Shown here: positions 1 to 64,000 of the stretch, one piece after another
How positions within the stretch are numbered: the first letter of the stretch is position 1
How the letters are laid out: every line of letters begins with the position of its first letter
Origin: Candidatus Tectimicrobiota bacterium
Lineage (GTDB): Bacteria; Tectomicrobia; Entotheonellia; Entotheonellales; Entotheonellaceae
Direction of reading: 5' to 3'
NCBI GenBank assembly: GCA_026005175.1
Contig: BPKO01000009.1
Span: 95,459-159,458 of the forward strand
DNA: 64,000 bases
The notes under the pieces: generated by a model
Database searches by the model: none
What the model saw: only the letters and a program-made list of their open reading frames with translations
What the model was told of the DNA's origin: nothing
Made by a program: the position numbers and the translations under genes

Positions 1-939
1 AGCTGGAATTTGAGGCGTTTCCCGACTATTACCGGCCGGTGCACGTCAAGCAGCTGGTCATGGTGGGTGTGACCGAGCCCTTCACCCGGGTGGCGATGCT
101 GGAGCGTGGCGAGGCGGACATCATTTACCTCGTGCCCGGGGAGCTCATCGCGCGGGTGCGCAGCCTGCCGGGGGTGCTGCTGGCGCCCACGCTGGCCGGG
201 CCGTTCTGGATGGAGATGCCGGGCTTTGAAGACCCGGCAAGTCCCTTCCACGACCGGCGCGTGCGCCAGGCAATCAGCCTGGCCCTCAACCGCCGGGCCC
301 TCAGCGAGGCAGAAACTGCCGGCTTCGCGCCGCCGCTGGGCAACTGGATTCCCCACAACTGGCCAGGGGCCATCGAATGGCCGGAGTTCCCCTACGATCC
401 GCAGCAGGCCAAGCAGCTGCTGGCTGACGCGGGGTATGCCAACGGCCTCGACCTCGACTGGTTTGTACCTTTTCCGCCCTATTTTTCGCTTGGCGAGCGC
501 ATCATCAGCCAGCTGCGCGAGGTGGGAATCCGCACCAAAATGCGCACCATGGAGCGCGGCACGTTCTTTAGCTTGCTACGGGGAGGCCCGGCAGGCGTTT
601 CCGGGTACCCAGCTGGTGCTGATCGTCTCGGGGACCCCAGGAGATTGGGCGGGGCGCTACCGGGCGTTTTTCCAATGCGGCGGGTCGTTTTCGCTGTCGT
701 GCGTGCCAGAGCTGGACGCCAAGTTCGAGCGCTACGAGGCCTCGGCCGACCCTGCCGAGCGCCAGCGCCTGGCCGCCGACATCCAGCGGACGATTCTGGA
801 AAACTACTACGTTATTCCCGTATACCGGCTGGCGTTTATCAACGCCATCGGCCCACGTATTGCGGCGCAGAAGTGGCAGGACGTCTTTTCTACTGACATC
901 TACGCCTATCCCTGGGAAGACATCAAGCTCAAAGGCTGA
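1..939 (+). CDS. ABC transporter peptide-type substrate-binding protein (SBP_bac_5), 5'-truncated and frameshifted
   Basis: C-terminal part of a periplasmic/lipid-anchored solute-binding protein of the oligopeptide/nickel class; the start lies left of the window. Family-typical stretches are a run like DRRVRQAISLALNR (about nt 252-294), YDPQQAKQLLADAGY (nt 393-440), and a C-terminal half with AAQKWQDVF near the end. The reading frame shifts by +1 at the GGGG run 580-583: upstream protein is in the frame of nt 39, downstream protein (from about EARQAFPGTQLVLIVSG) is in the frame ending at 939. Deleting one G restores one continuous protein. It precedes two permeases and two ATPases and should deliver the ligand to them. 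Ligand unknown. Either a consensus error or a recent null mutation. Confidence 0.8.
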
Positions 940-995
940 GGGTTGCTGGCGTGCGAGCGGGCGGTAGCCCATGGAAGGGGAGGTGTGCAGAGGCG

Positions 996-1412
996 ATGCA
1001 GCGGACGCGAAGAATCGTTTGGTGGGGATTCGTGGGGATCCTCGTCACGGTGCTGGCCGCCACTGCCGCAGAGCTGGCGGTAGAGAAGGTTGACCCCGAC
1101 GATCTTGCCCGCGTGGAAGCCTTTGTGCGCGGCGCGCCGACGTTTCGCTTTGATGGTATTGAGGAGAGCCTGCGCCTGGAAGCGGTGCGTCGCCTGGCCT
1201 TCTGTCCGGGCTGCTATGAATACACGCTGTACTTCGAAAGCCGCTTCCCCGGTTACGGCGACCGCCGCGGCGATCTCCTCTCTCCTGCCCGCACGCCGCA
1301 CCGGGCCAAAGTGCTGCTGGTGAACCGGCAGGTGGTCAGCGGCCTCCTGGATGGGGCGTGGGATATGGTGCACCAGCTGATCGTTGACTACGAGTGCACG
1401 TATCAGCCCTGA
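996..1412 (+). CDS. Hypothetical secreted protein
   Basis: 138 residues. The ATG at 996 is preferred over the upstream ATG at 951 because it begins an N-terminal basic stretch (QRTRR) followed by a hydrophobic segment ending AATAAE, a plausible signal peptide. The mature part is acidic then contains a CPGC pair and a C-terminal Cys. I recognise no family. It sits between the binding protein and the first permease of the peptide importer and is in the same direction, so it is probably co-transcribed; whether it is part of the transporter is unknown. The downstream permease ORF can be extended to overlap its end, which favours translational coupling. Confidence 0.55.
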   Translation: MQRTRRIVWWGFVGILVTVLAATAAELAVEKVDPDDLARVEAFVRGAPTFRFDGIEESLRLEAVRRLAFCPGCYEYTLYFESRFPGYGDRRGDLLSPARTPHRAKVLLVNRQVVSGLLDGAWDMVHQLIVDYECTYQP

Positions 1413-1434
1413 AGAGCCGCAGAGGAAACGAGGC

Positions 1435-2355
1435 ATGCCGCGGTTTATCGCCCAGCGGGTGGCTTACAGTCTGGTGACGTTGTTCCTTCTCAGCATGACG
1501 ATCTTTGTCATCGTCCGGCTCACGGGAGACCCTGCCCTGCTGATGGCCGAACCGGGCGCGCGCCCCGAGGACTTGGCCCGCATCCGGGCGCAGTGGGGGC
1601 TGGATCGCCCCTGGCCGGTGCAGTACGTCAGCTTTATTCGCAACGTGGTACGCGGCGAGCTGGGCCGCTCGTTCAACTACCGCTTGCCGGTGAGCGAGCT
1701 GTACTTCCAGCGCCTGGGCAACTCCCTGCAGCTGGCCCTGGCGGCCACGCTGATTTCTGTCTGCATTGGGGTGCCGGCGGGCATTGTCTCGGCGGTGCGC
1801 GTCAACAGCTGGTGGGACAACCTGGGCAAGGCGGTGGCCCTGCTGGGGTTGTCTATTCCCGGCTTCTGGCTTGGCCTGGTGCTGATCCTGGTGTTTGCCG
1901 TCTGGCTGCGCTGGCTGCCCACCTCGGGGGCGGGCGACTGGCGGCACCTAATCCTGCCCGCGGTGTCCCTGGGCTGGTACTTTGCCGCCTCTTTGCTGCG
2001 GCTGACGCGCTCGAGCATGCTCGAAGTGCTGGGTAGCGAGTACATCAAGCTCGCCCGGCTCAAAGGGCTGCCCGAAGCGGTGGTCATCGGCCTGCATGCC
2101 TTCAAAAATGCCCTGATTCCTGTCTTTACCCTGACCGGCGTCAACCTGGTCATCATGGTCAATGCAGCGGTGGTGATCGAGGTGATTTTTGCCTGGCCGG
2201 GTATTGGCCGCCTCCTCTTTGAGGGCATTTTCCAGCGTGACTTCCCCTTGGTGCAGGGGGTGGTGCTGATGGCTGGCTTCATGATCGTGCTGGTCAATCT
2301 CGTGGTCGATATCCTGTACGCGCTCATCGATCCCCGCATTCGCTTGACGAGGTAA
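1435..2355 (+). CDS. Peptide/nickel-type ABC transporter permease (DppB/OppB family)
   Basis: 306 residues from ATG 1435, chosen because AGAGGAAACGAGG lies just upstream; an in-frame ATG at 1384 would overlap the previous gene. N-terminal MPRFIAQRVAYSLVTLF is the usual first membrane helix of DppB proteins, followed by a periplasmic loop with GLDRPWPVQY and ELGRSF. The cytoplasmic EAA-like coupling segment is around EYIKLARLKGLPEAVV (nt 2040-2085). About six membrane helices are visible as hydrophobic blocks. It forms the inner-membrane channel with the DppC-type protein that starts seven bases after its stop. Confidence 0.93.
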   Translation: MPRFIAQRVAYSLVTLFLLSMTIFVIVRLTGDPALLMAEPGARPEDLARIRAQWGLDRPWPVQYVSFIRNVVRGELGRSFNYRLPVSELYFQRLGNSLQLALAATLISVCIGVPAGIVSAVRVNSWWDNLGKAVALLGLSIPGFWLGLVLILVFAVWLRWLPTSGAGDWRHLILPAVSLGWYFAASLLRLTRSSMLEVLGSEYIKLARLKGLPEAVVIGLHAFKNALIPVFTLTGVNLVIMVNAAVVIEVIFAWPGIGRLLFEGIFQRDFPLVQGVVLMAGFMIVLVNLVVDILYALIDPRIRLTR

Positions 2356-2362
2356 GCGCGCG

Positions 2363-3268
2363 ATGGCGACGACTGCTCCAACGGCCCGTACAGCGCTGCC
2401 CCCGGTGGTGAGGGGCTTGCGCCGCGGTGTGCAACGGGTGCGAGAAGTGCCGCTGCTGGCGGTGATGATTCTGGCCGCCCTGGTGGTGGTGGCTGTCTTT
2501 GCCGAGCTCCTTGCCCCCCACGACCCCACCTTGCCGGTGCGGGGCGCACGCTACTTTGCCCCGCCTTTCTGGATGGCCGGTGGCAGCCTGGAGACGCCGC
2601 TAGGGACCGACTTCCAGGGGCGCGACGTGCTCAGCCGCCTCATCTTTGGCGCCCGCGTGTCGCTGCTGGTGGGGCTCATGGGCACTTTGGTGGCCGGCAG
2701 CCTTGGCACCGCCATGGGAATCCTTTCCGGCTACCTGGGCGGCTGGGTGGACCAGGTGATCATGCGGCTCACCGACGCCTGGCTCGCCCTGCCCTCGCTG
2801 GTCTTCGCCATTTTCCTGGCCACCATGGTGGGGCCGAGCATGTGGAACATCATCATCATCCTGGGGCTGGTGTACTGGACGCGCTACGCGCGGGTCATTC
2901 GCGGCGAGGTGCTGAGCCTCAGGGAGCGGGAGTTCGTGAAGCTGGCGGAGATTGCCGGTGCCAGCAAGCTGCGCGTCATCCGCCGCCACATCCTGCCCAA
3001 CGTCCTCAACACCACCATGGTGCTGGCCAGCCTCACCATCGGCGTGGTGATCATTGCCGAGGCCTCCCTCAGCTTTCTGGGCGTCGGCGTGCCGCCACCC
3101 CAGCCGGCCTGGGGACTGATGCTTTCTGAAGCGCGGCCGACGCTGATGGCCGGCCAGTGGTGGCTCACCGTCTTCCCAGGCGTCTGCATCCTCCTGGTGG
3201 TGCTGGCCACCCAGCTCTTTGGCGACTGGCTGCGGGTGCGCCTCGACCCCCAGCTGCGCAACCTCTAG
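2363..3268 (+). CDS. Peptide/nickel-type ABC transporter permease (DppC/OppC family)
   Basis: 301 residues. N-terminal hydrophobic helix (LLAVMILAALVVVAVF) then the family hallmark LGTDFQGRDVLSRLIFGAR, several membrane helices and an EAA coupling loop (EFVKLAEIAGASKLRVIRRH, nt 2932-2992). Second half of the transmembrane channel of the importer encoded here. Starts 7 nt after the DppB-type stop and is followed 12 nt later by the first ATPase, so one operon. Length and architecture are normal for the family. Confidence 0.93.
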   Translation: MATTAPTARTALPPVVRGLRRGVQRVREVPLLAVMILAALVVVAVFAELLAPHDPTLPVRGARYFAPPFWMAGGSLETPLGTDFQGRDVLSRLIFGARVSLLVGLMGTLVAGSLGTAMGILSGYLGGWVDQVIMRLTDAWLALPSLVFAIFLATMVGPSMWNIIIILGLVYWTRYARVIRGEVLSLREREFVKLAEIAGASKLRVIRRHILPNVLNTTMVLASLTIGVVIIAEASLSFLGVGVPPPQPAWGLMLSEARPTLMAGQWWLTVFPGVCILLVVLATQLFGDWLRVRLDPQLRNL

Positions 3269-3280
3269 CCGGAGGCCAGC

Positions 3281-4282
3281 ATGGCACCCTTGCTGCACGT
3301 TTCGGACCTGCGCACCTATTTCTTTACTTTCGGCGGCACGCGGGTGGTCAAGGCGGTGGACGGGGTGAGCTTTACCCTGGAAGCCGGGGAGACCCTGGGG
3401 CTGGTAGGGGAATCGGGCTGCGGCAAGACCACCACCTGCCTGTCGCTGGTGGGGCTCTTGCCGCCTGCTGCCCGCATCGTGGGCGGCAGCATCCGCTTTG
3501 CCGGCGAAGAGCTCACCGGCAAAAGCCCGCGCGAGCTGCGCCGCCTGCGCGGCCGCCGCATCGCCATGATCCTCCAGGATCCCATGGCGTCGCTCAACCC
3601 GCTGCTCACCATTGCCCGGCAAGTGGGAGAGCCGGCTCACTTTCACTTGAGGCTGCGCGGCCGCCCCCTGCGCGAGCGGGTGCTGGGGCTGCTGCGGGCG
3701 GTGCGCATCCCGTCGCCCGAAGTGCGCTGTCGCGAGTATCCCCACCAGATGAGCGGCGGCATGCGCCAGCGCATCGTTGGCGCCATCGCCCTGGCGGCCG
3801 AGCCACAGCTGATCATTGCCGACGAGCCCACCACCAACCTCGACGTCACCATCCAGGCACAGTACCTGAACCTGCTCAAAGAGATCCAGCAGCAGACCGG
3901 GGTGGCGCTGATTTTTGTCACCCACAACCTGGGTATTGTGGCCAAGATGTGCGACAAAGTCGCCGTCATGTACGCCGGCAAGATCGTCGAGCAGAGCCCG
4001 GTGCGCGAGCTGTTCAACGCCCCTCAGCACCCTTATACCCGGGCCCTACTGGGCGCCATGCCCAAGCTGGGCCGCCGCGAACCCCTGTACGCCATCCCCG
4101 GGCAACCCCCTAACCTGGCCGACCCGCCCTCAGGCTGTGCCTTCCACCCGCGCTGCCCTGAGGTGATCCCCCGCTGTGTGAGCGAGTCCCCGGAGGAAGT
4201 GGTCGCTGGCAACGGCCACACGGCCCGCTGCTGGCTCGTGCAACCCGATGTGGAGGTGTCGCGTGGCCGTCCCTCTGCTTGA
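3281..4282 (+). CDS. Peptide ABC transporter ATPase (DppD/OppD family)
   Basis: 333 residues. Walker [10 protein letters not shown] (about nt 3409-3435), signature MSGGMRQR (about 3751), Walker [14 protein letters not shown] (about 3811), H-loop VTHNLGIVA. The C-terminal oligopeptide-type extension contains [24 protein letters not shown] precedes the ATG. Powers uptake through the two permeases upstream; pairs with the second ATPase whose start overlaps its end. Confidence 0.94.
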
Positions 4283-5228
4283 CGTGCAAGACCTGCGCAA
4301 GTATTTCCCGGTGCGGCGTGGCCTGCTTCGCCGCGGGCACAGCTGGATCAAAGCCGTCGACGGCGTGACGTTTGCCATCGGCGCCGGGGAGACCCTGGGG
4401 CTTATCGGCGAGTCGGGCTGCGGCAAGACCACCACTGCCAAGCTCATCTTGCTGCAAGAGACGCCCACCGCAGGCAGCATCCGCTTTGAAGGGCAGGACG
4501 TTGCAGGGCTGCGCGGGCCGGCACTGCTGGCATACCGGCGGGCAGTGCAGGTGGTGTTTCAGGACCCTTACAGCTCGCTCAGTCCGCGCATGCGGGTGGG
4601 CGACATCATCGCCGAGCCGCTCGAAATTCAGACCAACCTCTCGCGCCAGGCCATCCGGGCGCGGGTGCAGGAAGTCCTCGAGCTGGTGGGCTTGCAGCCT
4701 GAGATGGCCCGCCTTTTCCCGCACGAATTCAGCGGCGGCCAGCGCCAGCGCATCGCCATTGCCCGGGCGCTGGCCGCCAACGCCCGCCTCCTGGTGCTCG
4801 ACGAGCCGGTCTCGGCGCTCGACGTGTCGATCCGGGCCCAGATCATCAACCAGCTCGAGCACCTGCAGCAGACCCTGGGGGTGAGCTACCTCTTCATCGG
4901 CCACGATCTGGCCACCGTGGCCCACATCAGCCACCGCATCGCCGTCATGTACCTGGGTCAGATCGTGGAAAGCGCTGACAGCGACGCGCTGTGCACGCGC
5001 CCCCAGCATCCCTATACGCGGGCGCTGTTTGCTGCTGCCTTGCCCGATCACCCCGACGACACGCGCGAGGCGCTGGTGATCACCGGCGAGGTGCCCTCGG
5101 CCCTCAACCCGCCTTCCGGATGTCGCTTTCACCCCCGCTGCCCCTACGCCACTTCCCGCTGTGCCGAGGAAGCGCCGCCGCTCAAGTTCATCGACACCCA
5201 CCACCAAGTGGCCTGCCACCTCTTCTGA
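4263..5228 (+). CDS. Peptide ABC transporter ATPase (DppF/OppF family)
   Basis: 321 residues from GTG 4263, chosen because GGAGG (4252-4256) is ideally placed; an in-frame ATG at 4248 would remove that ribosome-site spacing. Walker [10 protein letters not shown], signature FSGGQRQRIAIARAL, Walker B LLVLDEPVSALDVS, and a C-terminal CRFHPRCPYATSRC segment typical of the F-type partner. It overlaps the DppD-type gene by 20 nt, indicating translational coupling. The two ATPases form a heterodimer on the permease pair. Confidence 0.93.
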   Translation: MAVPLLDVQDLRKYFPVRRGLLRRGHSWIKAVDGVTFAIGAGETLGLIGESGCGKTTTAKLILLQETPTAGSIRFEGQDVAGLRGPALLAYRRAVQVVFQDPYSSLSPRMRVGDIIAEPLEIQTNLSRQAIRARVQEVLELVGLQPEMARLFPHEFSGGQRQRIAIARALAANARLLVLDEPVSALDVSIRAQIINQLEHLQQTLGVSYLFIGHDLATVAHISHRIAVMYLGQIVESADSDALCTRPQHPYTRALFAAALPDHPDDTREALVITGEVPSALNPPSGCRFHPRCPYATSRCAEEAPPLKFIDTHHQVACHLF

Positions 5229-5231
5229 GGC

Positions 5232-6011
5232 TCAGGGGCGGCCTTGTCCGCTTCCGGCAGCGGAGCCGGCGGCCTGATGCCGGGCCCGCTGCAAGGCTTG
5301 CTGGAGGAGGTCCCACACCGGTACCCCCGCCAGCCGGCCGTCCGGGCCTTCCTCGCGAATGACAAAGTGCAAGTGGGGCGGGCGGCCAAGGGCGTTGCCC
5401 ACGAGCGCCTCGTCGCCGGCGGCGATAAAGCCCACCACCGTTCCCGCTTCCACCACCTCGCCCACCTTCGCCTTGGCCGGCGAGGCGTCAAGGTGGACGA
5501 GAACGAGGTAGCGGGCGCGGGGCTGAGCGGGGGCCGGGGGCACGAAGCCGACGACCGCCTCGCCCGCCGTCTTGGAGAGGTAGCCGGCGTGGACGATGAG
5601 CATCGTCGCCGGAGCCACCACCTGGCTGCCCGGCGGGGCAAAGAGGTCTTCGGCGCGGTGGCCAGGCGTGTAGCCCGACCTTGCCGGCAGCCAGCCGCCC
5701 ACGACGGGAAAAACGTAGGCGGCCTCCGGCGTTCGCGGCCGCTGGCCAAAGCGCGCCGTCCACAGGGCTTCGTGCCGGCGCCGCAGGCGAATTCCTGCCT
5801 CCACTTCAAAGGCGGTGGGCGGCCGGCCCTGCTTGCCGTGGAGCCGTCCCTCTTGGGTAAGCATGCGGTAGAAGGCGTGGGTTTCGGCAGGGATGCGGAG
5901 GGTTCGCCCGTCTTCGAGCCGCACCCGCGTCGGCCCAAACGGCCCCGCGTCAATCAGGAAACTCCCTGCCACCAGCACCGGTCCCACGAGCCCGAAAAGG
6001 GTTTTCCCCAT
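5232..6011 (-). CDS. M23-family metallopeptidase, secreted
   Basis: 259 residues. N-terminal hydrophobic segment (LFGLVGPVLVAGSFL) suggests export. The LytM/peptidase M23 domain is at residues about 125-235: zinc motif H-x3-D in HRAEDLFAP and the second motif HLHF. Members cut peptidoglycan cross-links or pentaglycine bridges, or act as regulatory LytM proteins. Stop codon lies three bases from the stop of the convergent peptide-transporter operon, so the two transcription units end back to back. A Pro/Ala-rich insert (PPAPAQPRAR) interrupts the domain. C-terminal tail is Ala/Gly-rich. Confidence 0.85.
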   Translation of the reverse strand: MGKTLFGLVGPVLVAGSFLIDAGPFGPTRVRLEDGRTLRIPAETHAFYRMLTQEGRLHGKQGRPPTAFEVEAGIRLRRRHEALWTARFGQRPRTPEAAYVFPVVGGWLPARSGYTPGHRAEDLFAPPGSQVVAPATMLIVHAGYLSKTAGEAVVGFVPPAPAQPRARYLVLVHLDASPAKAKVGEVVEAGTVVGFIAAGDEALVGNALGRPPHLHFVIREEGPDGRLAGVPVWDLLQQALQRARHQAAGSAAGSGQGRP

Positions 6012-6059
6012 CCTGCTTCCCCTCCCACACCTGGTACCCCCGCACCAGAAGACTTTCGC

Positions 6060-6088
6060 TTGACAGGTTAGACCTTTCCTGCTGTAAT
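6060..6088 (+). promoter_or_regulatory. Sigma-70-type promoter for the TRAP binding-protein gene
   Basis: TTGACA at 6060-6065, exactly 17 nt, then TGTAAT at 6083-6088, upstream of the ATG at 6127 and its GAAGGGAGGG ribosome site. A perfect -35 with optimal spacing is unusual in a GC-rich background. Confidence 0.7.
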
Positions 6089-6126
6089 CACAAAAAAAAC
6101 TTTACCTACCGAAGGGAGGGCGCCGG

Positions 6127-7278
6127 ATGCGAAACAAGCTGGTCCTTCCGCTCCTTGGGCTCCTGCTGGGGGCCCTTATCGTTGGCCTTGCCTATCAGGC
6201 TTGGCAGGCCGCGCCGGCGGCCGCCCAGACGCGGCCGATCGTCTGGAAAATGCAAACCTCGTTTGCGGCGGGCACGCCGCTGGATCTTTCTTTTAGCGCC
6301 CTGGCCAAGAAAGTCGAGGAGATGTCCGGTGGCCGGCTGAAGTGGGAGGTGTTGCCCGCCGGCGCCATTGTGGCCGCCTTTGAGGTGCTCGATGCGGTCA
6401 ACCGCGGCATCCTCGACGGCGGCGGTACCGTCCCCGCCTACTGGGTGGGCAAGAGTCGCGCCATCAGCCTCTTTGGCACTGGCCCCTCGTATGGCCTCAA
6501 CGCCAACGAGCTTCTGGCCTGGGAGTGGTACGGCGGCGGCCAGCAGCTTTACAACGACTTGCTCCAGAAAAAGCTGGGCTTCAACGTCGTCGCCTTCCAC
6601 TTTGGCCCTATGCCTACCCAGCCTCTGGGCTGGTTCCGCAAGCCGGTGCGTAGCCTGGCAGACATCAAAGGGATCAAGTACCGCACCGTGGGGCTGGCGG
6701 CCGACATGTACAAGGCCATGGGCCTGGCGGTGGTGACCCTGCCCGGAGGAGAGATCATCCCTGCGCTGGAGCGGGGGGTCATTGACGCCGCCGAGTTCAA
6801 CAACCCCACCGACGACAAGCGCCTGGGCTTTGCCGACGTGGCCAGCTACTACGTCACCCGCAGCTTCCACCAGCCGGTGGAGTATCTGGAGGTGATCATC
6901 AACAAGAGCAAGTGGGATGCCTTGCCCGCTGATCTCCAGGCGGTGGTCCGCTACGCGGTGATGGCCGAGTCGGCAGATTTCACCTGGCGCCTCCTGCACT
7001 CCAACGCCCAGGACTTTGACGAGCTCGTCAACCAGCGCGGGGTCAAGGTCATTTGGGCGCCGGAGGACATCCTGCGGGCCCAGCTGGACGCCTGGGATCA
7101 GGTGGTGGCGCGCTACTCCGCCGAGGATCCCGAGTTTGCCCGCATTGCCGGAGAGATCCGCAAGTGGGCAAGCAAGGTGGTGCCGCTGCGGGTGTCCATC
7201 CAGGTGGATAACCGCATTGCTTACGAGAAGTACTGGAAGAAGGAGTGGGAAGGGAAGATCTTCGAGACCTTTCCCTAA
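6127..7278 (+). CDS. TRAP transporter solute-binding protein (DctP family)
   Basis: 383 residues. Signal peptide at the N-terminus (hydrophobic LVLPLLGLLLGALIVGLAY, then AAPAAAQ). The DctP fold follows: WKMQTSFAAGTPLDLSFSALAKKVEEMSGG, a central arginine-containing KYRTVGLAADMYKAMG segment corresponding to the carboxylate-binding region, and EIIPALERGVIDAAEFNNPTDD. It binds an organic (often carboxylate) anion for a sodium-driven DctQM permease. No DctQ or DctM gene is in the window, so the permease must be elsewhere. Own promoter (6060-6088) and a strong hairpin after the stop make it a single-gene unit or one leading into the aldehyde dehydrogenase. Confidence 0.9.
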   Translation: MRNKLVLPLLGLLLGALIVGLAYQAWQAAPAAAQTRPIVWKMQTSFAAGTPLDLSFSALAKKVEEMSGGRLKWEVLPAGAIVAAFEVLDAVNRGILDGGGTVPAYWVGKSRAISLFGTGPSYGLNANELLAWEWYGGGQQLYNDLLQKKLGFNVVAFHFGPMPTQPLGWFRKPVRSLADIKGIKYRTVGLAADMYKAMGLAVVTLPGGEIIPALERGVIDAAEFNNPTDDKRLGFADVASYYVTRSFHQPVEYLEVIINKSKWDALPADLQAVVRYAVMAESADFTWRLLHSNAQDFDELVNQRGVKVIWAPEDILRAQLDAWDQVVARYSAEDPEFARIAGEIRKWASKVVPLRVSIQVDNRIAYEKYWKKEWEGKIFETFP

Positions 7279-7291
7279 TCGCCGCTGAGGC

Positions 7292-7323
7292 GGGACGGCG
7301 GCCGTGGGGGCGGCCGCTGTCCC
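7292..7323 (+). terminator. Strong hairpin after TRAP binding protein
   Basis: Arms 7292-7304 and 7311-7323 form 13 pairs (one G-U) around loop TGGGGG; core GCGGCCG / CGGCCGC. No T-run follows, so it may be a rho-assisted terminator or an mRNA-stabilising structure between binding protein and aldehyde dehydrogenase. Confidence 0.5.
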
Positions 7324-7382
7324 TGCGGCAGCAGAGAGGGCAAGAGGCCGTCCAGGGCAGGGATGCGGCAGGAGAATGAGAG

Positions 7383-8897
7383 ATGGCGCATGAAATCCGG
7401 ATCCCGATCGCGGTGCCGCTTTTCATCGCGGGAGAGGAAGGAAAGAGCGCTGCCGGGCGCCGCTTCCAGCGAGAAAACCCGACGACTCCCGAGCAGGTGG
7501 TGTCGATCAGCGAGGCGGCTTCTCCCGAGGAGGTGGCGGCGGCAGTGGCCGCCGCCCGGGAGGCCTTTGACCGGGACGTGCAGGGGTGGGTGAGCAACTA
7601 CAAGCTGCGCGAGCAAGTGCTTTACCGCACCGCTGCCCTCCTGCGCGAGCACGCCCCCGCCCTGGAGACCCTCCTGGGCCTGGAGGTGGGCATGCCCCGC
7701 CGCCAGGCGCGGCCTCACGTGCTTGCTGCTGCCGAGGTTTTTGAGTTCTACGCCGGCTATGCCTCCAAGCTTTACGGCCACGCCCTGGTGCTGCCCAACG
7801 GCTCCCTCATCACCCTGCTTAAGGAGCCGGTGGGGGTGGTGGGGGCCATCACCCCCTGGAATTTCCCCTTGACCCAGGCGGCTCGCAAGCTGGCCCCAGC
7901 CCTCGCTGTGGGCTGCACGCTGGTGGTGAAGCCGGCCAGCTATACCCCTGCCGTGACTTACCACTTGCTCCGGCTCCTGCACCAGGCCGGTGCCCCGCCC
8001 GGGGTGGTCAACTTCGTCCCCGGCCCCGGCCCGGTGGTGGGCAAGGCCCTCGTCGAGGACCCCCGTGTGGACAAGATCTCCTTTACCGGGGAAACGGAGA
8101 CCGGCAGAGAGATTCTGGCCGGCGCCGCCCGCACCCTCAAGCGGGTAAGCCTGGAGCTGGGCGGCAAAAACCCCTTCCTCCTCTTTGCCGACGCTCCCCT
8201 GGAGGCGGCAGCGCGTAGCCTCGTCTTTGGCGCCTTCCGCAACAGCGGCCAGGCCTGCGGGGCCACTTCCCGCCTGCTGGTGGCAGAGGCGGTGCACGAC
8301 GCCTTCCTGGAAGTGATGCTTCCCCTGGTGCGCGCCCTGCGCCTGGGCCCACCCCTGGACGAAGCAACCGACCTTGGCCCCCTCATCTCCCGCGCGCAGC
8401 AGGAAAAGGTGCTGGCGTATATCGCGCTGGGCACCGAAGGCGGCTTTCGCCTGCTGGCAGGCGGCCGCGCTCCCCAGGAAGCGCCGCTGCGGCAGGGCTA
8501 CTTCGTGGAGCCTACTGTGTTTGACGGCGTGGACCACGCCTCGCGCCTGGCTCAGGAGGAAATCTTCGGGCCGGTGCTGACCATCCACCCCTTCCGCGAA
8601 GAAGAGGAAGCGGTGGCCCTGGCCAACGGCGTGACGTATGGCCTCACGGCCAGCGTCTGGACGGCAGACATGGCCCGGGCCCAGCGCGTGGCGCGGCGCC
8701 TGAAGGCAGGGACGGTGTGGATCAACGACGCCTACACCCAGCCTCCCGAGGGCATCTGGGGCGGCTACAAGCAAAGCGGCATCGGCCGCGAGCTGGGCCC
8801 TTACGGCATCGAAGACTTCGTGGAAGTAAAACAAGTCTATACCGACGGCACAGGCCTGGTCCAAAAACCGCACTACCGCCAGCTCCTGGCAGAATGA
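7383..8897 (+). CDS. NAD(P)-dependent aldehyde dehydrogenase
   Basis: 504 residues, normal for the ALDH superfamily. Visible landmarks in order: TPWNFP (oxyanion-hole Asn), KPASYTP (cofactor-binding Lys), FTGETETGREI, LELGGKNP with the general-base Glu, the catalytic cysteine in NSGQACGATSR, and EEIFGPV. The C-terminus IGRELGPYGIEDFVEVKQVY is typical of betaine-aldehyde / lactaldehyde-type ALDHs. Oxidises an aldehyde to the acid; substrate not deducible. Follows the TRAP binding protein by about 100 nt and may share its pathway. Confidence 0.93.
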   Translation: MAHEIRIPIAVPLFIAGEEGKSAAGRRFQRENPTTPEQVVSISEAASPEEVAAAVAAAREAFDRDVQGWVSNYKLREQVLYRTAALLREHAPALETLLGLEVGMPRRQARPHVLAAAEVFEFYAGYASKLYGHALVLPNGSLITLLKEPVGVVGAITPWNFPLTQAARKLAPALAVGCTLVVKPASYTPAVTYHLLRLLHQAGAPPGVVNFVPGPGPVVGKALVEDPRVDKISFTGETETGREILAGAARTLKRVSLELGGKNPFLLFADAPLEAAARSLVFGAFRNSGQACGATSRLLVAEAVHDAFLEVMLPLVRALRLGPPLDEATDLGPLISRAQQEKVLAYIALGTEGGFRLLAGGRAPQEAPLRQGYFVEPTVFDGVDHASRLAQEEIFGPVLTIHPFREEEEAVALANGVTYGLTASVWTADMARAQRVARRLKAGTVWINDAYTQPPEGIWGGYKQSGIGRELGPYGIEDFVEVKQVYTDGTGLVQKPHYRQLLAE

Positions 8898-9019
8898 GGA
8901 GACGGCTGGCCTGTAAGCTCAAGCGCGCTTTCAAGACCCTCCCTTACAGAGAAGCGCCTCGGGCGAGGCCCTCCGCTCCGCACCAGCAAAAAGCGTCCGG
9001 AGATTCACGGCGGTCCTGT

Positions 9020-9051
9020 TTGACTTGGTCCTAGACTTAGTCCATACTAAG
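9020..9051 (+). promoter_or_regulatory. Promoter/operator region of Phd-VapC module
   Basis: TTGACT at 9020-9025 with CATACT (9043-9048, spacing 17) as possible -10. Direct repeats GACTTGGTCC (9022-9031) and GACTTAGTCC (9034-9043) are 12 nt apart, and CTTAGT-CCAT-ACTAAG (9036-9051) is a perfect inverted repeat. This fits an autoregulatory operator for the antitoxin that begins at 9088. Confidence 0.5.
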
Positions 9052-9087
9052 CCGGCAAAAGAGCGCGGCGAAAGGGAGGGAGAGGGG

Positions 9088-9324
9088 ATGGCCTATCAGG
9101 TGAACGTCCACGAGGCGAAGACGCACTTTTCTAAACTCCTGGCGCGGGTGAGTGCGGGTGAGGAAGTCATCATTGCCAAGGCCGGAAAGCCCATTGCTCG
9201 ACTCGTGCCGATTCTCGAACGTCCCGTGCGGCGCGTTCCTGGGAGTGCCAAAGGCAAGGTAGTGATCTCTCCCGATTTTGACGCGCCACTGCCTGCCTCG
9301 GTTCTGCGCGCTTTCGAGTCGTGA
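9088..9324 (+). CDS. Antitoxin, Phd/YefM family
   Basis: 78 residues from ATG 9088, chosen because GGGAGAGGGG lies directly upstream. MAYQVNVHEAKTHFSKLLARV followed by GEEVIIAKAGKPIARLVP is the classic Phd/YefM DNA-binding and dimerisation domain; the C-terminal tail (VISPDFDAPLP) would bind and neutralise the toxin. Stop TGA overlaps the GTG start of the toxin. The promoter region carries direct and inverted repeats suited to autorepression. Confidence 0.92.
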   Translation: MAYQVNVHEAKTHFSKLLARVSAGEEVIIAKAGKPIARLVPILERPVRRVPGSAKGKVVISPDFDAPLPASVLRAFES

Positions 9325-9707
9325 GAGCCCTGCTAGATACGCACGCTTTCTTGTGGTGGATCATGGATGACCCGCGTTTGTCTCGCCGGGCGCGGGAGCT
9401 CATTGCTGACGGAGCGAACCAGCTCTTCTTCAGTGCCGCCAGTGGTTGGGAAATCGCGATCAAAGCTCAGCTTGGTCGATTACAGCTGACCGATACCCCT
9501 GCACGCTTTATTCCCGAGCAGTTGGCCGTAAATGCCATTGAGGTCCTGCCGGTGCAGCTGAGCCATGCGCTCCGCGTTTTCAGTCTCCCACCCCACCACC
9601 GAGATCCTTTCGATCGGCTGCTTGTGGCCCAGGCCCAACTGGAAGTCCTGCCTATTCTGACTGCCGATCCACAGCTTGCCCGCTATGCGGTGCGGGTGAT
9701 TTGGTAA
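9321..9707 (+). CDS. vapC: Type II toxin, PIN-domain ribonuclease (VapC family)
   Basis: 128 residues beginning at GTG 9321, overlapping the antitoxin stop. PIN acidic residues are visible: Asp in LLDTHAFLWW, Glu in ASGWEIAIKAQLG, Asp in HHRDPFDRLLVAQA, and Asp in LTADPQLARY. VapC toxins cut tRNA or rRNA when free of antitoxin. The pairing with a Phd-type rather than VapB antitoxin is common in this PIN subgroup. Confidence 0.92.
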   Translation: MRALLDTHAFLWWIMDDPRLSRRARELIADGANQLFFSAASGWEIAIKAQLGRLQLTDTPARFIPEQLAVNAIEVLPVQLSHALRVFSLPPHHRDPFDRLLVAQAQLEVLPILTADPQLARYAVRVIW

Positions 9708-9757
9708 GGGGGATGGGCTCTGGGACAAGCAAGCACTGGCGAAGCAGAAAGCCCTAC

Positions 9758-11083
9758 CTAAGCCATGACCTCGCTGAGGGCCTCGTCGATGATGGCCACG
9801 CCGCGGTCGATTTCCTCATAGGTAATGGTCAGGGGCGGCGCCAGGCGCCAGACGGTGTGCACGCCCCGGTGCGAGGCCACCTGCACCACCAGCCCCTTTT
9901 CCAGGCAGCGCTGGGTAAGGGCCAGCGCCTCGGCTTCCGCCGGGGTCTTGCGCACCGGGTCGCGGACGAACTCCACCCCCAGCAGCAGCCCCCGGCCGCG
10001 CACGTCGCCAATCAGCGGGTGGCGCGCCTGCAGCTCGAGAAGCTGGCTTTTGAGGTACTCCCCCTTGGCGCGCGCCGCCCCCACCAGGTCCTCTTTTTCC
10101 AGCACCTCCAGCACCGCCAGCCCCACCGCTGCCGGCAGTGGGTCGCTCATGTGGGAAGAGAGAAAGCCAAAGCCGCGTGCCACCACCACCTCCTCCACGG
10201 CGCGGCTGGTCACCGTGGCCGCCAGGGGCACGCCGGCGCCCAGGGTCTTGGAGAGGGCCAGGATGTCGGGGACGATGCCGTCCTGCTCGAAAGCAAACAT
10301 CGCCCCCAGGCGTCCCAGGCCGGTCTGGGCTTCATCAGAAATAAAGAGCATACCCCGCTCCTGGCAGCGCCGCTTCAGCTCGGGGAAGTAGCCTGGCGGC
10401 GGCTCGATGATGCCACCACCGCTGAGAATGGGCTCGGCGATGCAGGCGGCGAGGGCGCCCACAGACTGGGCATCAATCAGCTCGAAGCCCACGTCGAGGC
10501 AGGCGTACTGGCACTGCGGGAACGTGAGGCCCAGCGGGCAGCGATAACAGTACGGCGCCGGGATGGCATAGGCGCCGGCCTGCCAGGGGCCAAAGCCCGC
10601 CCGCCGCGGCAGAAAGGTGACCGCCATGGCGCCGCCGGTGTGGCCGTGATAAGCGCGGGCGATGCCCACCACTTCCCACTTGCCGGTGTACATCTTGGCC
10701 AGCTTGAGGGCGACTTCCGTCGATTCGCCGCCGGTGCTCAGAAGCAGGGTCTTTTTCAGGGGCTCGGGGAGAAGATCGGCCAGCTTTTTGGCCAGCAGCA
10801 CCACTTCCTCGCTGATGAGGTGGCTGTTGAGGTGGATGACCCGCTCGCCGCTCTGCCGCAAGGCCTCCAGGATGCGAGGGTGGTTGTGGCCAATGGTGGC
10901 GCACATCTGCCCCGAGCTAAAGTCGAGGTACTCCCGCCCGTCGCGGTCCCACAGCGTTGCCCCCTGCGCCCGCGCAATCAGGGGCGCGGTGAACGCCTCC
11001 TGGTAGCGAAAGAGGTGCTCGCGGGCTAAGGCCAGAAGCTCCTCGGTGGTGGCGGTGCTGAGCTTCAGGTCTTCAGGCTCCAT
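9758..11083 (-). CDS. dgdA: 2,2-dialkylglycine decarboxylase-like class III aminotransferase
   Basis: 441 residues from ATG 11083, preceded by AAAGGAG. Fold-type I PLP enzyme: LLLSTGGESTEVALKLAK, AYHGHTGGAM, ISDEAQTGLGR (cofactor Asp), and the PLP lysine in LALSKTLGAGVPLAA. The stretches FSSGQMCATIGHNHP, AEPILSGGGIIEPPPGY, HMSDPLPAAVGL and GDVRGRGLLLGVE closely match the Burkholderia dialkylglycine decarboxylase as I remember it, much more than ordinary omega-transaminases. That enzyme decarboxylates 2,2-dialkylglycines to a ketone and then transaminates pyruvate. Last gene of the hyuA-hyuB operon, 10 nt after hyuB. Confidence 0.82.
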   Translation of the reverse strand: MEPEDLKLSTATTEELLALAREHLFRYQEAFTAPLIARAQGATLWDRDGREYLDFSSGQMCATIGHNHPRILEALRQSGERVIHLNSHLISEEVVLLAKKLADLLPEPLKKTLLLSTGGESTEVALKLAKMYTGKWEVVGIARAYHGHTGGAMAVTFLPRRAGFGPWQAGAYAIPAPYCYRCPLGLTFPQCQYACLDVGFELIDAQSVGALAACIAEPILSGGGIIEPPPGYFPELKRRCQERGMLFISDEAQTGLGRLGAMFAFEQDGIVPDILALSKTLGAGVPLAATVTSRAVEEVVVARGFGFLSSHMSDPLPAAVGLAVLEVLEKEDLVGAARAKGEYLKSQLLELQARHPLIGDVRGRGLLLGVEFVRDPVRKTPAEAEALALTQRCLEKGLVVQVASHRGVHTVWRLAPPLTITYEEIDRGVAIIDEALSEVMA

Positions 11084-11093
11084 AGGCTCTCCT

Positions 11094-12791
11094 TTACCCT
11101 TGCGGGCGGGTGGCAACACGCCTGCCCTGCCAGCGGGTGGTGTCGACTTCCACGCCGTAATCGCGCAGGGCCGCTTCGGGCGAGACGTAGCCGGCGCGCA
11201 CGTCGGCTACCACCGCCTCGACCGGGCGCGCCAAGGGATCGCCAAAGCCGCCCCCGCCGGCGTCAAGAAGGGTGAGGGTCTGCCCGGGCAAAAGCAGTTG
11301 CTCGCCCGGATAGAGGAGGTGGCGTCCTTTGGGGTGCACGAGTTTGCCCTCGATGCGGATCTCCCGCCGCGCTCCCGGCTTGCCGCCCAGGTAGCCCGCC
11401 GCCGGAAAGGCGGTGCGGTTGCCAAAGCAGGCCACGGTGATGGGCCAAGCCGAGCGGTTCTGAAACGTCAGGCGCTGCCCCAGCCCGCCGCGGAACTGCC
11501 CGGGGCCGCCCGAGTCCTGGCGGAGCTCTTTGCACCCTACCAGGATGCCGGTGGTGCTCTCCAGGGCTTCCACCGAAGTGACGGCCACGTTGGAAGGCCC
11601 CATGGTGGTGTGGAGGCCGTCCTTTGTCGCCCGGGCGCCAAAGCCCCCGGCGGAGAAGCAGATGTTGGCAAAGGGCCGCCCCCGCAAGTCGCGCCCCGTA
11701 AAGTTGAGGAGGTTCATCATGCCCGTTTCGGCCGCCAGGCGTTCGGGCACCACCTGAGCCAGGGCGCCCCACACGGCAAAGGGCACGAAGTGGCCTACGG
11801 CGTGGCGGCCGCCGGTGGCTGCCGGAGGGGTGGCGTTGAGGATGCATCCCGGCGGCGCCGTGACGTGCACCGGCCGCAGGCTGCCGTCGTTGTTGGGGAG
11901 CTCAGGGGTGGTGAGGCACTTGATGGCGTAAGCGCAAAAAGCATACGTATAGCAGAAAGGAACGTTCACTCCGGCAGGCACGGTGGGGCTGGTGCCGGCA
12001 AAGTCGATGAATACCTCGTCGCCGCGCACCTCGACACAGCAGGCAATGGTGATGGCGCTGTCGAAGCCTTCGAGCTGGAGCTGGTGGCGGTAGCGCCCGT
12101 CGGGAATGCGCCGGATCTCCTGGCGCATGGCCGCTTCCGAGCGGGTGCGCAGGGCGGCCGAGAGGGCGTCGAGGCGTTTGAGGTCGTACTCCTCCATCAG
12201 CGCCAGCAGCAGGCGGGCGCCGGTCTGGTTGGCGGCGAGGTTGGCGTGCAGGTCGCCCAGGGTCTGCTCCGGCACCCGCACGTTTTCCCGGATGAGGTGG
12301 AGGAGCGTCTCGTTGAGGCGCCCGGCCTCGGCCAGCTTCATGGGCGGAATGCGCAGCCCTTCTTCGTAAACTTCCCGCGCCACGGCGGAAAACCCCAGGC
12401 CGCCGATGTCGGGCAGGTGGGTGACGGTACCGGTAAAGGCCACCAGCTCGTCACCACGGAAGACCGGGCAGATGACGCTGACGTCGTAGAGGTGCCCCGT
12501 CCCCAGCCACGGGTCGTTGGTGATGAGGGCATCCCCGGGGTGCAGGGTCTCGGGGGGAAAGCGCCGCAGGAGGTGCTGCATGGTCTGGGGCAGGGTGCCG
12601 ATGAACGAAGGGGCGCTCTGCGTGGCCTGGGCCAGCAGCAGGCCTTGGCGGTCGAAAATGCAGCAGCAAAGATCATAGGCCTCCCGCACGATGGTGGAAA
12701 ACGAGGTGCGGATGAGGGAAAGGAAGATCTCGTCGACAATGGAGACCAGGCGGTCCCACTGCATGGTCAGGGTGACTTCGTCGTCGAGCAT
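11094..12791 (-). CDS. hyuB: Hydantoinase B / oxoprolinase family protein
   Basis: 565 residues, full length for HyuB. N-terminal RLVSIVDEIFLSLIRTSFSTIVRE..., ITNDPWLGTGHLYDV and the Gly-rich C-terminal DAGGGGFGDPLARP are family signatures. HyuB partners with HyuA in ATP-dependent N-methylhydantoin or 5-oxoproline hydrolysis, and homologues are subunits of acetone and acetophenone carboxylases. Starts 30 nt after the hyuA stop. The neighbouring dialkylglycine decarboxylase (a ketone producer) makes either a hydantoinase or a ketone-carboxylase role reasonable; no gamma subunit is adjacent. Confidence 0.9.
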   Translation of the reverse strand: MLDDEVTLTMQWDRLVSIVDEIFLSLIRTSFSTIVREAYDLCCCIFDRQGLLLAQATQSAPSFIGTLPQTMQHLLRRFPPETLHPGDALITNDPWLGTGHLYDVSVICPVFRGDELVAFTGTVTHLPDIGGLGFSAVAREVYEEGLRIPPMKLAEAGRLNETLLHLIRENVRVPEQTLGDLHANLAANQTGARLLLALMEEYDLKRLDALSAALRTRSEAAMRQEIRRIPDGRYRHQLQLEGFDSAITIACCVEVRGDEVFIDFAGTSPTVPAGVNVPFCYTYAFCAYAIKCLTTPELPNNDGSLRPVHVTAPPGCILNATPPAATGGRHAVGHFVPFAVWGALAQVVPERLAAETGMMNLLNFTGRDLRGRPFANICFSAGGFGARATKDGLHTTMGPSNVAVTSVEALESTTGILVGCKELRQDSGGPGQFRGGLGQRLTFQNRSAWPITVACFGNRTAFPAAGYLGGKPGARREIRIEGKLVHPKGRHLLYPGEQLLLPGQTLTLLDAGGGGFGDPLARPVEAVVADVRAGYVSPEAALRDYGVEVDTTRWQGRRVATRPQG

Positions 12792-12821
12792 CGCGCGTTT
12801 CCTCCGCAGCGGCCTGCCTTT

Positions 12822-14909
12822 TCACGAGGCTCGAGGGGTAACAACCAGGGTGAAGTGCGCGTCCACCCGCGCCACGTCGCCCGTAAAGAGAACCAAAGAG
12901 GATTCGCGTTCTTCCACCACCGCAGGCCCGACCACCGTCTCGCCAGGGGCCAGGCGCGCGCGATCGTAGAGGGGGCAGGGGCGAAAGCCACCGGCTTCGG
13001 GGAGGTAGACGTCGCGGTATCCCTTCAGCGCCGGCGCCCCTGCCACCGGTGCCTCCTCCCGCGCCAGGCGCAGGTCCAGAGGCTCTGCCGGGCCGCTCCC
13101 CGTTACTTTCCAGTGCACGCCTTCGAGCGGGGCGTCGCGCGGTGCCACCCCGTAGAGGCGAGTATACGCCTGCACAAAGCGCCGTTCCAGCTCCCGCACC
13201 GGGTCGGTGGCGTCGAGGCCGTCGGCCGGCACTTCCACGGTGTAGCCCTGCCCCTGGTAGCGCAAGTCGGCAGCCCGCGCCAGGGTGACCTCGTGGGGGG
13301 CCAGGCGGGCCCGCCGCAGCATGTCCAGAACGCGCCCCTCGAGGGCGGCAAAGCGCGCCTCCAGGGCGTCGGCCGACAGCTCGCCAAGCGGCGTCAGGGC
13401 GGTCTGCGCCACGTCAAAACCCAGGGGGCTGATGAGCAGGCCGAAGGCCGAAAAGACCCCGGCGCCCCAGGGGACGAGGATGCGGCGCACCGCCAGCCGC
13501 CGCGCCACGCCCAGGGCGTGCACTGGGCCGGCGCCGCCAAAGGCCACCAGGTCGTGGCCGCGAATATCCACCCCTGCCTCCGCCGCGTGCAGCCGAAAGG
13601 CCTGCGCCATGTGTTCGTTGGCCACCTCGTGGATGCCCAGCGCGGCTTCTGTCACCCCGATGCCCAGTGGCGCGGCCACTCCGCGCTGCACGGCCTGGCG
13701 GGCCGCTTCGACGTCTAGCGGCATCTCGCCGCCTAGGAAAAACTCGGGGTTGATGTACCCCAGCAGCACGTTGGCGTCGGTCACCGTTGGCCGCGTCCCG
13801 CCCCGGCCGTAACAGGCAGGGCCGGGGTCGGCGCCGGCGCTTTCCGGCCCCACGCGCAGGCGGCGCAGGGCATCCACGCTGGCGATGCTGCCGCCGCCGG
13901 CGCCGATCTCGATCAGCTCGACGGCAGGAATCAGCAGCGGCAAGCCGCTGCCTTTCTTGTAGCGGTAGGCCCGCGCCACTTCGATGCTGTAGGCCTTGCG
14001 CAGGGCACCGCCGCGGATCACGCACCCCTTTGCCGTGGTGCCGCCCATGTCGAAGGCCAGGAGGTTGGGCACCCCCGCCAGGCGGCCCAAGTACTGGCTC
14101 ATGAGGGCCCCGGCCACCGGTCCCGACTCCAGCAAGAGAACCGGGTACTGCGCCGCCGTCTCCGCGGTCATGGTGCCGCCGGCCGAGCTCATCAGAAAAA
14201 AGTCGCCCTGGAAGCCCCGCGCCTGCAATCCCTCCTGCAGGTGCCGCAGGTACTGCTCAACCAGGGGCTGCACGTAGGCGTTGGCCACCGTGGTGGAGGT
14301 GCGCTCGTACTCCCCCATGGTGGGGGCGATTTCCGAAGAGATGGAGACGTAGAGGTGGGGGAAGTGCTGGTGGAGAAACGCCTTGATGCGCTGCTCGTGG
14401 GTGGGGTTGACGTAGCTGTGCAGCAGCACCACCGCCAGGGAAATTACCCCTTCTGCTTGCAGCGCCAGAACTTGCTCCCGCACCTGCTCGAGGTCCAGCG
14501 CCTGCAGCACCTCCCCGTAAGGGTTGAGGCGCTCCTGCACTTCCCGGCGCAGGTGGCGGGGCACCAGCGGCTCGGGGAACTCGATTCCCAAATCGTACAT
14601 GTCAAAGCGCACCTCCCGCCGGATCTCCAGGGCATCCCGGAAGCCGGCGGTGGCCAGAAGCCCTACCCGCGCCCCCTTGCGCTCGATAAGGGCGTTGGCC
14701 ACCAGGGTGGTGCCGTGCACCACCTGCGTCACCTCCTGGAGGGAAAGCCCCTGCCGTTGCAGCAGCAGCTCCAGGCCGGTCAATACCCCCACCGCCGGGT
14801 CTTGTGGCGTGGTAGGATACTTCTCTTTGGCAAGGCGCCCGCGCCGGCGATCGAGCAGGACAAAGTCAGTAAACGTGCCCCCCACGTCAATGCCCACGCG
14901 GATGCTCAC
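12822..14909 (-). CDS. hyuA: Hydantoinase A / oxoprolinase family protein
   Basis: 695 residues from GTG 14909, preceded by AGGAAAGAG; the open frame extends to 15071 but that extension lacks family character. N-terminal GIDVGGTFTDFVLLD is the ASKHA phosphate-binding motif; AFDMGGTTAKGCVI and GAGGGSIASVD follow, ending in the HyuA C-terminal domain. ATPase subunit that activates a cyclic amide or ketone substrate for HyuB. First gene of hyuA-hyuB-dgdA, transcribed divergently from the UGSC selenoprotein. Confidence 0.92.
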   Translation of the reverse strand: MSIRVGIDVGGTFTDFVLLDRRRGRLAKEKYPTTPQDPAVGVLTGLELLLQRQGLSLQEVTQVVHGTTLVANALIERKGARVGLLATAGFRDALEIRREVRFDMYDLGIEFPEPLVPRHLRREVQERLNPYGEVLQALDLEQVREQVLALQAEGVISLAVVLLHSYVNPTHEQRIKAFLHQHFPHLYVSISSEIAPTMGEYERTSTTVANAYVQPLVEQYLRHLQEGLQARGFQGDFFLMSSAGGTMTAETAAQYPVLLLESGPVAGALMSQYLGRLAGVPNLLAFDMGGTTAKGCVIRGGALRKAYSIEVARAYRYKKGSGLPLLIPAVELIEIGAGGGSIASVDALRRLRVGPESAGADPGPACYGRGGTRPTVTDANVLLGYINPEFFLGGEMPLDVEAARQAVQRGVAAPLGIGVTEAALGIHEVANEHMAQAFRLHAAEAGVDIRGHDLVAFGGAGPVHALGVARRLAVRRILVPWGAGVFSAFGLLISPLGFDVAQTALTPLGELSADALEARFAALEGRVLDMLRRARLAPHEVTLARAADLRYQGQGYTVEVPADGLDATDPVRELERRFVQAYTRLYGVAPRDAPLEGVHWKVTGSGPAEPLDLRLAREEAPVAGAPALKGYRDVYLPEAGGFRPCPLYDRARLAPGETVVGPAVVEERESSLVLFTGDVARVDAHFTLVVTPRAS

Positions 14910-15069
14910 CTCTCTTTCCTCCTCTGCGGCGGTGCCGGCGGCCGGCGCGCCTTTGCCCTTGCGCGTCCCCGCCGGCTGCCCTATCCTAGCGCAAGCTGCC
15001 TTTCTTGCAAAGGCCAGACTTTCCCTGGCGCGAAAAAAGTAGCCTGTCCCCTTTTTGGAGGAGCGGCGC

Positions 15070-16806
15070 ATGAGGCAGGCAGGACCCTATGCGGTGGTGT
15101 GGCCGCGCGGCAAGAAGGCCGTGGCCTTGCGGCCGCTGGCCCGGCGTCTTGACACCCTGGCCGGCAAGACCATTGGCCAGCTCTGGGACTACCTCTTTCG
15201 CGGCGACGAGATCTTCCCCTTGCTGGAAGAGGGGCTCTCGGCCCGCTTCCCCGGCGTGCGCTTCGTGCGCTACGACGTCTTTGGCTCTACGCACGGTGCC
15301 GAGGAACACCGGGTGCTGGCCGAGCTGCCGGCCAAGCTCAAAGCGTACGGCGTGGATGCCGTGATTTCCGGCATGGCTTGCTGAGGCAGCTGCACGCCCG
15401 CCGTGCTGCGGGCCAGCGCCGTGGCCGAGGCGGCCGGGGTGCCCACTTCTTCCCTGGTCTGCGAGGGCTTCCTGCAGCAGGCCGCCACCACCGCCGCCGG
15501 CCTGGGCATGCCCACTTTGCCCACCGCCCTGGTGCCGGGCCACGTCGACGTGCAGACGCCAGAAGAGCTGCGCCGGCACGTGCTCACCGTGACTCTCGAG
15601 GAGGTGGTGCGCAACCTCACCACCGCGCCGGCCGAGGCCCACGCCGAAGCCGAGCCGCCGCCGCAGGAAGTCATCTTTCGCGGCAGCTTCGAGGAAGTTA
15701 ACCGCTTCTTTTACGAGCAGGGCTGGAGCGACGGCCTGCCCATCGTGCCCCCCACGCGAGACAAAGTAGAAGCCTTCCTGCGCTTTACCGACCGCGACGC
15801 CGCGGAAGTGCTCGGAGTGCTGCTGCCCGACAACCGCCAGGCCACGGTGTGGAACGTGGCGGTCAACGGCGTCATGGCCGGCTGCCGCCCGGAGTACATG
15901 CCGGTGCTGGTGGCCCTGGCCGAAGCCATGGCCGACCCGACTTACGGCGTCGAGCACAGCGGCAACACCCCGGGCTCGGAGACCCTCATTATCCTCAACG
16001 GCCCCATTATCAAAGAGCTCGGCTTTAACTACACCCAGGGGGCCCTGCGCGACGGCTTTCAGGCCAACACCAGCATCGGCCGCTTCTGGCGCCTCTACTT
16101 GCGCAACGTCGCCGGCTTCCTGCCCCACCGCACCGACAAGGCCACCTTTGGCAACACCTGGCGCGTGGTGCTGGCCGAAAACGAGGAGGCCTTAGCCCGC
16201 ATTGGCTGGCCGCCGCTGAGCGTCGAGCGCGGCTTTGCCGCCGGCGACAACGTGGTGACCATTGCCCGCTACACCGGCGGCACGGTGCTGGCTTCGGCAT
16301 TTGGCAGCACGGCGCAGGAGATTCTGCCTTACCTCGCCGACGGCCTGGCGCGCCTGGTGGCCTGGGAGCTGTGCTTCACCGTGGGGCTGGCCACCGGCAC
16401 CCAGAAGCCGCTGCTCCTTCTCACTCCGGTGCTGGCCGAGACGATTGCCCGCTCGGGGTTTTCCAAGCAGGACGTGAAGCGTTTCCTGTACGAGCACGCG
16501 CGCCTTCCTGCCTGGAAGTTCGAGCGCTACGTGGGCGAGTGGACGAACCTGCTGCCGGGCCACCCGACGCTGGCCGAGCTGGTGGCGCGGGGCCAGGCGC
16601 CGCCGCAGTTTGCCACTTCGAGCGATCCCGAGCGGCTGGTGCCCATTGTCTGCGAGCCCGACGACTTCCAGGTGGTGGTGAGCGGCGATCCCCTGCGCAC
16701 CAACGCCTACGTCTTTGCCCACAACGGCCTTTTGGGCTTTCCCACCAGCAAGGCGATCCGCCTGCCGGCCGCCTGGAAGCGCTTGCTGGATGAAGCAAGG
16801 AAGTAG
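15070..16806 (+). CDS. UGSC-family selenoprotein (in-frame UGA = Sec105)
   Basis: 578 residues when TGA 15382-15384 is read as selenocysteine; start ATG 15070 follows GGAGGAG. The frame is open on both sides of that single TGA, and it lies in the motif U-G-S-C (VISGMAC-U-GSCTPAV), which defines the UGSC (seleno)protein family. Residues about 1-190 are the UGSC domain; from about 215 comes the long C-terminal domain with GWSDGLPIVPPT, AVNGVMAGCRPEYMPV, VEHSGNTPGSETLIILNGP. A SECIS-like hairpin follows the UGA. Biochemical role not established; a redox or reductase function is inferred from the Sec/Cys pair. Conventional gene calling would split it into two false ORFs. A zinc dehydrogenase follows in the same direction. 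Confidence 0.88.
15396..15413 (+). promoter_or_regulatory. bSECIS hairpin of the UGSC selenoprotein
   Basis: Stem GCCCGC / GCGGGC (six perfect pairs), loop CGTGCT with a G as second base, beginning 12 nt and looping 18 nt after the UGA. This satisfies the bacterial SECIS pattern (apical loop roughly 16-37 nt downstream with an early G). It would recruit SelB with Sec-tRNA. Confidence 0.75.
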
Positions 16807-16911
16807 GGGTTCTGCAAAGACGGCCATGTCGCACGAGGCGCTGCGCCACGTTGCCGCTTGTCTTCTGGCGGTGCTCGACAAGGAGAAATCGGTCTGCCGC
16901 ATCCCGGTGAC

Positions 16912-16924
16912 CCTTTAGTAAAGG
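16912..16924. promoter_or_regulatory. Small palindrome upstream of dehydrogenase
   Basis: CCTTT-AGT-AAAGG, 34 nt before the ATG of the zinc dehydrogenase; possible operator. The 150-nt gap between UGSC gene and dehydrogenase otherwise holds only a 30-codon open frame (16829-16918) without support. Confidence 0.25.
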
Positions 16925-16957
16925 TGTCCTTAAACCAAGATACAAGGAGCGCACGGC

Positions 16958-18088
16958 ATGAAAGGTCGAGTGGCAGTGCTGCGAGAGTACGGCGGCGACT
17001 TTGAGCTGCGCGAGTATCCCTTGCCGGAGGTGGAGCCGGGAGCCATCCTGGTGCGGCTGACGCGTGCCGGCATCTGCGGCTCCGACCTCCACATCTGGCG
17101 CGGGGAGATGAAAGCCGTCTACGGCGAGACGCCCCGCGATCTTACCTTTGGCCACGAGATGTGCGGCCGCGTGGCGCGCCTTGGCGCCGGCGTCCACACC
17201 GACTCCATGGGGCAGCCGCTGCGCGAGGGCGACCGCATCACCTTTGCCTACTTCTTCCCCTGCGGCCGCTGCCGCGTCTGCCTGCAGGACGAGCTGGGCA
17301 ACTGCCCGCGCAAGGGGCGCCCCAACCGCGTGGCCGGCACGCCGCCTTATTTCAACAACGCTTACGCCGACTACTACTACCTGCGGCCCAACCACTACGT
17401 CTTCAAGATTCCCGACGAGATCTCCGACGACATGGCCACCCCGGTCAACTGCGCCCTGGCGCAGGTGGTGTACGGCTTGCAGCGCGCCGGCCTGCGTTTT
17501 GGCCAGACCGTGGTCATTCAGGGCGCCGGCGGCCTGGGGCTCAACGCGGTGGCCGTGGCGCGCGACATGGGCGCCGATCGCATCATTGTCTTTGACCGCA
17601 TCCCGGCACGGCTGGAGCTGGCCCGCGCCTTTGGCGCCGACCACGCCCTTAGCCTCGCCGACTTGCCCACCCCGGAAGCGCGCATCGAGGCGGTGCGGGA
17701 GCTCACCGACGGCTTTGGCGCCGACGTGGTGGCCGACTTGGTGGGCTACCCGGAAGTCATTCCCGAAGGGCTGCGCATGCTGCGCAGCGGCGGCTGCTAC
17801 CTGGAAGTGGGCAACATCGCGCCGGGCAACGTCTTTAGCTACGACGCCACGGCGCTGGTGCGGGGCAACACGCGCCTGGTGGGCACCTCCAACTACTCGC
17901 CCTGGGCCATTCCCCAGGCCCTGGCCTTTATGCGCCGCAACCTCAAGCGCTTTCCATTCGAGCGCCTCATTTCCCACACCTTTCCGCTGGAGCGCATCGG
18001 CGAGGCCTTTCGCCAGGCCGAGTGGCAGCGCCGCGAGGGCGACCCGCTGCGCCTCTCCCGCGCTGCCCTGCGCATGGACGGCGACTAG
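16958..18088 (+). CDS. Zinc-binding alcohol dehydrogenase (MDR family)
   Basis: 376 residues; AAGGAGCGCACGGC precedes the ATG. Catalytic zinc site GICGSD and FGHEMCG; structural zinc site CGRCRVCLQDELGNC has the four cysteines; Rossmann motif QGAGGLGLNAVAVA. Oxidises an alcohol or reduces a carbonyl with NAD(P); the HYVFKIPDEISDDMATPVNCALAQV segment resembles sorbitol/threonine dehydrogenase-like MDRs. It follows the UGSC selenoprotein in the same orientation and probably serves the same pathway. Confidence 0.9.
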   Translation: MKGRVAVLREYGGDFELREYPLPEVEPGAILVRLTRAGICGSDLHIWRGEMKAVYGETPRDLTFGHEMCGRVARLGAGVHTDSMGQPLREGDRITFAYFFPCGRCRVCLQDELGNCPRKGRPNRVAGTPPYFNNAYADYYYLRPNHYVFKIPDEISDDMATPVNCALAQVVYGLQRAGLRFGQTVVIQGAGGLGLNAVAVARDMGADRIIVFDRIPARLELARAFGADHALSLADLPTPEARIEAVRELTDGFGADVVADLVGYPEVIPEGLRMLRSGGCYLEVGNIAPGNVFSYDATALVRGNTRLVGTSNYSPWAIPQALAFMRRNLKRFPFERLISHTFPLERIGEAFRQAEWQRREGDPLRLSRAALRMDGD

Positions 18089-18708
18089 AGCAGCAGGCGC
18101 AGGTGCTCCCAGCCCGGCCCGTAGAGGTCGTCTTCGGAGAGGCCGTCTTCGGCGCTGCCGGGCACCACGTAGGCGGCGTCGGCCTGAATGGTGCGGGGGT
18201 CAAGGCGGGTGAGCCCCTGCACCAGGGCCACAAATGTCTCTTTGTGGTAGGCCTCGTCCTCGCTCTCCACCGCCTCTGCCGGCGGGTAAGGCTCGTCAAG
18301 AAGGAAGAGCAGGGTCACCACCACGTAGTCTTTGCGCTTGGAGGTGCGGCGCACCTCGTCGATGTCTTCACCCAGCTCTTCTTCCTCGGTGGCCAGGCCG
18401 CTTTCGATCTCGTCTACCCAGGTGTTGAACTCTTCAACCGCGGCATCGGGGTCGTCAAGGTACTCCCAGTAGCCATAAGTCCAAAAAAGCTCCGACTCTT
18501 CGAGGAGGGCGACGAAGCGCTTGAGAAAGCGGCGCTTTTCCTGCACCGTCTCGTCGGCGGTGCGCGACTCTTCCAGGATGCGGGCAAAGCGCGCGCGCAG
18601 GGTGTCCTCGCCAAAGCACTTGATGGCCAGCTGCAAGCCGAAGAAGTACGTATCCGAAGGGCCACCGAACCAGCGGCTCAGCTTGCCCAGAAAGCCCCGT
18701 CTGGCCAT
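18085..18708 (-). CDS. Hypothetical acidic protein
   Basis: 207 residues from ATG 18708 (AGGAG upstream). The N-terminus ARRGFLGKLSRWFGGPSDTYFFGLQLAIKCFGEDTL is followed by long charged helices and an acidic centre (TEEEELGEDIDEVRR), then a domain containing KDYVVVTLLFLLDE. I do not recognise a family with certainty. Terminal gene of the DUF350/ATP-grasp operon: its start is 10 nt after the lipoprotein stop, so it probably belongs to that envelope system. Its stop overlaps the stop of the convergent dehydrogenase. Confidence 0.7.
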   Translation of the reverse strand: MARRGFLGKLSRWFGGPSDTYFFGLQLAIKCFGEDTLRARFARILEESRTADETVQEKRRFLKRFVALLEESELFWTYGYWEYLDDPDAAVEEFNTWVDEIESGLATEEEELGEDIDEVRRTSKRKDYVVVTLLFLLDEPYPPAEAVESEDEAYHKETFVALVQGLTRLDPRTIQADAAYVVPGSAEDGLSEDDLYGPGWEHLRLLL

Positions 18709-18718
18709 GGTGCTTCTC

Positions 18719-20056
18719 CTAGCCGCCAAAGGACCAGCCGCGGCCAAAGGAGCCGGAGCGGCCAAAAGGCACGCGCCCGCGGCGTGCCGTGGTGCCCAAC
18801 CTCCCCCGCCCCAGACCGGTGACGCGGCCGCCGCTGGTGCGCACGGTGACGCGGCCAAAGCCCGAGGGCTTTCGCCGCCCTACCCCAGGGCGGCCGCCCA
18901 CGCGGGTGCCGCTAAACACCGTGGGGCGCGGGCGCGGCTGGTAGCGCGGGGGACGAAAGGGCGGCGGCGAAGTGCGCCCCAAGGTGATGGGCTCGCCGTA
19001 GCCCGGATAATACGAAGCCGTCGGCCGCGGCGCCAGGAAAGAATACAGCAGCAAGAAGGCCAGGTGCGACTGCAAATCGCCGCCGTAGTAGTAGTGCACC
19101 TCGCGCGCCGGGCGCGGGGTGCCGTCGGGCCCTTCCCGGGTCACTGTCTGCACCACCCGGCGCAAGTCGCTCAGCGGCAGCATGGCCACTTGCAAGCCGG
19201 CCTCGCGGTACTCGACAAACTCATCGTTAATGTCGTCGCTTTCTTCTTTCTGGGAGCGGTCGGGCACGATGTAGAGAACGTGCTTGATGCCGCGCTGCTG
19301 CAGCGCCGGAGCGCGCGGGATGCTCGCCAGGTAGCGGTTGTCGAACTGCCGGCCGTCGTCGGTGTAGGGGCTCAGGCGCTGGTTGTCGAGCAGCATTAGC
19401 CCCGGGGCCTCTGGTGGCAGGTTGGCCTGCTGCTGCTCGACGTAGGCCGCATAGTAAAGCAGTGCCCCCAGCGTTTCGTGGCTGCGCACCACCCCGTAGG
19501 GGTGGGGCCAGTTGTCAAAGCCCAGGATGAGGTCGGCCCACCCTGCCAGCCCGGCGCCAAAGGCCACCGCCTCGGGGCCGGGCAAGTCGGCAATGAAGAA
19601 CGTCTCGCGGCCGCGGGTCACCTGGCTCAGAAGGTCGCGGCGCAGGGTCTCGCCGCGGGCAAAGGCTTCGGCCATGGCGCTGGTGAAGACCGGCCGCACC
19701 TGCTGGCGCAGGCTGCTCGCCTGCAGGGCCTGCACCAGGGTGGGAAGCATGAAAGGCTGCCAGGTCTCGGTGCGCGGCCGCCAGGCAGCCAGCAGGCGGG
19801 TGGGGTCGGTGTAGCGCCGCCACTGCTCGGAACCGGTGGCGTCGTGCCCCGTAGCGCCAAGGAAAAAGAGGCGGCTGCTTTCGGCCCCCACGTTCCAGCC
19901 GTGCTGCTGCTGCACCGCCAGCGCCTCGGCGCTTATTTCTTCTTCCCGGCTGCAGCCGTTCAGGCTCAGCAGCGCCGCAAAGGCCAGCGCCCCCTTGCTG
20001 AAGGTGCGGCGGTCCATGGCTTGCCACCACTGCCACGGCGGGGTCGCCTGCGCCAT
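18719..20056 (-). CDS. Tat-type lipoprotein with Gly/Arg-rich tail (ygiB/yjfM-like position)
   Basis: 445 residues from ATG 20056 (GGAGGTAAAG directly upstream); ATG 20017 is an alternative start. MDRRTFSKGALAFAALLSLNGC has a twin-arginine motif and a lipobox ending in Cys, so a Tat-exported lipoprotein is likely. The body has ETFFIADLPGPEAVAFGAGLAGWADLI and a YYYGG segment; the last 80 residues are low-complexity Pro, Gly, Arg and Ser rich ending SFGRGWSFGG. Position next to an ATP-grasp enzyme and a DUF350 protein parallels the DUF1190 lipoproteins YgiB/YjfM of E. coli, whose tails are also Gly/Ser-rich, but homology is not shown. Confidence 0.75.
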   Translation of the reverse strand: MAQATPPWQWWQAMDRRTFSKGALAFAALLSLNGCSREEEISAEALAVQQQHGWNVGAESSRLFFLGATGHDATGSEQWRRYTDPTRLLAAWRPRTETWQPFMLPTLVQALQASSLRQQVRPVFTSAMAEAFARGETLRRDLLSQVTRGRETFFIADLPGPEAVAFGAGLAGWADLILGFDNWPHPYGVVRSHETLGALLYYAAYVEQQQANLPPEAPGLMLLDNQRLSPYTDDGRQFDNRYLASIPRAPALQQRGIKHVLYIVPDRSQKEESDDINDEFVEYREAGLQVAMLPLSDLRRVVQTVTREGPDGTPRPAREVHYYYGGDLQSHLAFLLLYSFLAPRPTASYYPGYGEPITLGRTSPPPFRPPRYQPRPRPTVFSGTRVGGRPGVGRRKPSGFGRVTVRTSGGRVTGLGRGRLGTTARRGRVPFGRSGSFGRGWSFGG

Positions 20057-20058
20057 CT

Positions 20059-21270
20059 TTACCTCCGCGCAACGAACGTCGGGGCCGTCAGCGCCGTCTC
20101 GTCGGTGGTGCCGCGCGCCAGCCGCGTGAAGAAGCCGGCGCTGCGGCCACCCACAAGGAAGACGCCGAAGTTGGGCAAAGTGCCGTCGGGCTCGGGCTGC
20201 ACCTCGAAGAAGCGCTGGCACACCCAGGCCTCGGGCCGCGCGCTGGCCACCGCTTCTTGCCACTCGGCTTCGCTGACAAACGGCCCGCACACCGTTTCTT
20301 CCCCTTCGCAGCCGTAAGCCGACTTGAGTACCCAGCGGTGGCGCTGCCGGCGCAGCACCTCGCGGGGAACCTGCTCCAGGCGGTACGTCTCGGGCAGATA
20401 GCGGCGGATCCAGCGCCGCGCCCGGGGCGAAAAGCGCTGCTGCTCCTCCCACAGGAAGGCCAGCGCGCGTTTGTTCTGGGTGAGCACCGCGCCAAAGGGG
20501 TTGACCACCGTCACCTTGCCCGCGTAGGCGGCCTCCAGCAGCAGCCGCAGTGGCGCCACCAGCGGCTCGGGGTCGGGATAAGGCGGGGCGTGGCGCCACA
20601 CCGCCTGCCGCTCTCCCCACCAGTCGGTCTTGTAGTGGCGAAGCACCAGCTCCACCGGCTCGCCAAACAGCCCCACCCCCTCGCCGCAGGGGTGCAGGTT
20701 GTAAGGAGAGCCAAGGACCACGTGGCAGCCGCGCGCCGCGAGCCAGCGCCGGTAAAGGGTGATCATCCCCAGGTCTTCGGTGAACTCGGTGGGGTAGACG
20801 ATCCCCACCCGCCGGGGGGCGCGGCCGCCGTGGGCGGCCACCAGCATGCGCCAGAAGGCCTGGGGCAGGCCGCGGTTGGGGTCGCGCACCGCGCCGTGGT
20901 AAGGGCGCAGCAGGCGATTGAGGAGCACCGCCTCGGGCTGGCCGCTGGGGGTGTCGCTGTTGACTTCGGCGCAGCGGAGGCGACCGTCGCGGCAAAAAAA
21001 GAGGTCGGCGCGGGCAATGCCGTGCCATTCCCCCTGTGCGGCAAACCACATCAGCTTCTGGTACGGGGTAAGGTGAAAGAAGGTGTCGAGCCAGCGCGGC
21101 TGCGCCCACACCAGGCTGACCAGCTCCTGGTAGAGGGCACCGAGGCGCTCGGCGGCCCGCCGCAGGGCGCGCGCTTGGGCCGGAGACAACACCACCCCCT
21201 CTAGGCGAAAGCGCGGCTCACCGTCGCTCCAAGCGTCGGTGAGCACCCCCTGGCTGTAGAGCACCTGCAC
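20059..21270 (-). CDS. Glutathionylspermidine synthase-like ATP-grasp protein (YgiC/YjfC-like)
   Basis: 403 residues from GTG 21270; start uncertain because no clear ribosome site is visible and the frame stays open upstream. Family landmarks: ARADLFFCRDGRLRCAEVN, DTPSGQPEA, PTEFTEDLGM, VNPFGAVLTQNKRALAFLWEE and VLKSAYGCEGEETVCG, which match the GspS C-terminal ATP-grasp fold; the amidase domain of true GspS is absent. In E. coli YgiC and YjfC this fold is encoded beside a DUF1190 lipoprotein and, for yjf, a DUF350 protein. Predicted to form an amide bond, substrate unknown. Confidence 0.82.
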   Translation of the reverse strand: MQVLYSQGVLTDAWSDGEPRFRLEGVVLSPAQARALRRAAERLGALYQELVSLVWAQPRWLDTFFHLTPYQKLMWFAAQGEWHGIARADLFFCRDGRLRCAEVNSDTPSGQPEAVLLNRLLRPYHGAVRDPNRGLPQAFWRMLVAAHGGRAPRRVGIVYPTEFTEDLGMITLYRRWLAARGCHVVLGSPYNLHPCGEGVGLFGEPVELVLRHYKTDWWGERQAVWRHAPPYPDPEPLVAPLRLLLEAAYAGKVTVVNPFGAVLTQNKRALAFLWEEQQRFSPRARRWIRRYLPETYRLEQVPREVLRRQRHRWVLKSAYGCEGEETVCGPFVSEAEWQEAVASARPEAWVCQRFFEVQPEPDGTLPNFGVFLVGGRSAGFFTRLARGTTDETALTAPTFVARR

Positions 21271-21346
21271 GAAGTCGCCGTAGCGCGGCAGGGAAGCCGC
21301 CCGCGTGCCGGGGCGCCTGCACGGCCACTGCCACCGCCACTTCCCC

Positions 21347-22186
21347 CTAAAACATGAACGTCAGAAACAGCGCGGTGGCCACGTAGGCCACCGCCTCCAT
21401 GAAGCCGGCAGCCACGTTGCGGTCTCGCGCCACCTCCTCGTCGAGCAGGCTGCCGCGCCAGCGCAGCGGGCCACCCAGCAGCAGCGTCTGCACCACCACC
21501 TGCCGCACCGGGTAAAACAGCGCCACAAACGCCAGGGCCAGGAGGAAATGAAGAAGCGACTCCCCCAGCCCCAGGTAATCCCCGGAAACGGCCCAGGCCA
21601 CCACGATGCCCACCCCCACCAGCAGCCCGGCCAGGGCCAGGCCGGTGGCCAGGTTGCCGGCAGCGATCTCGCGCACGTCGTCGTAGCCGGTAAGCCAGCG
21701 AAAGACGTACGTCACGCCCAGCAGCGCCAGCTGCCCGAGGACAAAGAAAAGCAGCAGGATCCCGAAGCCACCCCCTTCCCCGCTCAAGGCGCCGCTGTAG
21801 GTCAAGCTGGTGGCGGCGTAAACGGCGGCCACCACCACCGCGGCAGCCACGTTGCGCGCTTCTAGCTGCGGCCGCACCGGCATGCCCAAGAACACGCGGC
21901 AAGTGCCCAGGGCCACGGCGGTAAGCAGCACGATGCCCACCCCGCCGTAAAGCAGCACGTCGAGCACGTCCTGCCACAGGCCGCGGCTTGGGGCGCTGAG
22001 CAGCACGGCGATGGTCCACACCACGCCAAAGAGGTAGCCGGCCACGGCCAGGCCAATGGCGGGATTGTCGTGGTCGGTCAGCAAGTCGCGCAGGGTATGG
22101 CCGTAGAGCCACTGCAGCACCCAGCGGGCCACCGCGGTAAGAAAAAGCGCCGCCAGGATGACAAAGAGCGCCTCGAGGGGACTCAC
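21347..22186 (-). CDS. DUF350 membrane protein (YjfL-like, two tandem domains)
   Basis: 279 residues from GTG 22186, which overlaps the stop of the epoxide hydrolase gene. Highly hydrophobic, about eight membrane helices in two similar halves: DHDNPAIGLAVAGYLFGVV in the first half and AAGNLATGLALAGLLVGVGIVV in the second, the repeated DUF350 signature (N-x-A-x-G-L-A). Function unknown. In E. coli the single-domain YjfL lies with YjfM and YjfC. Followed by the ATP-grasp gene. Confidence 0.88.
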   Translation of the reverse strand: MSPLEALFVILAALFLTAVARWVLQWLYGHTLRDLLTDHDNPAIGLAVAGYLFGVVWTIAVLLSAPSRGLWQDVLDVLLYGGVGIVLLTAVALGTCRVFLGMPVRPQLEARNVAAAVVVAAVYAATSLTYSGALSGEGGGFGILLLFFVLGQLALLGVTYVFRWLTGYDDVREIAAGNLATGLALAGLLVGVGIVVAWAVSGDYLGLGESLLHFLLALAFVALFYPVRQVVVQTLLLGGPLRWRGSLLDEEVARDRNVAAGFMEAVAYVATALFLTFMF

Positions 22187-23352
22187 GGCGGGGCCCCTCC
22201 GCTGCGCAGGGTGCGGAAAAAGGCGCGCAGGTCGGCCACCAGGGCGGCAGGCTCTTCCAGGGCGGCAAAGTGGCCGCCGGCCGGCATGGGCGTCCAGCGC
22301 TGCAGGTTGCACACCCGCGCCGCCCACTCCCGCGGGGGGCGCAGGATTTCGCGGGGAAAGGCGGCCACCGCGGTGGGCACGGCGATGCGCTCGCCGCGGC
22401 CCAGGCGCCAGGGGTGGTGGTAGAGCTGGTAGTAAAGCCAGAAGGAGCTGTTGATGCTCTGCGTTACCCAGTAAAGCATGATGGTGGTAAGCAGGGCGTC
22501 CTTGCTCACCCGGCGCTCCAGGTCGCCGCCGCAGTCGGTCCAGGCGTAGAACTTCTCGGTGATCCACGCCGCCAGGCCCACCGGCGAGTCGGTGAGGGCG
22601 TAGGCCAGCGTTTGCGGCTTGGTGCCCTGGATCCACTGGTAGCCTGCCTCTTCGCGGCGAAAGGCCTCGGCCTCTTTGAGAAACGCCGCTTCTGCCGGGG
22701 ACAGGTCGGTGCGCTCGCTGGGGTGCGGGGCCACCGGCACCATGGTGAGGTGGATGCCGAGGAGGTGCTCGGGGTAGGCATAGCCCAGCCGCGCCGCCAG
22801 AAAGGCGCCCCAGTCGCCGCCGTGGGCGGCAAAGCGCGAATAGCCCAGCACCTCTACCATCAGCCGCTGCAGCAGGGCTGCCATTTCTTCTAGATCGAGG
22901 CGGCGCTGGTGGGGGACGTGTGAAAAGGCGTAGCCTGGCAGCGAAGGCACCACCACGGAAAAGGCGTCGGCGGCGTCGCCGCCGTGGGCCGCCGGGTTGG
23001 TAAGGGGTTCGATGACGGAGAGGAACTCGTAAACCGAGCTCGGCCAGCCGTGCAGGAGAAGCAGCGGCAGCGGCGCCGGCCCCTGCCCCGGCTGGTGAAT
23101 GAAGTGCAGGGTGACGTCGCCGAGCTGCACGCGGTACTGCGGGAAGCGGTTGAGCAGCCGCTCCTGGGCGCGCCAGTCGTACGTGTGTTGCCAGTAGGCC
23201 ACCAGCGCTTGCAAGTAGGCCAGATTGGTGCCGTACTGCCAGCCCGAATGCGGGATCTCGTCAGGCCAGCGGGTGCGCGCCAGCCGCTGGCGCAGGTCTT
23301 CCAGCACCGCCTCGGGCACGTCGATGGTAAAAGGTTGCGGCAGCGGTGGCAT
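22183..23352 (-). CDS. Epoxide hydrolase (alpha/beta hydrolase with EHN domain)
   Basis: 389 residues. N-terminal epoxide-hydrolase domain (PFTIDVPEAVLEDLRQRLARTRWPDE), oxyanion motif LLLHGWPSS, nucleophile Asp in AAHGGDWGA, tyrosines in the cap for epoxide activation, and catalytic His in PAGGHFAALEEP. Opens epoxides to diols via a covalent ester. Its GTG/TGA junction overlaps the DUF350 gene; the PC4-like gene ends only 6 nt upstream of its start. Confidence 0.92.
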   Translation of the reverse strand: MPPLPQPFTIDVPEAVLEDLRQRLARTRWPDEIPHSGWQYGTNLAYLQALVAYWQHTYDWRAQERLLNRFPQYRVQLGDVTLHFIHQPGQGPAPLPLLLLHGWPSSVYEFLSVIEPLTNPAAHGGDAADAFSVVVPSLPGYAFSHVPHQRRLDLEEMAALLQRLMVEVLGYSRFAAHGGDWGAFLAARLGYAYPEHLLGIHLTMVPVAPHPSERTDLSPAEAAFLKEAEAFRREEAGYQWIQGTKPQTLAYALTDSPVGLAAWITEKFYAWTDCGGDLERRVSKDALLTTIMLYWVTQSINSSFWLYYQLYHHPWRLGRGERIAVPTAVAAFPREILRPPREWAARVCNLQRWTPMPAGGHFAALEEPAALVADLRAFFRTLRSGGAPP

Positions 23353-23358
23353 GGCGGC

Positions 23359-23637
23359 TCATTCCTCGGCGGCGTCCACGGGCAGGGCCTCTTCGAGCGC
23401 TTCTGGGGTCAGCAGCTTGCGCGCCAGGAGGGCCTTTTCCAAGGACAGCAGGGCCTTCTTGAGCTCGGGGTAGAGGCCCACGGCCAGCGACACCCCCTTG
23501 CGCGTGGGGCGGTACTGGCCCTCGTCGTCGCTATAGTAAACGCGGATGTCGAGCAGCTTGTGGCCGCGGTACTCGGTTAGCGACACGCGCACCACTTCGG
23601 TGGCATTCTTCTCAAACTGGGCAATGAGCTCGTCCAT
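23359..23637 (-). CDS. PC4-family (p15/Sub1-like) transcriptional coactivator protein
   Basis: 92 residues. FEKNATEVVRVSLTEYRGHKLLDIRVYY followed by RPTRKGVSLAVGLYPELKKAL matches the bacterial PC4 fold, a single-stranded-DNA-binding beta sheet plus helix. Bacterial members are small dimers of unclear role. Heads the minus-strand operon that runs into epoxide hydrolase, DUF350 and the ATP-grasp gene. Confidence 0.85.
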   Translation of the reverse strand: MDELIAQFEKNATEVVRVSLTEYRGHKLLDIRVYYSDDEGQYRPTRKGVSLAVGLYPELKKALLSLEKALLARKLLTPEALEEALPVDAAEE

Positions 23638-23677
23638 AGGCTTCCTTTTTTGCGCCTTTGGGGGCGTCGCGCTTCCC

Positions 23678-24868
23678 TTACAGGCACACTTTGAGCGCCT
23701 GTTCCACGTCGGCCAGTACGTCCTCGGTGTCCTCGATGCCGGCGGCGTAGCGCACCAGGGAGTCGCTGATGCCCAGGCGCTGGCGCTCTTCTGGCGTCAG
23801 CTCGTAGTACGACATGAGGGCTGGCTGCTCCACCAGGCTTTCTACGCCGCCCAGGCTCGGCGCGATGTAGGGCAGGCGCAAGGCGTCGATAAAGGCGCTG
23901 GTCTGACGCAAGTCGCCGGCCACTTCGAAGCTGACCACGCCGCCAAAGCCGCGCATCTGGCGGCTGGCGATGGCGTGGCTGGGATGGCTTTCGAGTCCCG
24001 GGTAGTAGACGCGCCGCACTTTGGGATGGCTCTCGAGGAAGCGGGCCAGGGCCATGCCGTTGGCGTTGTGGCGCTGCATGCGCAGGGCAAACGTCTTCAG
24101 GCCGCGCAGCAGCAAGTAGGCGGTGTGGGGATCGGTAATGCCGCCGAGTACCCCTTGCGCTTCGCGCAGGGCGGCGATGAGGCTGGCGCTGCCGGCCACC
24201 ACCCCGGCCAGCAGGTCGTTGTGGCCGCCCAGGTACTTGGTGGCGCTGTGCATCACCAAGTCGATGCCGTAGTCAAGGGGGTTCTGGTTGTAAGGGGTGG
24301 CAAAGGTGCTGTCGATCATGGTGCGCAGGCGGTGGCGGCGGGCGATGTCCGCCAGGCGCTCCAGGTCGACCACGTAGAGGTAGGGGTTGGTCGGCGACTC
24401 GGAAAACAGCAGCCGCGTGTTTTTCTGGATCGCTGCCTCCAAGGCGGCCATGTCCGCTGGCGGCACCACCGTCACTTCCACGCCCCAGCGCCGCAGCATC
24501 GTGTCGCAGAACTGCCGCGTGCGCCGGTAGACATCGGCGGTGATGATCATGTGCTGGCCGGGCCGCAACATGGTGAGCAGCACCGAGGTGATGGCGCACA
24601 TGCCCGAAGCCCACAGCAGCGCGTCATCGGCGTGCTCGAGCTCGGCCAGCTTGCGCTCGGCCGCCTGCACCGTGGGATTGCCGTAGCGGCCGTACTCGCC
24701 TTTTTCGATGCGCCCTTCTTTGAAGTCGATGAGCTCGGCGGTGTTGCGAAACACGTACGTTGAGGTCTGGTAAATGGGCACGGTGAGCGCGTCGCCAAGG
24801 CGCTGCCGGCGCTCGCCACCGTGCACGGCGCGGGTGCTGATCCCTTGCGGTGGTTTCCCTTGCGACAC
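23678..24868 (-). CDS. Cys/Met metabolism PLP-dependent enzyme (cystathionine gamma-synthase/lyase family)
   Basis: 396 residues from GTG 24868 (GGAGGG upstream); the open frame continues to 25006 without family similarity. [45 protein letters not shown] and the PLP-lysine in [11 protein letters not shown] are characteristic of the trans-sulfuration family. Could be cystathionine gamma-synthase, gamma-lyase or methionine gamma-lyase; the sequence alone does not decide. Lies downstream of selD, separated by a hairpin. Confidence 0.9.
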
Positions 24869-24958
24869 CAGCCAACCCTCCAAAAAGAGGCCTCTCCCCT
24901 TCCCTGGCAGTGCGGTTGTGGCGGTATTGACGTGTGCTGGAAAACACGGGGAAGCGGA

Positions 24959-24974
24959 AAAGCCCCGGCTTTTT
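24959..24974. terminator. Hairpin between selD and the PLP enzyme gene
   Basis: AAAAGCC / GGCTTTT arms with T-runs on the plus side and a short CTTTT on the minus side; could end selD transcription. A second small hairpin (CACTT-T5-AAGTG) follows to the right. Confidence 0.4.
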
Positions 24975-25070
24975 AGCACTTTTTTTAAGTGGTTGCAATA
25001 CGCCACAAATCAATCCACTGTCCGCTACGGCCGGACCCTCCCCGACGCCGCGGCGGCTCGAGGGCGCAGG

Positions 25071-26120
25071 CTACGGCAGCACGACGAGCTCGGCCGGCCC
25101 GGCCTCCACTTCGCCCACCACCGCTGCGGCGGAGACGCCGCGCGCCTGCAAGGTGGCCACCAGCGCCTCGGCCTGCGCCGGGGGCAAGGCGATGAGCAGC
25201 CCGCCGGAGGTTTGCGGGTCGAACAGCACCCGCACCTGCTCCGGGCTCAGGCGGGGATCGAGCTGCACGTGCCCCTGCGTGTACTCCCGGTTGCTCACGT
25301 CGCCGCGGGTGAGGTAGCCCCGCCTGGCAAAGTAGAGGGCCTCCTCGAAAACGGGGATGGCGGTGGCGCGCAGGCGCAGGCGCACGCCGCTGGCGCGGGC
25401 CATCTCCCAGGCGTGGCCGAGCAGGCCGTTGCCGGTGATGTCGGTGGCCGCATGCACCCCGTGCGCCAGCATCGCCTCGGCTGCCACGTCGTTGAGAGTC
25501 CACATGCTTTCGGCCACCCGCGCCACCAGCTCCGGGGTGCCCTTGCCGGCTTTGAAGGCGGTGGTCAGAATGCCCGTGCCCAGCGGCTTGGTGAGCACCA
25601 GCCAATCGCCAGGGCGGGCGCCGGCGTTGGTGACCACGCGCTCGGGGTGCACAATGCCCGTCACCGCCATGCCGTACTTGAGCTCTTTGTCGGTCACCGT
25701 ATGGCCGCCGATGACCGCCACCCCGGCGGCGGTGGCGCGCTCCTGGCCGCCTTGCAGGATGAGGGCCAGCCCTTCGGGGTCGAGCTTTTCCGGGTAGCAG
25801 ACGATGTTGAGCGCCGTGAGGGGCTTGGCCCCCATGGCGTAGACGTCGCTCAAGGCGTTGGCCGCGGCGATGCGCCCGTAAGTATATGGGTCATCGACGA
25901 TGGGGGTAAAAAAGTCCACCGTCTGCACCAGGGCGAGCTCGTCGCTGAGCCGGTAGACCCCAGCGTCGTCGGCGGTCGACGTCCCCACCAGCACACGCGG
26001 GTCGTGCTGCGGTGGCAACGAAGCCAGCGCTTGCCCCAGCACCGCGGGGCTCATTTTCGAGGCTCAACCCGCACAGGCCACGAGGCTCGTTAGCTTCCAC
26101 TGCTTGGCTTTGGCGCGCAT
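25071..26120 (-). CDS. selD: Selenide, water dikinase, selenocysteine-containing form (in-frame UGA = Sec19)
   Basis: 349 residues starting at ATG 26120 (AGGAGATGCT upstream), reading TGA at 26066-26064 as selenocysteine. The N-terminus reads KLTSLVACAG-U-ASKMSP: exactly the catalytic Cys/Sec loop of SelD, with Sec where E. coli has Cys17 and Lys three residues later. Then TSTADDAGVYRLSDELALVQTVDFF and AAANALSDVYAMGAKPLTALN give the metal and ATP-binding core. Makes selenophosphate from selenide and ATP for Sec and selenouridine synthesis. A caller that stops at UGA would begin the gene at ATG 26054 and lose the active-site residue. No selA, selB or selC is in the window. Confidence 0.95.
26033..26050 (-). 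promoter_or_regulatory. bSECIS hairpin of selD
   Basis: On the minus strand, stem GCCCC / GGGGC with loop GCGGTGCT, the loop opening 19 nt after the UGA with G as first base. Matches the bacterial SECIS pattern; the loop shares GTGCT with the UGSC hairpin at 15402-15407. Confidence 0.7.
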
Positions 26121-26206
26121 AGCATCTCCTTGCGTCGGTAGCACTTCATTATACAGTCCCCGGCGCAAAACATCACCCCTGCGGCGGGCGGGGCCGTGGC
26201 AACGCT

Positions 26207-29011
26207 TCAGGAAGAGGGCTGGCCGGCGGCGGGGCGCCGCGCGGCCAGCACGTAGCGCACCGCGTCGGCAAGTTCCTGGGCGGTAAGGGGCTTGTAGAGG
26301 AAGGCGTCGATGCCCAGTTCCCGGGCGGCCTCGGCGTCGAGGCGGTGGCTGAAGCCGGTGCACAGAATGACCGGAATATCGTGGCGCAGGCGCCGCAGCG
26401 CCTGCACCAGACGGTCGCCGGTGAGCTGCGGCATGGTCTGGTCGGTGATCACCAGGTCAAAGCGCTGCGGCGCGGCGCTAAAAGCCTCGAGGGCTTCCTG
26501 GCCGCCGGTGCAGGCAACGACCTCAAATCCCAGCCGCGTCAGGACTTTTTGCCCCCACTGCACCAGGGCCGGCTCGTCGTCAACAAAGAGGAGGCAGCCG
26601 GCCTGAGGGGAGGAGGCTTCTTGAGGGGACGCCTCTTCAGGGGGAGCGGCCAGCAGGCGGGGCAAGTAAATGGTAAACGTGGTTCCCTGCCCCGGAGCGC
26701 TGTCGACGCGGATGGCACCACCGTGGGCGGCCACGATGCCGTGGACCACCGCCAGCCCCATGCCGGTGCCTTCGCCTACCCCCTTGGTGGTGAAAAAGGG
26801 GTCGAAGATGCGCTCTTGCACGTGGGGCGGCATTCCCACCCCGGTGTCGCGCACCGTCAGGCGCACGTAGGGCCCGGGCGAGAGCTCCGGGGGGCGGGCG
26901 GTGTCGCTGGCGGTGAGTTCCACCGGGCAAGCGGCGATCTCCAGCAGGCCGCCGCGCTCGCGCATGGCGTATTCGGCATTGGCGCAGAGGTTCATCAGCA
27001 CCTGGTGCAGCTGCGTGGCGTCGGCCAGCACCGTGTCTGCTTTGGTGTCGAGCTGCGTGCGCAGGGTGATGGTGGCGGGAAGAGAGGCACGCAGCAGGGA
27101 GAGGACCTCCTGCACCACCTGGTGCAGCTGCACCGGGCGGCGCTCCGGCGGCCGCTGGCGGCTAAAGGCCAGGATCTGCTGCACCAAGTCGCGGGCCCGG
27201 TAGGCGGCGGTGAGCACTTCCTGAAGGTGCGCCTGGGCGGTGCTGCTTGGGGGCAGCTCGGCCAGGGCCAGCTCCGTATAGCCGAGCATGGCTGCCAGCA
27301 GGTTGTTGAAGTCGTGGGCAATGCCGCCGGCCAGGGTGCCGATAGCTTGCATTTTTTGTGCCTGGCGCAGCTGCGCCTCCAGCCGCTTTTGCTCCGTAAT
27401 GTCGCGCTGCGTGCCCCAGGTGCGCAGCAGCTTGCCGTCCTCGACGATACCCACGATGCTGTTGACAAAGATGCGCACCTGGCCGTGGGCATCCAGCTCG
27501 TGTGACTCGGCGGCCACCAGGCGGTAGCCCGAGCGAATGAACGCCTGCAGCATGGCCAGGTTGTCAGGGTCGTTGCGCACCAGCAGCTCGCCCAGGCGCT
27601 TGCCCACCAGCTCTTCGGCACGCTGGTAGCCGTACATGCGCGCCATGGCATCGTTGCACTCGGCCAGGTAGGCGTGGCGGTAGAAGCGCTCGATTTGCTC
27701 GGCTTCGGGCAGATCGATGGGCACCGGCGCCTCGTGCTCGATGCGCCACACCCCTTCCGAGCTGTGGGCGATAAAGGCGCGGTAGCGTGCCTCGCTTTCC
27801 TGCAAGGCGGCAAAGAGGCGGGCATTTTCCAGGGCAATGGCTGCCTGGGCGGCAAAGAGGCTGAGAAGTTCGCGGTCTTGCTCGGTAAAGGGCTGCCCGG
27901 TGGCTTCGTTGCCCAGGGTGATTACCCCCAGCAGGCGCTGGCGGTACAGCAGCGGTTCGGCCAGCACCGCCGTGTGGCCCACCCGCGGCACCAGCTCAGG
28001 GATGGCATAAGGCGAGCGGGCGTAGTCGTTGACCAGCAGGCCGCAGCGGCGCTGCGCCACGGTGCCGGTAAGCCCCTCGCCCAGCCGGAAGCGCACCTTG
28101 CCGATCCAGCGGCCAAGGCCGTGCCAGGCCCGCGGCACCAGGGTCTGGCTGTCTTCGTCCCAGAAGGAGATGAAGCCAGAGCTGGCCGGCGCGACGAGCT
28201 CGACCACCCGCTGCACGATGAGCTGCAAGACGGTCGTTGGCTCGAGCTCGCGGGTAATTTCCAGGCTCACCGCCCGCACCGCTTCGAGCTGCTGCATGCG
28301 CTGTGCCAGGGCGGCTTCGGCCTGCTTGCGGGCGCTGATGTCGACGGCCGTCGACTGCACGGCCGGACGCCCTTCCCACCTCACCGGGCGCACGCGGTTT
28401 TCCAGCCACACCGGCGAGCCGTCCTTGCGCAGGGCCTGGAACTCGTAGTGGGCAGGCGCCGCTTCGCCGCGCTGCCGCGCCTTGTGGTACTGGAGAAGCC
28501 GCGGGCGCTCGTGTGGCGCCACCAGGGCGAGCAGCGAGGGCAGGCGCAGGATCTCTTCGCGGGTGTAGCCCAGCATGTCGGCATAGGCCTGATTGACAAA
28601 GAGGGCTTTGTCGTCGGCATGGATGAGGATGCCTTGCACCGAGCCGGCCACCAGGTCTCGGAACTGGGCTTCGGCGGCGTGCAGCTTGGCCGTGACCTGG
28701 TGCTGCTGCAAGAGAAGGGCGGCGGTCACCCAGAGCACCAGCAGCGCCAGCAGGCGGTTGCCCAGCTCTGGCCCCAACCCCGGCGCCCCGCCGACGGCAA
28801 ACCCCAGCACCACGCAGGCCGAGCAGAGCAGCGTCACGGCCAGCGTGTGCCCGCAGCGCGAAGACCACAGGGAGAGCAGCACCGGCGTCAGGTAGAGGAC
28901 TTCCACGGCTATCCCGGGAGGCAGGGAGAGGTCGGCCACCAGGACGCCGCCGGTGAGGAGGAGGCTGGCGAGGATGGCGCGAAGGCCGGTCAAGTCGGCG
29001 CGGTGCGGCAT
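26207..29011 (-). CDS. Hybrid histidine kinase (membrane, PAS, GAF, PAS, HisKA, HATPase, receiver)
   Basis: 934 residues from ATG 29011. N-terminal about 105 residues hold four hydrophobic segments; then PAS with [20 protein letters not shown], a GAF domain (about 260-410, [16 protein letters not shown] to [14 protein letters not shown]), a second PAS ([18 protein letters not shown]) with PAC, HisKA phosphoacceptor His in [17 protein letters not shown], ATPase motifs VRDTGVGM and [11 protein letters not shown], and a C-terminal receiver with VDDEP and phosphoacceptor Asp in LVITDQTMP. Signal sensed is unknown. Divergent from the small DnaJ-like gene. Confidence 0.93.
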
Positions 29012-29095
29012 GGCGTCGTCTTTCCTCGCGGCAGAGCGACGTTTTTCCTCCCTATCGGCAGCCCCTGGCGAGAACATGAGCCCGGCGGCCCTCTC

Positions 29096-29124
29096 TTGAC
29101 AATTTGCCACGGCGCTTTTACTTA
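29096..29124 (+). promoter_or_regulatory. Possible promoter of DnaJ-like gene
   Basis: Perfect TTGACA at 29096-29101, 17 nt, then a weak TACTTA at 29119-29124; 28 nt before ATG 29153. Confidence 0.4.
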
Positions 29125-29152
29125 ATTGAGAAGAGGAGACGAGAGCGCAGGT

Positions 29153-29788
29153 ATGGCAGAGCGAGACTACTACGCCATCCTGGGCGTGCCGCGCAGCGCC
29201 AAAGCCGAAGAAATCCGCGACGCCTTTCGCGAGCTGGCCAAAAAGTACCATCCCGATCGCGTTGGCCCCGAGGGCACGGCGTTTTTCCAGGACATCGTCC
29301 AGGCCTACGAAGTGCTCTCCGATCCCCAGAAGCGCCGCGAGTACAATCAGCGCCTGCAGCGGGCCGAGCAACGTCGTGCCGCCCCAGCAGCCTGGCACCC
29401 TGGCCCCGAGCCGCTGATTCCCCGTTCTTCTCCCTTTTCGGCTGCTGCCTTTTCGCCGCTGGCCGAGATGCTGCGGCGATTTTGGGGCGGCGAGGCGGTG
29501 GCTCCTGACCTGCACGTCGAGATTACCCTTTCGCCAGAGGAAGCCGCGCGGGGCGGCACCCTGCCCCTGGAGGTGCCGGTGGCTGCCGTGTGCGCGGCCT
29601 GTGGTGGCAGCGGCCGGGGCTGGTACGCCCTCTGCCCGGGCTGCCACGGCCGGGGCACGCGGCCCGTGCCGCGCACCTTGCACCTGCGCGTGCCGCCGGG
29701 GGTATCGGACGGCACGGTGCTACGGCTTTCCCTGCACGGGCTCGGCGTGCCGCAGGTCCTGCGCGTCTTGTTCCGCGTTCAGGCTTAG
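29153..29788 (+). CDS. Short DnaJ-like J-domain protein with reduced zinc finger
   Basis: 211 residues. J domain at 1-70 with YHPDRVG (HPD needed to stimulate DnaK) and FQDIVQAYEVLSDPQKRREYNQ. A linker without the usual G/F region leads to a DnaJ C-terminal-domain start (LHVEITLSPEEAARGGTLPLEV), then only two half-motifs, CAACGGSGRG and CPGCHGRG, instead of four CxxCxGxG repeats, and a single substrate-binding sheet (LRVPPGVSDGTVLRLSLHGLG). About half the length of canonical DnaJ. Probably a specialised DnaK partner; ATG 29153 has no strong ribosome site. Confidence 0.85.
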   Translation: MAERDYYAILGVPRSAKAEEIRDAFRELAKKYHPDRVGPEGTAFFQDIVQAYEVLSDPQKRREYNQRLQRAEQRRAAPAAWHPGPEPLIPRSSPFSAAAFSPLAEMLRRFWGGEAVAPDLHVEITLSPEEAARGGTLPLEVPVAAVCAACGGSGRGWYALCPGCHGRGTRPVPRTLHLRVPPGVSDGTVLRLSLHGLGVPQVLRVLFRVQA

Positions 29789-29847
29789 AGCCGCCTTCTG
29801 CCCTGGCTGCCTATCTGGGAAAGGCAACGGGAGGGGGCTTCACGACC

Positions 29848-31086
29848 ATGGCTAAGGAACTCCAGGTGGGCGGGGGAAGGAGCGACTGGATGCAAAGCAC
29901 CTGCATGTGGCGGCATCCGTCTGGAGACCGTAGCCGACCACCGACGGCCGCAAAGCAACGCGCGGCGCCGCGCGGGGAATCGTTCGGTGAACGAGCGGTG
30001 AGAACGCTCTGCTTTGTGGCGGGGATGGCTGCAATTCTCTTCCCGAGCTTTGCCCATGCCGGCGGGGCCACACTGCCCACCTCCCGGCAAGATGGCCTTT
30101 TTGCGGTACAGACCACGGTTGTTGCGGTCGATCTCTATACGTCTCCCCACCCCAGCAGGCCGCAGACAGCCGGAGAATTACGCTTTCTCTCCGGCTTGCA
30201 GCTCCGCGGCCATGATGATCGCTTTGGAGGCTTTTCGGGGATGCTCCTTGAGCCAGCGGGAGATGGCTTACTTGCCGTTTCAGACCACGGCTGGTGGATG
30301 TGGGGCGAGCTCGTTCGCGATGCCCAGGGCGTTCCCCGGGGTCTGCAGAAGGTAAGCATGGCACCGATCCTGGATATTGACGGAGCCCGGCTGCCCCCAA
30401 TAGGCAGGGATGCAGAAGCGCTGACCCTCGTCCACAGTCATCTAGGGCCGCGTGTTCTCGTGGCCTTCGAGCGCTGGCATCGGGTGTGGACCTATCCCCT
30501 CGGAAGGAAGCCCCCTGTCTTTGTGCCGACGATGCTTGCTGCCGCCCAGCCTCTGCAGCTTCCCGAGGCGCTGCTGCACCATCCGCCCAACGGCGGACTG
30601 GAGGCGGTGACCGAAATTGCCCCGGGCGTGCTCGTCCTATTTTCAGAGCAAGCCCGGGCCGATGACGAGGCGCTCAGGGCCTGGGTTTATGAGCTGTCAA
30701 GCCGCCGTGTAACGCCCTTCATGCTGATACCGGTCGAGCCGGGATTTTCCCCCACCGCAGCGGCGGTGTGGCAGGATTGCTGCCTGCTGGTGCTCCAACG
30801 CCGTTACCATGTAATAGCAGGTCCAGCAGCAGCGATTGTCACCATTCCGCTGTCTGCACTTCGGCCGCAGGCACGGCTCAAGGGCCGAGAGCTTGTGCGG
30901 CTCGCCCCTCCGCTGGTCGTCGATAATTTCGAAGCGCTCGCGGTAGAACCTGGCCCTGACGGCACAGCGCGCCTTTTGCTCCTCAGCGACGACAACTACC
31001 GCCGCAGCCAGCGCACCCTGCTGCTGACATTTGCGTGGGAGCGCGGCCCGAAAGCTCCGGCTGCCCACCGTCCATCCTTTCGCTGA
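29848..31086 (+). CDS. Esterase-like activity of phytase family protein, secreted
   Basis: 412 residues from ATG 29848 (GGGAGGGGGC upstream). A hydrophobic export segment, [21 protein letters not shown], lies after about 50 residues, so a later start may be used. The mature protein carries [53 protein letters not shown] and [25 protein letters not shown], hallmarks of the beta-propeller phytase-like esterase family (PF13449). Substrate unknown. Sequence appears somewhat less GC-biased than neighbours. Confidence 0.8.
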
Positions 31087-31261
31087 CTACCGCACAGCGC
31101 GACGCTGCGCCGAGGTGGCAGCAGCGGTGCACTGCGCACCAGGTTCGGCTGCCGGCCGCGACGGGGCTGCCGTGCCCTTTCCCGCCTTGACACCGGGGCC
31201 GTCCCGGCGTATGCTGCCACTCTGGGTCAAGGCGGTTTGTGGGGGGAGAGGACCCTGGACG

Positions 31262-32344
<1,083 letters not shown>

Positions 32345-32363
32345 CCGTGTGCGGGAGGAGACC

Positions 32364-33616
32364 ATGGACCCTACGCCTGCGCCGCTGGCGCCTTACCGCG
32401 TGCTCGACCTCACCGACGCCCGGGGCCTGCTGTGCGGCAGGATCCTCGCCGATCTGGGCGCCGACGTCATTCAAGTCGAAACCGCCGGCCGGCAACCCGG
32501 CGCGGCGCCTCGGTCCCTTTTACCGCGGCGAGGTCCACCCCGAGCGCAGCCTCTTCTGGTGGGCTTACACCGCCAACAAGCGCAGCATCACCCTCGACAT
32601 CACCACGCGCGACGGCCAGGCGCTGCTCAAGCGCCTGGTGACCACCGCCGACTTTTTCATCGAGTCGGCAGCGCCAGGGGAGCTGGCTGCCCTGGGGCTG
32701 GGCTATGCCGACCTGGCCGCGCTCAATCCCCGGCTTATTTACGTCTCCATCACCCCCTTTGGCCAGGACGGCCCCTATGCCCACTACCAGGCCCCGGACT
32801 TGGTGGGCATGGGGCTTTCGGGCTTCATGTACGTCACCGGCGACCCCGACCGCCCGCCGGTGCGCGTCGGCTTCCCGCACTTTTACCTCCACGGCGCGGC
32901 CGCCGCCGCCACCGGGGCGATGATCGCCCTCGCTCACCGCGTCCTGAGCGGCCAGGGGCAGCACGTCGACGTCTCGTGCCAGGAAGCGGTGGCTCGCGCC
33001 CTGGCCAATGGCCCCGCAGACGGCAGCCTTGGAGCAGACGGTGATCCGCCGCCAGGGCTCTTACCGCCAGACCGGCGCCGAGACGTACATGCGCATCACT
33101 TGGCCGTGCAAGGACGGCTACGTCAACTTCCAGTTTTCCGGCGGCGCCGCCGCTGGCCGCAGCGTCAATGCCTTCGTGCGCTGGATGGCCGAAGAGGGCA
33201 TGGGCGACCCTTACCTGGAGAGCCTCGACTTTGCGCAGCTTGGCTACGGCACCATCACCCCGGAGATGCTCGCGCGCATGGTGCCGCCCATCGAGCGCTT
33301 CATGCAGCAGCACACCAAGCAGGAGCTCTTCGAAGGCGCGGTGGCGCGCCGCATCCTGCTTTTTCCGGTGGCCACGCCGCGCGACATCGTCGAAAACCCG
33401 CAGCTGCAGGCGCGCCACTACTTCCAGCAGGTGACCCATCCCGAGCTGGGCACGCCGGTCACTTTCCTGGGCCCCTTCGTGCAGATGAGCGCCACGCCGC
33501 TGCGGCTGCGCCGCTTCCCGCCCCGGCTGGGCGAGCACAACCGCGAGATCTACGAAGGCGAGCTGGGACTGCAGCCCGAAGAGCTGGCCTGCTTGCGCGA
33601 GGCTGGCGTTATCTGA
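32364..33616 (+). CDS. CaiB/BaiF-family CoA transferase, two frameshifts
   Basis: Start ATG 32364 after GGGAGGAG: APYRVLDLTDARGLLCGRIL, LGADVIQVE. A +1 shift near 32487-32492 (GGCC where GGC is expected) moves to GNPARRLGPFYRGEVHPER, SLFWWAYTANKRSITLDI, then a second +1 shift at GG 33010-33011 moves to APQTAALEQTVIRRQG and on to REAGVI at 33616. Removing one base at each site yields a continuous family III CoA transferase of about 417 residues. It would move CoA between acyl-CoA and a carboxylic acid. Paired with a second, intact member immediately downstream. Confidence 0.85.
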
Positions 33617-33637
33617 AGCGCCCAAGAGGAGCACCGC

Positions 33638-34873
33638 ATGCGACCGCTGGAAGGGTTAAAAGTGCTGGATTTCTTCTGGGTGGCGGTGGGGCCGATGACC
33701 ACCAGCTACCTTGTGGAGTACGGGGCCACGGTGGTGCGCATCGAGTCGCACCGGCGCCCGGAGGTGCTGCGCAGCGCGCCGCCTTTTGGTGGCAACCGCC
33801 GCGGCGTCAACCGCAGCGCGTACTACGCCAACTACAACGCCGGCAAGTACGGCTTTGGCCTCAACCTGGGCCACCCCAAGGCCATGGAGATCGTCAAGCG
33901 CTTCGTGCGCTGGGCCGACGTGGTGACAGAGAACTTCACCCCGGGCACGATGGAAAAATGGGGCCTGGGCTACGAGGACTTGCGCCGCCTCAAGCCGGAC
34001 ATCATCGTGCTCAGCACCTCCATGCTCGGCCGCGGCGGTCCTTACTCGCAGCAGCCGGGCTTTGGGCCGGTGCTCTCTTCGCTTAGCGGCATGACCGGCC
34101 TGACGGGCTGGCCCGACCGCCCCCCCACCAACCCCTACGGCGCTTACACCGACTTCATCGTGCCGCGCTTTGCCGTCCCTGCCCTGCTCGCCGCCCTCGA
34201 CCACCGCCGCCGTACCGGCCAGGGGCAGCATCTCGACCTCTCGCAGCTCGAAGCGGCGCTTTACTTCATGGCGCCGCCGGTGCTTGACTACGCCAACAAC
34301 GGCCACGAGCCGCAGCGCCAGGGCAACCGCCACCCGGCAGCGGCGCCGCACGGCGCTTACCCCTGCCAGGGCGAAGACCGCTGGTGCACCATCGCCTGCT
34401 TTAGCGACGCCCACTGGCAGGCCCTGTGCCGCGTCATGGGCTCGCCGGCCTGGACGCAGGAAGAACGCTTTGCCACCCTGCTGGGGCGCAAAGCGCACGA
34501 GGACGAGCTCGACGCGCGGCTCAGCGCCTGGACGCGCACCTGGGAGGCGCACGCCCTGATGCGCACCCTGCAGGCGGCCGGGGTGCCGGCCGGGGTGGTG
34601 CTCACCAACCTGGAGGTGATTGCCGATCCGCAGCTCAACCACCGCGGCCACTTCGTCTACCTCGAGCACCCCGACGTGGGGCGCCACCCGGTGCAGCGCT
34701 CGGAGTTTCGCCTGTCGCGCGCCGCCGCCGAGCATCCCTGGCCGGCGCCGCGCATCGGCCAGCACACGGTGCAGGTGTGCAAGGAGATCCTGGGCATGTC
34801 GGAGGACGAAATCACCGCCCTTATCGCCGAGGACGTCCTCGAGGTGCCCAGAGAAGAGGAGGAGCCGGCATGA
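33638..34873 (+). CDS. CaiB/BaiF-family CoA transferase
   Basis: 411 residues, intact. LEGLKVLDFFWVAVGPMTTSYLVEYGATVVRIES, FNLGHPKAMEIVKRF-type segment, LRRLKPDIIVLSTSMLG, and Asp in YGAYTDFIVP as the probable catalytic aspartate; TGQGQHLDLSQLEA is a family signature. Family III CoA transferases often occur as adjacent pairs that form heterodimers, which fits the gene upstream. ATGA-type overlap with the dehydrogenase downstream. Confidence 0.92.
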   Translation: MRPLEGLKVLDFFWVAVGPMTTSYLVEYGATVVRIESHRRPEVLRSAPPFGGNRRGVNRSAYYANYNAGKYGFGLNLGHPKAMEIVKRFVRWADVVTENFTPGTMEKWGLGYEDLRRLKPDIIVLSTSMLGRGGPYSQQPGFGPVLSSLSGMTGLTGWPDRPPTNPYGAYTDFIVPRFAVPALLAALDHRRRTGQGQHLDLSQLEAALYFMAPPVLDYANNGHEPQRQGNRHPAAAPHGAYPCQGEDRWCTIACFSDAHWQALCRVMGSPAWTQEERFATLLGRKAHEDELDARLSAWTRTWEAHALMRTLQAAGVPAGVVLTNLEVIADPQLNHRGHFVYLEHPDVGRHPVQRSEFRLSRAAAEHPWPAPRIGQHTVQVCKEILGMSEDEITALIAEDVLEVPREEEEPA

Positions 34874-35972
34874 AAGCCGCCGTGCTAGAAGAAGTGGGTG
34901 GGCGCCTGCGCCTGGAAGAGATCCCCACCCCGCAGCCCCGCGCCGGCGAGGGTGCTGGTGAAAGTCGCGGCTTGCGGCGTTTGCCACACCGACCTGCACG
35001 TCATCAAAGGCGAAGTGACGTTTCCGGTTCCTTGCGTGCTCGGGCACGAGATCTCGGGCGTGGTGGAGGCGGTAGCCCCGGACGTGCGCCACGTGCGCCC
35101 TGGCGATGCCGTGGTGTGCAGCTTCATCATGCCCTGCGGCGTTTGCACGTACTGCGTGCGCGGCCGCGACGACCTGTGCGAGACGTTTTTTGCCATGAAC
35201 CGCCTCAAGGGCACGCTCTACGACGGCGAAAGCCGCTTGCGCCGCGCCGACGGCTCACCGCTGGCCATGTACAGCATGGGCGGGCTGGCCGAGTACGCGG
35301 TGGTGCCGGCCAGCGACGTCTTCCCGGCGCCGGCCAACGTGCCCCTGGCCGACGCCTGCATCCTGGGCTGTGCCATGATGACCGCCTACGGCGCGGTGAA
35401 GAACCAGGCCCCGCCTCTCCCCCAGCGACAGCGTGGCGGTGGTGGGCGTGGGCGGCGTAGGGTCTAACGTCATCCAGCTGGCGCGTGCCTTTGGAGCGGG
35501 GCCGATCATCGCCGTGGACGTGCGTGACGACAAGCTGGAAGCGGCGCGCGGCCTGGGCGCCACCCACGTCGTCAACGCCGCCCAGGGCGATCCGGTGGCG
35601 GCGGTGAATTCCCTCACCGCCGGGCGCGGAGTAGACGTGGCCATCGAGGCCCTGGGGCGGCCCGAGACGGTGGTCAACGCGTTCTTGATGACCCGCGACG
35701 GCGGCCGCACCGTGGTCATCGGCATCGCTCCTGGCACCACCCCGGCGCCTATCGAGATCACCCGCCTGGTGCGGCGGGGCATCCAGCTCATGGGCTCTTA
35801 TGGCAGCCGCGTGCGCACCGACCTTCCCGAGCTGCTGGGCCTGGTGGCGCGCGGCCAGGTGGAGGTATCGCGGCCCATCACCCGCCGCTACCGCCTGGCG
35901 CAGGCCGATGAGGCCTATGCGGCGCTCAACCGCGGCGAAATCGTCGGCCGCGCCATCGTCACCATGACTTAA
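34870..35972 (+). CDS. Zinc-dependent alcohol dehydrogenase (MDR family), two frameshifts
   Basis: Starts at ATG 34870 overlapping the previous stop: MKAAVLEEVGGRLRLEEIPTP. +1 shift at GGG 34950-34952 leads to VLVKVAACGVCHTDLHVIKG, GHEISGVVEAV, CGVCTYCVRGRDDLCE (structural zinc). A second +1 shift at CCCC 35409-35412 leads to LSPSDSVAVVGVGGVGSNVIQLARAFG (Rossmann motif) and VGRAIVTMT. Single-base removal at both sites restores a normal protein of about 366 residues. Part of the CoA-transferase/liv gene cluster; likely acts on a small alcohol or hydroxyacyl substrate. Confidence 0.85.
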
Positions 35973-35984
35973 GGAGGCGGCAGG

Positions 35985-36746
35985 GTGCCGGCAAGGGAGG
36001 CGCCGGGGGATTCCCGCAATGGCGAGGTGCTGCTTTCCCTGCACCGCGTCTCCCTGGCCTTTGGCCACATCCAGGCCCTCGACGACGTCAGCCTGGAGGT
36101 GCGCCGCGGGGAAATCGTCGGCCTTATCGGCCCCAACGGCTCGGGCAAAACGACGCTGCTCAACGTGGTGAGCAACCTCTACCGGCCGCAGCGCGGCGCC
36201 GTCTACTTCCTGGGCGAGCGCCTCGATGGCCTGGCGGTGCACGAGGTGGCGCGCCGCGGCATCGGCCGCACTTTTCAAGTGGCGCGGGTCTTTGGCCGCC
36301 TGACGGCCCTCCAAAACCTGCTGGTGCCGGGCTACACCCACGGCGAGGTGGCCGGCACGGCGCCCGCGCAGCTGCGGGCCCGCGCCTGGGAGCTGCTGCG
36401 CTTTTTCGACCTCGAAGGCGTGGCCCACGTGCCGGCCGGGCAGCTCTCCGGAGGGCAGCAAAAACTGCTCGAGTTTGCCCGCGCCCTCATGCTGCAGCCG
36501 CGCCTGCTCTTGCTCGACGAGCCCTTTGCCGGCGTGCACCCGCTGCTCAAAGAGCGCATGCTGCAGCACATTGCCGAGCTGCACGCGCAGGGCCTTGACT
36601 TCGTCCTCGTCAGCCACGACTTGCCCACCATGCTGGGGGTGTCGTCGCGGCTGGTGGTGCTGGCCAACGGCCAGAAAATCGCCGATGGCGACCCGGAAGC
36701 GGTACGCCAGGAAGCGGCGGTGGTGGAAGCCTACCTGGGGGTATGA
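35985..36746 (+). CDS. livG: Branched-chain amino acid-type ABC transporter ATPase
   Basis: 253 residues from GTG 35985, preceded by AAGGAGGCGGCAGG. Walker A GPNGSGKTT, LivG-specific IGRTFQVARVFGRLTALQN, signature LSGGQQKLLEFARAL, Walker B LLLLDEPFAGVHP, and H-loop VSHDLPTM. Works with LivF on LivHM. Overlaps livF by four bases. Confidence 0.92.
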   Translation: MPAREAPGDSRNGEVLLSLHRVSLAFGHIQALDDVSLEVRRGEIVGLIGPNGSGKTTLLNVVSNLYRPQRGAVYFLGERLDGLAVHEVARRGIGRTFQVARVFGRLTALQNLLVPGYTHGEVAGTAPAQLRARAWELLRFFDLEGVAHVPAGQLSGGQQKLLEFARALMLQPRLLLLDEPFAGVHPLLKERMLQHIAELHAQGLDFVLVSHDLPTMLGVSSRLVVLANGQKIADGDPEAVRQEAAVVEAYLGV

Positions 36747-37463
36747 GCGTGCTGGAAGTAGAAAACCTCACCGTGGGCTACAGCGACGAAGTACGACATC
36801 TTGCAGGACGTGTCGCTGCGCGTGCCGCAGGGGCAAATCGTGGCGGTGATCGGCCCCAACGGCGCCGGCAAGTCCACCCTGCTGCGCGCCATCTGTGGCT
36901 TTCTGCCGCCGCGCCGCGGCTGCGTGCGCTACTGCGAGCGACTGCTCACCGGCGTGCCGCCTTACCGCATGGTCGAGCTGGGCATCAGCTACTTGCCGCA
37001 GGAGCGCACCGTCTTTCCCCACCTCAGCGTGGAGCAGAACCTGCGCCTGGGCGGCTGGCACTTCCGCCGCGACCGCCGCCGCCTGCAGCAGGCCGTCGAG
37101 CGGGTGCTGGGGCTTTTCCCGATGCTGGCGGCGCGGCGCCGCTCAAAAGCCGGGGACTTGAGCGGCGGCCTGCAGAAGATCCTCGAAATCGCCCGCGGCC
37201 TGGTGCCCGAGCCGCAGCTGCTGGTGGTCGACGAACCCTCGGTGGGCCTGGCGCCCATGGTGGCGCGGGAAATCTACGAGATCTTGCAGCGGCTGCGCGC
37301 CCAACGCCTGACGGTGCTGCTGGTGGACCAGAACGTGCGGGCTGCCGTGGCGCTGGCCGACTACGTTTACGTGCTCGAACTGGGGCGCAACCGCGCCGAG
37401 GGCTCCCGACAGGCTTTTGCCGGCGACCTGCAAGCCACGATCAAGGCGTGGCTGCAGATCTGA
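36743..37463 (+). CDS. livF: Branched-chain amino acid-type ABC transporter ATPase, one frameshift
   Basis: Starts at ATG 36743: MSVLEVENLTVGYSDE. An extra base near 36791 shifts to YDILQDVSLRVPQGQIVAVIG, then Walker A GPNGAGKST, LPQERTVFPHLSVEQNLRLGGW (LivF type), signature LSGGLQKILEIARGL, Walker B LLVVDEPSVGLAP. Without the extra base a protein of about 239 residues results. Partner of LivG. Confidence 0.88.
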
Positions 37464-37489
37464 CCACCCCGAAGATGAGGAGGGAAGTC

Positions 37490-38702
37490 ATGCGCGCGCT
37501 TACCCGTGGTTTTGTGGCGCTGGGTCTGGTGGCGCTGCTGGGGTCCCTGGCCACCGCCGCCGAAGTCCTCCGCTTGGGCGCCGTGGCGCCGCTGTCGTCG
37601 CCGGGCAGCTACCAGCAGGGCAAGGAGCTGCTCCTGGGCCTGCAGTGGGCCGTTGACGACTTCAACGCCGCCGGCGGGCTGCTTGGCCGCCGCGTCGAGC
37701 TGGTGGTGGAAGACACCCAGGGGCGGCCGCCGGTAGGGGCCACCGCAGTAGAAAAGCTGATCACCAAAGACGGCGTGGTGGGCCTTGCCGGCGAGTACCA
37801 CAGCTCGGTGTGTAACGCCGAGATCGAGGTGGTGCACCGCTACGGCATCCCCTTTGTCATTGCCTCGTGCTGGTTCGACGGCTTGACCGCCAGGGGTTAT
37901 CCCGAGGTCTTCCGCACCAGCGTTTACAACTCCAAGCAGGCCGAAAACGTCGTCGGCCTCATCCAGGCTGCCGGCTTCCAAAAAGTGGTCGCCTTGGTCG
38001 AGGACACCGACTACGGCATCGGCATTGCCGAAAACATCAAGACCATCATGCAGCGCCAGGGTGCCACGGCAAGCTTTAGCAGCGAGGTGGTGGAGAAGAC
38101 CGGCAAGGACTTCGTGCCCATCCTGCTCAAGTACAAGACGCGCGTCAAGCCCGACTTGCTGATCACCGCCGTCACCCCGCCCGGCGGTTTCTTGCTGCTC
38201 AAGCAGGCACACGAAGTCGGCCTCGCTCCTTCGCCGCAGACGCTGGTGCTCGACGCCACCTGCACGGCGCAAAACGCCGAGGTCTTCTGGGCCGCCCTCA
38301 AGGAAGCGGGCAACTACGTGATGATGGCCTGCCCCTACAGCACCAGCGTGCGCGTCACGGCGCTGGGCGAGGCGATCCGCCGCCGCTACGCCGAGCAGTT
38401 CGGCCGCCAGCCCAACTACCTGCCACTTCAGGGCTACGACGCCATGTATGCCCTGGGCAAGGCCATCGAAGCGGCCCGGCACCCCCGAGCCCAAGCAAGT
38501 GATCGCGGCGCTGGAGCGCTTCGAAGTAACGGGCACGCGCGGGGTGATTCGCTTTTCCAAAGAGCCCGGCGTGTACTACCACCAGTGGAAGGAAGTGCCG
38601 GCGTTTATTTTCCAGTACACGGCGGTGAACCAGTCGCCCGACGCGGCCCGCATCCTCTATCCGCCGGCGTACGCCACTGGGCCCATTGCCAGGCCGCAGT
38701 AA
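37490..38702 (+). CDS. livK: Branched-chain amino acid-type ABC transporter binding protein, one frameshift
   Basis: Start ATG 37490 after GAGGAGGGAAGTC. Signal peptide LTRGFVALGLVALLGSLATAAE, then LRLGAVAPLSSPGSYQQGKELLLGLQWAVDDFN and GGLLGRRVELVVEDTQG, the type I periplasmic-binding (Leu/Ile/Val) fold. +1 shift at CCC 38475-38477 leads to GTPEPKQVIAALERFEVTGTRG and the end at 38702. About 403 residues after correction. Ligand may be an amino acid, amide, aromatic acid or similar; adjacent CoA transferases suggest a carboxylate. Confidence 0.86.
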
Positions 38703-38709
38703 GGGGACC

Positions 38710-39598
38710 ATGGACGCCTATCTCCTGGCACAGCTCCTCAACGGCCTGATCTTCGGGCTGCTCTACGCCCTCATCGCCTTGGGGCTGACGGTGGTGTTTG
38801 GCCTCATGCGGGTGGTGAACTTTGCCCACGGCGAGCTGCTGATGCTGGGCGGCTACGGGCTTTATTTCCTCACCGTGCCGCTGGGGTGGCCGCCGCTGCT
38901 CAGCCTGCCGCTGTGCATGCTGGCGGTGTGCCTGGTGGGCGGGCTGGTGGAGCGGCTGCTGCTGCGGCCGGTGTACGCGGCGCGGCTAGAGCGGCCCGAG
39001 GAGTACGCCATCATCGTCACCTTTGGCCTCTCCCTGCTGCTGCAAAACGGCGCCCTGTGGGCCATCGGCCCTTACGAGCTGACGCCGGCTTCCTTCTGGG
39101 CCGGGTCGCACCATGTGGTGGGCGACCTCTACCTGGCCGGCGACCGCCTCTTTGCCGCGGGGGCGGCAGCGCTGCTGCTCGCCGCCACCCTTCTGTTTGT
39201 TTACAAGACCTGGACCGGGCAGGCGCTGCTGGCCACGGCGCAAAGCCGCGTGGGAGCGGCAGTGGTAGGCATTCCCGTGGGACGCATGAGCCTCTATGCC
39301 ATGGGGCCTGGCCGGCGCCCTGGCGGCAGCGGCCGGGGCGCTGCTGGGGCCCATTTTCCTGGTCTATCCCGACGTGGGCACGGTGCCGGTGGTGAAGGCC
39401 TTCGTGATCATCGTGCTGGGCGGCATGGGCTCGGTGCCCGGCAGCATCGCGGGCGCCCTGCTGCTGGGGCTGGTGGAGAGCCTTGGGTCGGTGTACCTGT
39501 CGGTGTCGTACCGCGACGTGTACGCCTTCGTGGTGCTCATGGGGGTGCTGCTGCTGCGGCCTTACGGGCTCTTCGGGCAGCGGGAGCGGCGGGCATGA
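38710..39598 (+). CDS. livH: Branched-chain amino acid-type ABC transporter permease, one frameshift
   Basis: ATG 38710: DAYLLAQLLNGLIFGLLYALIALGLTVVFGLMRVVNFAHGEL is the canonical LivH N-terminus. A +1 shift at GGGG 39303-39306 leads to LAGALAAAAGALLGPIF, VKAFVIIVLGGMGSVPGSIAGALLLG and VLLLRPYGLFGQRERRA, ending at 39598. Eight or so membrane helices. Overlaps livM by four bases. Confidence 0.88.
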
Positions 39599-40557
39599 GC
39601 TGGGGGCGTGGCTGGCTGCTGGGCTTGGGGGTGCTGCTGGCTGCCGCCGTGCCGCTGGCGGTGCAGACGTACTGGCTGCGGGTGTGCGCCACCGCGCTTT
39701 ACTTCATCGTGCTGGCCTCCTCCTGGAACCTGCTGCTGGGCTACGCCGGGCAGCTCTCCTTTGCCCACGCGGCGTTTGCCGGTGTTGGCGCCTACACGGC
39801 GGGCCTGCTCTACAAGTACACGGGGCTCACCCCGGTGCTGGGGGTGCTGCTGGGCGGGGTGGCGGCGGCAGGACTGGGCTATGGCCTGGGGCGCATGTGC
39901 CTGCGGCTGCGCGGTCCTTACCTGGCGCTCATGACCCTCGGCTTTTCCGAAATTCTGCGCCTGGTGGCGCAGGTGGAGTATAAAATCACGCGTGGCTCTC
40001 TTGGCCTGCAGGTGCCCTACCTGTTTGGCGGCACGGGTGGCAGCCACGTGGCCGGGTATTATACGCTTTTAGGGCTGACGCTGGCGACTTTGGGGGGGCT
40101 GGCCTGGCTGGTGCACTCGCGGGCCGGGCTGTACTTGCAGGCCATTCGCGAAGACGAGGACGCAGCAGCGGTGATGGGGGTCGACGTAGTGCGCTGGAAA
40201 GTAACGGCGTTTGTCGTCTCCAGCCTGCTGGCCGGGCTGGCGGGCGGCACCTATGCCCACCTCTTTGTGCGCGTGGTGTCGCCGCAGATGCTGCTGCTGA
40301 GCGAGATGGGGCTCATTCTGGCCATGGCCATCGTCGGCGGCCTGGGCACCCTCGGCGGGCCGGTGCTGGGGGCGGTGGTGCTGGTGTTCGTGCAGGAGCA
40401 GCTGCGCGACTTAAGCCCCCAGGCCCACCTGCTGCTCTTTGCCCTGCTCGTCATCGTGGTGATGCGTTTCTTCCGCCAGGGGCTCTACGGGCTGCTCTTG
40501 GCCCTTGGCGCCCGGTGCCGCCAGAAGCCCCTCTTGCGCTGCGAGGCCCGCGCATGA
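39595..40557 (+). CDS. livM: Branched-chain amino acid-type ABC transporter permease
   Basis: 320 residues, intact. ALYFIVLASSWNLLLGYAGQLSFAHAAF, LRLRGPYLALMTLGFSEILRLV, REDEDAAAVMGVDVVRWKVTAFVVSS and GGLGTLGGPVLGAV are LivM signatures. Inner-membrane permease partner of LivH. Stop overlaps the ATG of guaA. Confidence 0.93.
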   Translation: MSWGRGWLLGLGVLLAAAVPLAVQTYWLRVCATALYFIVLASSWNLLLGYAGQLSFAHAAFAGVGAYTAGLLYKYTGLTPVLGVLLGGVAAAGLGYGLGRMCLRLRGPYLALMTLGFSEILRLVAQVEYKITRGSLGLQVPYLFGGTGGSHVAGYYTLLGLTLATLGGLAWLVHSRAGLYLQAIREDEDAAAVMGVDVVRWKVTAFVVSSLLAGLAGGTYAHLFVRVVSPQMLLLSEMGLILAMAIVGGLGTLGGPVLGAVVLVFVQEQLRDLSPQAHLLLFALLVIVVMRFFRQGLYGLLLALGARCRQKPLLRCEARA

Positions 40558-42171
40558 CAAAAGCCATCCACCGCTTTGCCTGGGGCACGCGCGACGACGC
40601 GCAGGTGCTCATCGTTCACTACGGCTCCAAGTCCACCCCGATGATTGCCCAGCAGTTGCGCCAGATCGGCCTACAAAGCCGGGTGATTGCCGCTGCCGAG
40701 CTGCCGGCCGCGGTGGCCAGCGGCTACCGGCCCAAGCTGGTGATTCTCTCTGGCGGCGAAGACAGCGTTTTTAACCCCAGCGCCCCCACCATTGCCGACC
40801 GCGACCTGGGCCGCCCTGCGGCAGCACGGCGTGCTCCTGGGGATTTGCTACGGGGCGCAGCTGCTGGCCGTGAAGCTGGGGGGCAAGGTGGCGGCAGCGG
40901 CCACGCCGGAGTTTGGCGAAGTGCAAGTGCAGCTGCACGCGCCTTTTGGCGCTTACCGCGGCGGCACGGCGGTGATGAACCACAACGACGAGATCGTCGT
41001 CTTGCCGCCGGGGTGGCGGGTGCTGGCCAGCACGGCGCGCTGCCGCCACGCCCTGGTGGGCGGCGAGGGCGTCTACGCCGTGCAGTTCCATCCCGAAGTC
41101 GACCACACCGAAGGCGGCGACGCTCTGCTGGCGCACCTGGCCTTTGACCTGGCGGGCTGCACCCCTGACTACCGCTTCGACCTGGACGCCTACGTGGCGC
41201 GCTGCGTGGCCTGGATGCGGCAAGTGGTGCCTGCCGGCGACGTGGAGCTGGGGCTCTCTGGCGGCGTCGATTCGGCGGTGGCCTTCAAGCTGGCGCAGCA
41301 AGCCTACGGCGAGCGCCTGCACGCCACTTTTGTGGACACCGGCTTTTTGCGCGAGGGGGAGCTCGAGGAAGTGCGGGGCTGGTTTGGCGACGAGGGGGTT
41401 TCTTACCTCGACGCGGCCGAGGCCTTTTACCGCGCCGTGGAGGCCATCCCTTACACCGGCCCGGCGCCCGAAGGCGAAGCCCGCTACTACGACCAGGTGC
41501 GGCGGGCCATTGGCCGGTTCTTCCTCGACACCTTCGTGCAGCAGGCGCGGCAGCGCGGCCGCACCCCGGTGGCCCTGGTACAGGGAACCAACTACGCCGA
41601 CATCATCGAGTCGGTCACCCATCTCAAGGCGCACCATAACGTCGGCGGGCTGCCCGAGCGGCTCGAGGTGGCGGTGGTCGAGCCGCTGGCCGGCCTCTTC
41701 AAGTTCGAGGTGCGGCAGCTGGCCGCCCACCTGGGGCTGCCGCCGGAAATCGTGCACCGCCAGCCCTCGCCCGGCCCCGGGCTGGCCATTCGCATGTGGG
41801 GGCCGGTAACACGGGCCAAGACGCGCGCCTTGCGGCAAGCGACGCGCATTCTGGAAGAGCTGGTACGCAAGCATTACCCCCGACCCGCGGCAGCGGCCGG
41901 CCCAGTACTACGTGGCCCCCTGGCGCCCCTGCCCTCCTGCGGCCTCATGGGCGACGACCGCGTCTACGGCTACGCCTGGGTGATTCGCGGCGTCAGCACG
42001 CGCGAGCGCGAGAGCTACGTCACCGTGGGCGCCTTTTCCTTCTCGCCGGCTTTTTTGCAAGAAGCCGCCCTGCGCCTCACCAACGAGGTTACGCTCGAAG
42101 ACGGCACCCGCTTTGTACGCGTCTTCGTCGAAGTCACCGGCAAGCCCCCTTCCACCACCGAGCCGCACTGA
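40554..42171 (+). CDS. guaA: GMP synthase (glutamine-hydrolysing), frameshifted
   Basis: ATG 40554 overlaps the livM stop. N-terminal class I glutamine amidotransferase: VLIVHYGSKSTPMIAQQLRQIG, then a +1 shift at CC 40799-40800 into ATWAALRQHGVLLGICYGAQLLA (nucleophile Cys) and VQFHPEVDHTEGG. ATP-pyrophosphatase: LGLSGGVDSAVAFKLAQ, FVDTGFLREGE, QGTNYADIIESV; C-terminal dimerisation domain VHRQPSPGPGLAIR to GKPPSTTEPH. A second, self-compensating shift (extra C at 41877-41881, missing C at 41916-41920) replaces HYPDPRQRPAQYYVAPLAP with a nonsense stretch. Converts XMP to GMP. Coupling to a liv operon is unusual. Confidence 0.9.
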
Positions 42172-42240
42172 AAACCGCCCGTTCTGCCTTGACGATCCCT
42201 TATCCCTTTGGTATGGTGGCGCCGTGGAGAGGGGTGTCCC

Positions 42241-42537
42241 ATGGCTGAAGAACAATACGTTACCCGAGATCAGCACCGCGCCGACCTCGCCGAGCTGCGC
42301 AGCGAGCTGAAAGAAGAGCTCGCCGGGTTGCGGCAGGACCTGGCGGTCATGGGCAAGAGCGTCGAGCACCTCACGACCTTGGTCACGGCGCTGCAGAACC
42401 GTATGGACCAGCAGTTTAGCGAGCTGCGTCAAACACAGAACCGGCAGCTCTGGGCCATGATTGTCCTCATTGCTGCCGTCATCGTCAGCGGCTTGCTGCG
42501 GCAATTTGTCTTCCCAGGGGGTCCCCCCGCCCCGTAG
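42241..42537 (+). CDS. Hypothetical coiled-coil membrane protein
   Basis: 98 residues from ATG 42241 (GAGAGGGGTGTCCC upstream). Charged coiled coil at about 8-70 (LAELRSELKEELAGLRQDL, then VEHLTTLVTALQNRMDQQFSEL), one C-terminal membrane helix (LWAMIVLIAAVIVSGLLRQF). Resembles small tail-anchored coiled-coil proteins of unknown role. Stands alone between guaA and convergent exonuclease III. Confidence 0.75.
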   Translation: MAEEQYVTRDQHRADLAELRSELKEELAGLRQDLAVMGKSVEHLTTLVTALQNRMDQQFSELRQTQNRQLWAMIVLIAAVIVSGLLRQFVFPGGPPAP

Positions 42538-42567
42538 TCCTCCTGGCGCATCCTTCTTTGAAGCCCT

Positions 42568-43338
42568 TCAGTCACGAAACGTGGCCACCACGGGAATGTG
42601 GTCCGAGGGGTTGGGCTGTGCCCGCAAGGCACGAGCCAGGGTGACGCCGGTGCAGCGGGCGGCCAGGGGTGCGGTGACGAGGATGTGGTCGATGCGGAAG
42701 CCCCAGTTGCGGCGGAAGGCGGCGTTGCGGTAGTCCCACCAGCTGTAGAGGCCGCCTTCCTGGTGGTGCAGGCGCAGGGTGTCGTGCAGGCCCCAGGCCA
42801 GCAGGCGAGCAAAAGCCGCCCGCTCCTCGGGATGAAAGAGGATCTCCCCGTCCACTTTGGCCGCATCGTAGACGTCGCGGGGCTCTGGCGCCACGTTGAA
42901 GTCGCCGCAAAGCACCAGCGGCTGCTGCGGCGAGTAGGTGGTGGCCAGAAAGCGGTGCAGCTGCGCCAGCCAGGCCAGCTTGGTGTGGAACTTGGGGGAG
43001 CCTACGGCCTGGCCGTTGGGGACGTAGACGTTGATGAGGCGCAGGCCGCCCACGGTGGCGGCGAGGAAGCGTTTTTCCGCTGCGGCCGGATCCGCCGGCA
43101 AGACAGTGCTCACCTCGGCCAGCGGCAGGCGCGAGAGGATGGCCACGCCGTTGTAAGTCTTCTGGCCGCTGTACACTGCCTGGTAGCCCAGGGCGGCCAG
43201 GGGGGCAACGGGAAAGGCCTCGTCGGCCACCTTGGTCTCTTGCAGGCAGACCACTTCGGGCTGCTCCTGCTGAAGCCAGGCGCACAACAGCTCCAGGCGA
43301 GCACGCAGCGAGTTGACGTTCCAGGTGGCGATGCGCAT
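42568..43338 (-). CDS. xth: Exodeoxyribonuclease III (AP endonuclease family)
   Basis: 256 residues from ATG 43338 (GGGAGAAGAG upstream). MRIATWNVNSLRARL, VVCLQETKVADEAFP, YNGVAILSR, NVYVPNGQAVGSPKF, LCGDFNVAPEP, YSWWDYR and the terminal PSDHIPVVATF are the complete EEP-fold exonuclease III set with catalytic Asn, Glu, Asp and His. Repairs abasic sites and 3' blocked ends. Confidence 0.96.
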   Translation of the reverse strand: MRIATWNVNSLRARLELLCAWLQQEQPEVVCLQETKVADEAFPVAPLAALGYQAVYSGQKTYNGVAILSRLPLAEVSTVLPADPAAAEKRFLAATVGGLRLINVYVPNGQAVGSPKFHTKLAWLAQLHRFLATTYSPQQPLVLCGDFNVAPEPRDVYDAAKVDGEILFHPEERAAFARLLAWGLHDTLRLHHQEGGLYSWWDYRNAAFRRNWGFRIDHILVTAPLAARCTGVTLARALRAQPNPSDHIPVVATFRD

Positions 43339-43540
43339 CTCTTCTCCCTTACCAGAGCCGGAAGTGGCGCAGCGCTTTGGCCACCTCGGCATTGGTGTGG
43401 CTCAAGGCCCGCCGGGCCTCGAGCCAGGCGTGCCGCTGCAGAAGCCCCCAGCGTATCCAGCGGCGCAGGAACGGGCTCCTTTGTCCAGAGCGTAAGCCAG
43501 CGCCCTGGCGGCGGTCAAGTCCAGAGGGCGGGGCCGGCGC

Positions 43541-43569
43541 TTGCCCTGGCGGTGCCGGCGTGCTACAAC
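43541..43569 (+). promoter_or_regulatory. Promoter candidate for DUF6282 gene
   Basis: TTGCCC (43541-43546), 17 nt, TACAAC (43564-43569); GAGGAGG follows before ATG 43596. The rest of the 43339-43595 gap holds no convincing gene; a short minus-strand frame ending at 43349 is unsupported. Confidence 0.4.
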
Positions 43570-43595
43570 ACCGCCAGCAAAGAGGAGGATCCCCT

Positions 43596-44515
43596 ATGGC
43601 CGAAGCGCAAGCCTCCGCGGTTGGCGTCTTTTCCGCGCCGCCGCCAGAAGAGAGTCCCATTGCCGGAGCCATTGACTTTCACGTGCACTCGGCGCCCGAC
43701 GTCTTTGGCCGCAGCCTCGACGACCTCGAGGTGGCGCGCATTGCCGCGCGCCACGGTATGCGCGCCCTGGTGCTCAAGAACCACGTCACCAGCACGGCCG
43801 ACCGTGCCGCCCTGCTCGCCCGCCTGGTGCCGGAGATCGAGATCTTTGGTGGCATCGTCCTCAACCGCGCGTGGGCGGCCTCAACCCCCACGCCGTGGAG
43901 TGGATGTGGCGCATGCAGGGCCGCCGCGGCCGCGTGGTGTGGCTGCCCACCTTTGACGCCGAAAACCACCTGCGCCGCTTCGGTGTTCCCGGGGAGGGCC
44001 TGCGCGTGGCCCGCGACGGGCGGGTGGTGCCCGAGCTGGAAGCGGTGCTGCAGGTCATCGCCCGCGCCGGCTTGGTGTTGCACACCGGCCACGTCTCGGC
44101 CGAAGAAGTGCTGCTGGTCCTGCGGCGGGCCCGCGAGCTGGGCGTAGCGCGCCTCGTGGTTACCCATGCCATGGCCCAAGTTCCCGGGCTGTCCCTGGCG
44201 CAGATGCAGGAAGCCGCTGCGCTGGGCGCCTATTTGGAGCTGGCCTACCTCACGCACCTGCTGGGGCCGCAGGCGCATCTAGACTGGATGTGCCACTGGC
44301 AGCGCGTGTCGCTCGAGGAGATGGCGCAGGCCATTCGCGCCGTGGGCGCCGAGCACTTCATTTTGAGCACCGACTTGGGGCAGCTGGGCACCCCTATTCC
44401 GCCCGACGGCTACACCTTGCTGGTCACCGGCTTGCAGGCAGCCGGGATCAGCCAGGCCGAGCTCGACCAGATGATGAAGACCAACCCGGCGCGGCTGCTG
44501 GGGCTAGCGGGCTGA
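43596..44515 (+). CDS. DUF6282 family (amidohydrolase/PHP-like) protein, one frameshift
   Basis: ATG 43596 after GAGGAGGATCCCCT. AGAIDFHVHSAPDVFGRSLDD gives a metal-binding HxH, followed by ARIAARHGMRALVLKNHVTSTADRA. A -1 shift near 43869-43874 (one G missing) moves to VGGLNPHAVEWMWRMQGRRG, VLHTGHVSAEEVL, RLVVTHAMAQVPG and FILSTDLGQLGTPIPPDGY, with further metal-ligand His and Asp. About 306 residues after correction. Predicted metal-dependent hydrolase; substrate unknown. Confidence 0.82.
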
Positions 44516-44525
44516 GGTCCACCCC

Positions 44526-44542
44526 TGCTGCCGCGGGCAGCA
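44526..44542 (+). terminator. Hairpin after DUF6282 gene
   Basis: TGCTGCC-GCG-GGCAGCA, seven perfect pairs, 11 nt after the stop; no T-run. Confidence 0.4.
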
Positions 44543-44613
44543 CGTCGCGTTGCAAGAGGCGGGTCTGGCATGCTGGCCATTGGGAAACTCGGGGCAGTGC
44601 CCGTGGCGTAGAC

Positions 44614-45162
44614 TCACAGGAGTTGATCGACAGGAATCGCGAGGTCGGGAAAGGCGAGCGGCGTCAGGGTTCCTTGCTGTATCGTCTGTTCGAATTGATA
44701 CGTTCCGTTTACCGGGTGGCGAAAGACGTGCACCCTTCGCTCCTGTAGATTCACCACCCAGTACTCTGGGATCCCGGCCTGGGCATAGAGCTGCTTCTTT
44801 TCGTTCAAATCCTTACTCAGGCTCGTGTCGGCGTATTCGATGATCCAGTAGATGTTTTCAGGATAAGGATGATGACGGCGGTATTCTGGTCCCAGCCGCT
44901 GTACGATTGCCAGGTCCGGTTCGGGCTCTGAGTTGACGGTTGGCAAGGTGATCGGTTTGCCCTGGCGGACTTGCGCCCGCTCTCCGAGCAAGCGCGTCAG
45001 GTATTCGCCGGCATCCGCACTGGCTGAGGCGTGGGATTCGCCTTCTGGAGACATTTCAATAATTTCTCCATTGAGGAATTCCACTTGGCGTCCGTCTAAA
45101 ATCCCCGCCTGAATCATGCGGTGATAGTCCTCCAGGGTCCATTTGGCGGTCGTCAGGGTCAT
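44614..45162 (-). CDS. Uma2 family putative restriction endonuclease
   Basis: 182 residues from ATG 45162, the start with proper spacing to AAGGGA. WTLEDYHRMIQAGILDGRQVEFLNGEIIEMSP, SEPEPDLAIVQRLGPEYRRHHPYPENIYWIIEYADTS and LYAQAGIPEYWVVNL are Uma2 (DUF820) signatures with the PD-(D/E)xK core residues E-P-D and E. These multiply in Cyanobacteria, Chloroflexota and Deinococci; their biological role is largely unknown. Confidence 0.92.
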   Translation of the reverse strand: MTLTTAKWTLEDYHRMIQAGILDGRQVEFLNGEIIEMSPEGESHASASADAGEYLTRLLGERAQVRQGKPITLPTVNSEPEPDLAIVQRLGPEYRRHHPYPENIYWIIEYADTSLSKDLNEKKQLYAQAGIPEYWVVNLQERRVHVFRHPVNGTYQFEQTIQQGTLTPLAFPDLAIPVDQLL

Positions 45163-45213
45163 GGACATTCCCTTCAAAGTTCACGCTGTGTCCGGAAGTC
45201 AGATGGCATTCTA

Positions 45214-45234
45214 GCGTTCTCGCTGGGCGAACGC
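45214..45234. promoter_or_regulatory. Inverted repeat in divergent Uma2 / MmgE-PrpD gap
   Basis: GCGTTC (45214-45219) and GAACGC (45229-45234) with 9 nt between, in the 152-nt gap between divergent genes; possible operator. Confidence 0.3.
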
Positions 45235-45314
45235 AACCTGCCAAGCCTGAGGAGGGTGTTATCGGCCGCATCGCTTGGCGGAGGCCCTGACAGACCTCAG
45301 AGAGGGAAAAGCCC

Positions 45315-46697
45315 ATGACTTCCCTTGCCCATAAGATGGCCGACTTTGTCTTCTCTCTGCGCTACGAAGACCTGCCGGCGCCGGTGGTGGCAGCAGCCCG
45401 ACGGCACCTGGCCGACAGCCTGGCGTGCATGGTGGGGGCATTTCACGCAGAGGCGGTAAAGGCCGTGCGGCGGTACGCGCTGTCGCTGGGTGGAAGGCCG
45501 GAGGCCACCCTCATCGGCACCCAGCAGAAAGTGCCGGCAGGGCTGGCGGCGCTCGTCAACGGCACCATGGTGCGCTACCTGGATGCCAACGACATTTTTG
45601 CTTCCCGCGGGGGCAGCGACACGGGCCACTTCAGCGATGCGGTGCCGGCGCTGCTCGCCCTGGCAGAGCGGCACCGGCACAGTGGCAAGGAGCTGGTGAC
45701 CTGCGTGGTCGCCGCCTACGAGCTTCAGGGCGCGCTGGCGGAGGCGTTTCACTTTATGCGGCGGGGCTATCACGCCCTGACACAGGTGCCCTGGACGCTG
45801 CCCATCGTGGCCGCCAGGCTCATGGGCGCTTCGCCCGGGGCCGCCGTTCACGCCTGCGGGCTGTCGGGAACCACGGGCATGGTGCTGAACAGCTGGCTCA
45901 AGCCCTCGGCCGCCATCCCGATGATCAAGGCGGTGGCCGTTGGGCTGGCGGCCCAGCGTGCGGTAGAGGCCGCAGCGCTGGCGGCGCTGGGGGTTACGGC
46001 CCCAGAGGACGCTCTGGAAACAGCCTTTGCGCGCCTGGGGCCGCTTGACAGCGTTCCTGCCGAGCCGGGCCGCTTCGATCTGCTGGGGCGCCGCTGGACC
46101 ATGACCCGCAATATCCTCAAGGCCTATCCGTCGCAGATATACACCCAGGCGGCGGTGCAGGCCGCGCTGGCGCTTCGCCGGCGCGGCGTCACCGCCGAGC
46201 GGGTCGAAACGCTGACGCTGTACGGCCATCGCAACGTATGCGGCGGCGTCCAGGGATCGCCGCAGGCCTTCGCCCCGGCCACCCGCGAGGCGGCCGACCA
46301 CAGCACCCCCTTTGTCATGGCCATGGCGCTGCTGCGGGGCAGGCTGACGCCGAAAGAGTATGAAGGCGCGCCGTGGGAGAACCCGGAAGTGAGGGCGCTG
46401 ATGGCCAGAATCAAGCTGGTGAGAGAGCCGGAGAGAGACCGCGCTCTTGACAGCGAGGGCAAGCTCGGCGTCCGGCTGGTGGCACGCCTGCAAGACGGCA
46501 CCACGGAGGCCGTGGAGGTAGGACAGCCCAAGGGGCATCCCGACGCCCCGTTCGATGAGAATGACCTGCTCGACAAAATGGGCTGGCTGCTAGAAGGCGT
46601 GGCTTCCTCCGATGCCCCCAGGCGCCTGCTGGCGGCGTGCGCCCGCCTCGAGACAGAAGACGACGTGCAGGCCCTGCTGCGGGCGTGCCGGGTCTAG
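45315..46697 (+). CDS. MmgE/PrpD family protein
   Basis: 460 residues; AGAGAGGGAAAAGCCC precedes the ATG. LAHKMADFVFSLRYEDLPAPVVAAARRHLADSLACMVGA, NGTMVRYLDANDIF, GHFSDAVPALLALAE and ATREAADHSTPFVMAMALL match the MmgE/PrpD fold (2-methylcitrate dehydratase, cis-aconitate decarboxylase, iminodisuccinate epimerase). Which reaction is catalysed cannot be told. Normal length. Confidence 0.92.
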   Translation: MTSLAHKMADFVFSLRYEDLPAPVVAAARRHLADSLACMVGAFHAEAVKAVRRYALSLGGRPEATLIGTQQKVPAGLAALVNGTMVRYLDANDIFASRGGSDTGHFSDAVPALLALAERHRHSGKELVTCVVAAYELQGALAEAFHFMRRGYHALTQVPWTLPIVAARLMGASPGAAVHACGLSGTTGMVLNSWLKPSAAIPMIKAVAVGLAAQRAVEAAALAALGVTAPEDALETAFARLGPLDSVPAEPGRFDLLGRRWTMTRNILKAYPSQIYTQAAVQAALALRRRGVTAERVETLTLYGHRNVCGGVQGSPQAFAPATREAADHSTPFVMAMALLRGRLTPKEYEGAPWENPEVRALMARIKLVREPERDRALDSEGKLGVRLVARLQDGTTEAVEVGQPKGHPDAPFDENDLLDKMGWLLEGVASSDAPRRLLAACARLETEDDVQALLRACRV

Positions 46698-46797
46698 GGC
46701 GCTTAATCCGCTATGGGCCGTTGGGGTTTGCATCTCTTAGACAGAGGAAGGGAGAGATACTGTCTTGGGTCTGGCAAGGTTCGCTTGCAAGCTGTCA

Positions 46798-46811
46798 AGC
46801 AGCATGCTGCT
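46798..46811. promoter_or_regulatory. 14-nt perfect palindrome
   Basis: AGCAGCATGCTGCT in the 293-nt non-coding gap between the MmgE/PrpD gene and the lipoprotein gene. No other gene or RNA is recognisable in that gap. Possible regulator site. Confidence 0.3.
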
Positions 46812-46990
46812 GCCGTCCGTCAGAGCGCAAAGGCTGCCCAGCTTGCTACCAGAGTTGAGCAGGACCTGGGGTGGCTCAGTCTACCCGTCGGGAGAATGAG
46901 ACGCATCCAGCGCTTGTGAGGTCTTTGCCCTGCCATCCATACTCGTGCCGCTGCAAACGTGGCAAGACGCGTTCCAGAGGAGAGGCAGGG

Positions 46991-47608
46991 ATGATCCAGG
47001 TCGCAAAAGCGGTGATCTTAGGGGTAGTACTAGGCATAGCGGGAACCGTGTTGCTCACGGCCTGTGGGGGCGGCGGTGATGGGGGAAGCAGGGAAGCCGT
47101 GGCCGGTGAAGACACCCGCGAGGCGGCGCAGACGGCTGCTATCGACACCCTGCAAACGATCCTGTTTGTGTTTGAGACGGGCTTTGACGATTTGGCCGCA
47201 ACCGAAGCCGTCACCCTGGCGTGTCCTGCGGGGGGAAGTGCCACGCTGGTGGGCAACATAGACCTTGTGAGCACAGATGCCACAAGTGGCGCTTTCTCCT
47301 TTGCTGCCGAGATCCGTTTTGCGCAGTGCGACGGTCTTGGCGGCACGCTCGAGGTCAGTGGCTCTGGCACCTTTGATGCCGAGCGGATCTCGGCAAGCAT
47401 GACATTTGATGGCACGGTGGCCAACGGCTGCCGCGTCACTTTTGAACCACTGGAAGAAACGATCATTGTTGACGTCGACACGGGAGCGTTGCTCGCGGGG
47501 GAAGTCAGCGGGGCGCTCACCGCTGACTGCGCGGGGACGGTGGTCACCTGTGCCTGGCAGCGGGTCGACGCTTTTGATTCCGAGGCTGTAGCGGCAGGGT
47601 GTCGCTGA
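46991..47608 (+). CDS. Hypothetical lipoprotein
   Basis: 205 residues from ATG 46991 (GAGGAGAGGCAGGG upstream). Signal peptide with lipobox VLLTAC (Cys25), then a Gly-rich linker. The mature part is beta-rich with internal echoes (SGAFSFAAEIRFAQCDG, ASMTFDGTVANGCRVTFE, GEVSGALTADCAGTVVTCAW) and several cysteines likely to form disulfides. No family recognised. Confidence 0.7.
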   Translation: MIQVAKAVILGVVLGIAGTVLLTACGGGGDGGSREAVAGEDTREAAQTAAIDTLQTILFVFETGFDDLAATEAVTLACPAGGSATLVGNIDLVSTDATSGAFSFAAEIRFAQCDGLGGTLEVSGSGTFDAERISASMTFDGTVANGCRVTFEPLEETIIVDVDTGALLAGEVSGALTADCAGTVVTCAWQRVDAFDSEAVAAGCR

Positions 47609-47620
47609 GCCCAGCGCCTT

Positions 47621-47648
47621 GGCGGCGGCCGCTCTTGCGGCGGTCGCC
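47621..47648 (+). terminator. GC-rich hairpin after lipoprotein gene
   Basis: GGCGGCGGCCGC - TCTT - GCGGCGGTCGCC, 12-position stem with one G-U and one mismatch, 13 nt after the stop; no T-run. Confidence 0.45.
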
Positions 47649-47666
47649 GTCTACCCATTGGTAGAC
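47649..47666. promoter_or_regulatory. Inverted repeat upstream of WYL regulator
   Basis: GTCTACC-CATT-GGTAGAC, a perfect 7-bp dyad about 90 nt before the regulator start. Candidate autoregulatory operator, or part of the preceding terminator region. Confidence 0.4.
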
Positions 47667-47752
47667 GGGGCTCCAGCGGGCACTTGCGGCGTAGACACAC
47701 TTCACGTATGTTTGGGCCGCGTGGTGGTGGGACACGGGAAGCGAGGCGCGAG

Positions 47753-48751
47753 ATGGGTCAGCTACGGCAGCAGGCGTATGCCAGGCGCATACAGCGGCTT
47801 TTGGTGCTCATCAACGAAATCAAAACCAACCCGCACCAGCGGCCAGAAGCCTTGTACCGAAGCCTGGGCATTTCGCGGGCCATGTTGTACAAAGACCGTC
47901 AGGCCTTGCAGGCGCTGGGCTTTGTCTTTCATTACGATCGTGGGCAGCGGCGGTTTGTGGTCACGCAGGATCGGTTTTTACCGGTATTGAATCTTACCAC
48001 CAGCGAGGTGTTGGCGCTCATCATGGCGGTGCGTCAGCTCTCGTCTACTGGCGATTACACCCTGACGTATGAGGCGATTGCCGCTCTGCGCAAGATCATT
48101 GCCAATACTCCGGCGGAAGTGCGCGCCTTCTTTCAGGCTTCACTCGACGACGTGGTATTGCAGGAGGGCTTTGGCTGCGACGCTGCCATATTGCAGGACC
48201 TCTGGCGAGCCTGCCAAGAGCACCAGCGCCTACGCATTCTTCACGACCGAGGCGACGGGCCGCGGACGTGGGTCATTGACCCCTATCAGCTGCTCTTCAA
48301 GCGGCGGGCCTTGTACCTCGATGCCTGTGTGGTCGACGAGCGGATGGTGAAGATGTTTCGTGTCAACCGCATCAAGCGCGTCGACTTTCTTGGCGTGCGG
48401 GTGCCCACCCCACTGGTGCCGTACAACTTTCGTGAGCGGCACCTGTCGAGCTTCAGTGTGTTTGTGGGCGAACAGGTACAACGGGTGCGCATCCGATTTC
48501 GCCCTGAAGTGCGGCAGTACATCACCGAGACGCGCTGGCACAGCTCGCAGCAGATTACCGACTTGCCCGACGGCAGCTTTATTTTCCAAGTTGACGTCAG
48601 CGAGCCACGCGAAGTGGGCTGGTGGGCGCTGCAGTGGGGGGCCAGTGCCGAGGTGCTCGAACCCGAAAGCCTGCGCCGCGAGATGGCCGAGACGGTGCGG
48701 GCGCTGGTGCGGGTCTATGGAGGGCCTCTGGTCATTGAGCGTGATTACTGA
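47753..48751 (+). CDS. WYL-domain transcriptional regulator, CRISPR-adjacent
   Basis: 332 residues from ATG 47753 (GGAAGCGAGGCGCGAG upstream); in-frame ATG 47708 and 47684 are alternatives. N-terminal winged helix (RIQRLLVLINEIKTNPHQRPEALYRSLGISRAMLYKDRQALQALG), then a WYL domain (about 150-230, LRILHDRG, WVIDPYQLLFKRRALYLDACVVDERMVKMFRVNRIKRV) and a WCX-type C-terminus. WYL proteins bind nucleic-acid-derived ligands and frequently regulate defence loci; the gene lies 410 nt upstream of the cas operon in the same direction, so it is a good candidate cas regulator. Confidence 0.85.
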   Translation: MGQLRQQAYARRIQRLLVLINEIKTNPHQRPEALYRSLGISRAMLYKDRQALQALGFVFHYDRGQRRFVVTQDRFLPVLNLTTSEVLALIMAVRQLSSTGDYTLTYEAIAALRKIIANTPAEVRAFFQASLDDVVLQEGFGCDAAILQDLWRACQEHQRLRILHDRGDGPRTWVIDPYQLLFKRRALYLDACVVDERMVKMFRVNRIKRVDFLGVRVPTPLVPYNFRERHLSSFSVFVGEQVQRVRIRFRPEVRQYITETRWHSSQQITDLPDGSFIFQVDVSEPREVGWWALQWGASAEVLEPESLRREMAETVRALVRVYGGPLVIERDY

Positions 48752-48787
48752 ACCTTCTCCAATCCAGGTGAGAGGAGGCCCTCGTCA

Positions 48788-49013
48788 GCGTTGTCCTTTT
48801 TGGCTCTGGACAAGGGGGAAGGCAATGACGGAGAGTGATATCGATCTCCTGATCATCAGGGAGCATTTTCCCAGGAGCCGCCTGGATAGGCACTGGGAGG
48901 TATTGGAAGTTGCGAAAGTGGTGTTGAAAGAGTTTACCGCACAGGCGCCGATCATCCCTCTCACGCCTGCAGAAGCACAAGTGACAAAATCCTTTTACCT
49001 CCCGGAGAAATAG
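48788..49013 (+). pseudogene. Nucleotidyltransferase (MNT-like) remnant
   Basis: VSVVLFGSGQGG in the frame of nt 48790, then after a one-base shift MTESDIDLLIIREHFPRSRLDRHWEVLEV to 49013. Together they resemble the minimal nucleotidyltransferase motif GSxARG...SDIDLLI, but the first motif lacks the Arg-rich context and the frame is broken; the N-terminus is missing. Possibly the antitoxin half of an old HEPN/MNT pair. A 24-codon frame at 49047-49121 follows, without recognisable identity. Confidence 0.55.
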
Positions 49014-49161
49014 TAGAGCTATGAATGCTCTGGTAGCGGCGAGTCATGGCCTGGGCCAATGAGCTCCTGAGGATATTCGAAGAGTTGTTCTGGGTGCAGG
49101 CGCGGCTACGCTTCGATTGAATATAGCAGCAGGATAGCTACGCGCTGTAGGGAGTCAGACG

Positions 49162-51522
49162 ATGACTCTTACAGATCATATGGAACATTTAATTGAATTG
49201 GTTGCGCACATAGCGCAACAAGTTCAAGGAGAAAGGGATACCAGGGCCCAGTTGGGTTACCTGCGTCGGATTCTCCAAGGGCACAGCGACGAAGCAGGCT
49301 TACTCAACGCGCTAATCACCAGTCTCGACGTTCCGCAACTCCGGCGGCTCTTGCACAGAACGCAACCAAGTGACACTCCTACTCCTGCTGTCGTTCCAGG
49401 CAAGAGAATCACGCTTTACAAAGCTACGCTGCCTGGGGAACCGCAGGCGCGTGTAGCTGCGGATAGTCTGATTGCCCGGTATTTGAACTGGCTCGCACGC
49501 AACCCCCACCGCCGTGCTGTTACCCTCGTAAACACAGAGCGGCATGTCGTGCTTTTCGTTCCCGAAGGCAGCGAATTCAACTCTGAAAAAGCTTGGTGCG
49601 AGTTTGTGACCTTTGTTTTCTCAGGCGAGGAACTCGAACGAACCTTCGTTGCCATGCTTAACTCAATCAAACTCTCTGAGCGTGGCTTTGGTGTTCCGGA
49701 GTTTCCTATCATCAGTGAAGATCAATTGCTAATAGTTCTAGCATGGCTTTTACGAAGTGTACAATCTGCGGAGCAGCGCCTCAGGAGACGTGAGGTGAAG
49801 ATTGCGGAGCTAGAGAAAAACCTACGAAACTTCGAAATTAAGGAGCAAAGTAAAATAAAAAGAGACATTGAGACATTAAAGAAAAATCAGAACAAAGAGG
49901 TTGACAAATATGAAAAAAACTTCAAGAGAAAATTCAATTCATTCATAGAAAATCAGGATACTGATAAAAAAAGAAAAAAATCAAAAATTGAATTACCCAA
50001 ACACAAGTTATTGGAATGTATGGAGCTGTTTGACCTATCAGGGGGTAATCCATTCGAATTTCTGCGGCGGTATGAGGACAAACATCTACAGAGTTTCAAC
50101 CGCATACGTCCCCTTATGGCGTTCTTCACGGAGCGAGCCGCACAGCAGATCAACCTCACTCGAGGAGACAACCTTGCCAATGCGGTGGTTGAAATCGTGC
50201 GGCTGACGACTTGGTTGGAATCCACGGACTCGGACGAGATAGGCGCGATTCGCGCTCGAAAGCTCAAGCTACAGCCACTCTTATCTGAAAATCCAGGCGA
50301 ATTCCTTAAGCGCTCCCCAGGTGACGGTACAGGTGAGTTCTGCTACGTCTGCGGTAGGCGGTTGGCTTCCGAAGACAAAACACAGGTGAACCGCTTCGTC
50401 TTTCGCTCTCCTTCCCAACGGCTTCAGTCGGTTCGTGGCGAGCAACGCCCTCCCGTCTGCCGTCACTGCGTGGCCATAGCTTTTGCCTGCCCTCTTAAGC
50501 CGAGCGACCAGAGTGTGATTATCAGGCTCAGTCCAGCTCTACAGGACGGTTGGAAAGGAGGACATTCAGCAGCGGTGCTCGGTGAACTCGAAGCGTTTCT
50601 ACGAGGATTGACACTCTCTCAGCTCGATCTGGCAGCCGGCAATTACTTGATGCTGACTAGTAGCGAACGAGTCAAGGTCGGAAAGAGATGGAGGTATCTG
50701 GCTGATGTGATTGGTGCTGTCCCCTATGCCTATTTACGACTCGCAGACACGTTTGAGTATCAGGTTTTCGATGACTACGTATCTCGTATAGTCACTGGTA
50801 TATCGGACATCGAGCTGGCACCGCACAGGCTGGCTTTTTTGAGTATCCTGATCAGGGCATTGCAGCTGCGTCTGACAGAGGGTAGCGACGTTAATCGCCC
50901 GCTTGCGACAGCTATCCGTTACGTACTTGCTGATGAACCCATACTTGCAATTTATGAACTTGTAAGCCAACCTAACATCGATCAGAGATGCCGCCAAGAG
51001 AGAGTGCGCATCGAGATCGAGAGATCACTGGAGGTGTGGATGCAAATGACCAGGGCAGAAATGATAGGCGACATTGTGGCTATGGCCGGACTGCTCTACC
51101 CGTTCGTGGACCAGACACTCCGCGAAATGCGCAAAAGGAGCGAACCGGAGCTTGATCCTGATCGGGAGGCATCAAAGTTGATAGAGGAAGTTGATGAAGT
51201 ATTCAACTTCCTCTATCGCTTTACAAACAATACGACGTACAGTACGACCCGGCTGTATCGCAATCCAACAAATTGGTTTACTTACGAAAAAACAAAGAAA
51301 TTACTTGAAAAAATTGGTGTAGACATAAATGAACGTGAAAAGAATGAAGGTAACTATAATTTTATTGAGATCAATGTTAATGATGTTGAAGCAGCTTATA
51401 GGTTTTTTTCAGAAAAAATTTACAAGAATGATGCTGACTGGAGATCTTTTACATATCGGTTGAAGCTAGCGCTCTACAGTCGTTTCCCTGGTCTTGGAGT
51501 CAAGCGGGAACAATCCCGATAG
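49162..51522 (+). CDS. cas10d: Type I-D-like CRISPR effector large subunit (Cas10d/Csc3-like), no HD domain visible
   Basis: 786 residues. Zinc-finger cysteines C394-x2-C397 and C433-x2-C436 (FCYVCGRRL ... PVCRHCVAIAFA) are typical of Cas10/Cas8 large subunits. Residues about 200-285 are a Lys/Glu-rich coiled coil encoded by strikingly A-rich DNA. The C-terminal 160 residues are helical and carry an internal start (see 51040). Identity rests mainly on position before csc2-csc1 and the zinc finger. Unlike classic Cas10d there is no N-terminal HD motif, and no GGDD palm motif is seen; the HD nuclease sits in Cas3 instead. First gene of the cas operon. Could alternatively be named a Cas8-type large subunit. 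Confidence 0.7.
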   Translation: MTLTDHMEHLIELVAHIAQQVQGERDTRAQLGYLRRILQGHSDEAGLLNALITSLDVPQLRRLLHRTQPSDTPTPAVVPGKRITLYKATLPGEPQARVAADSLIARYLNWLARNPHRRAVTLVNTERHVVLFVPEGSEFNSEKAWCEFVTFVFSGEELERTFVAMLNSIKLSERGFGVPEFPIISEDQLLIVLAWLLRSVQSAEQRLRRREVKIAELEKNLRNFEIKEQSKIKRDIETLKKNQNKEVDKYEKNFKRKFNSFIENQDTDKKRKKSKIELPKHKLLECMELFDLSGGNPFEFLRRYEDKHLQSFNRIRPLMAFFTERAAQQINLTRGDNLANAVVEIVRLTTWLESTDSDEIGAIRARKLKLQPLLSENPGEFLKRSPGDGTGEFCYVCGRRLASEDKTQVNRFVFRSPSQRLQSVRGEQRPPVCRHCVAIAFACPLKPSDQSVIIRLSPALQDGWKGGHSAAVLGELEAFLRGLTLSQLDLAAGNYLMLTSSERVKVGKRWRYLADVIGAVPYAYLRLADTFEYQVFDDYVSRIVTGISDIELAPHRLAFLSILIRALQLRLTEGSDVNRPLATAIRYVLADEPILAIYELVSQPNIDQRCRQERVRIEIERSLEVWMQMTRAEMIGDIVAMAGLLYPFVDQTLREMRKRSEPELDPDREASKLIEEVDEVFNFLYRFTNNTTYSTTRLYRNPTNWFTYEKTKKLLEKIGVDINEREKNEGNYNFIEINVNDVEAAYRFFSEKIYKNDADWRSFTYRLKLALYSRFPGLGVKREQSR
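51040..51522 (+). CDS. Probable internally translated small subunit (Cas11d-like)
   Basis: Within the large-subunit gene and in its frame. GGAGGTG at 51030-51036 stands 3 nt before ATG 51040 (Met627), with a second in-frame ATG at 51046. The product would be about 160 residues, mostly helical (MQMTRAEMIGDIVAMAG..., VDQTLREMRKR, LIEEVDEVFNFLYRF), ending with the parent protein. Internal translation of Cas11 from the 3' end of cas10d/cas8 is established for type I-D, I-B and I-C systems. The site is inference from sequence. Confidence 0.6.
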   Translation: MQMTRAEMIGDIVAMAGLLYPFVDQTLREMRKRSEPELDPDREASKLIEEVDEVFNFLYRFTNNTTYSTTRLYRNPTNWFTYEKTKKLLEKIGVDINEREKNEGNYNFIEINVNDVEAAYRFFSEKIYKNDADWRSFTYRLKLALYSRFPGLGVKREQSR

Positions 51523-51546
51523 AGAAAACAAGGAAGGAGAAAAAGT

Positions 51547-52431
51547 ATGTCAGGATTGCCAAAGGCTAATGGTCAACGTTATCACTTTGATATTTATGCG
51601 ATTCTGGAGGGAACCCAGGAACTCTATTTCGGCCATGAAGTGATGATCAACGTGAATATGGTCGAGACGGTGAAACTCGTGTTGCCCAATGGGGAGGGTC
51701 TCGAAAAGTGCTATTTCTCCCCCACAAAGCGGCGCGGGATCGAGCGCCGCAGTCTGTTGTGGGCTCCCTGTCCAAATGGGCAAATGCTAGGGGAGAACCT
51801 CGACTGTCATATCCCGAGGACATGTGCTAAACCGGAGTGCCCGATCTGTAGTGTCTATGGAGGATTGATAGTCGGTAAGCAAACACTGATTGGTAGGCTT
51901 ACGCATGCCGGAGGAGTCGCGATTCAACGGCTGTTACCTGAAGAGAAGCAGCGGGCAATGCACCCTACGGCAATTGTAAACGATCCAAACGAAAATCCAC
52001 CACAGCCATTCAAGCGCCAGTATAACGAGCCTGGGCTGCTGTATCCCGTTTACAATCACTGCTTGAGCGTTACTGAGCAGGAATTCACAGCTGTTGCTTA
52101 TGCTTTTCTCGATAGCTTGGCTCGTATAGGGTCGGGCAATCCCAAAGGAGCCACCATTTATGAAACCGATGGAGAGCCTTTATTGGTCGTTGATAAGTAC
52201 CTCGTCCCTCATGGTGAACGCCCTGTGATTTCTCCTGCCGAGACGTCCGTAGAAAATGCGATTCGGCGCTTCCAAAGCAGAGCATGGGCCGTTAATGGTG
52301 GTAATTGGGATGGCGGGTCTGCAACCACTGATAATGGGAACTTCCAGCGTTGGGTCGGCAAGATGGCCTACCAGAAGCTGCAGGACTGGGCAGATACTTT
52401 TGTCAACGATGTGCTCAAGAAATATCGGTGA
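51547..52431 (+). CDS. csc2: CRISPR effector backbone protein Csc2-like (Cas7 family)
   Basis: 294 residues; AAGGAGAAAAAGT before ATG. RAMP-type protein with a Cys cluster (CHIPRTCAKPECPICSVYGG) similar in pattern to the zinc-binding CxDCPDCxVYG region I recall for Csc2, followed by LLYPVYNHCLSVTEQEFTAVAYAFLDSLARIGSGNPKGATIYE, the conserved C-terminal half in which Csc2 has a VFNNVLRTRHYGA-like helix. Forms the crRNA-binding filament of the Cascade complex. Second gene of the operon, 24 nt after the large subunit. Confidence 0.75.
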   Translation: MSGLPKANGQRYHFDIYAILEGTQELYFGHEVMINVNMVETVKLVLPNGEGLEKCYFSPTKRRGIERRSLLWAPCPNGQMLGENLDCHIPRTCAKPECPICSVYGGLIVGKQTLIGRLTHAGGVAIQRLLPEEKQRAMHPTAIVNDPNENPPQPFKRQYNEPGLLYPVYNHCLSVTEQEFTAVAYAFLDSLARIGSGNPKGATIYETDGEPLLVVDKYLVPHGERPVISPAETSVENAIRRFQSRAWAVNGGNWDGGSATTDNGNFQRWVGKMAYQKLQDWADTFVNDVLKKYR

Positions 52432-52449
52432 CCGTTAGCGTAAGGTGCG

Positions 52450-53325
52450 ATGATGTATGCGATGGCATTCACCCTGAGGCCCACAGCCGGACTGACCTTT
52501 CGTATCTTGCCAGGCTCGATTCTTGACATCGCGACCTACCCCTTTGTGCCGCCTACAGCATTATCGGGCTTCCTGCGCCGCCTGGCGATGATGAGTGCGG
52601 GGTTAGAATTCCCCAACACGGGACCAAACGATGAGAACACGCCATTCTATGCCTTGCCTCGACAGCTCGTTGCACTCGGTGCCTATCCCCTCGGTGCGTG
52701 CACGCGACCGCCGCATCGTACGTATCGCAAAGGGCCCCGTGACTTTGGCCATAATGCCTTTTCCACGATTTACCGGGGCAAGACCAAGGGACCAGAAAAC
52801 ATCCAGCTCCACACCTGGGAATACCTTCTAGCGGATGCATTCATCGGCTATGTTGTCTCCGAAGATTGCGAAGAGTTAGGCCGCCTGACCGCATTGAAAG
52901 GCTACGGTGCGAAACTCGGCAAAGAAGGATTTGCCTTTGTCGAAGGCATCAATGGCCCGTTTGCTCTTGAACCGATCGAAACTCAGGCATCCCCTTCGGT
53001 TGTCGTCCCTGCGGATGCTCTGTTCGACAAGAATCCACAAGTGGCCGCTGATATATTCACCCTTTACAGTTTCGTATGGCGTAGCACCCCTGCCGGGCAG
53101 AGCCAAGCCCCGCAGAGAAGGAGAAGGGCAGGTAGGCTTGAGCCGGTGTATTCAAGTAATCCTTTTGATCAGCATCCGAGTCCCATTGTGGGTTACAAGC
53201 CCTTCGTAGCTACCCTCCTCAAGCCCGGTTCGAGAGTGACTCTCGACTTCTGGCATCACGGTGAGGTGTTCTTTCCCGCTGTACTTATAGATGTCCTCCA
53301 GGGGGAGATCAGCGATGACAATTGA
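52450..53325 (+). CDS. csc1: CRISPR effector protein Csc1-like (Cas5 family)
   Basis: 291 residues; ATG 52450 (52453 also possible). N-terminal MAFTLRPTAGLTFRILPGSILDIATYPFVPPTALSGFLRRL has the Cas5/RAMP pattern (beta strand, proline turn, ALxGxLxxL helix). Longer than many Csc1. Position between csc2 and cas3 and overlap of 11 nt with cas3 support the assignment. Would cap the 5' handle of the crRNA. Confidence 0.65.
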   Translation: MMYAMAFTLRPTAGLTFRILPGSILDIATYPFVPPTALSGFLRRLAMMSAGLEFPNTGPNDENTPFYALPRQLVALGAYPLGACTRPPHRTYRKGPRDFGHNAFSTIYRGKTKGPENIQLHTWEYLLADAFIGYVVSEDCEELGRLTALKGYGAKLGKEGFAFVEGINGPFALEPIETQASPSVVVPADALFDKNPQVAADIFTLYSFVWRSTPAGQSQAPQRRRRAGRLEPVYSSNPFDQHPSPIVGYKPFVATLLKPGSRVTLDFWHHGEVFFPAVLIDVLQGEISDDN

Positions 53326-56023
53326 CGTGGCCAGGGTTTTCTTTCATGAAGGGGATGATCCCCGTGTCCCGTCAGAGATCCTCCTGCAACGGCTCGAAAA
53401 TCATACAGGTAATGTTGCTAAGCTTGTAGAGCTCTGGCAGCAGGAGGCCGATGACACCGATTTAGTTCTCAATCCTGCAACTGCGAATAAGGTTATCGCA
53501 GCGGCGAAGCTTCATGACGTTGGAAAGCCTGAGCGGTTCCACATCGAGGCACGAACTCGAAGACAGAGACTCGACGGGCATGACGTGGAGATCTTCACCA
53601 AGTATGAATATTCCTTCAGCGGCCATCGTTTCCTCGCTGAAAGCGAGGATCTTTATGTTCAAGAGCTTGCGCAGGGTCATCACACATACTCCGTTGAGGA
53701 TCTCACCGGGGCTATCGCACGTCTGCGACGCCGAGGCTACGATGCCAGCCGCTTTGCGCAGGATCTCTACATTCTGGAGATGTGCGACCAGATCGAAGCC
53801 GAGATTGCCGTCCGTACGCTTGAGGGGGAGACCGAAGGTCGGACGTTCATGGAGTTCACCGTTATTCCTGAGAATGACAAAACCTATGCTCTCGACCCCT
53901 ATCCGTTCGACCGAGAGCAGATCTCCCTTACATTTGAATACTATCGGATGGTTCTCCTAGATGACCAGAAGCGGGTATTGCTCGGGATAAAGCCAGAAGA
54001 CCCTCGCAGACTGGCGCAGACGCTGGAAGGTTTTATCAAGGATGCCCTTAGGGCTAGTTCGTTACCAGTCGAGCAGGTATCCGTTGAGATCAAACCTCTA
54101 CTCAGGGAATCGGTTCCTCGGCGACCGTTCAATGATATCCAGCAGCTCTACAGAGACATTTGCGGTTTCGCCCCCAACGCGATGCAGTGCGACCTATACC
54201 AGCGGCTAGCTCAGGGTGACGATGCGTTGCTGGTCCGGGCGCCCACGGGTTCAGGGAAGACCGAAGCTGTCTGGCTACCGGCCCTGGCTCTTGGCAAGCG
54301 CCTCATTATGCCGCTGCCGACCCGGAGCCTACTTGAGGATCACGAAAGGCGGCTGACGAACTATCTGCGGAAGTTCTCCTCGCTCACGCAGAACAGGAAC
54401 CGCCCTATCGCCATGATTATTGACACCGGTGAGGAGTCACGCCGTTATGTCTTCGTCAATGGGCAGATGCGGGCTCCTCAGAGGCGACACCTTTACAAAG
54501 CCGAGGTCATCCTGACGACTCTCGATAAGTTTCTATATCGATACTTTGGCTTTGGAGATATGCACAAATCATTCATCTATCCGCTCCGCATACGTGATGG
54601 AGCCCGTACATTGATCTGCTTTGATGAGGCACACACCTACGACGGCGTGTCTTTTATTAATTTCCGTCGACTGGTGCGCGCACTCTACGAATCGGGTCAG
54701 AGCCTGGTAGTGATGACAGCAACAATGCCTGATGCCTACAAAAAAGACATGGATTTCCTGAGAGAACTTGATTATACAGGTACTTCAGCGTTGCCAGAAC
54801 GTAAACTCTCTATCGTACACTCCGAGCATGACGATCTCTCGGAGGCGCTCGTCGCACAGACTGTAACGCTTTGGCAGCGTGGAATGCGCAAAATCATCGT
54901 CGTGGCCGAGAGCGTCGGTTTCCGCACTGAAATCGAAGACAGGCAACGGCGTGCGCTCCGCGATGGGGCTTTCAACGTCTATGAGAAGCTCAAGCAACAT
55001 AATGGCCTCACGGGGCTCGTGGCGCGCGAAAGCCTACTGCTCTATCACGGGAGGATGGACGCTATCGAGCGAGCACGGGTTTATGAGAGCCTCAAGAGGC
55101 TAGACAATGACGCGGCGGCTGCCTATGTCGTTGTCACAACGAGTGCCATCGAAGTCGGTTGTGACCTGAACGCTCAGGCGCTGGTGACTGAGATATGCAA
55201 TCCCGAGCAGCTCATCCAGCGGGCTGGTCGTTGTAACCGGCGGGCAAACTTCGAGACTGCCGAAGTGGTGGTTGTGATCCCGAAAGATCCTTACCCAGAT
55301 GGTGGCTGGATAAAACCTTATGTTCGCTCCTTGAGTAGAGATGAAGAAGCCGATTATCTTGAGTATCTGAAGGGGATGCATGGGAGCACATTTGACCACA
55401 ATGCAGTGATGAAAAAGATAGCGAAGCGACCAACTGCGGACTATCGTGTGGAGACACTCTTTGAAATGCTCGATGAATATGTTTACGGAGCGCGTCTTGA
55501 AAATAAACCGCTTCACGATCGTGGATTTGTTGTTACGCGAAGTTGGGAACCTACTCTTATTTTTGAGATTCCCTACGACAGAGGGTACCGACGGGTTTCT
55601 GTGCCATTTAGCATGTGTGCGTGCGGCAGGGGAGAGTATCCGGATCCCGGGGCCTTAGTGCAGCAGGTTGACTACAACCACGACTCAAACAGGGAATCCC
55701 TCAGGCGTGTTTCCGGGGGGCCCATATATGGAAAACAGATTGTGGTCAGGCTCTCTCAAGGACTGTTGCAAAGCTCATTTGAATACGACTCTGAGTGCGG
55801 TCTCGTGGATGTTCCAAAAGTTTTTACTTGGAAAAGAAATTTCGATTACAAAGTTGTCATGCAGGTACCTAATGAAGACGGTTCTCCAGGGCCAATCATC
55901 TGGTATTTTCGCGATATGCCTGATGATGGCTATTTTACGGGCTATGTCAAAGAGATCACCATCGAGGAAGTAGAGGATCAGGAAGTCGAAGAAGGCGCTA
56001 TAGAAGACGACACTGAGGAGTGA
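53315..56023 (+). CDS. cas3: CRISPR-associated Cas3 with N-terminal HD nuclease and helicase
   Basis: 902 residues from ATG 53315 (GGGGGAGATCAGCG upstream). HD domain: H30 in NHTGNVA, H67-D68 in AAKLHDVGK, then SGHRF and QGHHTYS histidines. Helicase: Walker A APTGSGKT (about residue 310), DEAH box CFDEAHTYDG (about 433), VMTATMP, and motif VI IQRAGRCNRR (about 635). C-terminal acidic tail. Unwinds and degrades target DNA after Cascade binding. In classical type I-D the HD is on Cas10d and Cas3 is helicase only, so this fusion is a variant trait. Ends just before a degraded ATPase and a TA pair. Confidence 0.93.
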   Translation: MTIDVARVFFHEGDDPRVPSEILLQRLENHTGNVAKLVELWQQEADDTDLVLNPATANKVIAAAKLHDVGKPERFHIEARTRRQRLDGHDVEIFTKYEYSFSGHRFLAESEDLYVQELAQGHHTYSVEDLTGAIARLRRRGYDASRFAQDLYILEMCDQIEAEIAVRTLEGETEGRTFMEFTVIPENDKTYALDPYPFDREQISLTFEYYRMVLLDDQKRVLLGIKPEDPRRLAQTLEGFIKDALRASSLPVEQVSVEIKPLLRESVPRRPFNDIQQLYRDICGFAPNAMQCDLYQRLAQGDDALLVRAPTGSGKTEAVWLPALALGKRLIMPLPTRSLLEDHERRLTNYLRKFSSLTQNRNRPIAMIIDTGEESRRYVFVNGQMRAPQRRHLYKAEVILTTLDKFLYRYFGFGDMHKSFIYPLRIRDGARTLICFDEAHTYDGVSFINFRRLVRALYESGQSLVVMTATMPDAYKKDMDFLRELDYTGTSALPERKLSIVHSEHDDLSEALVAQTVTLWQRGMRKIIVVAESVGFRTEIEDRQRRALRDGAFNVYEKLKQHNGLTGLVARESLLLYHGRMDAIERARVYESLKRLDNDAAAAYVVVTTSAIEVGCDLNAQALVTEICNPEQLIQRAGRCNRRANFETAEVVVVIPKDPYPDGGWIKPYVRSLSRDEEADYLEYLKGMHGSTFDHNAVMKKIAKRPTADYRVETLFEMLDEYVYGARLENKPLHDRGFVVTRSWEPTLIFEIPYDRGYRRVSVPFSMCACGRGEYPDPGALVQQVDYNHDSNRESLRRVSGGPIYGKQIVVRLSQGLLQSSFEYDSECGLVDVPKVFTWKRNFDYKVVMQVPNEDGSPGPIIWYFRDMPDDGYFTGYVKEITIEEVEDQEVEEGAIEDDTEE

Positions 56024-56032
56024 AGAACTGCT

Positions 56033-56604
56033 ATGGTACAACCACTCTTCCGTGTAGCCATATTCTCTTCTATAGAACCGACACTCCAGGACGACCACCT
56101 CTGGTGGCAGGGGGAACGCCTGTTCGACCTGCCGGCACTGCGCGGCTGGGTATTTCAGCCAGTCCTGCAGGGGATAAAACATGGGCGGACGCCAGCGACA
56201 GCGCTGCGGGGCCCCGCGGCAGGTGGGCGAAACCACCCTGCTCAACCAGGTCATCGAGGCGCTGCTCAATGCAGGCGTGGCTGTCAAGCGAGTCTTTCGA
56301 GTGCAGTTTGGTGAGCTCCCGACTCGACGCAAAATATCGCTCAATCAAGCCAGACTCCACACAGCGGCGAGCGCAACAAATCCCTTGCGATCATGTCTAC
56401 CGGGGCTTGCGGGGCAATGATCCGTACTATCTCCGCAGGGACAAGAGGGATTTCCTCCGGGGGGCCCGCAATGCAGAGCTGCAAAGCGGCCGGGCGGACG
56501 ACTTGGTATGCCACCGTTTCCATGGGTCGTCTCTACACAAAATCGTTAAAGCTTTCCACGGGTATACGGCGCTATCAAGTGAGGGAGCCGGGAGAGATCT
56601 ACAT
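56033..56604 (+). pseudogene. AAA ATPase (DUF4143-type) remnant
   Basis: LPALRGWVFQPVLQGIKHGR-TPATALRGP in the frame of ATG 56033 continues, after a shift near 56216, as RQVGETTLLNQVIEALLNAGVAVKRVFRVQFGEL, a Walker A P-loop (GPRQVGxTT, with Lys replaced by Glu) typical of bacterial AAA ATPases of the DUF4143 group. The remainder to 56604 is open in several frames but shows no domain. Truncated, frameshifted and with a substituted P-loop Lys: a decayed insertion between cas3 and the TA pair. Confidence 0.55.
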
Positions 56605-56841
56605 ATGACAGCAAAGCGAGTGGAGGATATCTACGAGCAACACATCAAGTCCTTGCCTGACGTCGAACAGTTACGGCTAATTGCCTTGATTGCTAAGAAG
56701 CTCATCGAAACAGTTGAGACGGCAACGCACTCGCAGCGCAGCTTGCTGGAACTAGAAGGCTTAGGTGCCGAAATATGGCAGGGTATTGACGCACAACAGT
56801 ACGTGGACGAGTTGCGCAAGGAATGGGACCATCGCCCCTGA
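56605..56841 (+). CDS. Antitoxin of PIN toxin pair inside the cas operon
   Basis: 78 residues from ATG 56605 (GGGAGAG upstream). VEDIYEQHIKSLPDVEQLRLIALIAKKLIE is a helical segment resembling small antitoxins of the type in which LPxxEQLxLxxxI precedes a toxin-binding tail; the tail has IDAQQYVDELRKEWDHR. Stop TGA overlaps the ATG of the PIN gene (TGATG), a classic TA arrangement. Confidence 0.72.
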   Translation: MTAKRVEDIYEQHIKSLPDVEQLRLIALIAKKLIETVETATHSQRSLLELEGLGAEIWQGIDAQQYVDELRKEWDHRP

Positions 56842-57288
56842 TGCGGCTCGATGACGTCCTCGTAGGCACTACAGCCCTTGGGTTCGATACGGCTCCGTTT
56901 ATCTATTTCGTCGAACGTCATCCGTCTTATCTGGCGGTGATGCGCGAAATCATCCGGCGTGTAGACGCTGGGGAACTTGAGGGCTACAGTTCCGTCGTGA
57001 CGCTTACCGAGGTGCTTACGTTACCCATGCGCCTTGGCAAGGGCGGTATAGTACAGGAATACCGTGATGTGCTGCTCCACAGCCGCCATTTCACGCCGAT
57101 TCCTCTCAATGCCGCCTTGGCGGAACGGGCCCGCATTGCTTCGCGCGCGCTACACCCTACGGACTCCAGATGCCCTGCAGATTGCAACCGCGCTGCACGC
57201 TGGCTGTCAGAGCTTCCTCACTAACGATAGAGCCCTCAAGAGAGTAACAGATCTCCGGGTCTTGATACTCCAAGAACTTGAACTGTGA
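56841..57288 (+). CDS. PIN-domain toxin, one frameshift
   Basis: ATG 56841: LGFDTAPFIYFVERHPSYL holds the first PIN Asp; SSVVTLTEVLTLPMRLGK holds the Glu. A +1 shift in the CGCGCGCGC run near 57142-57150 moves into RYTLRTPDALQIATALHAGCQSFLTNDRALKRV with the remaining Asp residues, ending at 57288 where TGA overlaps the possible GTG of cas6. About 148 residues after correction. Ribonuclease toxin; if the shift is genuine the toxin is dead while the antitoxin is intact. Confidence 0.78.
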
Positions 57289-57302
57289 AAAGGACCTCCG
57301 AT

Positions 57303-58247
57303 ATGCCCTATGCTCTTGTCCTCCATTGCTTCGCCGCTGATGGGAGGATGCAGCCTGACGATCTGCAAGGGCAAAAGACGCTGGCTCTGTTTCTACAAGA
57401 GCTGGTCCAGAAACAAGATGCCGCCATAGCGACGCGGCTGCATGCCCCTCACAACCCTAAGCCGTTTACCACCGCCCTCCTCACCCCCCCTCAGCCGCGC
57501 CGCAGACTTCCTCGCCGTGGAAAACCGGTGAGGGTACAGGACCCACGCGGAGACGCCCGTGCACCTCACGAAGTGAAGATCCGCATCACACTGCTCGATG
57601 ATGCCCTGTATCCTCTCGTCTTACAGTTCTTCTTACAACACCTGGAGGGAACACCTGTGCTGCGTCTTGGGCAGACGCCGCTAATCGTCTCGCGCGTCCT
57701 GGTCACCCCAGAAAGCGGAGAGCCTTGGGCTGGTTGTGCGCGCTTTGCGGACCTTCTTGCAGCGGCATCAGAGACAGAGACCGCCTGGACGGTACATTTC
57801 GCCACCCCCACAGCCTTCAAGGCAGGCGATGCAGAATTGCCACTCCCCATTCCCCGTCTCTGCTTCCAGAGCTGGCTGCAAAGCTGGGACGCCTATGCCC
57901 CTTTCCCCTTCTTCGCTGAGCAAAACGCGCGTAAGGCATTTCTGGCAGAAGTCGTTGAGGCCCAAGTCTCGATCACTTACGCGCAGCTACGCGGGGCACA
58001 TCAGCCCTTGTACTTCGACGGGTCGCGCACCCACGTCTGCGGCTTTGTGGGAACGTGTAGGTTCGCTGTGCGACCAGGGCGAACGTCACCTGCTTCTCGG
58101 AAGCTCCTAGCCACCTTGGTGCGCTACAGCTATTACGCGGGAACCGGGCGCAAGACCACCATGGGCATGGGATTGACAAAGCCACTGGAGGAGGAGGCGC
58201 CATGCCGCAGGATGCCGGTGAGCGCCACGACGAGGACTACGTGTTGA
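57303..58247 (+). CDS. cas6: CRISPR endoribonuclease Cas6
   Basis: 314 residues from ATG 57303; GTG 57285, overlapping the toxin stop, is an alternative. RLHAPHNPKPFTTALL near residue 47 supplies the N-terminal His and Lys region, and the C-terminal YYAGTGRKTTMGMGLTKPL is the Gly-rich loop of Cas6. The last 45 nt overlap cas4. Expected to cut each repeat 3' of the hairpin CCCT-GAA-AGGG to leave an 8-nt ATTGAAAC handle. Confidence 0.92.
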   Translation: MPYALVLHCFAADGRMQPDDLQGQKTLALFLQELVQKQDAAIATRLHAPHNPKPFTTALLTPPQPRRRLPRRGKPVRVQDPRGDARAPHEVKIRITLLDDALYPLVLQFFLQHLEGTPVLRLGQTPLIVSRVLVTPESGEPWAGCARFADLLAAASETETAWTVHFATPTAFKAGDAELPLPIPRLCFQSWLQSWDAYAPFPFFAEQNARKAFLAEVVEAQVSITYAQLRGAHQPLYFDGSRTHVCGFVGTCRFAVRPGRTSPASRKLLATLVRYSYYAGTGRKTTMGMGLTKPLEEEAPCRRMPVSATTRTTC

Positions 58248-58840
58248 TTTCGGCACTCAACCAGTACAACTATTGCCCACTTCGCTGCTACTGGATGTTT
58301 GTGGAGCACGAATATGCCGACAACGAGCACACCATTGAAGGCCGTTTAGGACATGCGCGGGTGCACGCCGAGGCGCATACCACCCGTGGCGAGCTCTTCC
58401 AGCTTCGCAGCGTCTACCTGTATTCCAAGCGCTACGGCATTTGTGGTAAGGCCGACCTGATCGAAGAGCGGAGCGGGGCGATTTATCCCGTGGAATACAA
58501 AAAGGGACGGCTGGGCCACTGGACCAACGACGCCTTGCAGCTATGCGCGCAGGCGCTGTGTCTGGAAGAGATGCTGGCTGAGGCGCACGGGCGACCCGTC
58601 CATATCCCCCAGGGGTACATCTTTTATGCCGGCACGGGCCGCCGCAAAGCCGTCCCGTTGACGCCCGCACTGCGTCATCTCACCATTGAAACCATTGCCG
58701 CGGTGCGCACCCTGCTGCGCACGCGGCAGCGGCCGCAGGTGGGTTACTCGGCCCGCTGCAAGGGCTGTAGCCTGTATCACATCTGTTTGCCTAGAGAAAC
58801 GGCCATGCTGCGGAAACGTCGACAGCAGGAGAAGCAATGA
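58202..58840 (+). CDS. cas4: CRISPR-associated exonuclease Cas4
   Basis: 212 residues. N-terminal cluster Cys C25 in YNYCPLRCYW, RecB-type nuclease residues in GICGKADLIEE and YPVEYKKGRLG, QLCAQALCLEEM, and C-terminal CKGCSLYHIC completing a 4Fe-4S site. Trims prespacers and selects PAM ends for integration. Overlaps cas6 upstream and cas1 downstream by four bases. Confidence 0.95.
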   Translation: MPQDAGERHDEDYVLISALNQYNYCPLRCYWMFVEHEYADNEHTIEGRLGHARVHAEAHTTRGELFQLRSVYLYSKRYGICGKADLIEERSGAIYPVEYKKGRLGHWTNDALQLCAQALCLEEMLAEAHGRPVHIPQGYIFYAGTGRRKAVPLTPALRHLTIETIAAVRTLLRTRQRPQVGYSARCKGCSLYHICLPRETAMLRKRRQQEKQ

Positions 58841-59838
58841 CCACGCTGTACATCACCCAACAGGATACTGTCCTGCGCAAGGTCGATGAGCGCTTGAAAG
58901 TCACCCAAAAGGGTACGACGCTCATCGATATACCCATGATCAAGGTATCGCAGGTTGTCATTATGGGACGGGTTACCGTCACGGCGGCCACCTTGCAGGC
59001 GCTGCTGGAGCGGCAGATCCCGGTTTGCTATTTGACCCAGCATGGGCGATACATTGGCCGCGTCGAGCCCAGTCTGTCCAAAAACGTGCTGCTGCGCAGT
59101 GCCCAGTACCGTGCGGCATTCGATACGGTACGCAGCCTAGCGCTGGCACGGCAAATGGTACGTGGGAAACTGGCCAACATGCGCGTCATGTTGCAGCGGG
59201 CCAACCGTGACTTGCAAAACTCAGCGGTGACGCAAGCAGTCGCTCAACTCAAGGCCCACGTGACGGCTGCGGAAGTGGCCACCAGCCACGAGCAGCTCCG
59301 CGGCATAGAAGGCGCGGGCTCGGCGGCGTACTTCGGGGTCTTTGACGCCTTGCTCAAGCCCTCCGGGATGCACTTCGTCAAGCGCGTGCGGCGGCCGCCG
59401 ACCGATCCGGTCAACGCGCTGCTGAGCTTTGGCTATGCCTTGCTCGCCAACGACATGCAGAGCACGGTCAACGCCGTTGGTTTTGATCCGTACCAGGGAT
59501 ACTTACACGTTGAGCATTACGGACGTCCTGCACTGGCCCTCGATTTGATGGAGGAATTCCGTCCTCTGATCGTGGATTCCGTGGTCCTCACCTGTGTCAA
59601 CAAACGCATCATCGGACCAAAGGATTTTGTGATAGAGCTGGGACAGGTACATCGACTTACCGATGCGGCACGACGGAAGTTTCTCATTCAGTACGAGGAA
59701 CGGAAACAAACTGAAGTCCATCATCCAGTTTTTGGATATAAAGTAACTTATGCACGATGTCTTGAATTACAAGCACGCCTTTTAGGGAAATATTTGAAAG
59801 GTGAAATTGAAGAATATATTCCTTTTGTAACAAGGTGA
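58837..59838 (+). CDS. cas1: CRISPR integrase Cas1
   Basis: 333 residues. Metal ligands E158 (GIEGAGSAAYF), H224 (GYLHVEHYG) and E239 (DLMEEFRP) are present. Typical Cas1 beta-rich N-terminus (TVLRKVDERLKV). Integrates prespacers with Cas2. The last part of the gene is markedly AT-richer than its start. Confidence 0.97.
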   Translation: MTTLYITQQDTVLRKVDERLKVTQKGTTLIDIPMIKVSQVVIMGRVTVTAATLQALLERQIPVCYLTQHGRYIGRVEPSLSKNVLLRSAQYRAAFDTVRSLALARQMVRGKLANMRVMLQRANRDLQNSAVTQAVAQLKAHVTAAEVATSHEQLRGIEGAGSAAYFGVFDALLKPSGMHFVKRVRRPPTDPVNALLSFGYALLANDMQSTVNAVGFDPYQGYLHVEHYGRPALALDLMEEFRPLIVDSVVLTCVNKRIIGPKDFVIELGQVHRLTDAARRKFLIQYEERKQTEVHHPVFGYKVTYARCLELQARLLGKYLKGEIEEYIPFVTR

Positions 59839-59842
59839 AGAA

Positions 59843-60118
59843 ATGTACATAGTTATATCATATGATATTGAAGATGATAAAAGAAGGAATCGAATTCATC
59901 GTATCTTAAAGAATTTTGGACAATGGGTACAGTATAGTGTTTTTGAGTGTGATCTGACTAGGAGTCAGTATCTTGTTATGCGTCATCGACTTTCTGAGTT
60001 CATCAAGAAGGCGAAAGGCGATAGTGTACGCTTCTACTTCCTCTGTGAGGATTGTCAGCGCAAGGTCGAGCGCATTGGGGGGAGCGAGCCCTCTCGGGGG
60101 CCGACGATCATCGTCTAA
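59843..60118 (+). CDS. cas2: CRISPR-associated Cas2
   Basis: 91 residues, starting 4 nt after the cas1 stop. MYIVISYDIEDDKRRNRIHRILKNFGQWVQYSVFECDL is the Cas2 ferredoxin fold with Asp8. Scaffold of the Cas1-Cas2 integrase. Followed by the array leader. Confidence 0.97.
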   Translation: MYIVISYDIEDDKRRNRIHRILKNFGQWVQYSVFECDLTRSQYLVMRHRLSEFIKKAKGDSVRFYFLCEDCQRKVERIGGSEPSRGPTIIV

Positions 60119-60126
60119 TTTTTTTT
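60103..60126 (+). terminator. Terminator-like hairpin and T8 at end of cas operon
   Basis: GACGATCATCGTC overlapping the cas2 stop, followed by eight T (60119-60126). Short stem but with a real T-run, so a plausible intrinsic terminator separating cas and array transcription. Confidence 0.5.
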
Positions 60127-60322
60127 CTTGTCCGATGCGAGCACCGAAGCTATCATGCTTTCCTGTGGAGACGCTCGCAAGCCAAAAGCGCTTGATTTGT
60201 AACCCCTTAGAGGTGAGGTATGGCAAAGTGGGGCGCTGGGGAGGCTCCCATAGTCTATCACAGATGCCTTGCTCGCAATGCGACTGGGAAGTCTTCCAGA
60301 GAGAACCCCATAGAGCTCAAGC
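60119..60322 (+). promoter_or_regulatory. CRISPR leader
   Basis: 204 non-coding nt between cas2 and the first repeat, on the 5' side of repeats whose 3' end is ATTGAAAC, hence the leader. Begins with a T-run; no obvious -35/-10 pair could be assigned. Should hold the array promoter and integration signals. Confidence 0.75.
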
Positions 60323-63300
60323 GTCTGAAAGACCATTAGGCCCTGAAAGGGATTGAAACAGTGCGTCGCGCTCGCATCTCCATCACGTCGGCGCTGGCGG
60401 CCGGTCTGAAAGACCATTAGGCCCTGAAAGGGATTGAAACCAGCACCAGCCGCGGCTAAAGCCTGCATAGCGCCATCGAGTGAGAGTCTGAAAGACCATT
60501 AGGCCCTGAAAGGGATTGAAACTTTGTCAATCCCCAAGCGCCGCCGCGGCTCAAGCGCGGCGTAGGGTCTGAAAGACCATTAGGCCCTGAAAGGGATTGA
60601 AACAATAATTGTTGGGCCACAGCAAGCTGCCGCCTGGACTCCCTAGGGTCTGAAAGACCATTAGGGCCCTGAAAGGGATTGAAACTGTCGACGCCTGCTC
60701 GGTGCTCCTCTGGGGCAGCGCCGACGGGGTCTGAAAGACCATTAGGCCCCCCTGAAAGGGATTGAAACCGTCGAGCCAGCCACGAGTCCTGGCCGGAGGT
60801 GCGCTCAGCGCGGCGGTCTGAAAGACCATTAGGCCCTGAAAGGGATTGAAACTGAGGCGAATCGTAATGATTGCGTTATTAGGAGAATGCGTGATCGTCT
60901 GAAAGACCATTAGGCCCTGAAAGGGATTGAAACATGATGAATCGTGTGGAATGCCGCATGCGGGCGCGTGCTGGGCACGTCTGAAAGACCATTAGGCCCT
61001 GAAAGGGATTGAAACCCGGCTACCGGCGCGGGGATCTGATAGCCAGATGTGTCCTAGGTCTGAAAGACCATTAGGCCCTGAAAGGGATTGAAACAGGCGA
61101 TCAGCTCTGCCACGCTGTCACCCAGGGCCAGCCTAGTTTGTCTGAAAGACCATTAGGCCCTGAAAGGGATTGAAACCCGGGCAACTACCTGATCTAGTTG
61201 GCTTTTCATCAATTGGGGCAGGTCTGAAAGACCATTAGGCCCCTGAAAGGGATTGAAACTTGGCGAAGGCGTGCCAAGGCAATGCCCCAGACGTACGCCG
61301 GGTCTGAAAGACCATTAGGCCCCCCCCTGAAAGGGATTGAAACCTCGTACCCCCTCGCGCAAAATCCATGCAGGCGCCTAGCGGTCTGAAAGACCATTAG
61401 GCCCTGAAAGGGATTGAAACATCGATGCACCATCGCCAGCCGTCAGCTGCCGGGCGTAACCAGCGTCTGAAAGACCATTAGGCCCTGAAAGGGATTGAAA
61501 CTAGGGATCTGAGCGAACGCACGCCACGCGGCCGCCCCTGCGAAGGTCTGAAAGACCATTAGGCCCCCCTGAAAGGGATTGAAACTCACCCACTCGGGGC
61601 GCCAACAAGGCAGCCGTGCTTGTCGCGATGCGGTCTGAAAGACCATTAGGCCCTGAAAGGGATTGAAACCTGGGTCATTGGCGGTACTGCCGCCGGGGAC
61701 TTGAGCCGGATCTGCGTCTGAAAGACCATTAGGCCCTGAAAGGGATTGAAACAGGGCCTGCCGGCGCTGGCCAATGCGCGGCATTTGCCGGAGTCTGAAA
61801 GACCATTAGGCCCTGAAAGGGATTGAAACGTTCCCGAAAGGGCCCATCATCTCGCCACTACCAACCGGCGGTCTGAAAGACCATTAGGCCCTGAAAGGGA
61901 TTGAAACTTCGTACTTCACGCGAGAGCGCCCTGAGGACTACCGTCCGCCCTCGTCTGAAAGACCATTAGGGCCCTGAAAGGGATTGAAACCGGGGCCGGC
62001 GATTGCATTGGGGCAGGCGGATCCTCCAACCAGCGGTCTGAAAGACCATTAGGCCCTGAAAGGGATTGAAACGCGAGCTCAATGGCCAATCATGAGCCAG
62101 CGGGCTCTGAAAGACCATTAGGCCCTGAAAGGGATTGAAACCGCGTCCCAGCTCTGCCCCCGGGCACCTTCGACGTCTGAAAGACCATTAGGCCCTGAAA
62201 GGGATTGAAACTGGTTTGCATATATATCCAGGAATAGGCAATAGTGGTCTGAAAGACCATTAGGCCCTGAAAGGGATTGAAACGATCCGCGCGCCAGCCT
62301 GCCAGCGCAGCGCTCGGGTCTGAAAGACCATTAGGCCCTGAAAGGGATTGAAACTCCGCGGCTAGATCTGCGCTGGGCTGGCCAGCCGCAAATCTGAAAG
62401 ACCATTAGGCCCTGAAAGGGATTGAAACCACCACGTCGCGCCGCGCCTGTACGACTTGCGGGCCCCTCAGGTCTGAAAGACCATTAGGCCCTGAAAGGGA
62501 TTGAAACCGGCTCACCAGCGGGGCCTCCGCATTCCTCGCCACACCAGCCGGCGGTCTGAAAGACCATTAGGCCCTGAAAGGGATTGAAACATGAAGCTAA
62601 CATGGTGGGCTCGGTCTGAGCCCCCGTGGATTGCGTCTGAAAGACCATTAGGCCCCCCTGAAAGGGATTGAAACTCGGATGTCGTTTGCCAGCTGCGGGC
62701 GCGTCGCCGGGCCCTTTGTCTGAAAGACCATTAGGCCCTGAAAGGGATTGAAACGCGACCATGCAACGGATGCGCAGATGTAGCTCGCGTCTGAAAGACC
62801 ATTAGGCCCTGAAAGGGATTGAAACAAATCAGCTGGTGCTCACGATGTACAGCACGGTCTGAAAGACCATTAGGCCCTGAAAGGGATTGAAACTCTCGCA
62901 CGAAATGACCTGTTGGCATCGTCTGGCGTCTGAAAGACCATTAGGCCCTGAAAGGGATTGAAACTGACGCGGCTCCAACCGTGCTGCGGCTGTCTGAAAG
63001 ACCATTAGGCCCTGAAAGGGATTGAAACTCGTAGCCCGGCTCACGCCTTGCGCGGCAGCCAGCGAGGTCTGAAAGACCATTAGGCCCTGAAAGGGATTGA
63101 AACCCGCTCACGTTTCCGCGCGCGGCCCGCGGAAGCTGGGGCGCCTCGTCTGAAAGACCATTAGGCCCTGAAAGGGATTGAAACGCCAGCGAGCAGCGAG
63201 GCGCTGGCACGCCTGGGGTCTGAAAGACCATTAGGCCCTGAAAGGGATTGAAACCACCGCACGTACGGGCGCCGCGGCAGAGCGCGCGTCTGAAAGACCA

Positions 63301-64000
63301 TTAGGCCCTGAAAGGGATTGAAACCGAAGTCAATTTGCTGCAGCGCTTACGGCATCCGGTCTGAAAGACCATTAGGCCCTGAAAGGGATTGAAACGTAGG
63401 CATTACAGCACGATCCTCGAATGTGCTTGATTTGATCTGAGTCTGAAAGACCATTAGGCCCTGAAAGGGATTGAAACCCCAAAAGATCACTGCATTTAGG
63501 ACCCGGGTCTGAAAGACCATTAGGCCCTGAAAGGGATTGAAACCGACGAGAGGCAGGACTAGCCGTCCGCGCCTGGTCTGAAAGACCATTAGGCCCTGAA
63601 AGGGATTGAAACCGGTCGCAGGGGATCTTCCAACCAGAGGTCTGAAAGACCATTAGGCCCTGAAAGGGATTGAAACGATCTCGTCCAATCTGGGATAGCG
63701 CACGGGGTCTGAAAGACCATTAGGCCCTGAAAGGGATTGAAACCCACCACGCGCCACGTCACACTGGTCCGCGACGTTCTGAAAGACCATTAGGCCCTGA
63801 AAGGGATTGAAACCTTCTTCCCCTCCCACTTTGGGCACCGTGTCTGAAAGACCATTAGGCCCTGAAAGGGATTGAAACCGAGACTGCACCGCGACAAGCG
63901 GCGAGCCACCTCGGTCTGAAAGACCATTAGGCCCTGAAAGGGATTGAAACCTGGTGGTATCGCAGGTATGCGCCTGGCGATACCGGTCTGAAAGACCATT
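60323..64000 (+). CRISPR. CRISPR array, 48 full repeats plus one partial, continuing past the window
   Basis: Repeat 37 nt: begins GTCTGAAAGACCATTAGG, ends CCCTGAAAGGGATTGAAAC. First copy 60323-60359, last complete 63914-63950, partial from 63986. 48 spacers: numbers 1-21 are 40-47 nt; later ones are mostly 27-38 nt with islands of long ones (27-30, 36, 40). Repeat variants: GGG for GG at 60648 and 61953; C-run of 4 at 61222, 6 at 60729, 61546 and 62635, 8 at 61302; base 1 is C at 62105, A at 62392, T at 63777. Two mini-hairpins (GTCT-GAA-AGAC and CCCT-GAA-AGGG). Handle ATTGAAAC. Transcribed left to right. I saw no duplicated spacer. Confidence 0.99.

What the first reader, a model, noticed from the sequence alone, without database searches (positions are those of the whole stretch)
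60360..63985. Two spacer-length classes in one array, separated by age
Counting repeat to repeat, spacers 1-21 (leader side, youngest) are 40-47 nt, averaging about 44. Spacers 22-48 are mainly 27-38 nt (21 of 27), with long ones only at 27-30, 36 and 40. No spacer is 39 nt, so the distribution is bimodal rather than broad. Normal arrays keep one ruler length set by Cas1-Cas2-Cas4. This suggests that the adaptation machinery acting on this array changed, or that two adaptation modules (this one and another in the genome) fed it, with the long-spacer mode taking over recently.
Basis: seen in the sequence. Interest (0 to 1): 0.82.

Follow-up and report, generated by a model that had tools for sequence, protein, structure and literature searches.

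The report
CRISPR spacer length switched genome-wide
In this bacterium the newest CRISPR memory entries are about one turn of DNA helix longer (about 44 instead of 34 letters) than most older ones, and a second, separate CRISPR array in the same genome made the same switch, so the cause is probably shared by the whole cell rather than a change in one array's own machinery.

Summary
The array holds 48 spacers: 1-21 are 40-47 nt, and of 22-48, 21 are 27-38 nt and six are 42-46 nt. None is 39. A two-mode fit (32.8 and 44.0 nt) beats one mode, with a change point after spacer 21 (permutation p = 5e-5). The contig ends inside the array, so its oldest end is missing. The pattern is abnormal: 36 arrays beside related Cas1d proteins (1502 spacers) are single-peaked near 35 nt, SD at most 3.0.

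The new point: a separate type I-B array on another contig made the same switch. Six of its 8 youngest spacers are 43-45 nt against 1 long in 43 older ones (p = 1e-5), with the same modes (33.7 and about 44). Relatives of that module measure 36-37 nt. Each array keeps its own repeat length (37 and 30 nt). The two leaders share a 32-bp block beside the first repeat; the type III array lacks it and shows no recent switch.

A shared, trans-acting change in prespacer size is the best reading. A second module with a native 44-nt ruler is not supported. No targets or PAMs were found. The assembly is indel-prone, but not enough to create a 10-nt step.

The parts
49162..51522 (+). cas8-type large subunit, 786 aa
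   Evidence: PADLOC Cas8b (I-B) PDLC01527, E 6e-154; no Pfam or NCBIfam match
51547..52431 (+). cas7
   Evidence: PADLOC Cas7b PDLC01388, E 1e-115
52450..53325 (+). cas5
   Evidence: PADLOC Cas5b PDLC01389, E 5e-84
53291..56023 (+). cas3, HD plus helicase
   Evidence: TIGR01587 cas3_core 134 bits; Pfam HD and DEAD; PADLOC best Cas3d E 9e-56
57285..58247 (+). cas6
   Evidence: Pfam CRISPR_Cas6; PADLOC best Cas6d E 7e-38
58202..58840 (+). cas4, intact open frame; nuclease and Fe-S cysteine motifs present by eye
   Evidence: TIGR00372 134 bits; PADLOC best Cas4d E 9e-73
58837..59838 (+). cas1, intact, 333 aa
   Evidence: TIGR04093 cas1_CYANO (type I-D) 409.7 bits over its cut-off of 385
59843..60118 (+). 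cas2, intact, 91 aa
   Evidence: TIGR01573 65 bits; PADLOC best Cas2d E 8e-37
60119..60322 (+). leader, 204 bp between cas2 and the first repeat
   Evidence: position; sequence
60282..60313 (+). 32-bp leader block shared with the leader of the I-B array on contig C4 (25 of 32 identical, ends 9 and 11 bp before the first repeats)
   Evidence: score 18, none of 1000 shuffled pairs reached it (max 15); not found against leaders of L051, G222 or three others
60323..64000 (+). CRISPR array, 37-nt repeat GTCTGAAAGACCATTAGGCCCTGAAAGGGATTGAAAC, cut off by the contig end
60360..62035 (+). spacers 1-21, long class only (40-47 nt)
62073..63985 (+). spacers 22-48, mainly short class (27-38 nt), long at 27-30, 36 and 40
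62429..62717 (+). spacers 27-30 with their repeats: block of long spacers inside the older part
60648..62674 (+). span of the seven repeats with an enlarged GGCCC centre: 60648-60685, 60729-60768, 61222-61259, 61302-61343, 61546-61585, 61953-61990, 62635-62674
   Evidence: association with long spacers p = 0.004; may be assembly error

Best explanation
Shown: two separate CRISPR arrays of one genome (this one, and a type I-B array on contig C4) took up spacers in the same two sizes, about 34 and 44 nt, about one turn of B-DNA apart, and in both the balance moved to the long size in the most recent acquisitions. Inferred: the cause acts in trans, upstream of integration, on a step that both arrays share, namely how far captured prespacers are trimmed before integration. 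Each array's own integrase still cuts its repeat to the right length (37 and 30 nt), so the integration step itself was probably not exchanged. The most likely site is the end of the prespacer that is not processed by Cas4, which in type I-D is left to an unidentified host nuclease (PMC10212523). When that trimming stops one helical turn short, a 44-nt spacer results. Because long spacers also occur before the switch and short ones after it, this is a shift between two coexisting states rather than a single irreversible gene loss.
For: Same modes in both arrays: three-component fits give 33.7 and 43.9 (this array) and 33.7 and 44.4 (I-B array); change points p = 5e-5 in both; 6 of the 8 youngest I-B spacers long against 1 of 43 older, p = 1e-5. 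Both contigs belong to one genome by tetranucleotide profile: r to contigs C1-C3 is 0.92-0.95 for C9 and 0.82-0.90 for C4 away from the cas operons, against 0.53-0.66 for family relatives. Neither module has a 44-nt ruler elsewhere: 36 Cas1d arrays peak at 35 nt (1.4% at 43 nt or more), the nearest Cas1d relative L051 (65% identity) 36 +/- 2.1, relatives of the I-B Cas1 36-37 nt with SD mostly near 1, the nearest (69%) 36 +/- 0.7. Repeat lengths stay 37 and 30 nt through the switch. In related arrays the upper tail ends at +11 nt, with 8 of 1753 spacers at +10 or +11 and 1 at +9, so a rare state one turn longer may be normal.
Against: The known effects of trimming nucleases are far smaller: loss of Cas4 in Synechocystis I-D adds 1 nt (PMC10212523), loss of RecJ in E. 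coli about 1 nt, loss of DnaQ and ExoT none (PMC9699676). Two DnaQ-type exonuclease genes are present and open, so no broken trimmer was found; the genome is about 77% complete. Three pairs of similar spacers in this array share the leader-distal end and differ at the leader-proximal end, whereas a longer non-PAM end would predict the opposite if the PAM lies on the leader-proximal side as usual. The type III array does not show a recent switch, but its cas1 is broken, so it may have stopped earlier.
Confidence: 0.42

Rival explanations
1. One adaptation complex (the window's Cas4-Cas1-Cas2, the I-B one, or a mixed complex) feeds both arrays through the shared leader block, and that complex, or the choice between two complexes, changed from a 34-nt to a 44-nt product.
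For: 32-bp leader block shared by the two arrays at nearly the same distance from the first repeat, absent from the type III leader and from leaders of relatives; the two arrays that share it also share both length modes, the third does not. Shared acquisition machinery for arrays with different repeats is described (PMC8482600).
Against: Each array keeps its own repeat length, 37 against 30 nt; the two Cas1 proteins are only 35% identical; both sets of cas4, cas1 and cas2 are open; no relative of either uses 44 nt. The shared block could also be a promoter or a host-factor site.
Confidence: 0.27
2. The size depends on the source of the DNA: one route (for example primed uptake from Cas3 products, or infection by a virus that blocks host nucleases) gives long spacers, the other short ones; recent uptake came from the long route.
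For: Long spacers come in clusters (27-30; 1-21; I-B 1-3 and 6-8; type III 49 and 51-54), as episodes would; both classes coexist in every array.
Against: Base composition of the two classes is the same. Pairs 20/42 and 21/43 look like related targets sampled once long and once short. No protospacers found to test it.
Confidence: 0.15
3. The older parts of both arrays were acquired in another host or strain, before the loci moved here; long spacers are simply this host's habit.
For: The cas locus in the window has G+C 0.53 against about 0.67 for the genome; the type III array, possibly older here, also has long spacers at its old end (change point after spacer 48, p = 8.5e-4).
Against: Two loci would have to arrive with the same unusual 33.7-nt mode; long and short are interleaved; relatives measure 35-37 nt with small spread, so the older part is not typical either.
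Confidence: 0.1
4. Artefact of assembly or binning.
For: The assembly has many single-base insertions (uvrB is split over at least six frame pieces; cas7 and cas8 of the I-B locus are split), the array runs to a contig end, and the genome is 77% complete.
Against: Errors of this kind add 0-1 nt per spacer, not 10; 41 of 48 repeats are exactly 37 nt and the I-B and type III repeats keep 30 and 37 nt; long spacers hold no G or C runs above 5 that could account for it; cas genes of the window are all open over 11 kb.
Confidence: 0.06

Closest known systems
Type I-D adaptation module Cas4-Cas1-Cas2 (Synechocystis sp. PCC 6803)
   Same: Cas1 passes the type I-D model cut-off; gene order cas6-cas4-cas1-cas2-leader-array; 204-bp leader; repeat ending ATTGAAAC
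   Different: Synechocystis takes mainly 35-nt spacers varying by 5-6 nt, +1 nt without Cas4 (PMC10212523); here two modes, 33.7 and 44 nt. The effector genes score as I-B (Cas8b, Cas7b, Cas5b).
Cas4-dependent spacer length control (types I-D, V-A)
   Same: A trimming nuclease influences spacer length; mutants shift towards longer spacers (PMC9419969)
   Different: Known shifts are about 1 nt or a changed tail within one system; here a discrete 10-nt step in two systems, both with an open cas4
Arrays with different repeats served by one acquisition machinery (type I-B with type III, PMC8482600)
   Same: Two arrays in one genome with different repeats and a common feature of acquisition
   Different: Here both arrays have their own complete cas4-cas1-cas2; the link is a leader block and identical length modes

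Membership tests
CRISPR array | Direct repeats separated by unique spacers next to cas genes and a leader | tested here: met
Type I-D adaptation module | Cas1 of the I-D (CYANO) family | tested here: met
   TIGR04093 409.7 bits, cut-off 385
Type I-D adaptation module | Narrow spacer length near 35 nt, as in relatives | tested here: not met
   SD 6.1, two modes
Type I-D effector | Cas10d large subunit with Csc1 and Csc2 | tested here: not met
   best matches are Cas8b, Cas7b and Cas5b of I-B; no Cas10d match
Type I-B effector | Cas8b, Cas7b, Cas5b and Cas3 | tested here: met
   a mixed locus, with cas3, cas6, cas4 and cas2 closest to I-D models
Shared acquisition machinery of two arrays | Only one adaptation set for both arrays | tested here: not met
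   each locus has its own cas4-cas1-cas2
Shared acquisition machinery of two arrays | Common leader element | tested here: met
Cas4- or host-nuclease-dependent length control | Loss or change of the nuclease lengthens spacers | not testable with these tools
   no broken nuclease found; needs mutants or protospacers

The most novel reading that the evidence does not exclude
Spacer length in this cell is a two-state trait, quantised by one DNA turn (about 34 and 44 nt), set in trans for all arrays that share a leader element, and switched in both directions over the cell's history.
Probability: 0.25. Interest if true: 0.75.

Novelty: new variant of a known kind. Interest (0 to 1): 0.58.

Why it matters
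Spacer length is usually treated as a fixed property of a Cas1-Cas2 complex. A discrete, shared change in two systems of one cell would show that a step outside the individual cas operons can set it, in steps of a helical turn, and would give a natural handle on the unidentified nuclease that trims the end of the prespacer not handled by Cas4. It also raises the question whether 44-nt guides work in effector complexes built for about 35.

Tried and rejected
Hairpin-rich sources of spacers: folding energies do not differ from dinucleotide shuffles in any class of this genome. PAM remnants inside long spacers: no strong position signal apart from a terminal G (29 of 48) in both classes. Protospacers: none in phages, plasmids, relatives or eight scans of viral contigs; seed hits had unrelated flanks, and a 20-base match of spacer 1 is to eight copies of one element without clear similarity beyond the seed. 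A second array with the same repeat in this genome: none, all 45 matches lie here. A module with a 44-nt ruler: none. Loss of a DnaQ-type exonuclease: two open genes present. Length classes as homopolymer errors: long spacers lack the runs needed.

Full report
Check of the observation. A parse of the window finds 48 repeats of GTCTGAAAGACCATTAGGCCCTGAAAGGGATTGAAAC from 60323 and a partial one at the end. A two-component fit (32.8 +/- 3.2 and 44.0 +/- 1.8) is better than one component (BIC 297 against 318) and the change point lies after spacer 21 (p = 5e-5). The contig ends with the window, so the old end of the array is missing.

Is it unusual? A scan of genome contigs with the window's Cas1 gave 80 loci. 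Arrays next to those Cas1 genes are single-peaked: 36 arrays of 15 or more spacers have SD at most 3.0, and 1502 pooled spacers peak at 35, with 0.07% at 30 nt or less and 1.4% at 43 or more. The nearest relative (L051, Binatia, 65% identity in Cas1) has 36 +/- 2.1. Here SD is 6.1, four spacers are shorter than 30 nt, and 21 of 48 are 43 nt or longer. Arrays of family members of the genome are also narrow.

The rest of the genome. The genome has three cas1 loci and three cas2. On contig C4, 4.5-13.8 kb, lies a type I-B-like locus with cas6, cas8, cas7, cas5, cas3, cas4, cas1 and cas2 and an array of 52 repeats of 30 nt. Read from its leader its spacers are 44, 43, 43, 37, 36, 43, 45, 45, then 30, 36, 33 and so on, 21-37 nt apart from one of 48 near the far end. 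The eighth is followed by a broken repeat, which marks the boundary. Long spacers are 6 of the first 8 and 1 of the other 43 (p = 1e-5). The fitted modes, 33.7 and 44.4, are those of the window's array (33.7 and 43.9). A type III locus at C4 265 kb has an array of 57 repeats centred on 36 nt, with long ones at its old end (change point after spacer 48, p = 8.5e-4); its cas1 is split by a frame break and an IS66-type transposase gene. Tetranucleotide profiles put C4 and C9 with the rest of the genome and apart from family relatives.

Native rulers. Relatives of the I-B Cas1 were found in 46 genomes; the arrays that could be read beside them measure 36-37 nt with SD mostly near 1, and the nearest, at 69% identity, has 36 +/- 0.7. 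What the two arrays share must lie in this cell.

A link between the two arrays. Their leaders share a 32-bp block, 25 of 32 bases, ending 9 and 11 bp before the first repeat (window 60282-60313). The score of 18 was not reached in 1000 shuffles (maximum 15). No comparable match was found between the window's leader and the leaders of L051, G222, L084, L069 or L105, and the type III leader gives only a short chance-level match. This may be a docking site of a common adaptation complex, a host-factor site or a promoter.

Mechanism (inferred). The repeat length stayed 37 and 30 nt through the switch, so each array was still cut by an integrase suited to its own repeat. I therefore place the change upstream, in prespacer capture or trimming. 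In type I-D the non-PAM end is trimmed by an unknown host nuclease (PMC10212523). The counter-evidence is that known nuclease or Cas4 losses move length by about 1 nt. Long spacers before and short ones after the switch argue against one irreversible loss.

Which end is extended? Three pairs of similar spacers in this array (21/43, 20/42, 19/28) share the leader-distal end, 3 against 0.07 expected; two of them pair a long with a short spacer, and 20-21 and 42-43 are neighbours in the same order. In related arrays the clear pairs share the leader-proximal end. If the pairs are true, the extra bases lie on the leader-proximal side. Without protospacers this stays open; each of the three pairs needs a 1-nt gap, which fits assembly indels or chance.

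Caveats. The assembly carries single-base insertions, seen in uvrB, so individual lengths may be off by 1, and the seven enlarged repeats may be errors although they all lie between long spacers (p = 0.004). No targets were found. No paper found in the library describes a two-mode spacer length; the library is open-access only. One genome is not a replicate: sister strains are needed.

Noticed in passing
L030:952-4279 (contig C4, minus strand): The I-B array has a truncated repeat (14 of 30 nt) followed by 18 nt exactly at the border between its long and short spacers.
   Followed up: partly
L031:10532-14675 and 15443-17723 (contig C4): Type III locus with cas1 interrupted by an IS66-type transposase gene; in its array the first repeat and the last three carry the variant GTTGGAAGTTTTGACC while the inner ones carry GTTCGAACCGATGACC, which does not fit simple copying of the first repeat.
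   Followed up: no
window 60648-62674: Seven repeats with 1-5 extra G or C in the central GGCCC, all between two long spacers; slippage in repeat filling or assembly error.
   Followed up: partly
window 61871-63612: Spacers 20-21 and 42-43 are two neighbouring pairs with similar sequences and the same leader-distal ends, as if related targets were sampled twice.
   Followed up: partly
window 60360-63985: The last base of the spacer is G in 29 of 48, in both length classes.
   Followed up: partly
window 56024-57284: About 1.2 kb between cas3 and cas6 holds a PIN-domain gene (56823-57224, probable toxin) and uncertain frames, an apparent insertion in the cas operon.
   Followed up: no
window 49000-60300: The cas operon has G+C 0.53 against about 0.67 for the genome, so it was probably acquired from elsewhere; its effector scores as I-B and its Cas1, Cas2, Cas4 and Cas6 as I-D.
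   Followed up: partly
L032:12439-14384 and L030:9713-12892: Single-base insertions split uvrB, and cas7 and cas8 of the I-B locus are split too; the assembly looks indel-prone in G+C-rich stretches.
   Followed up: yes
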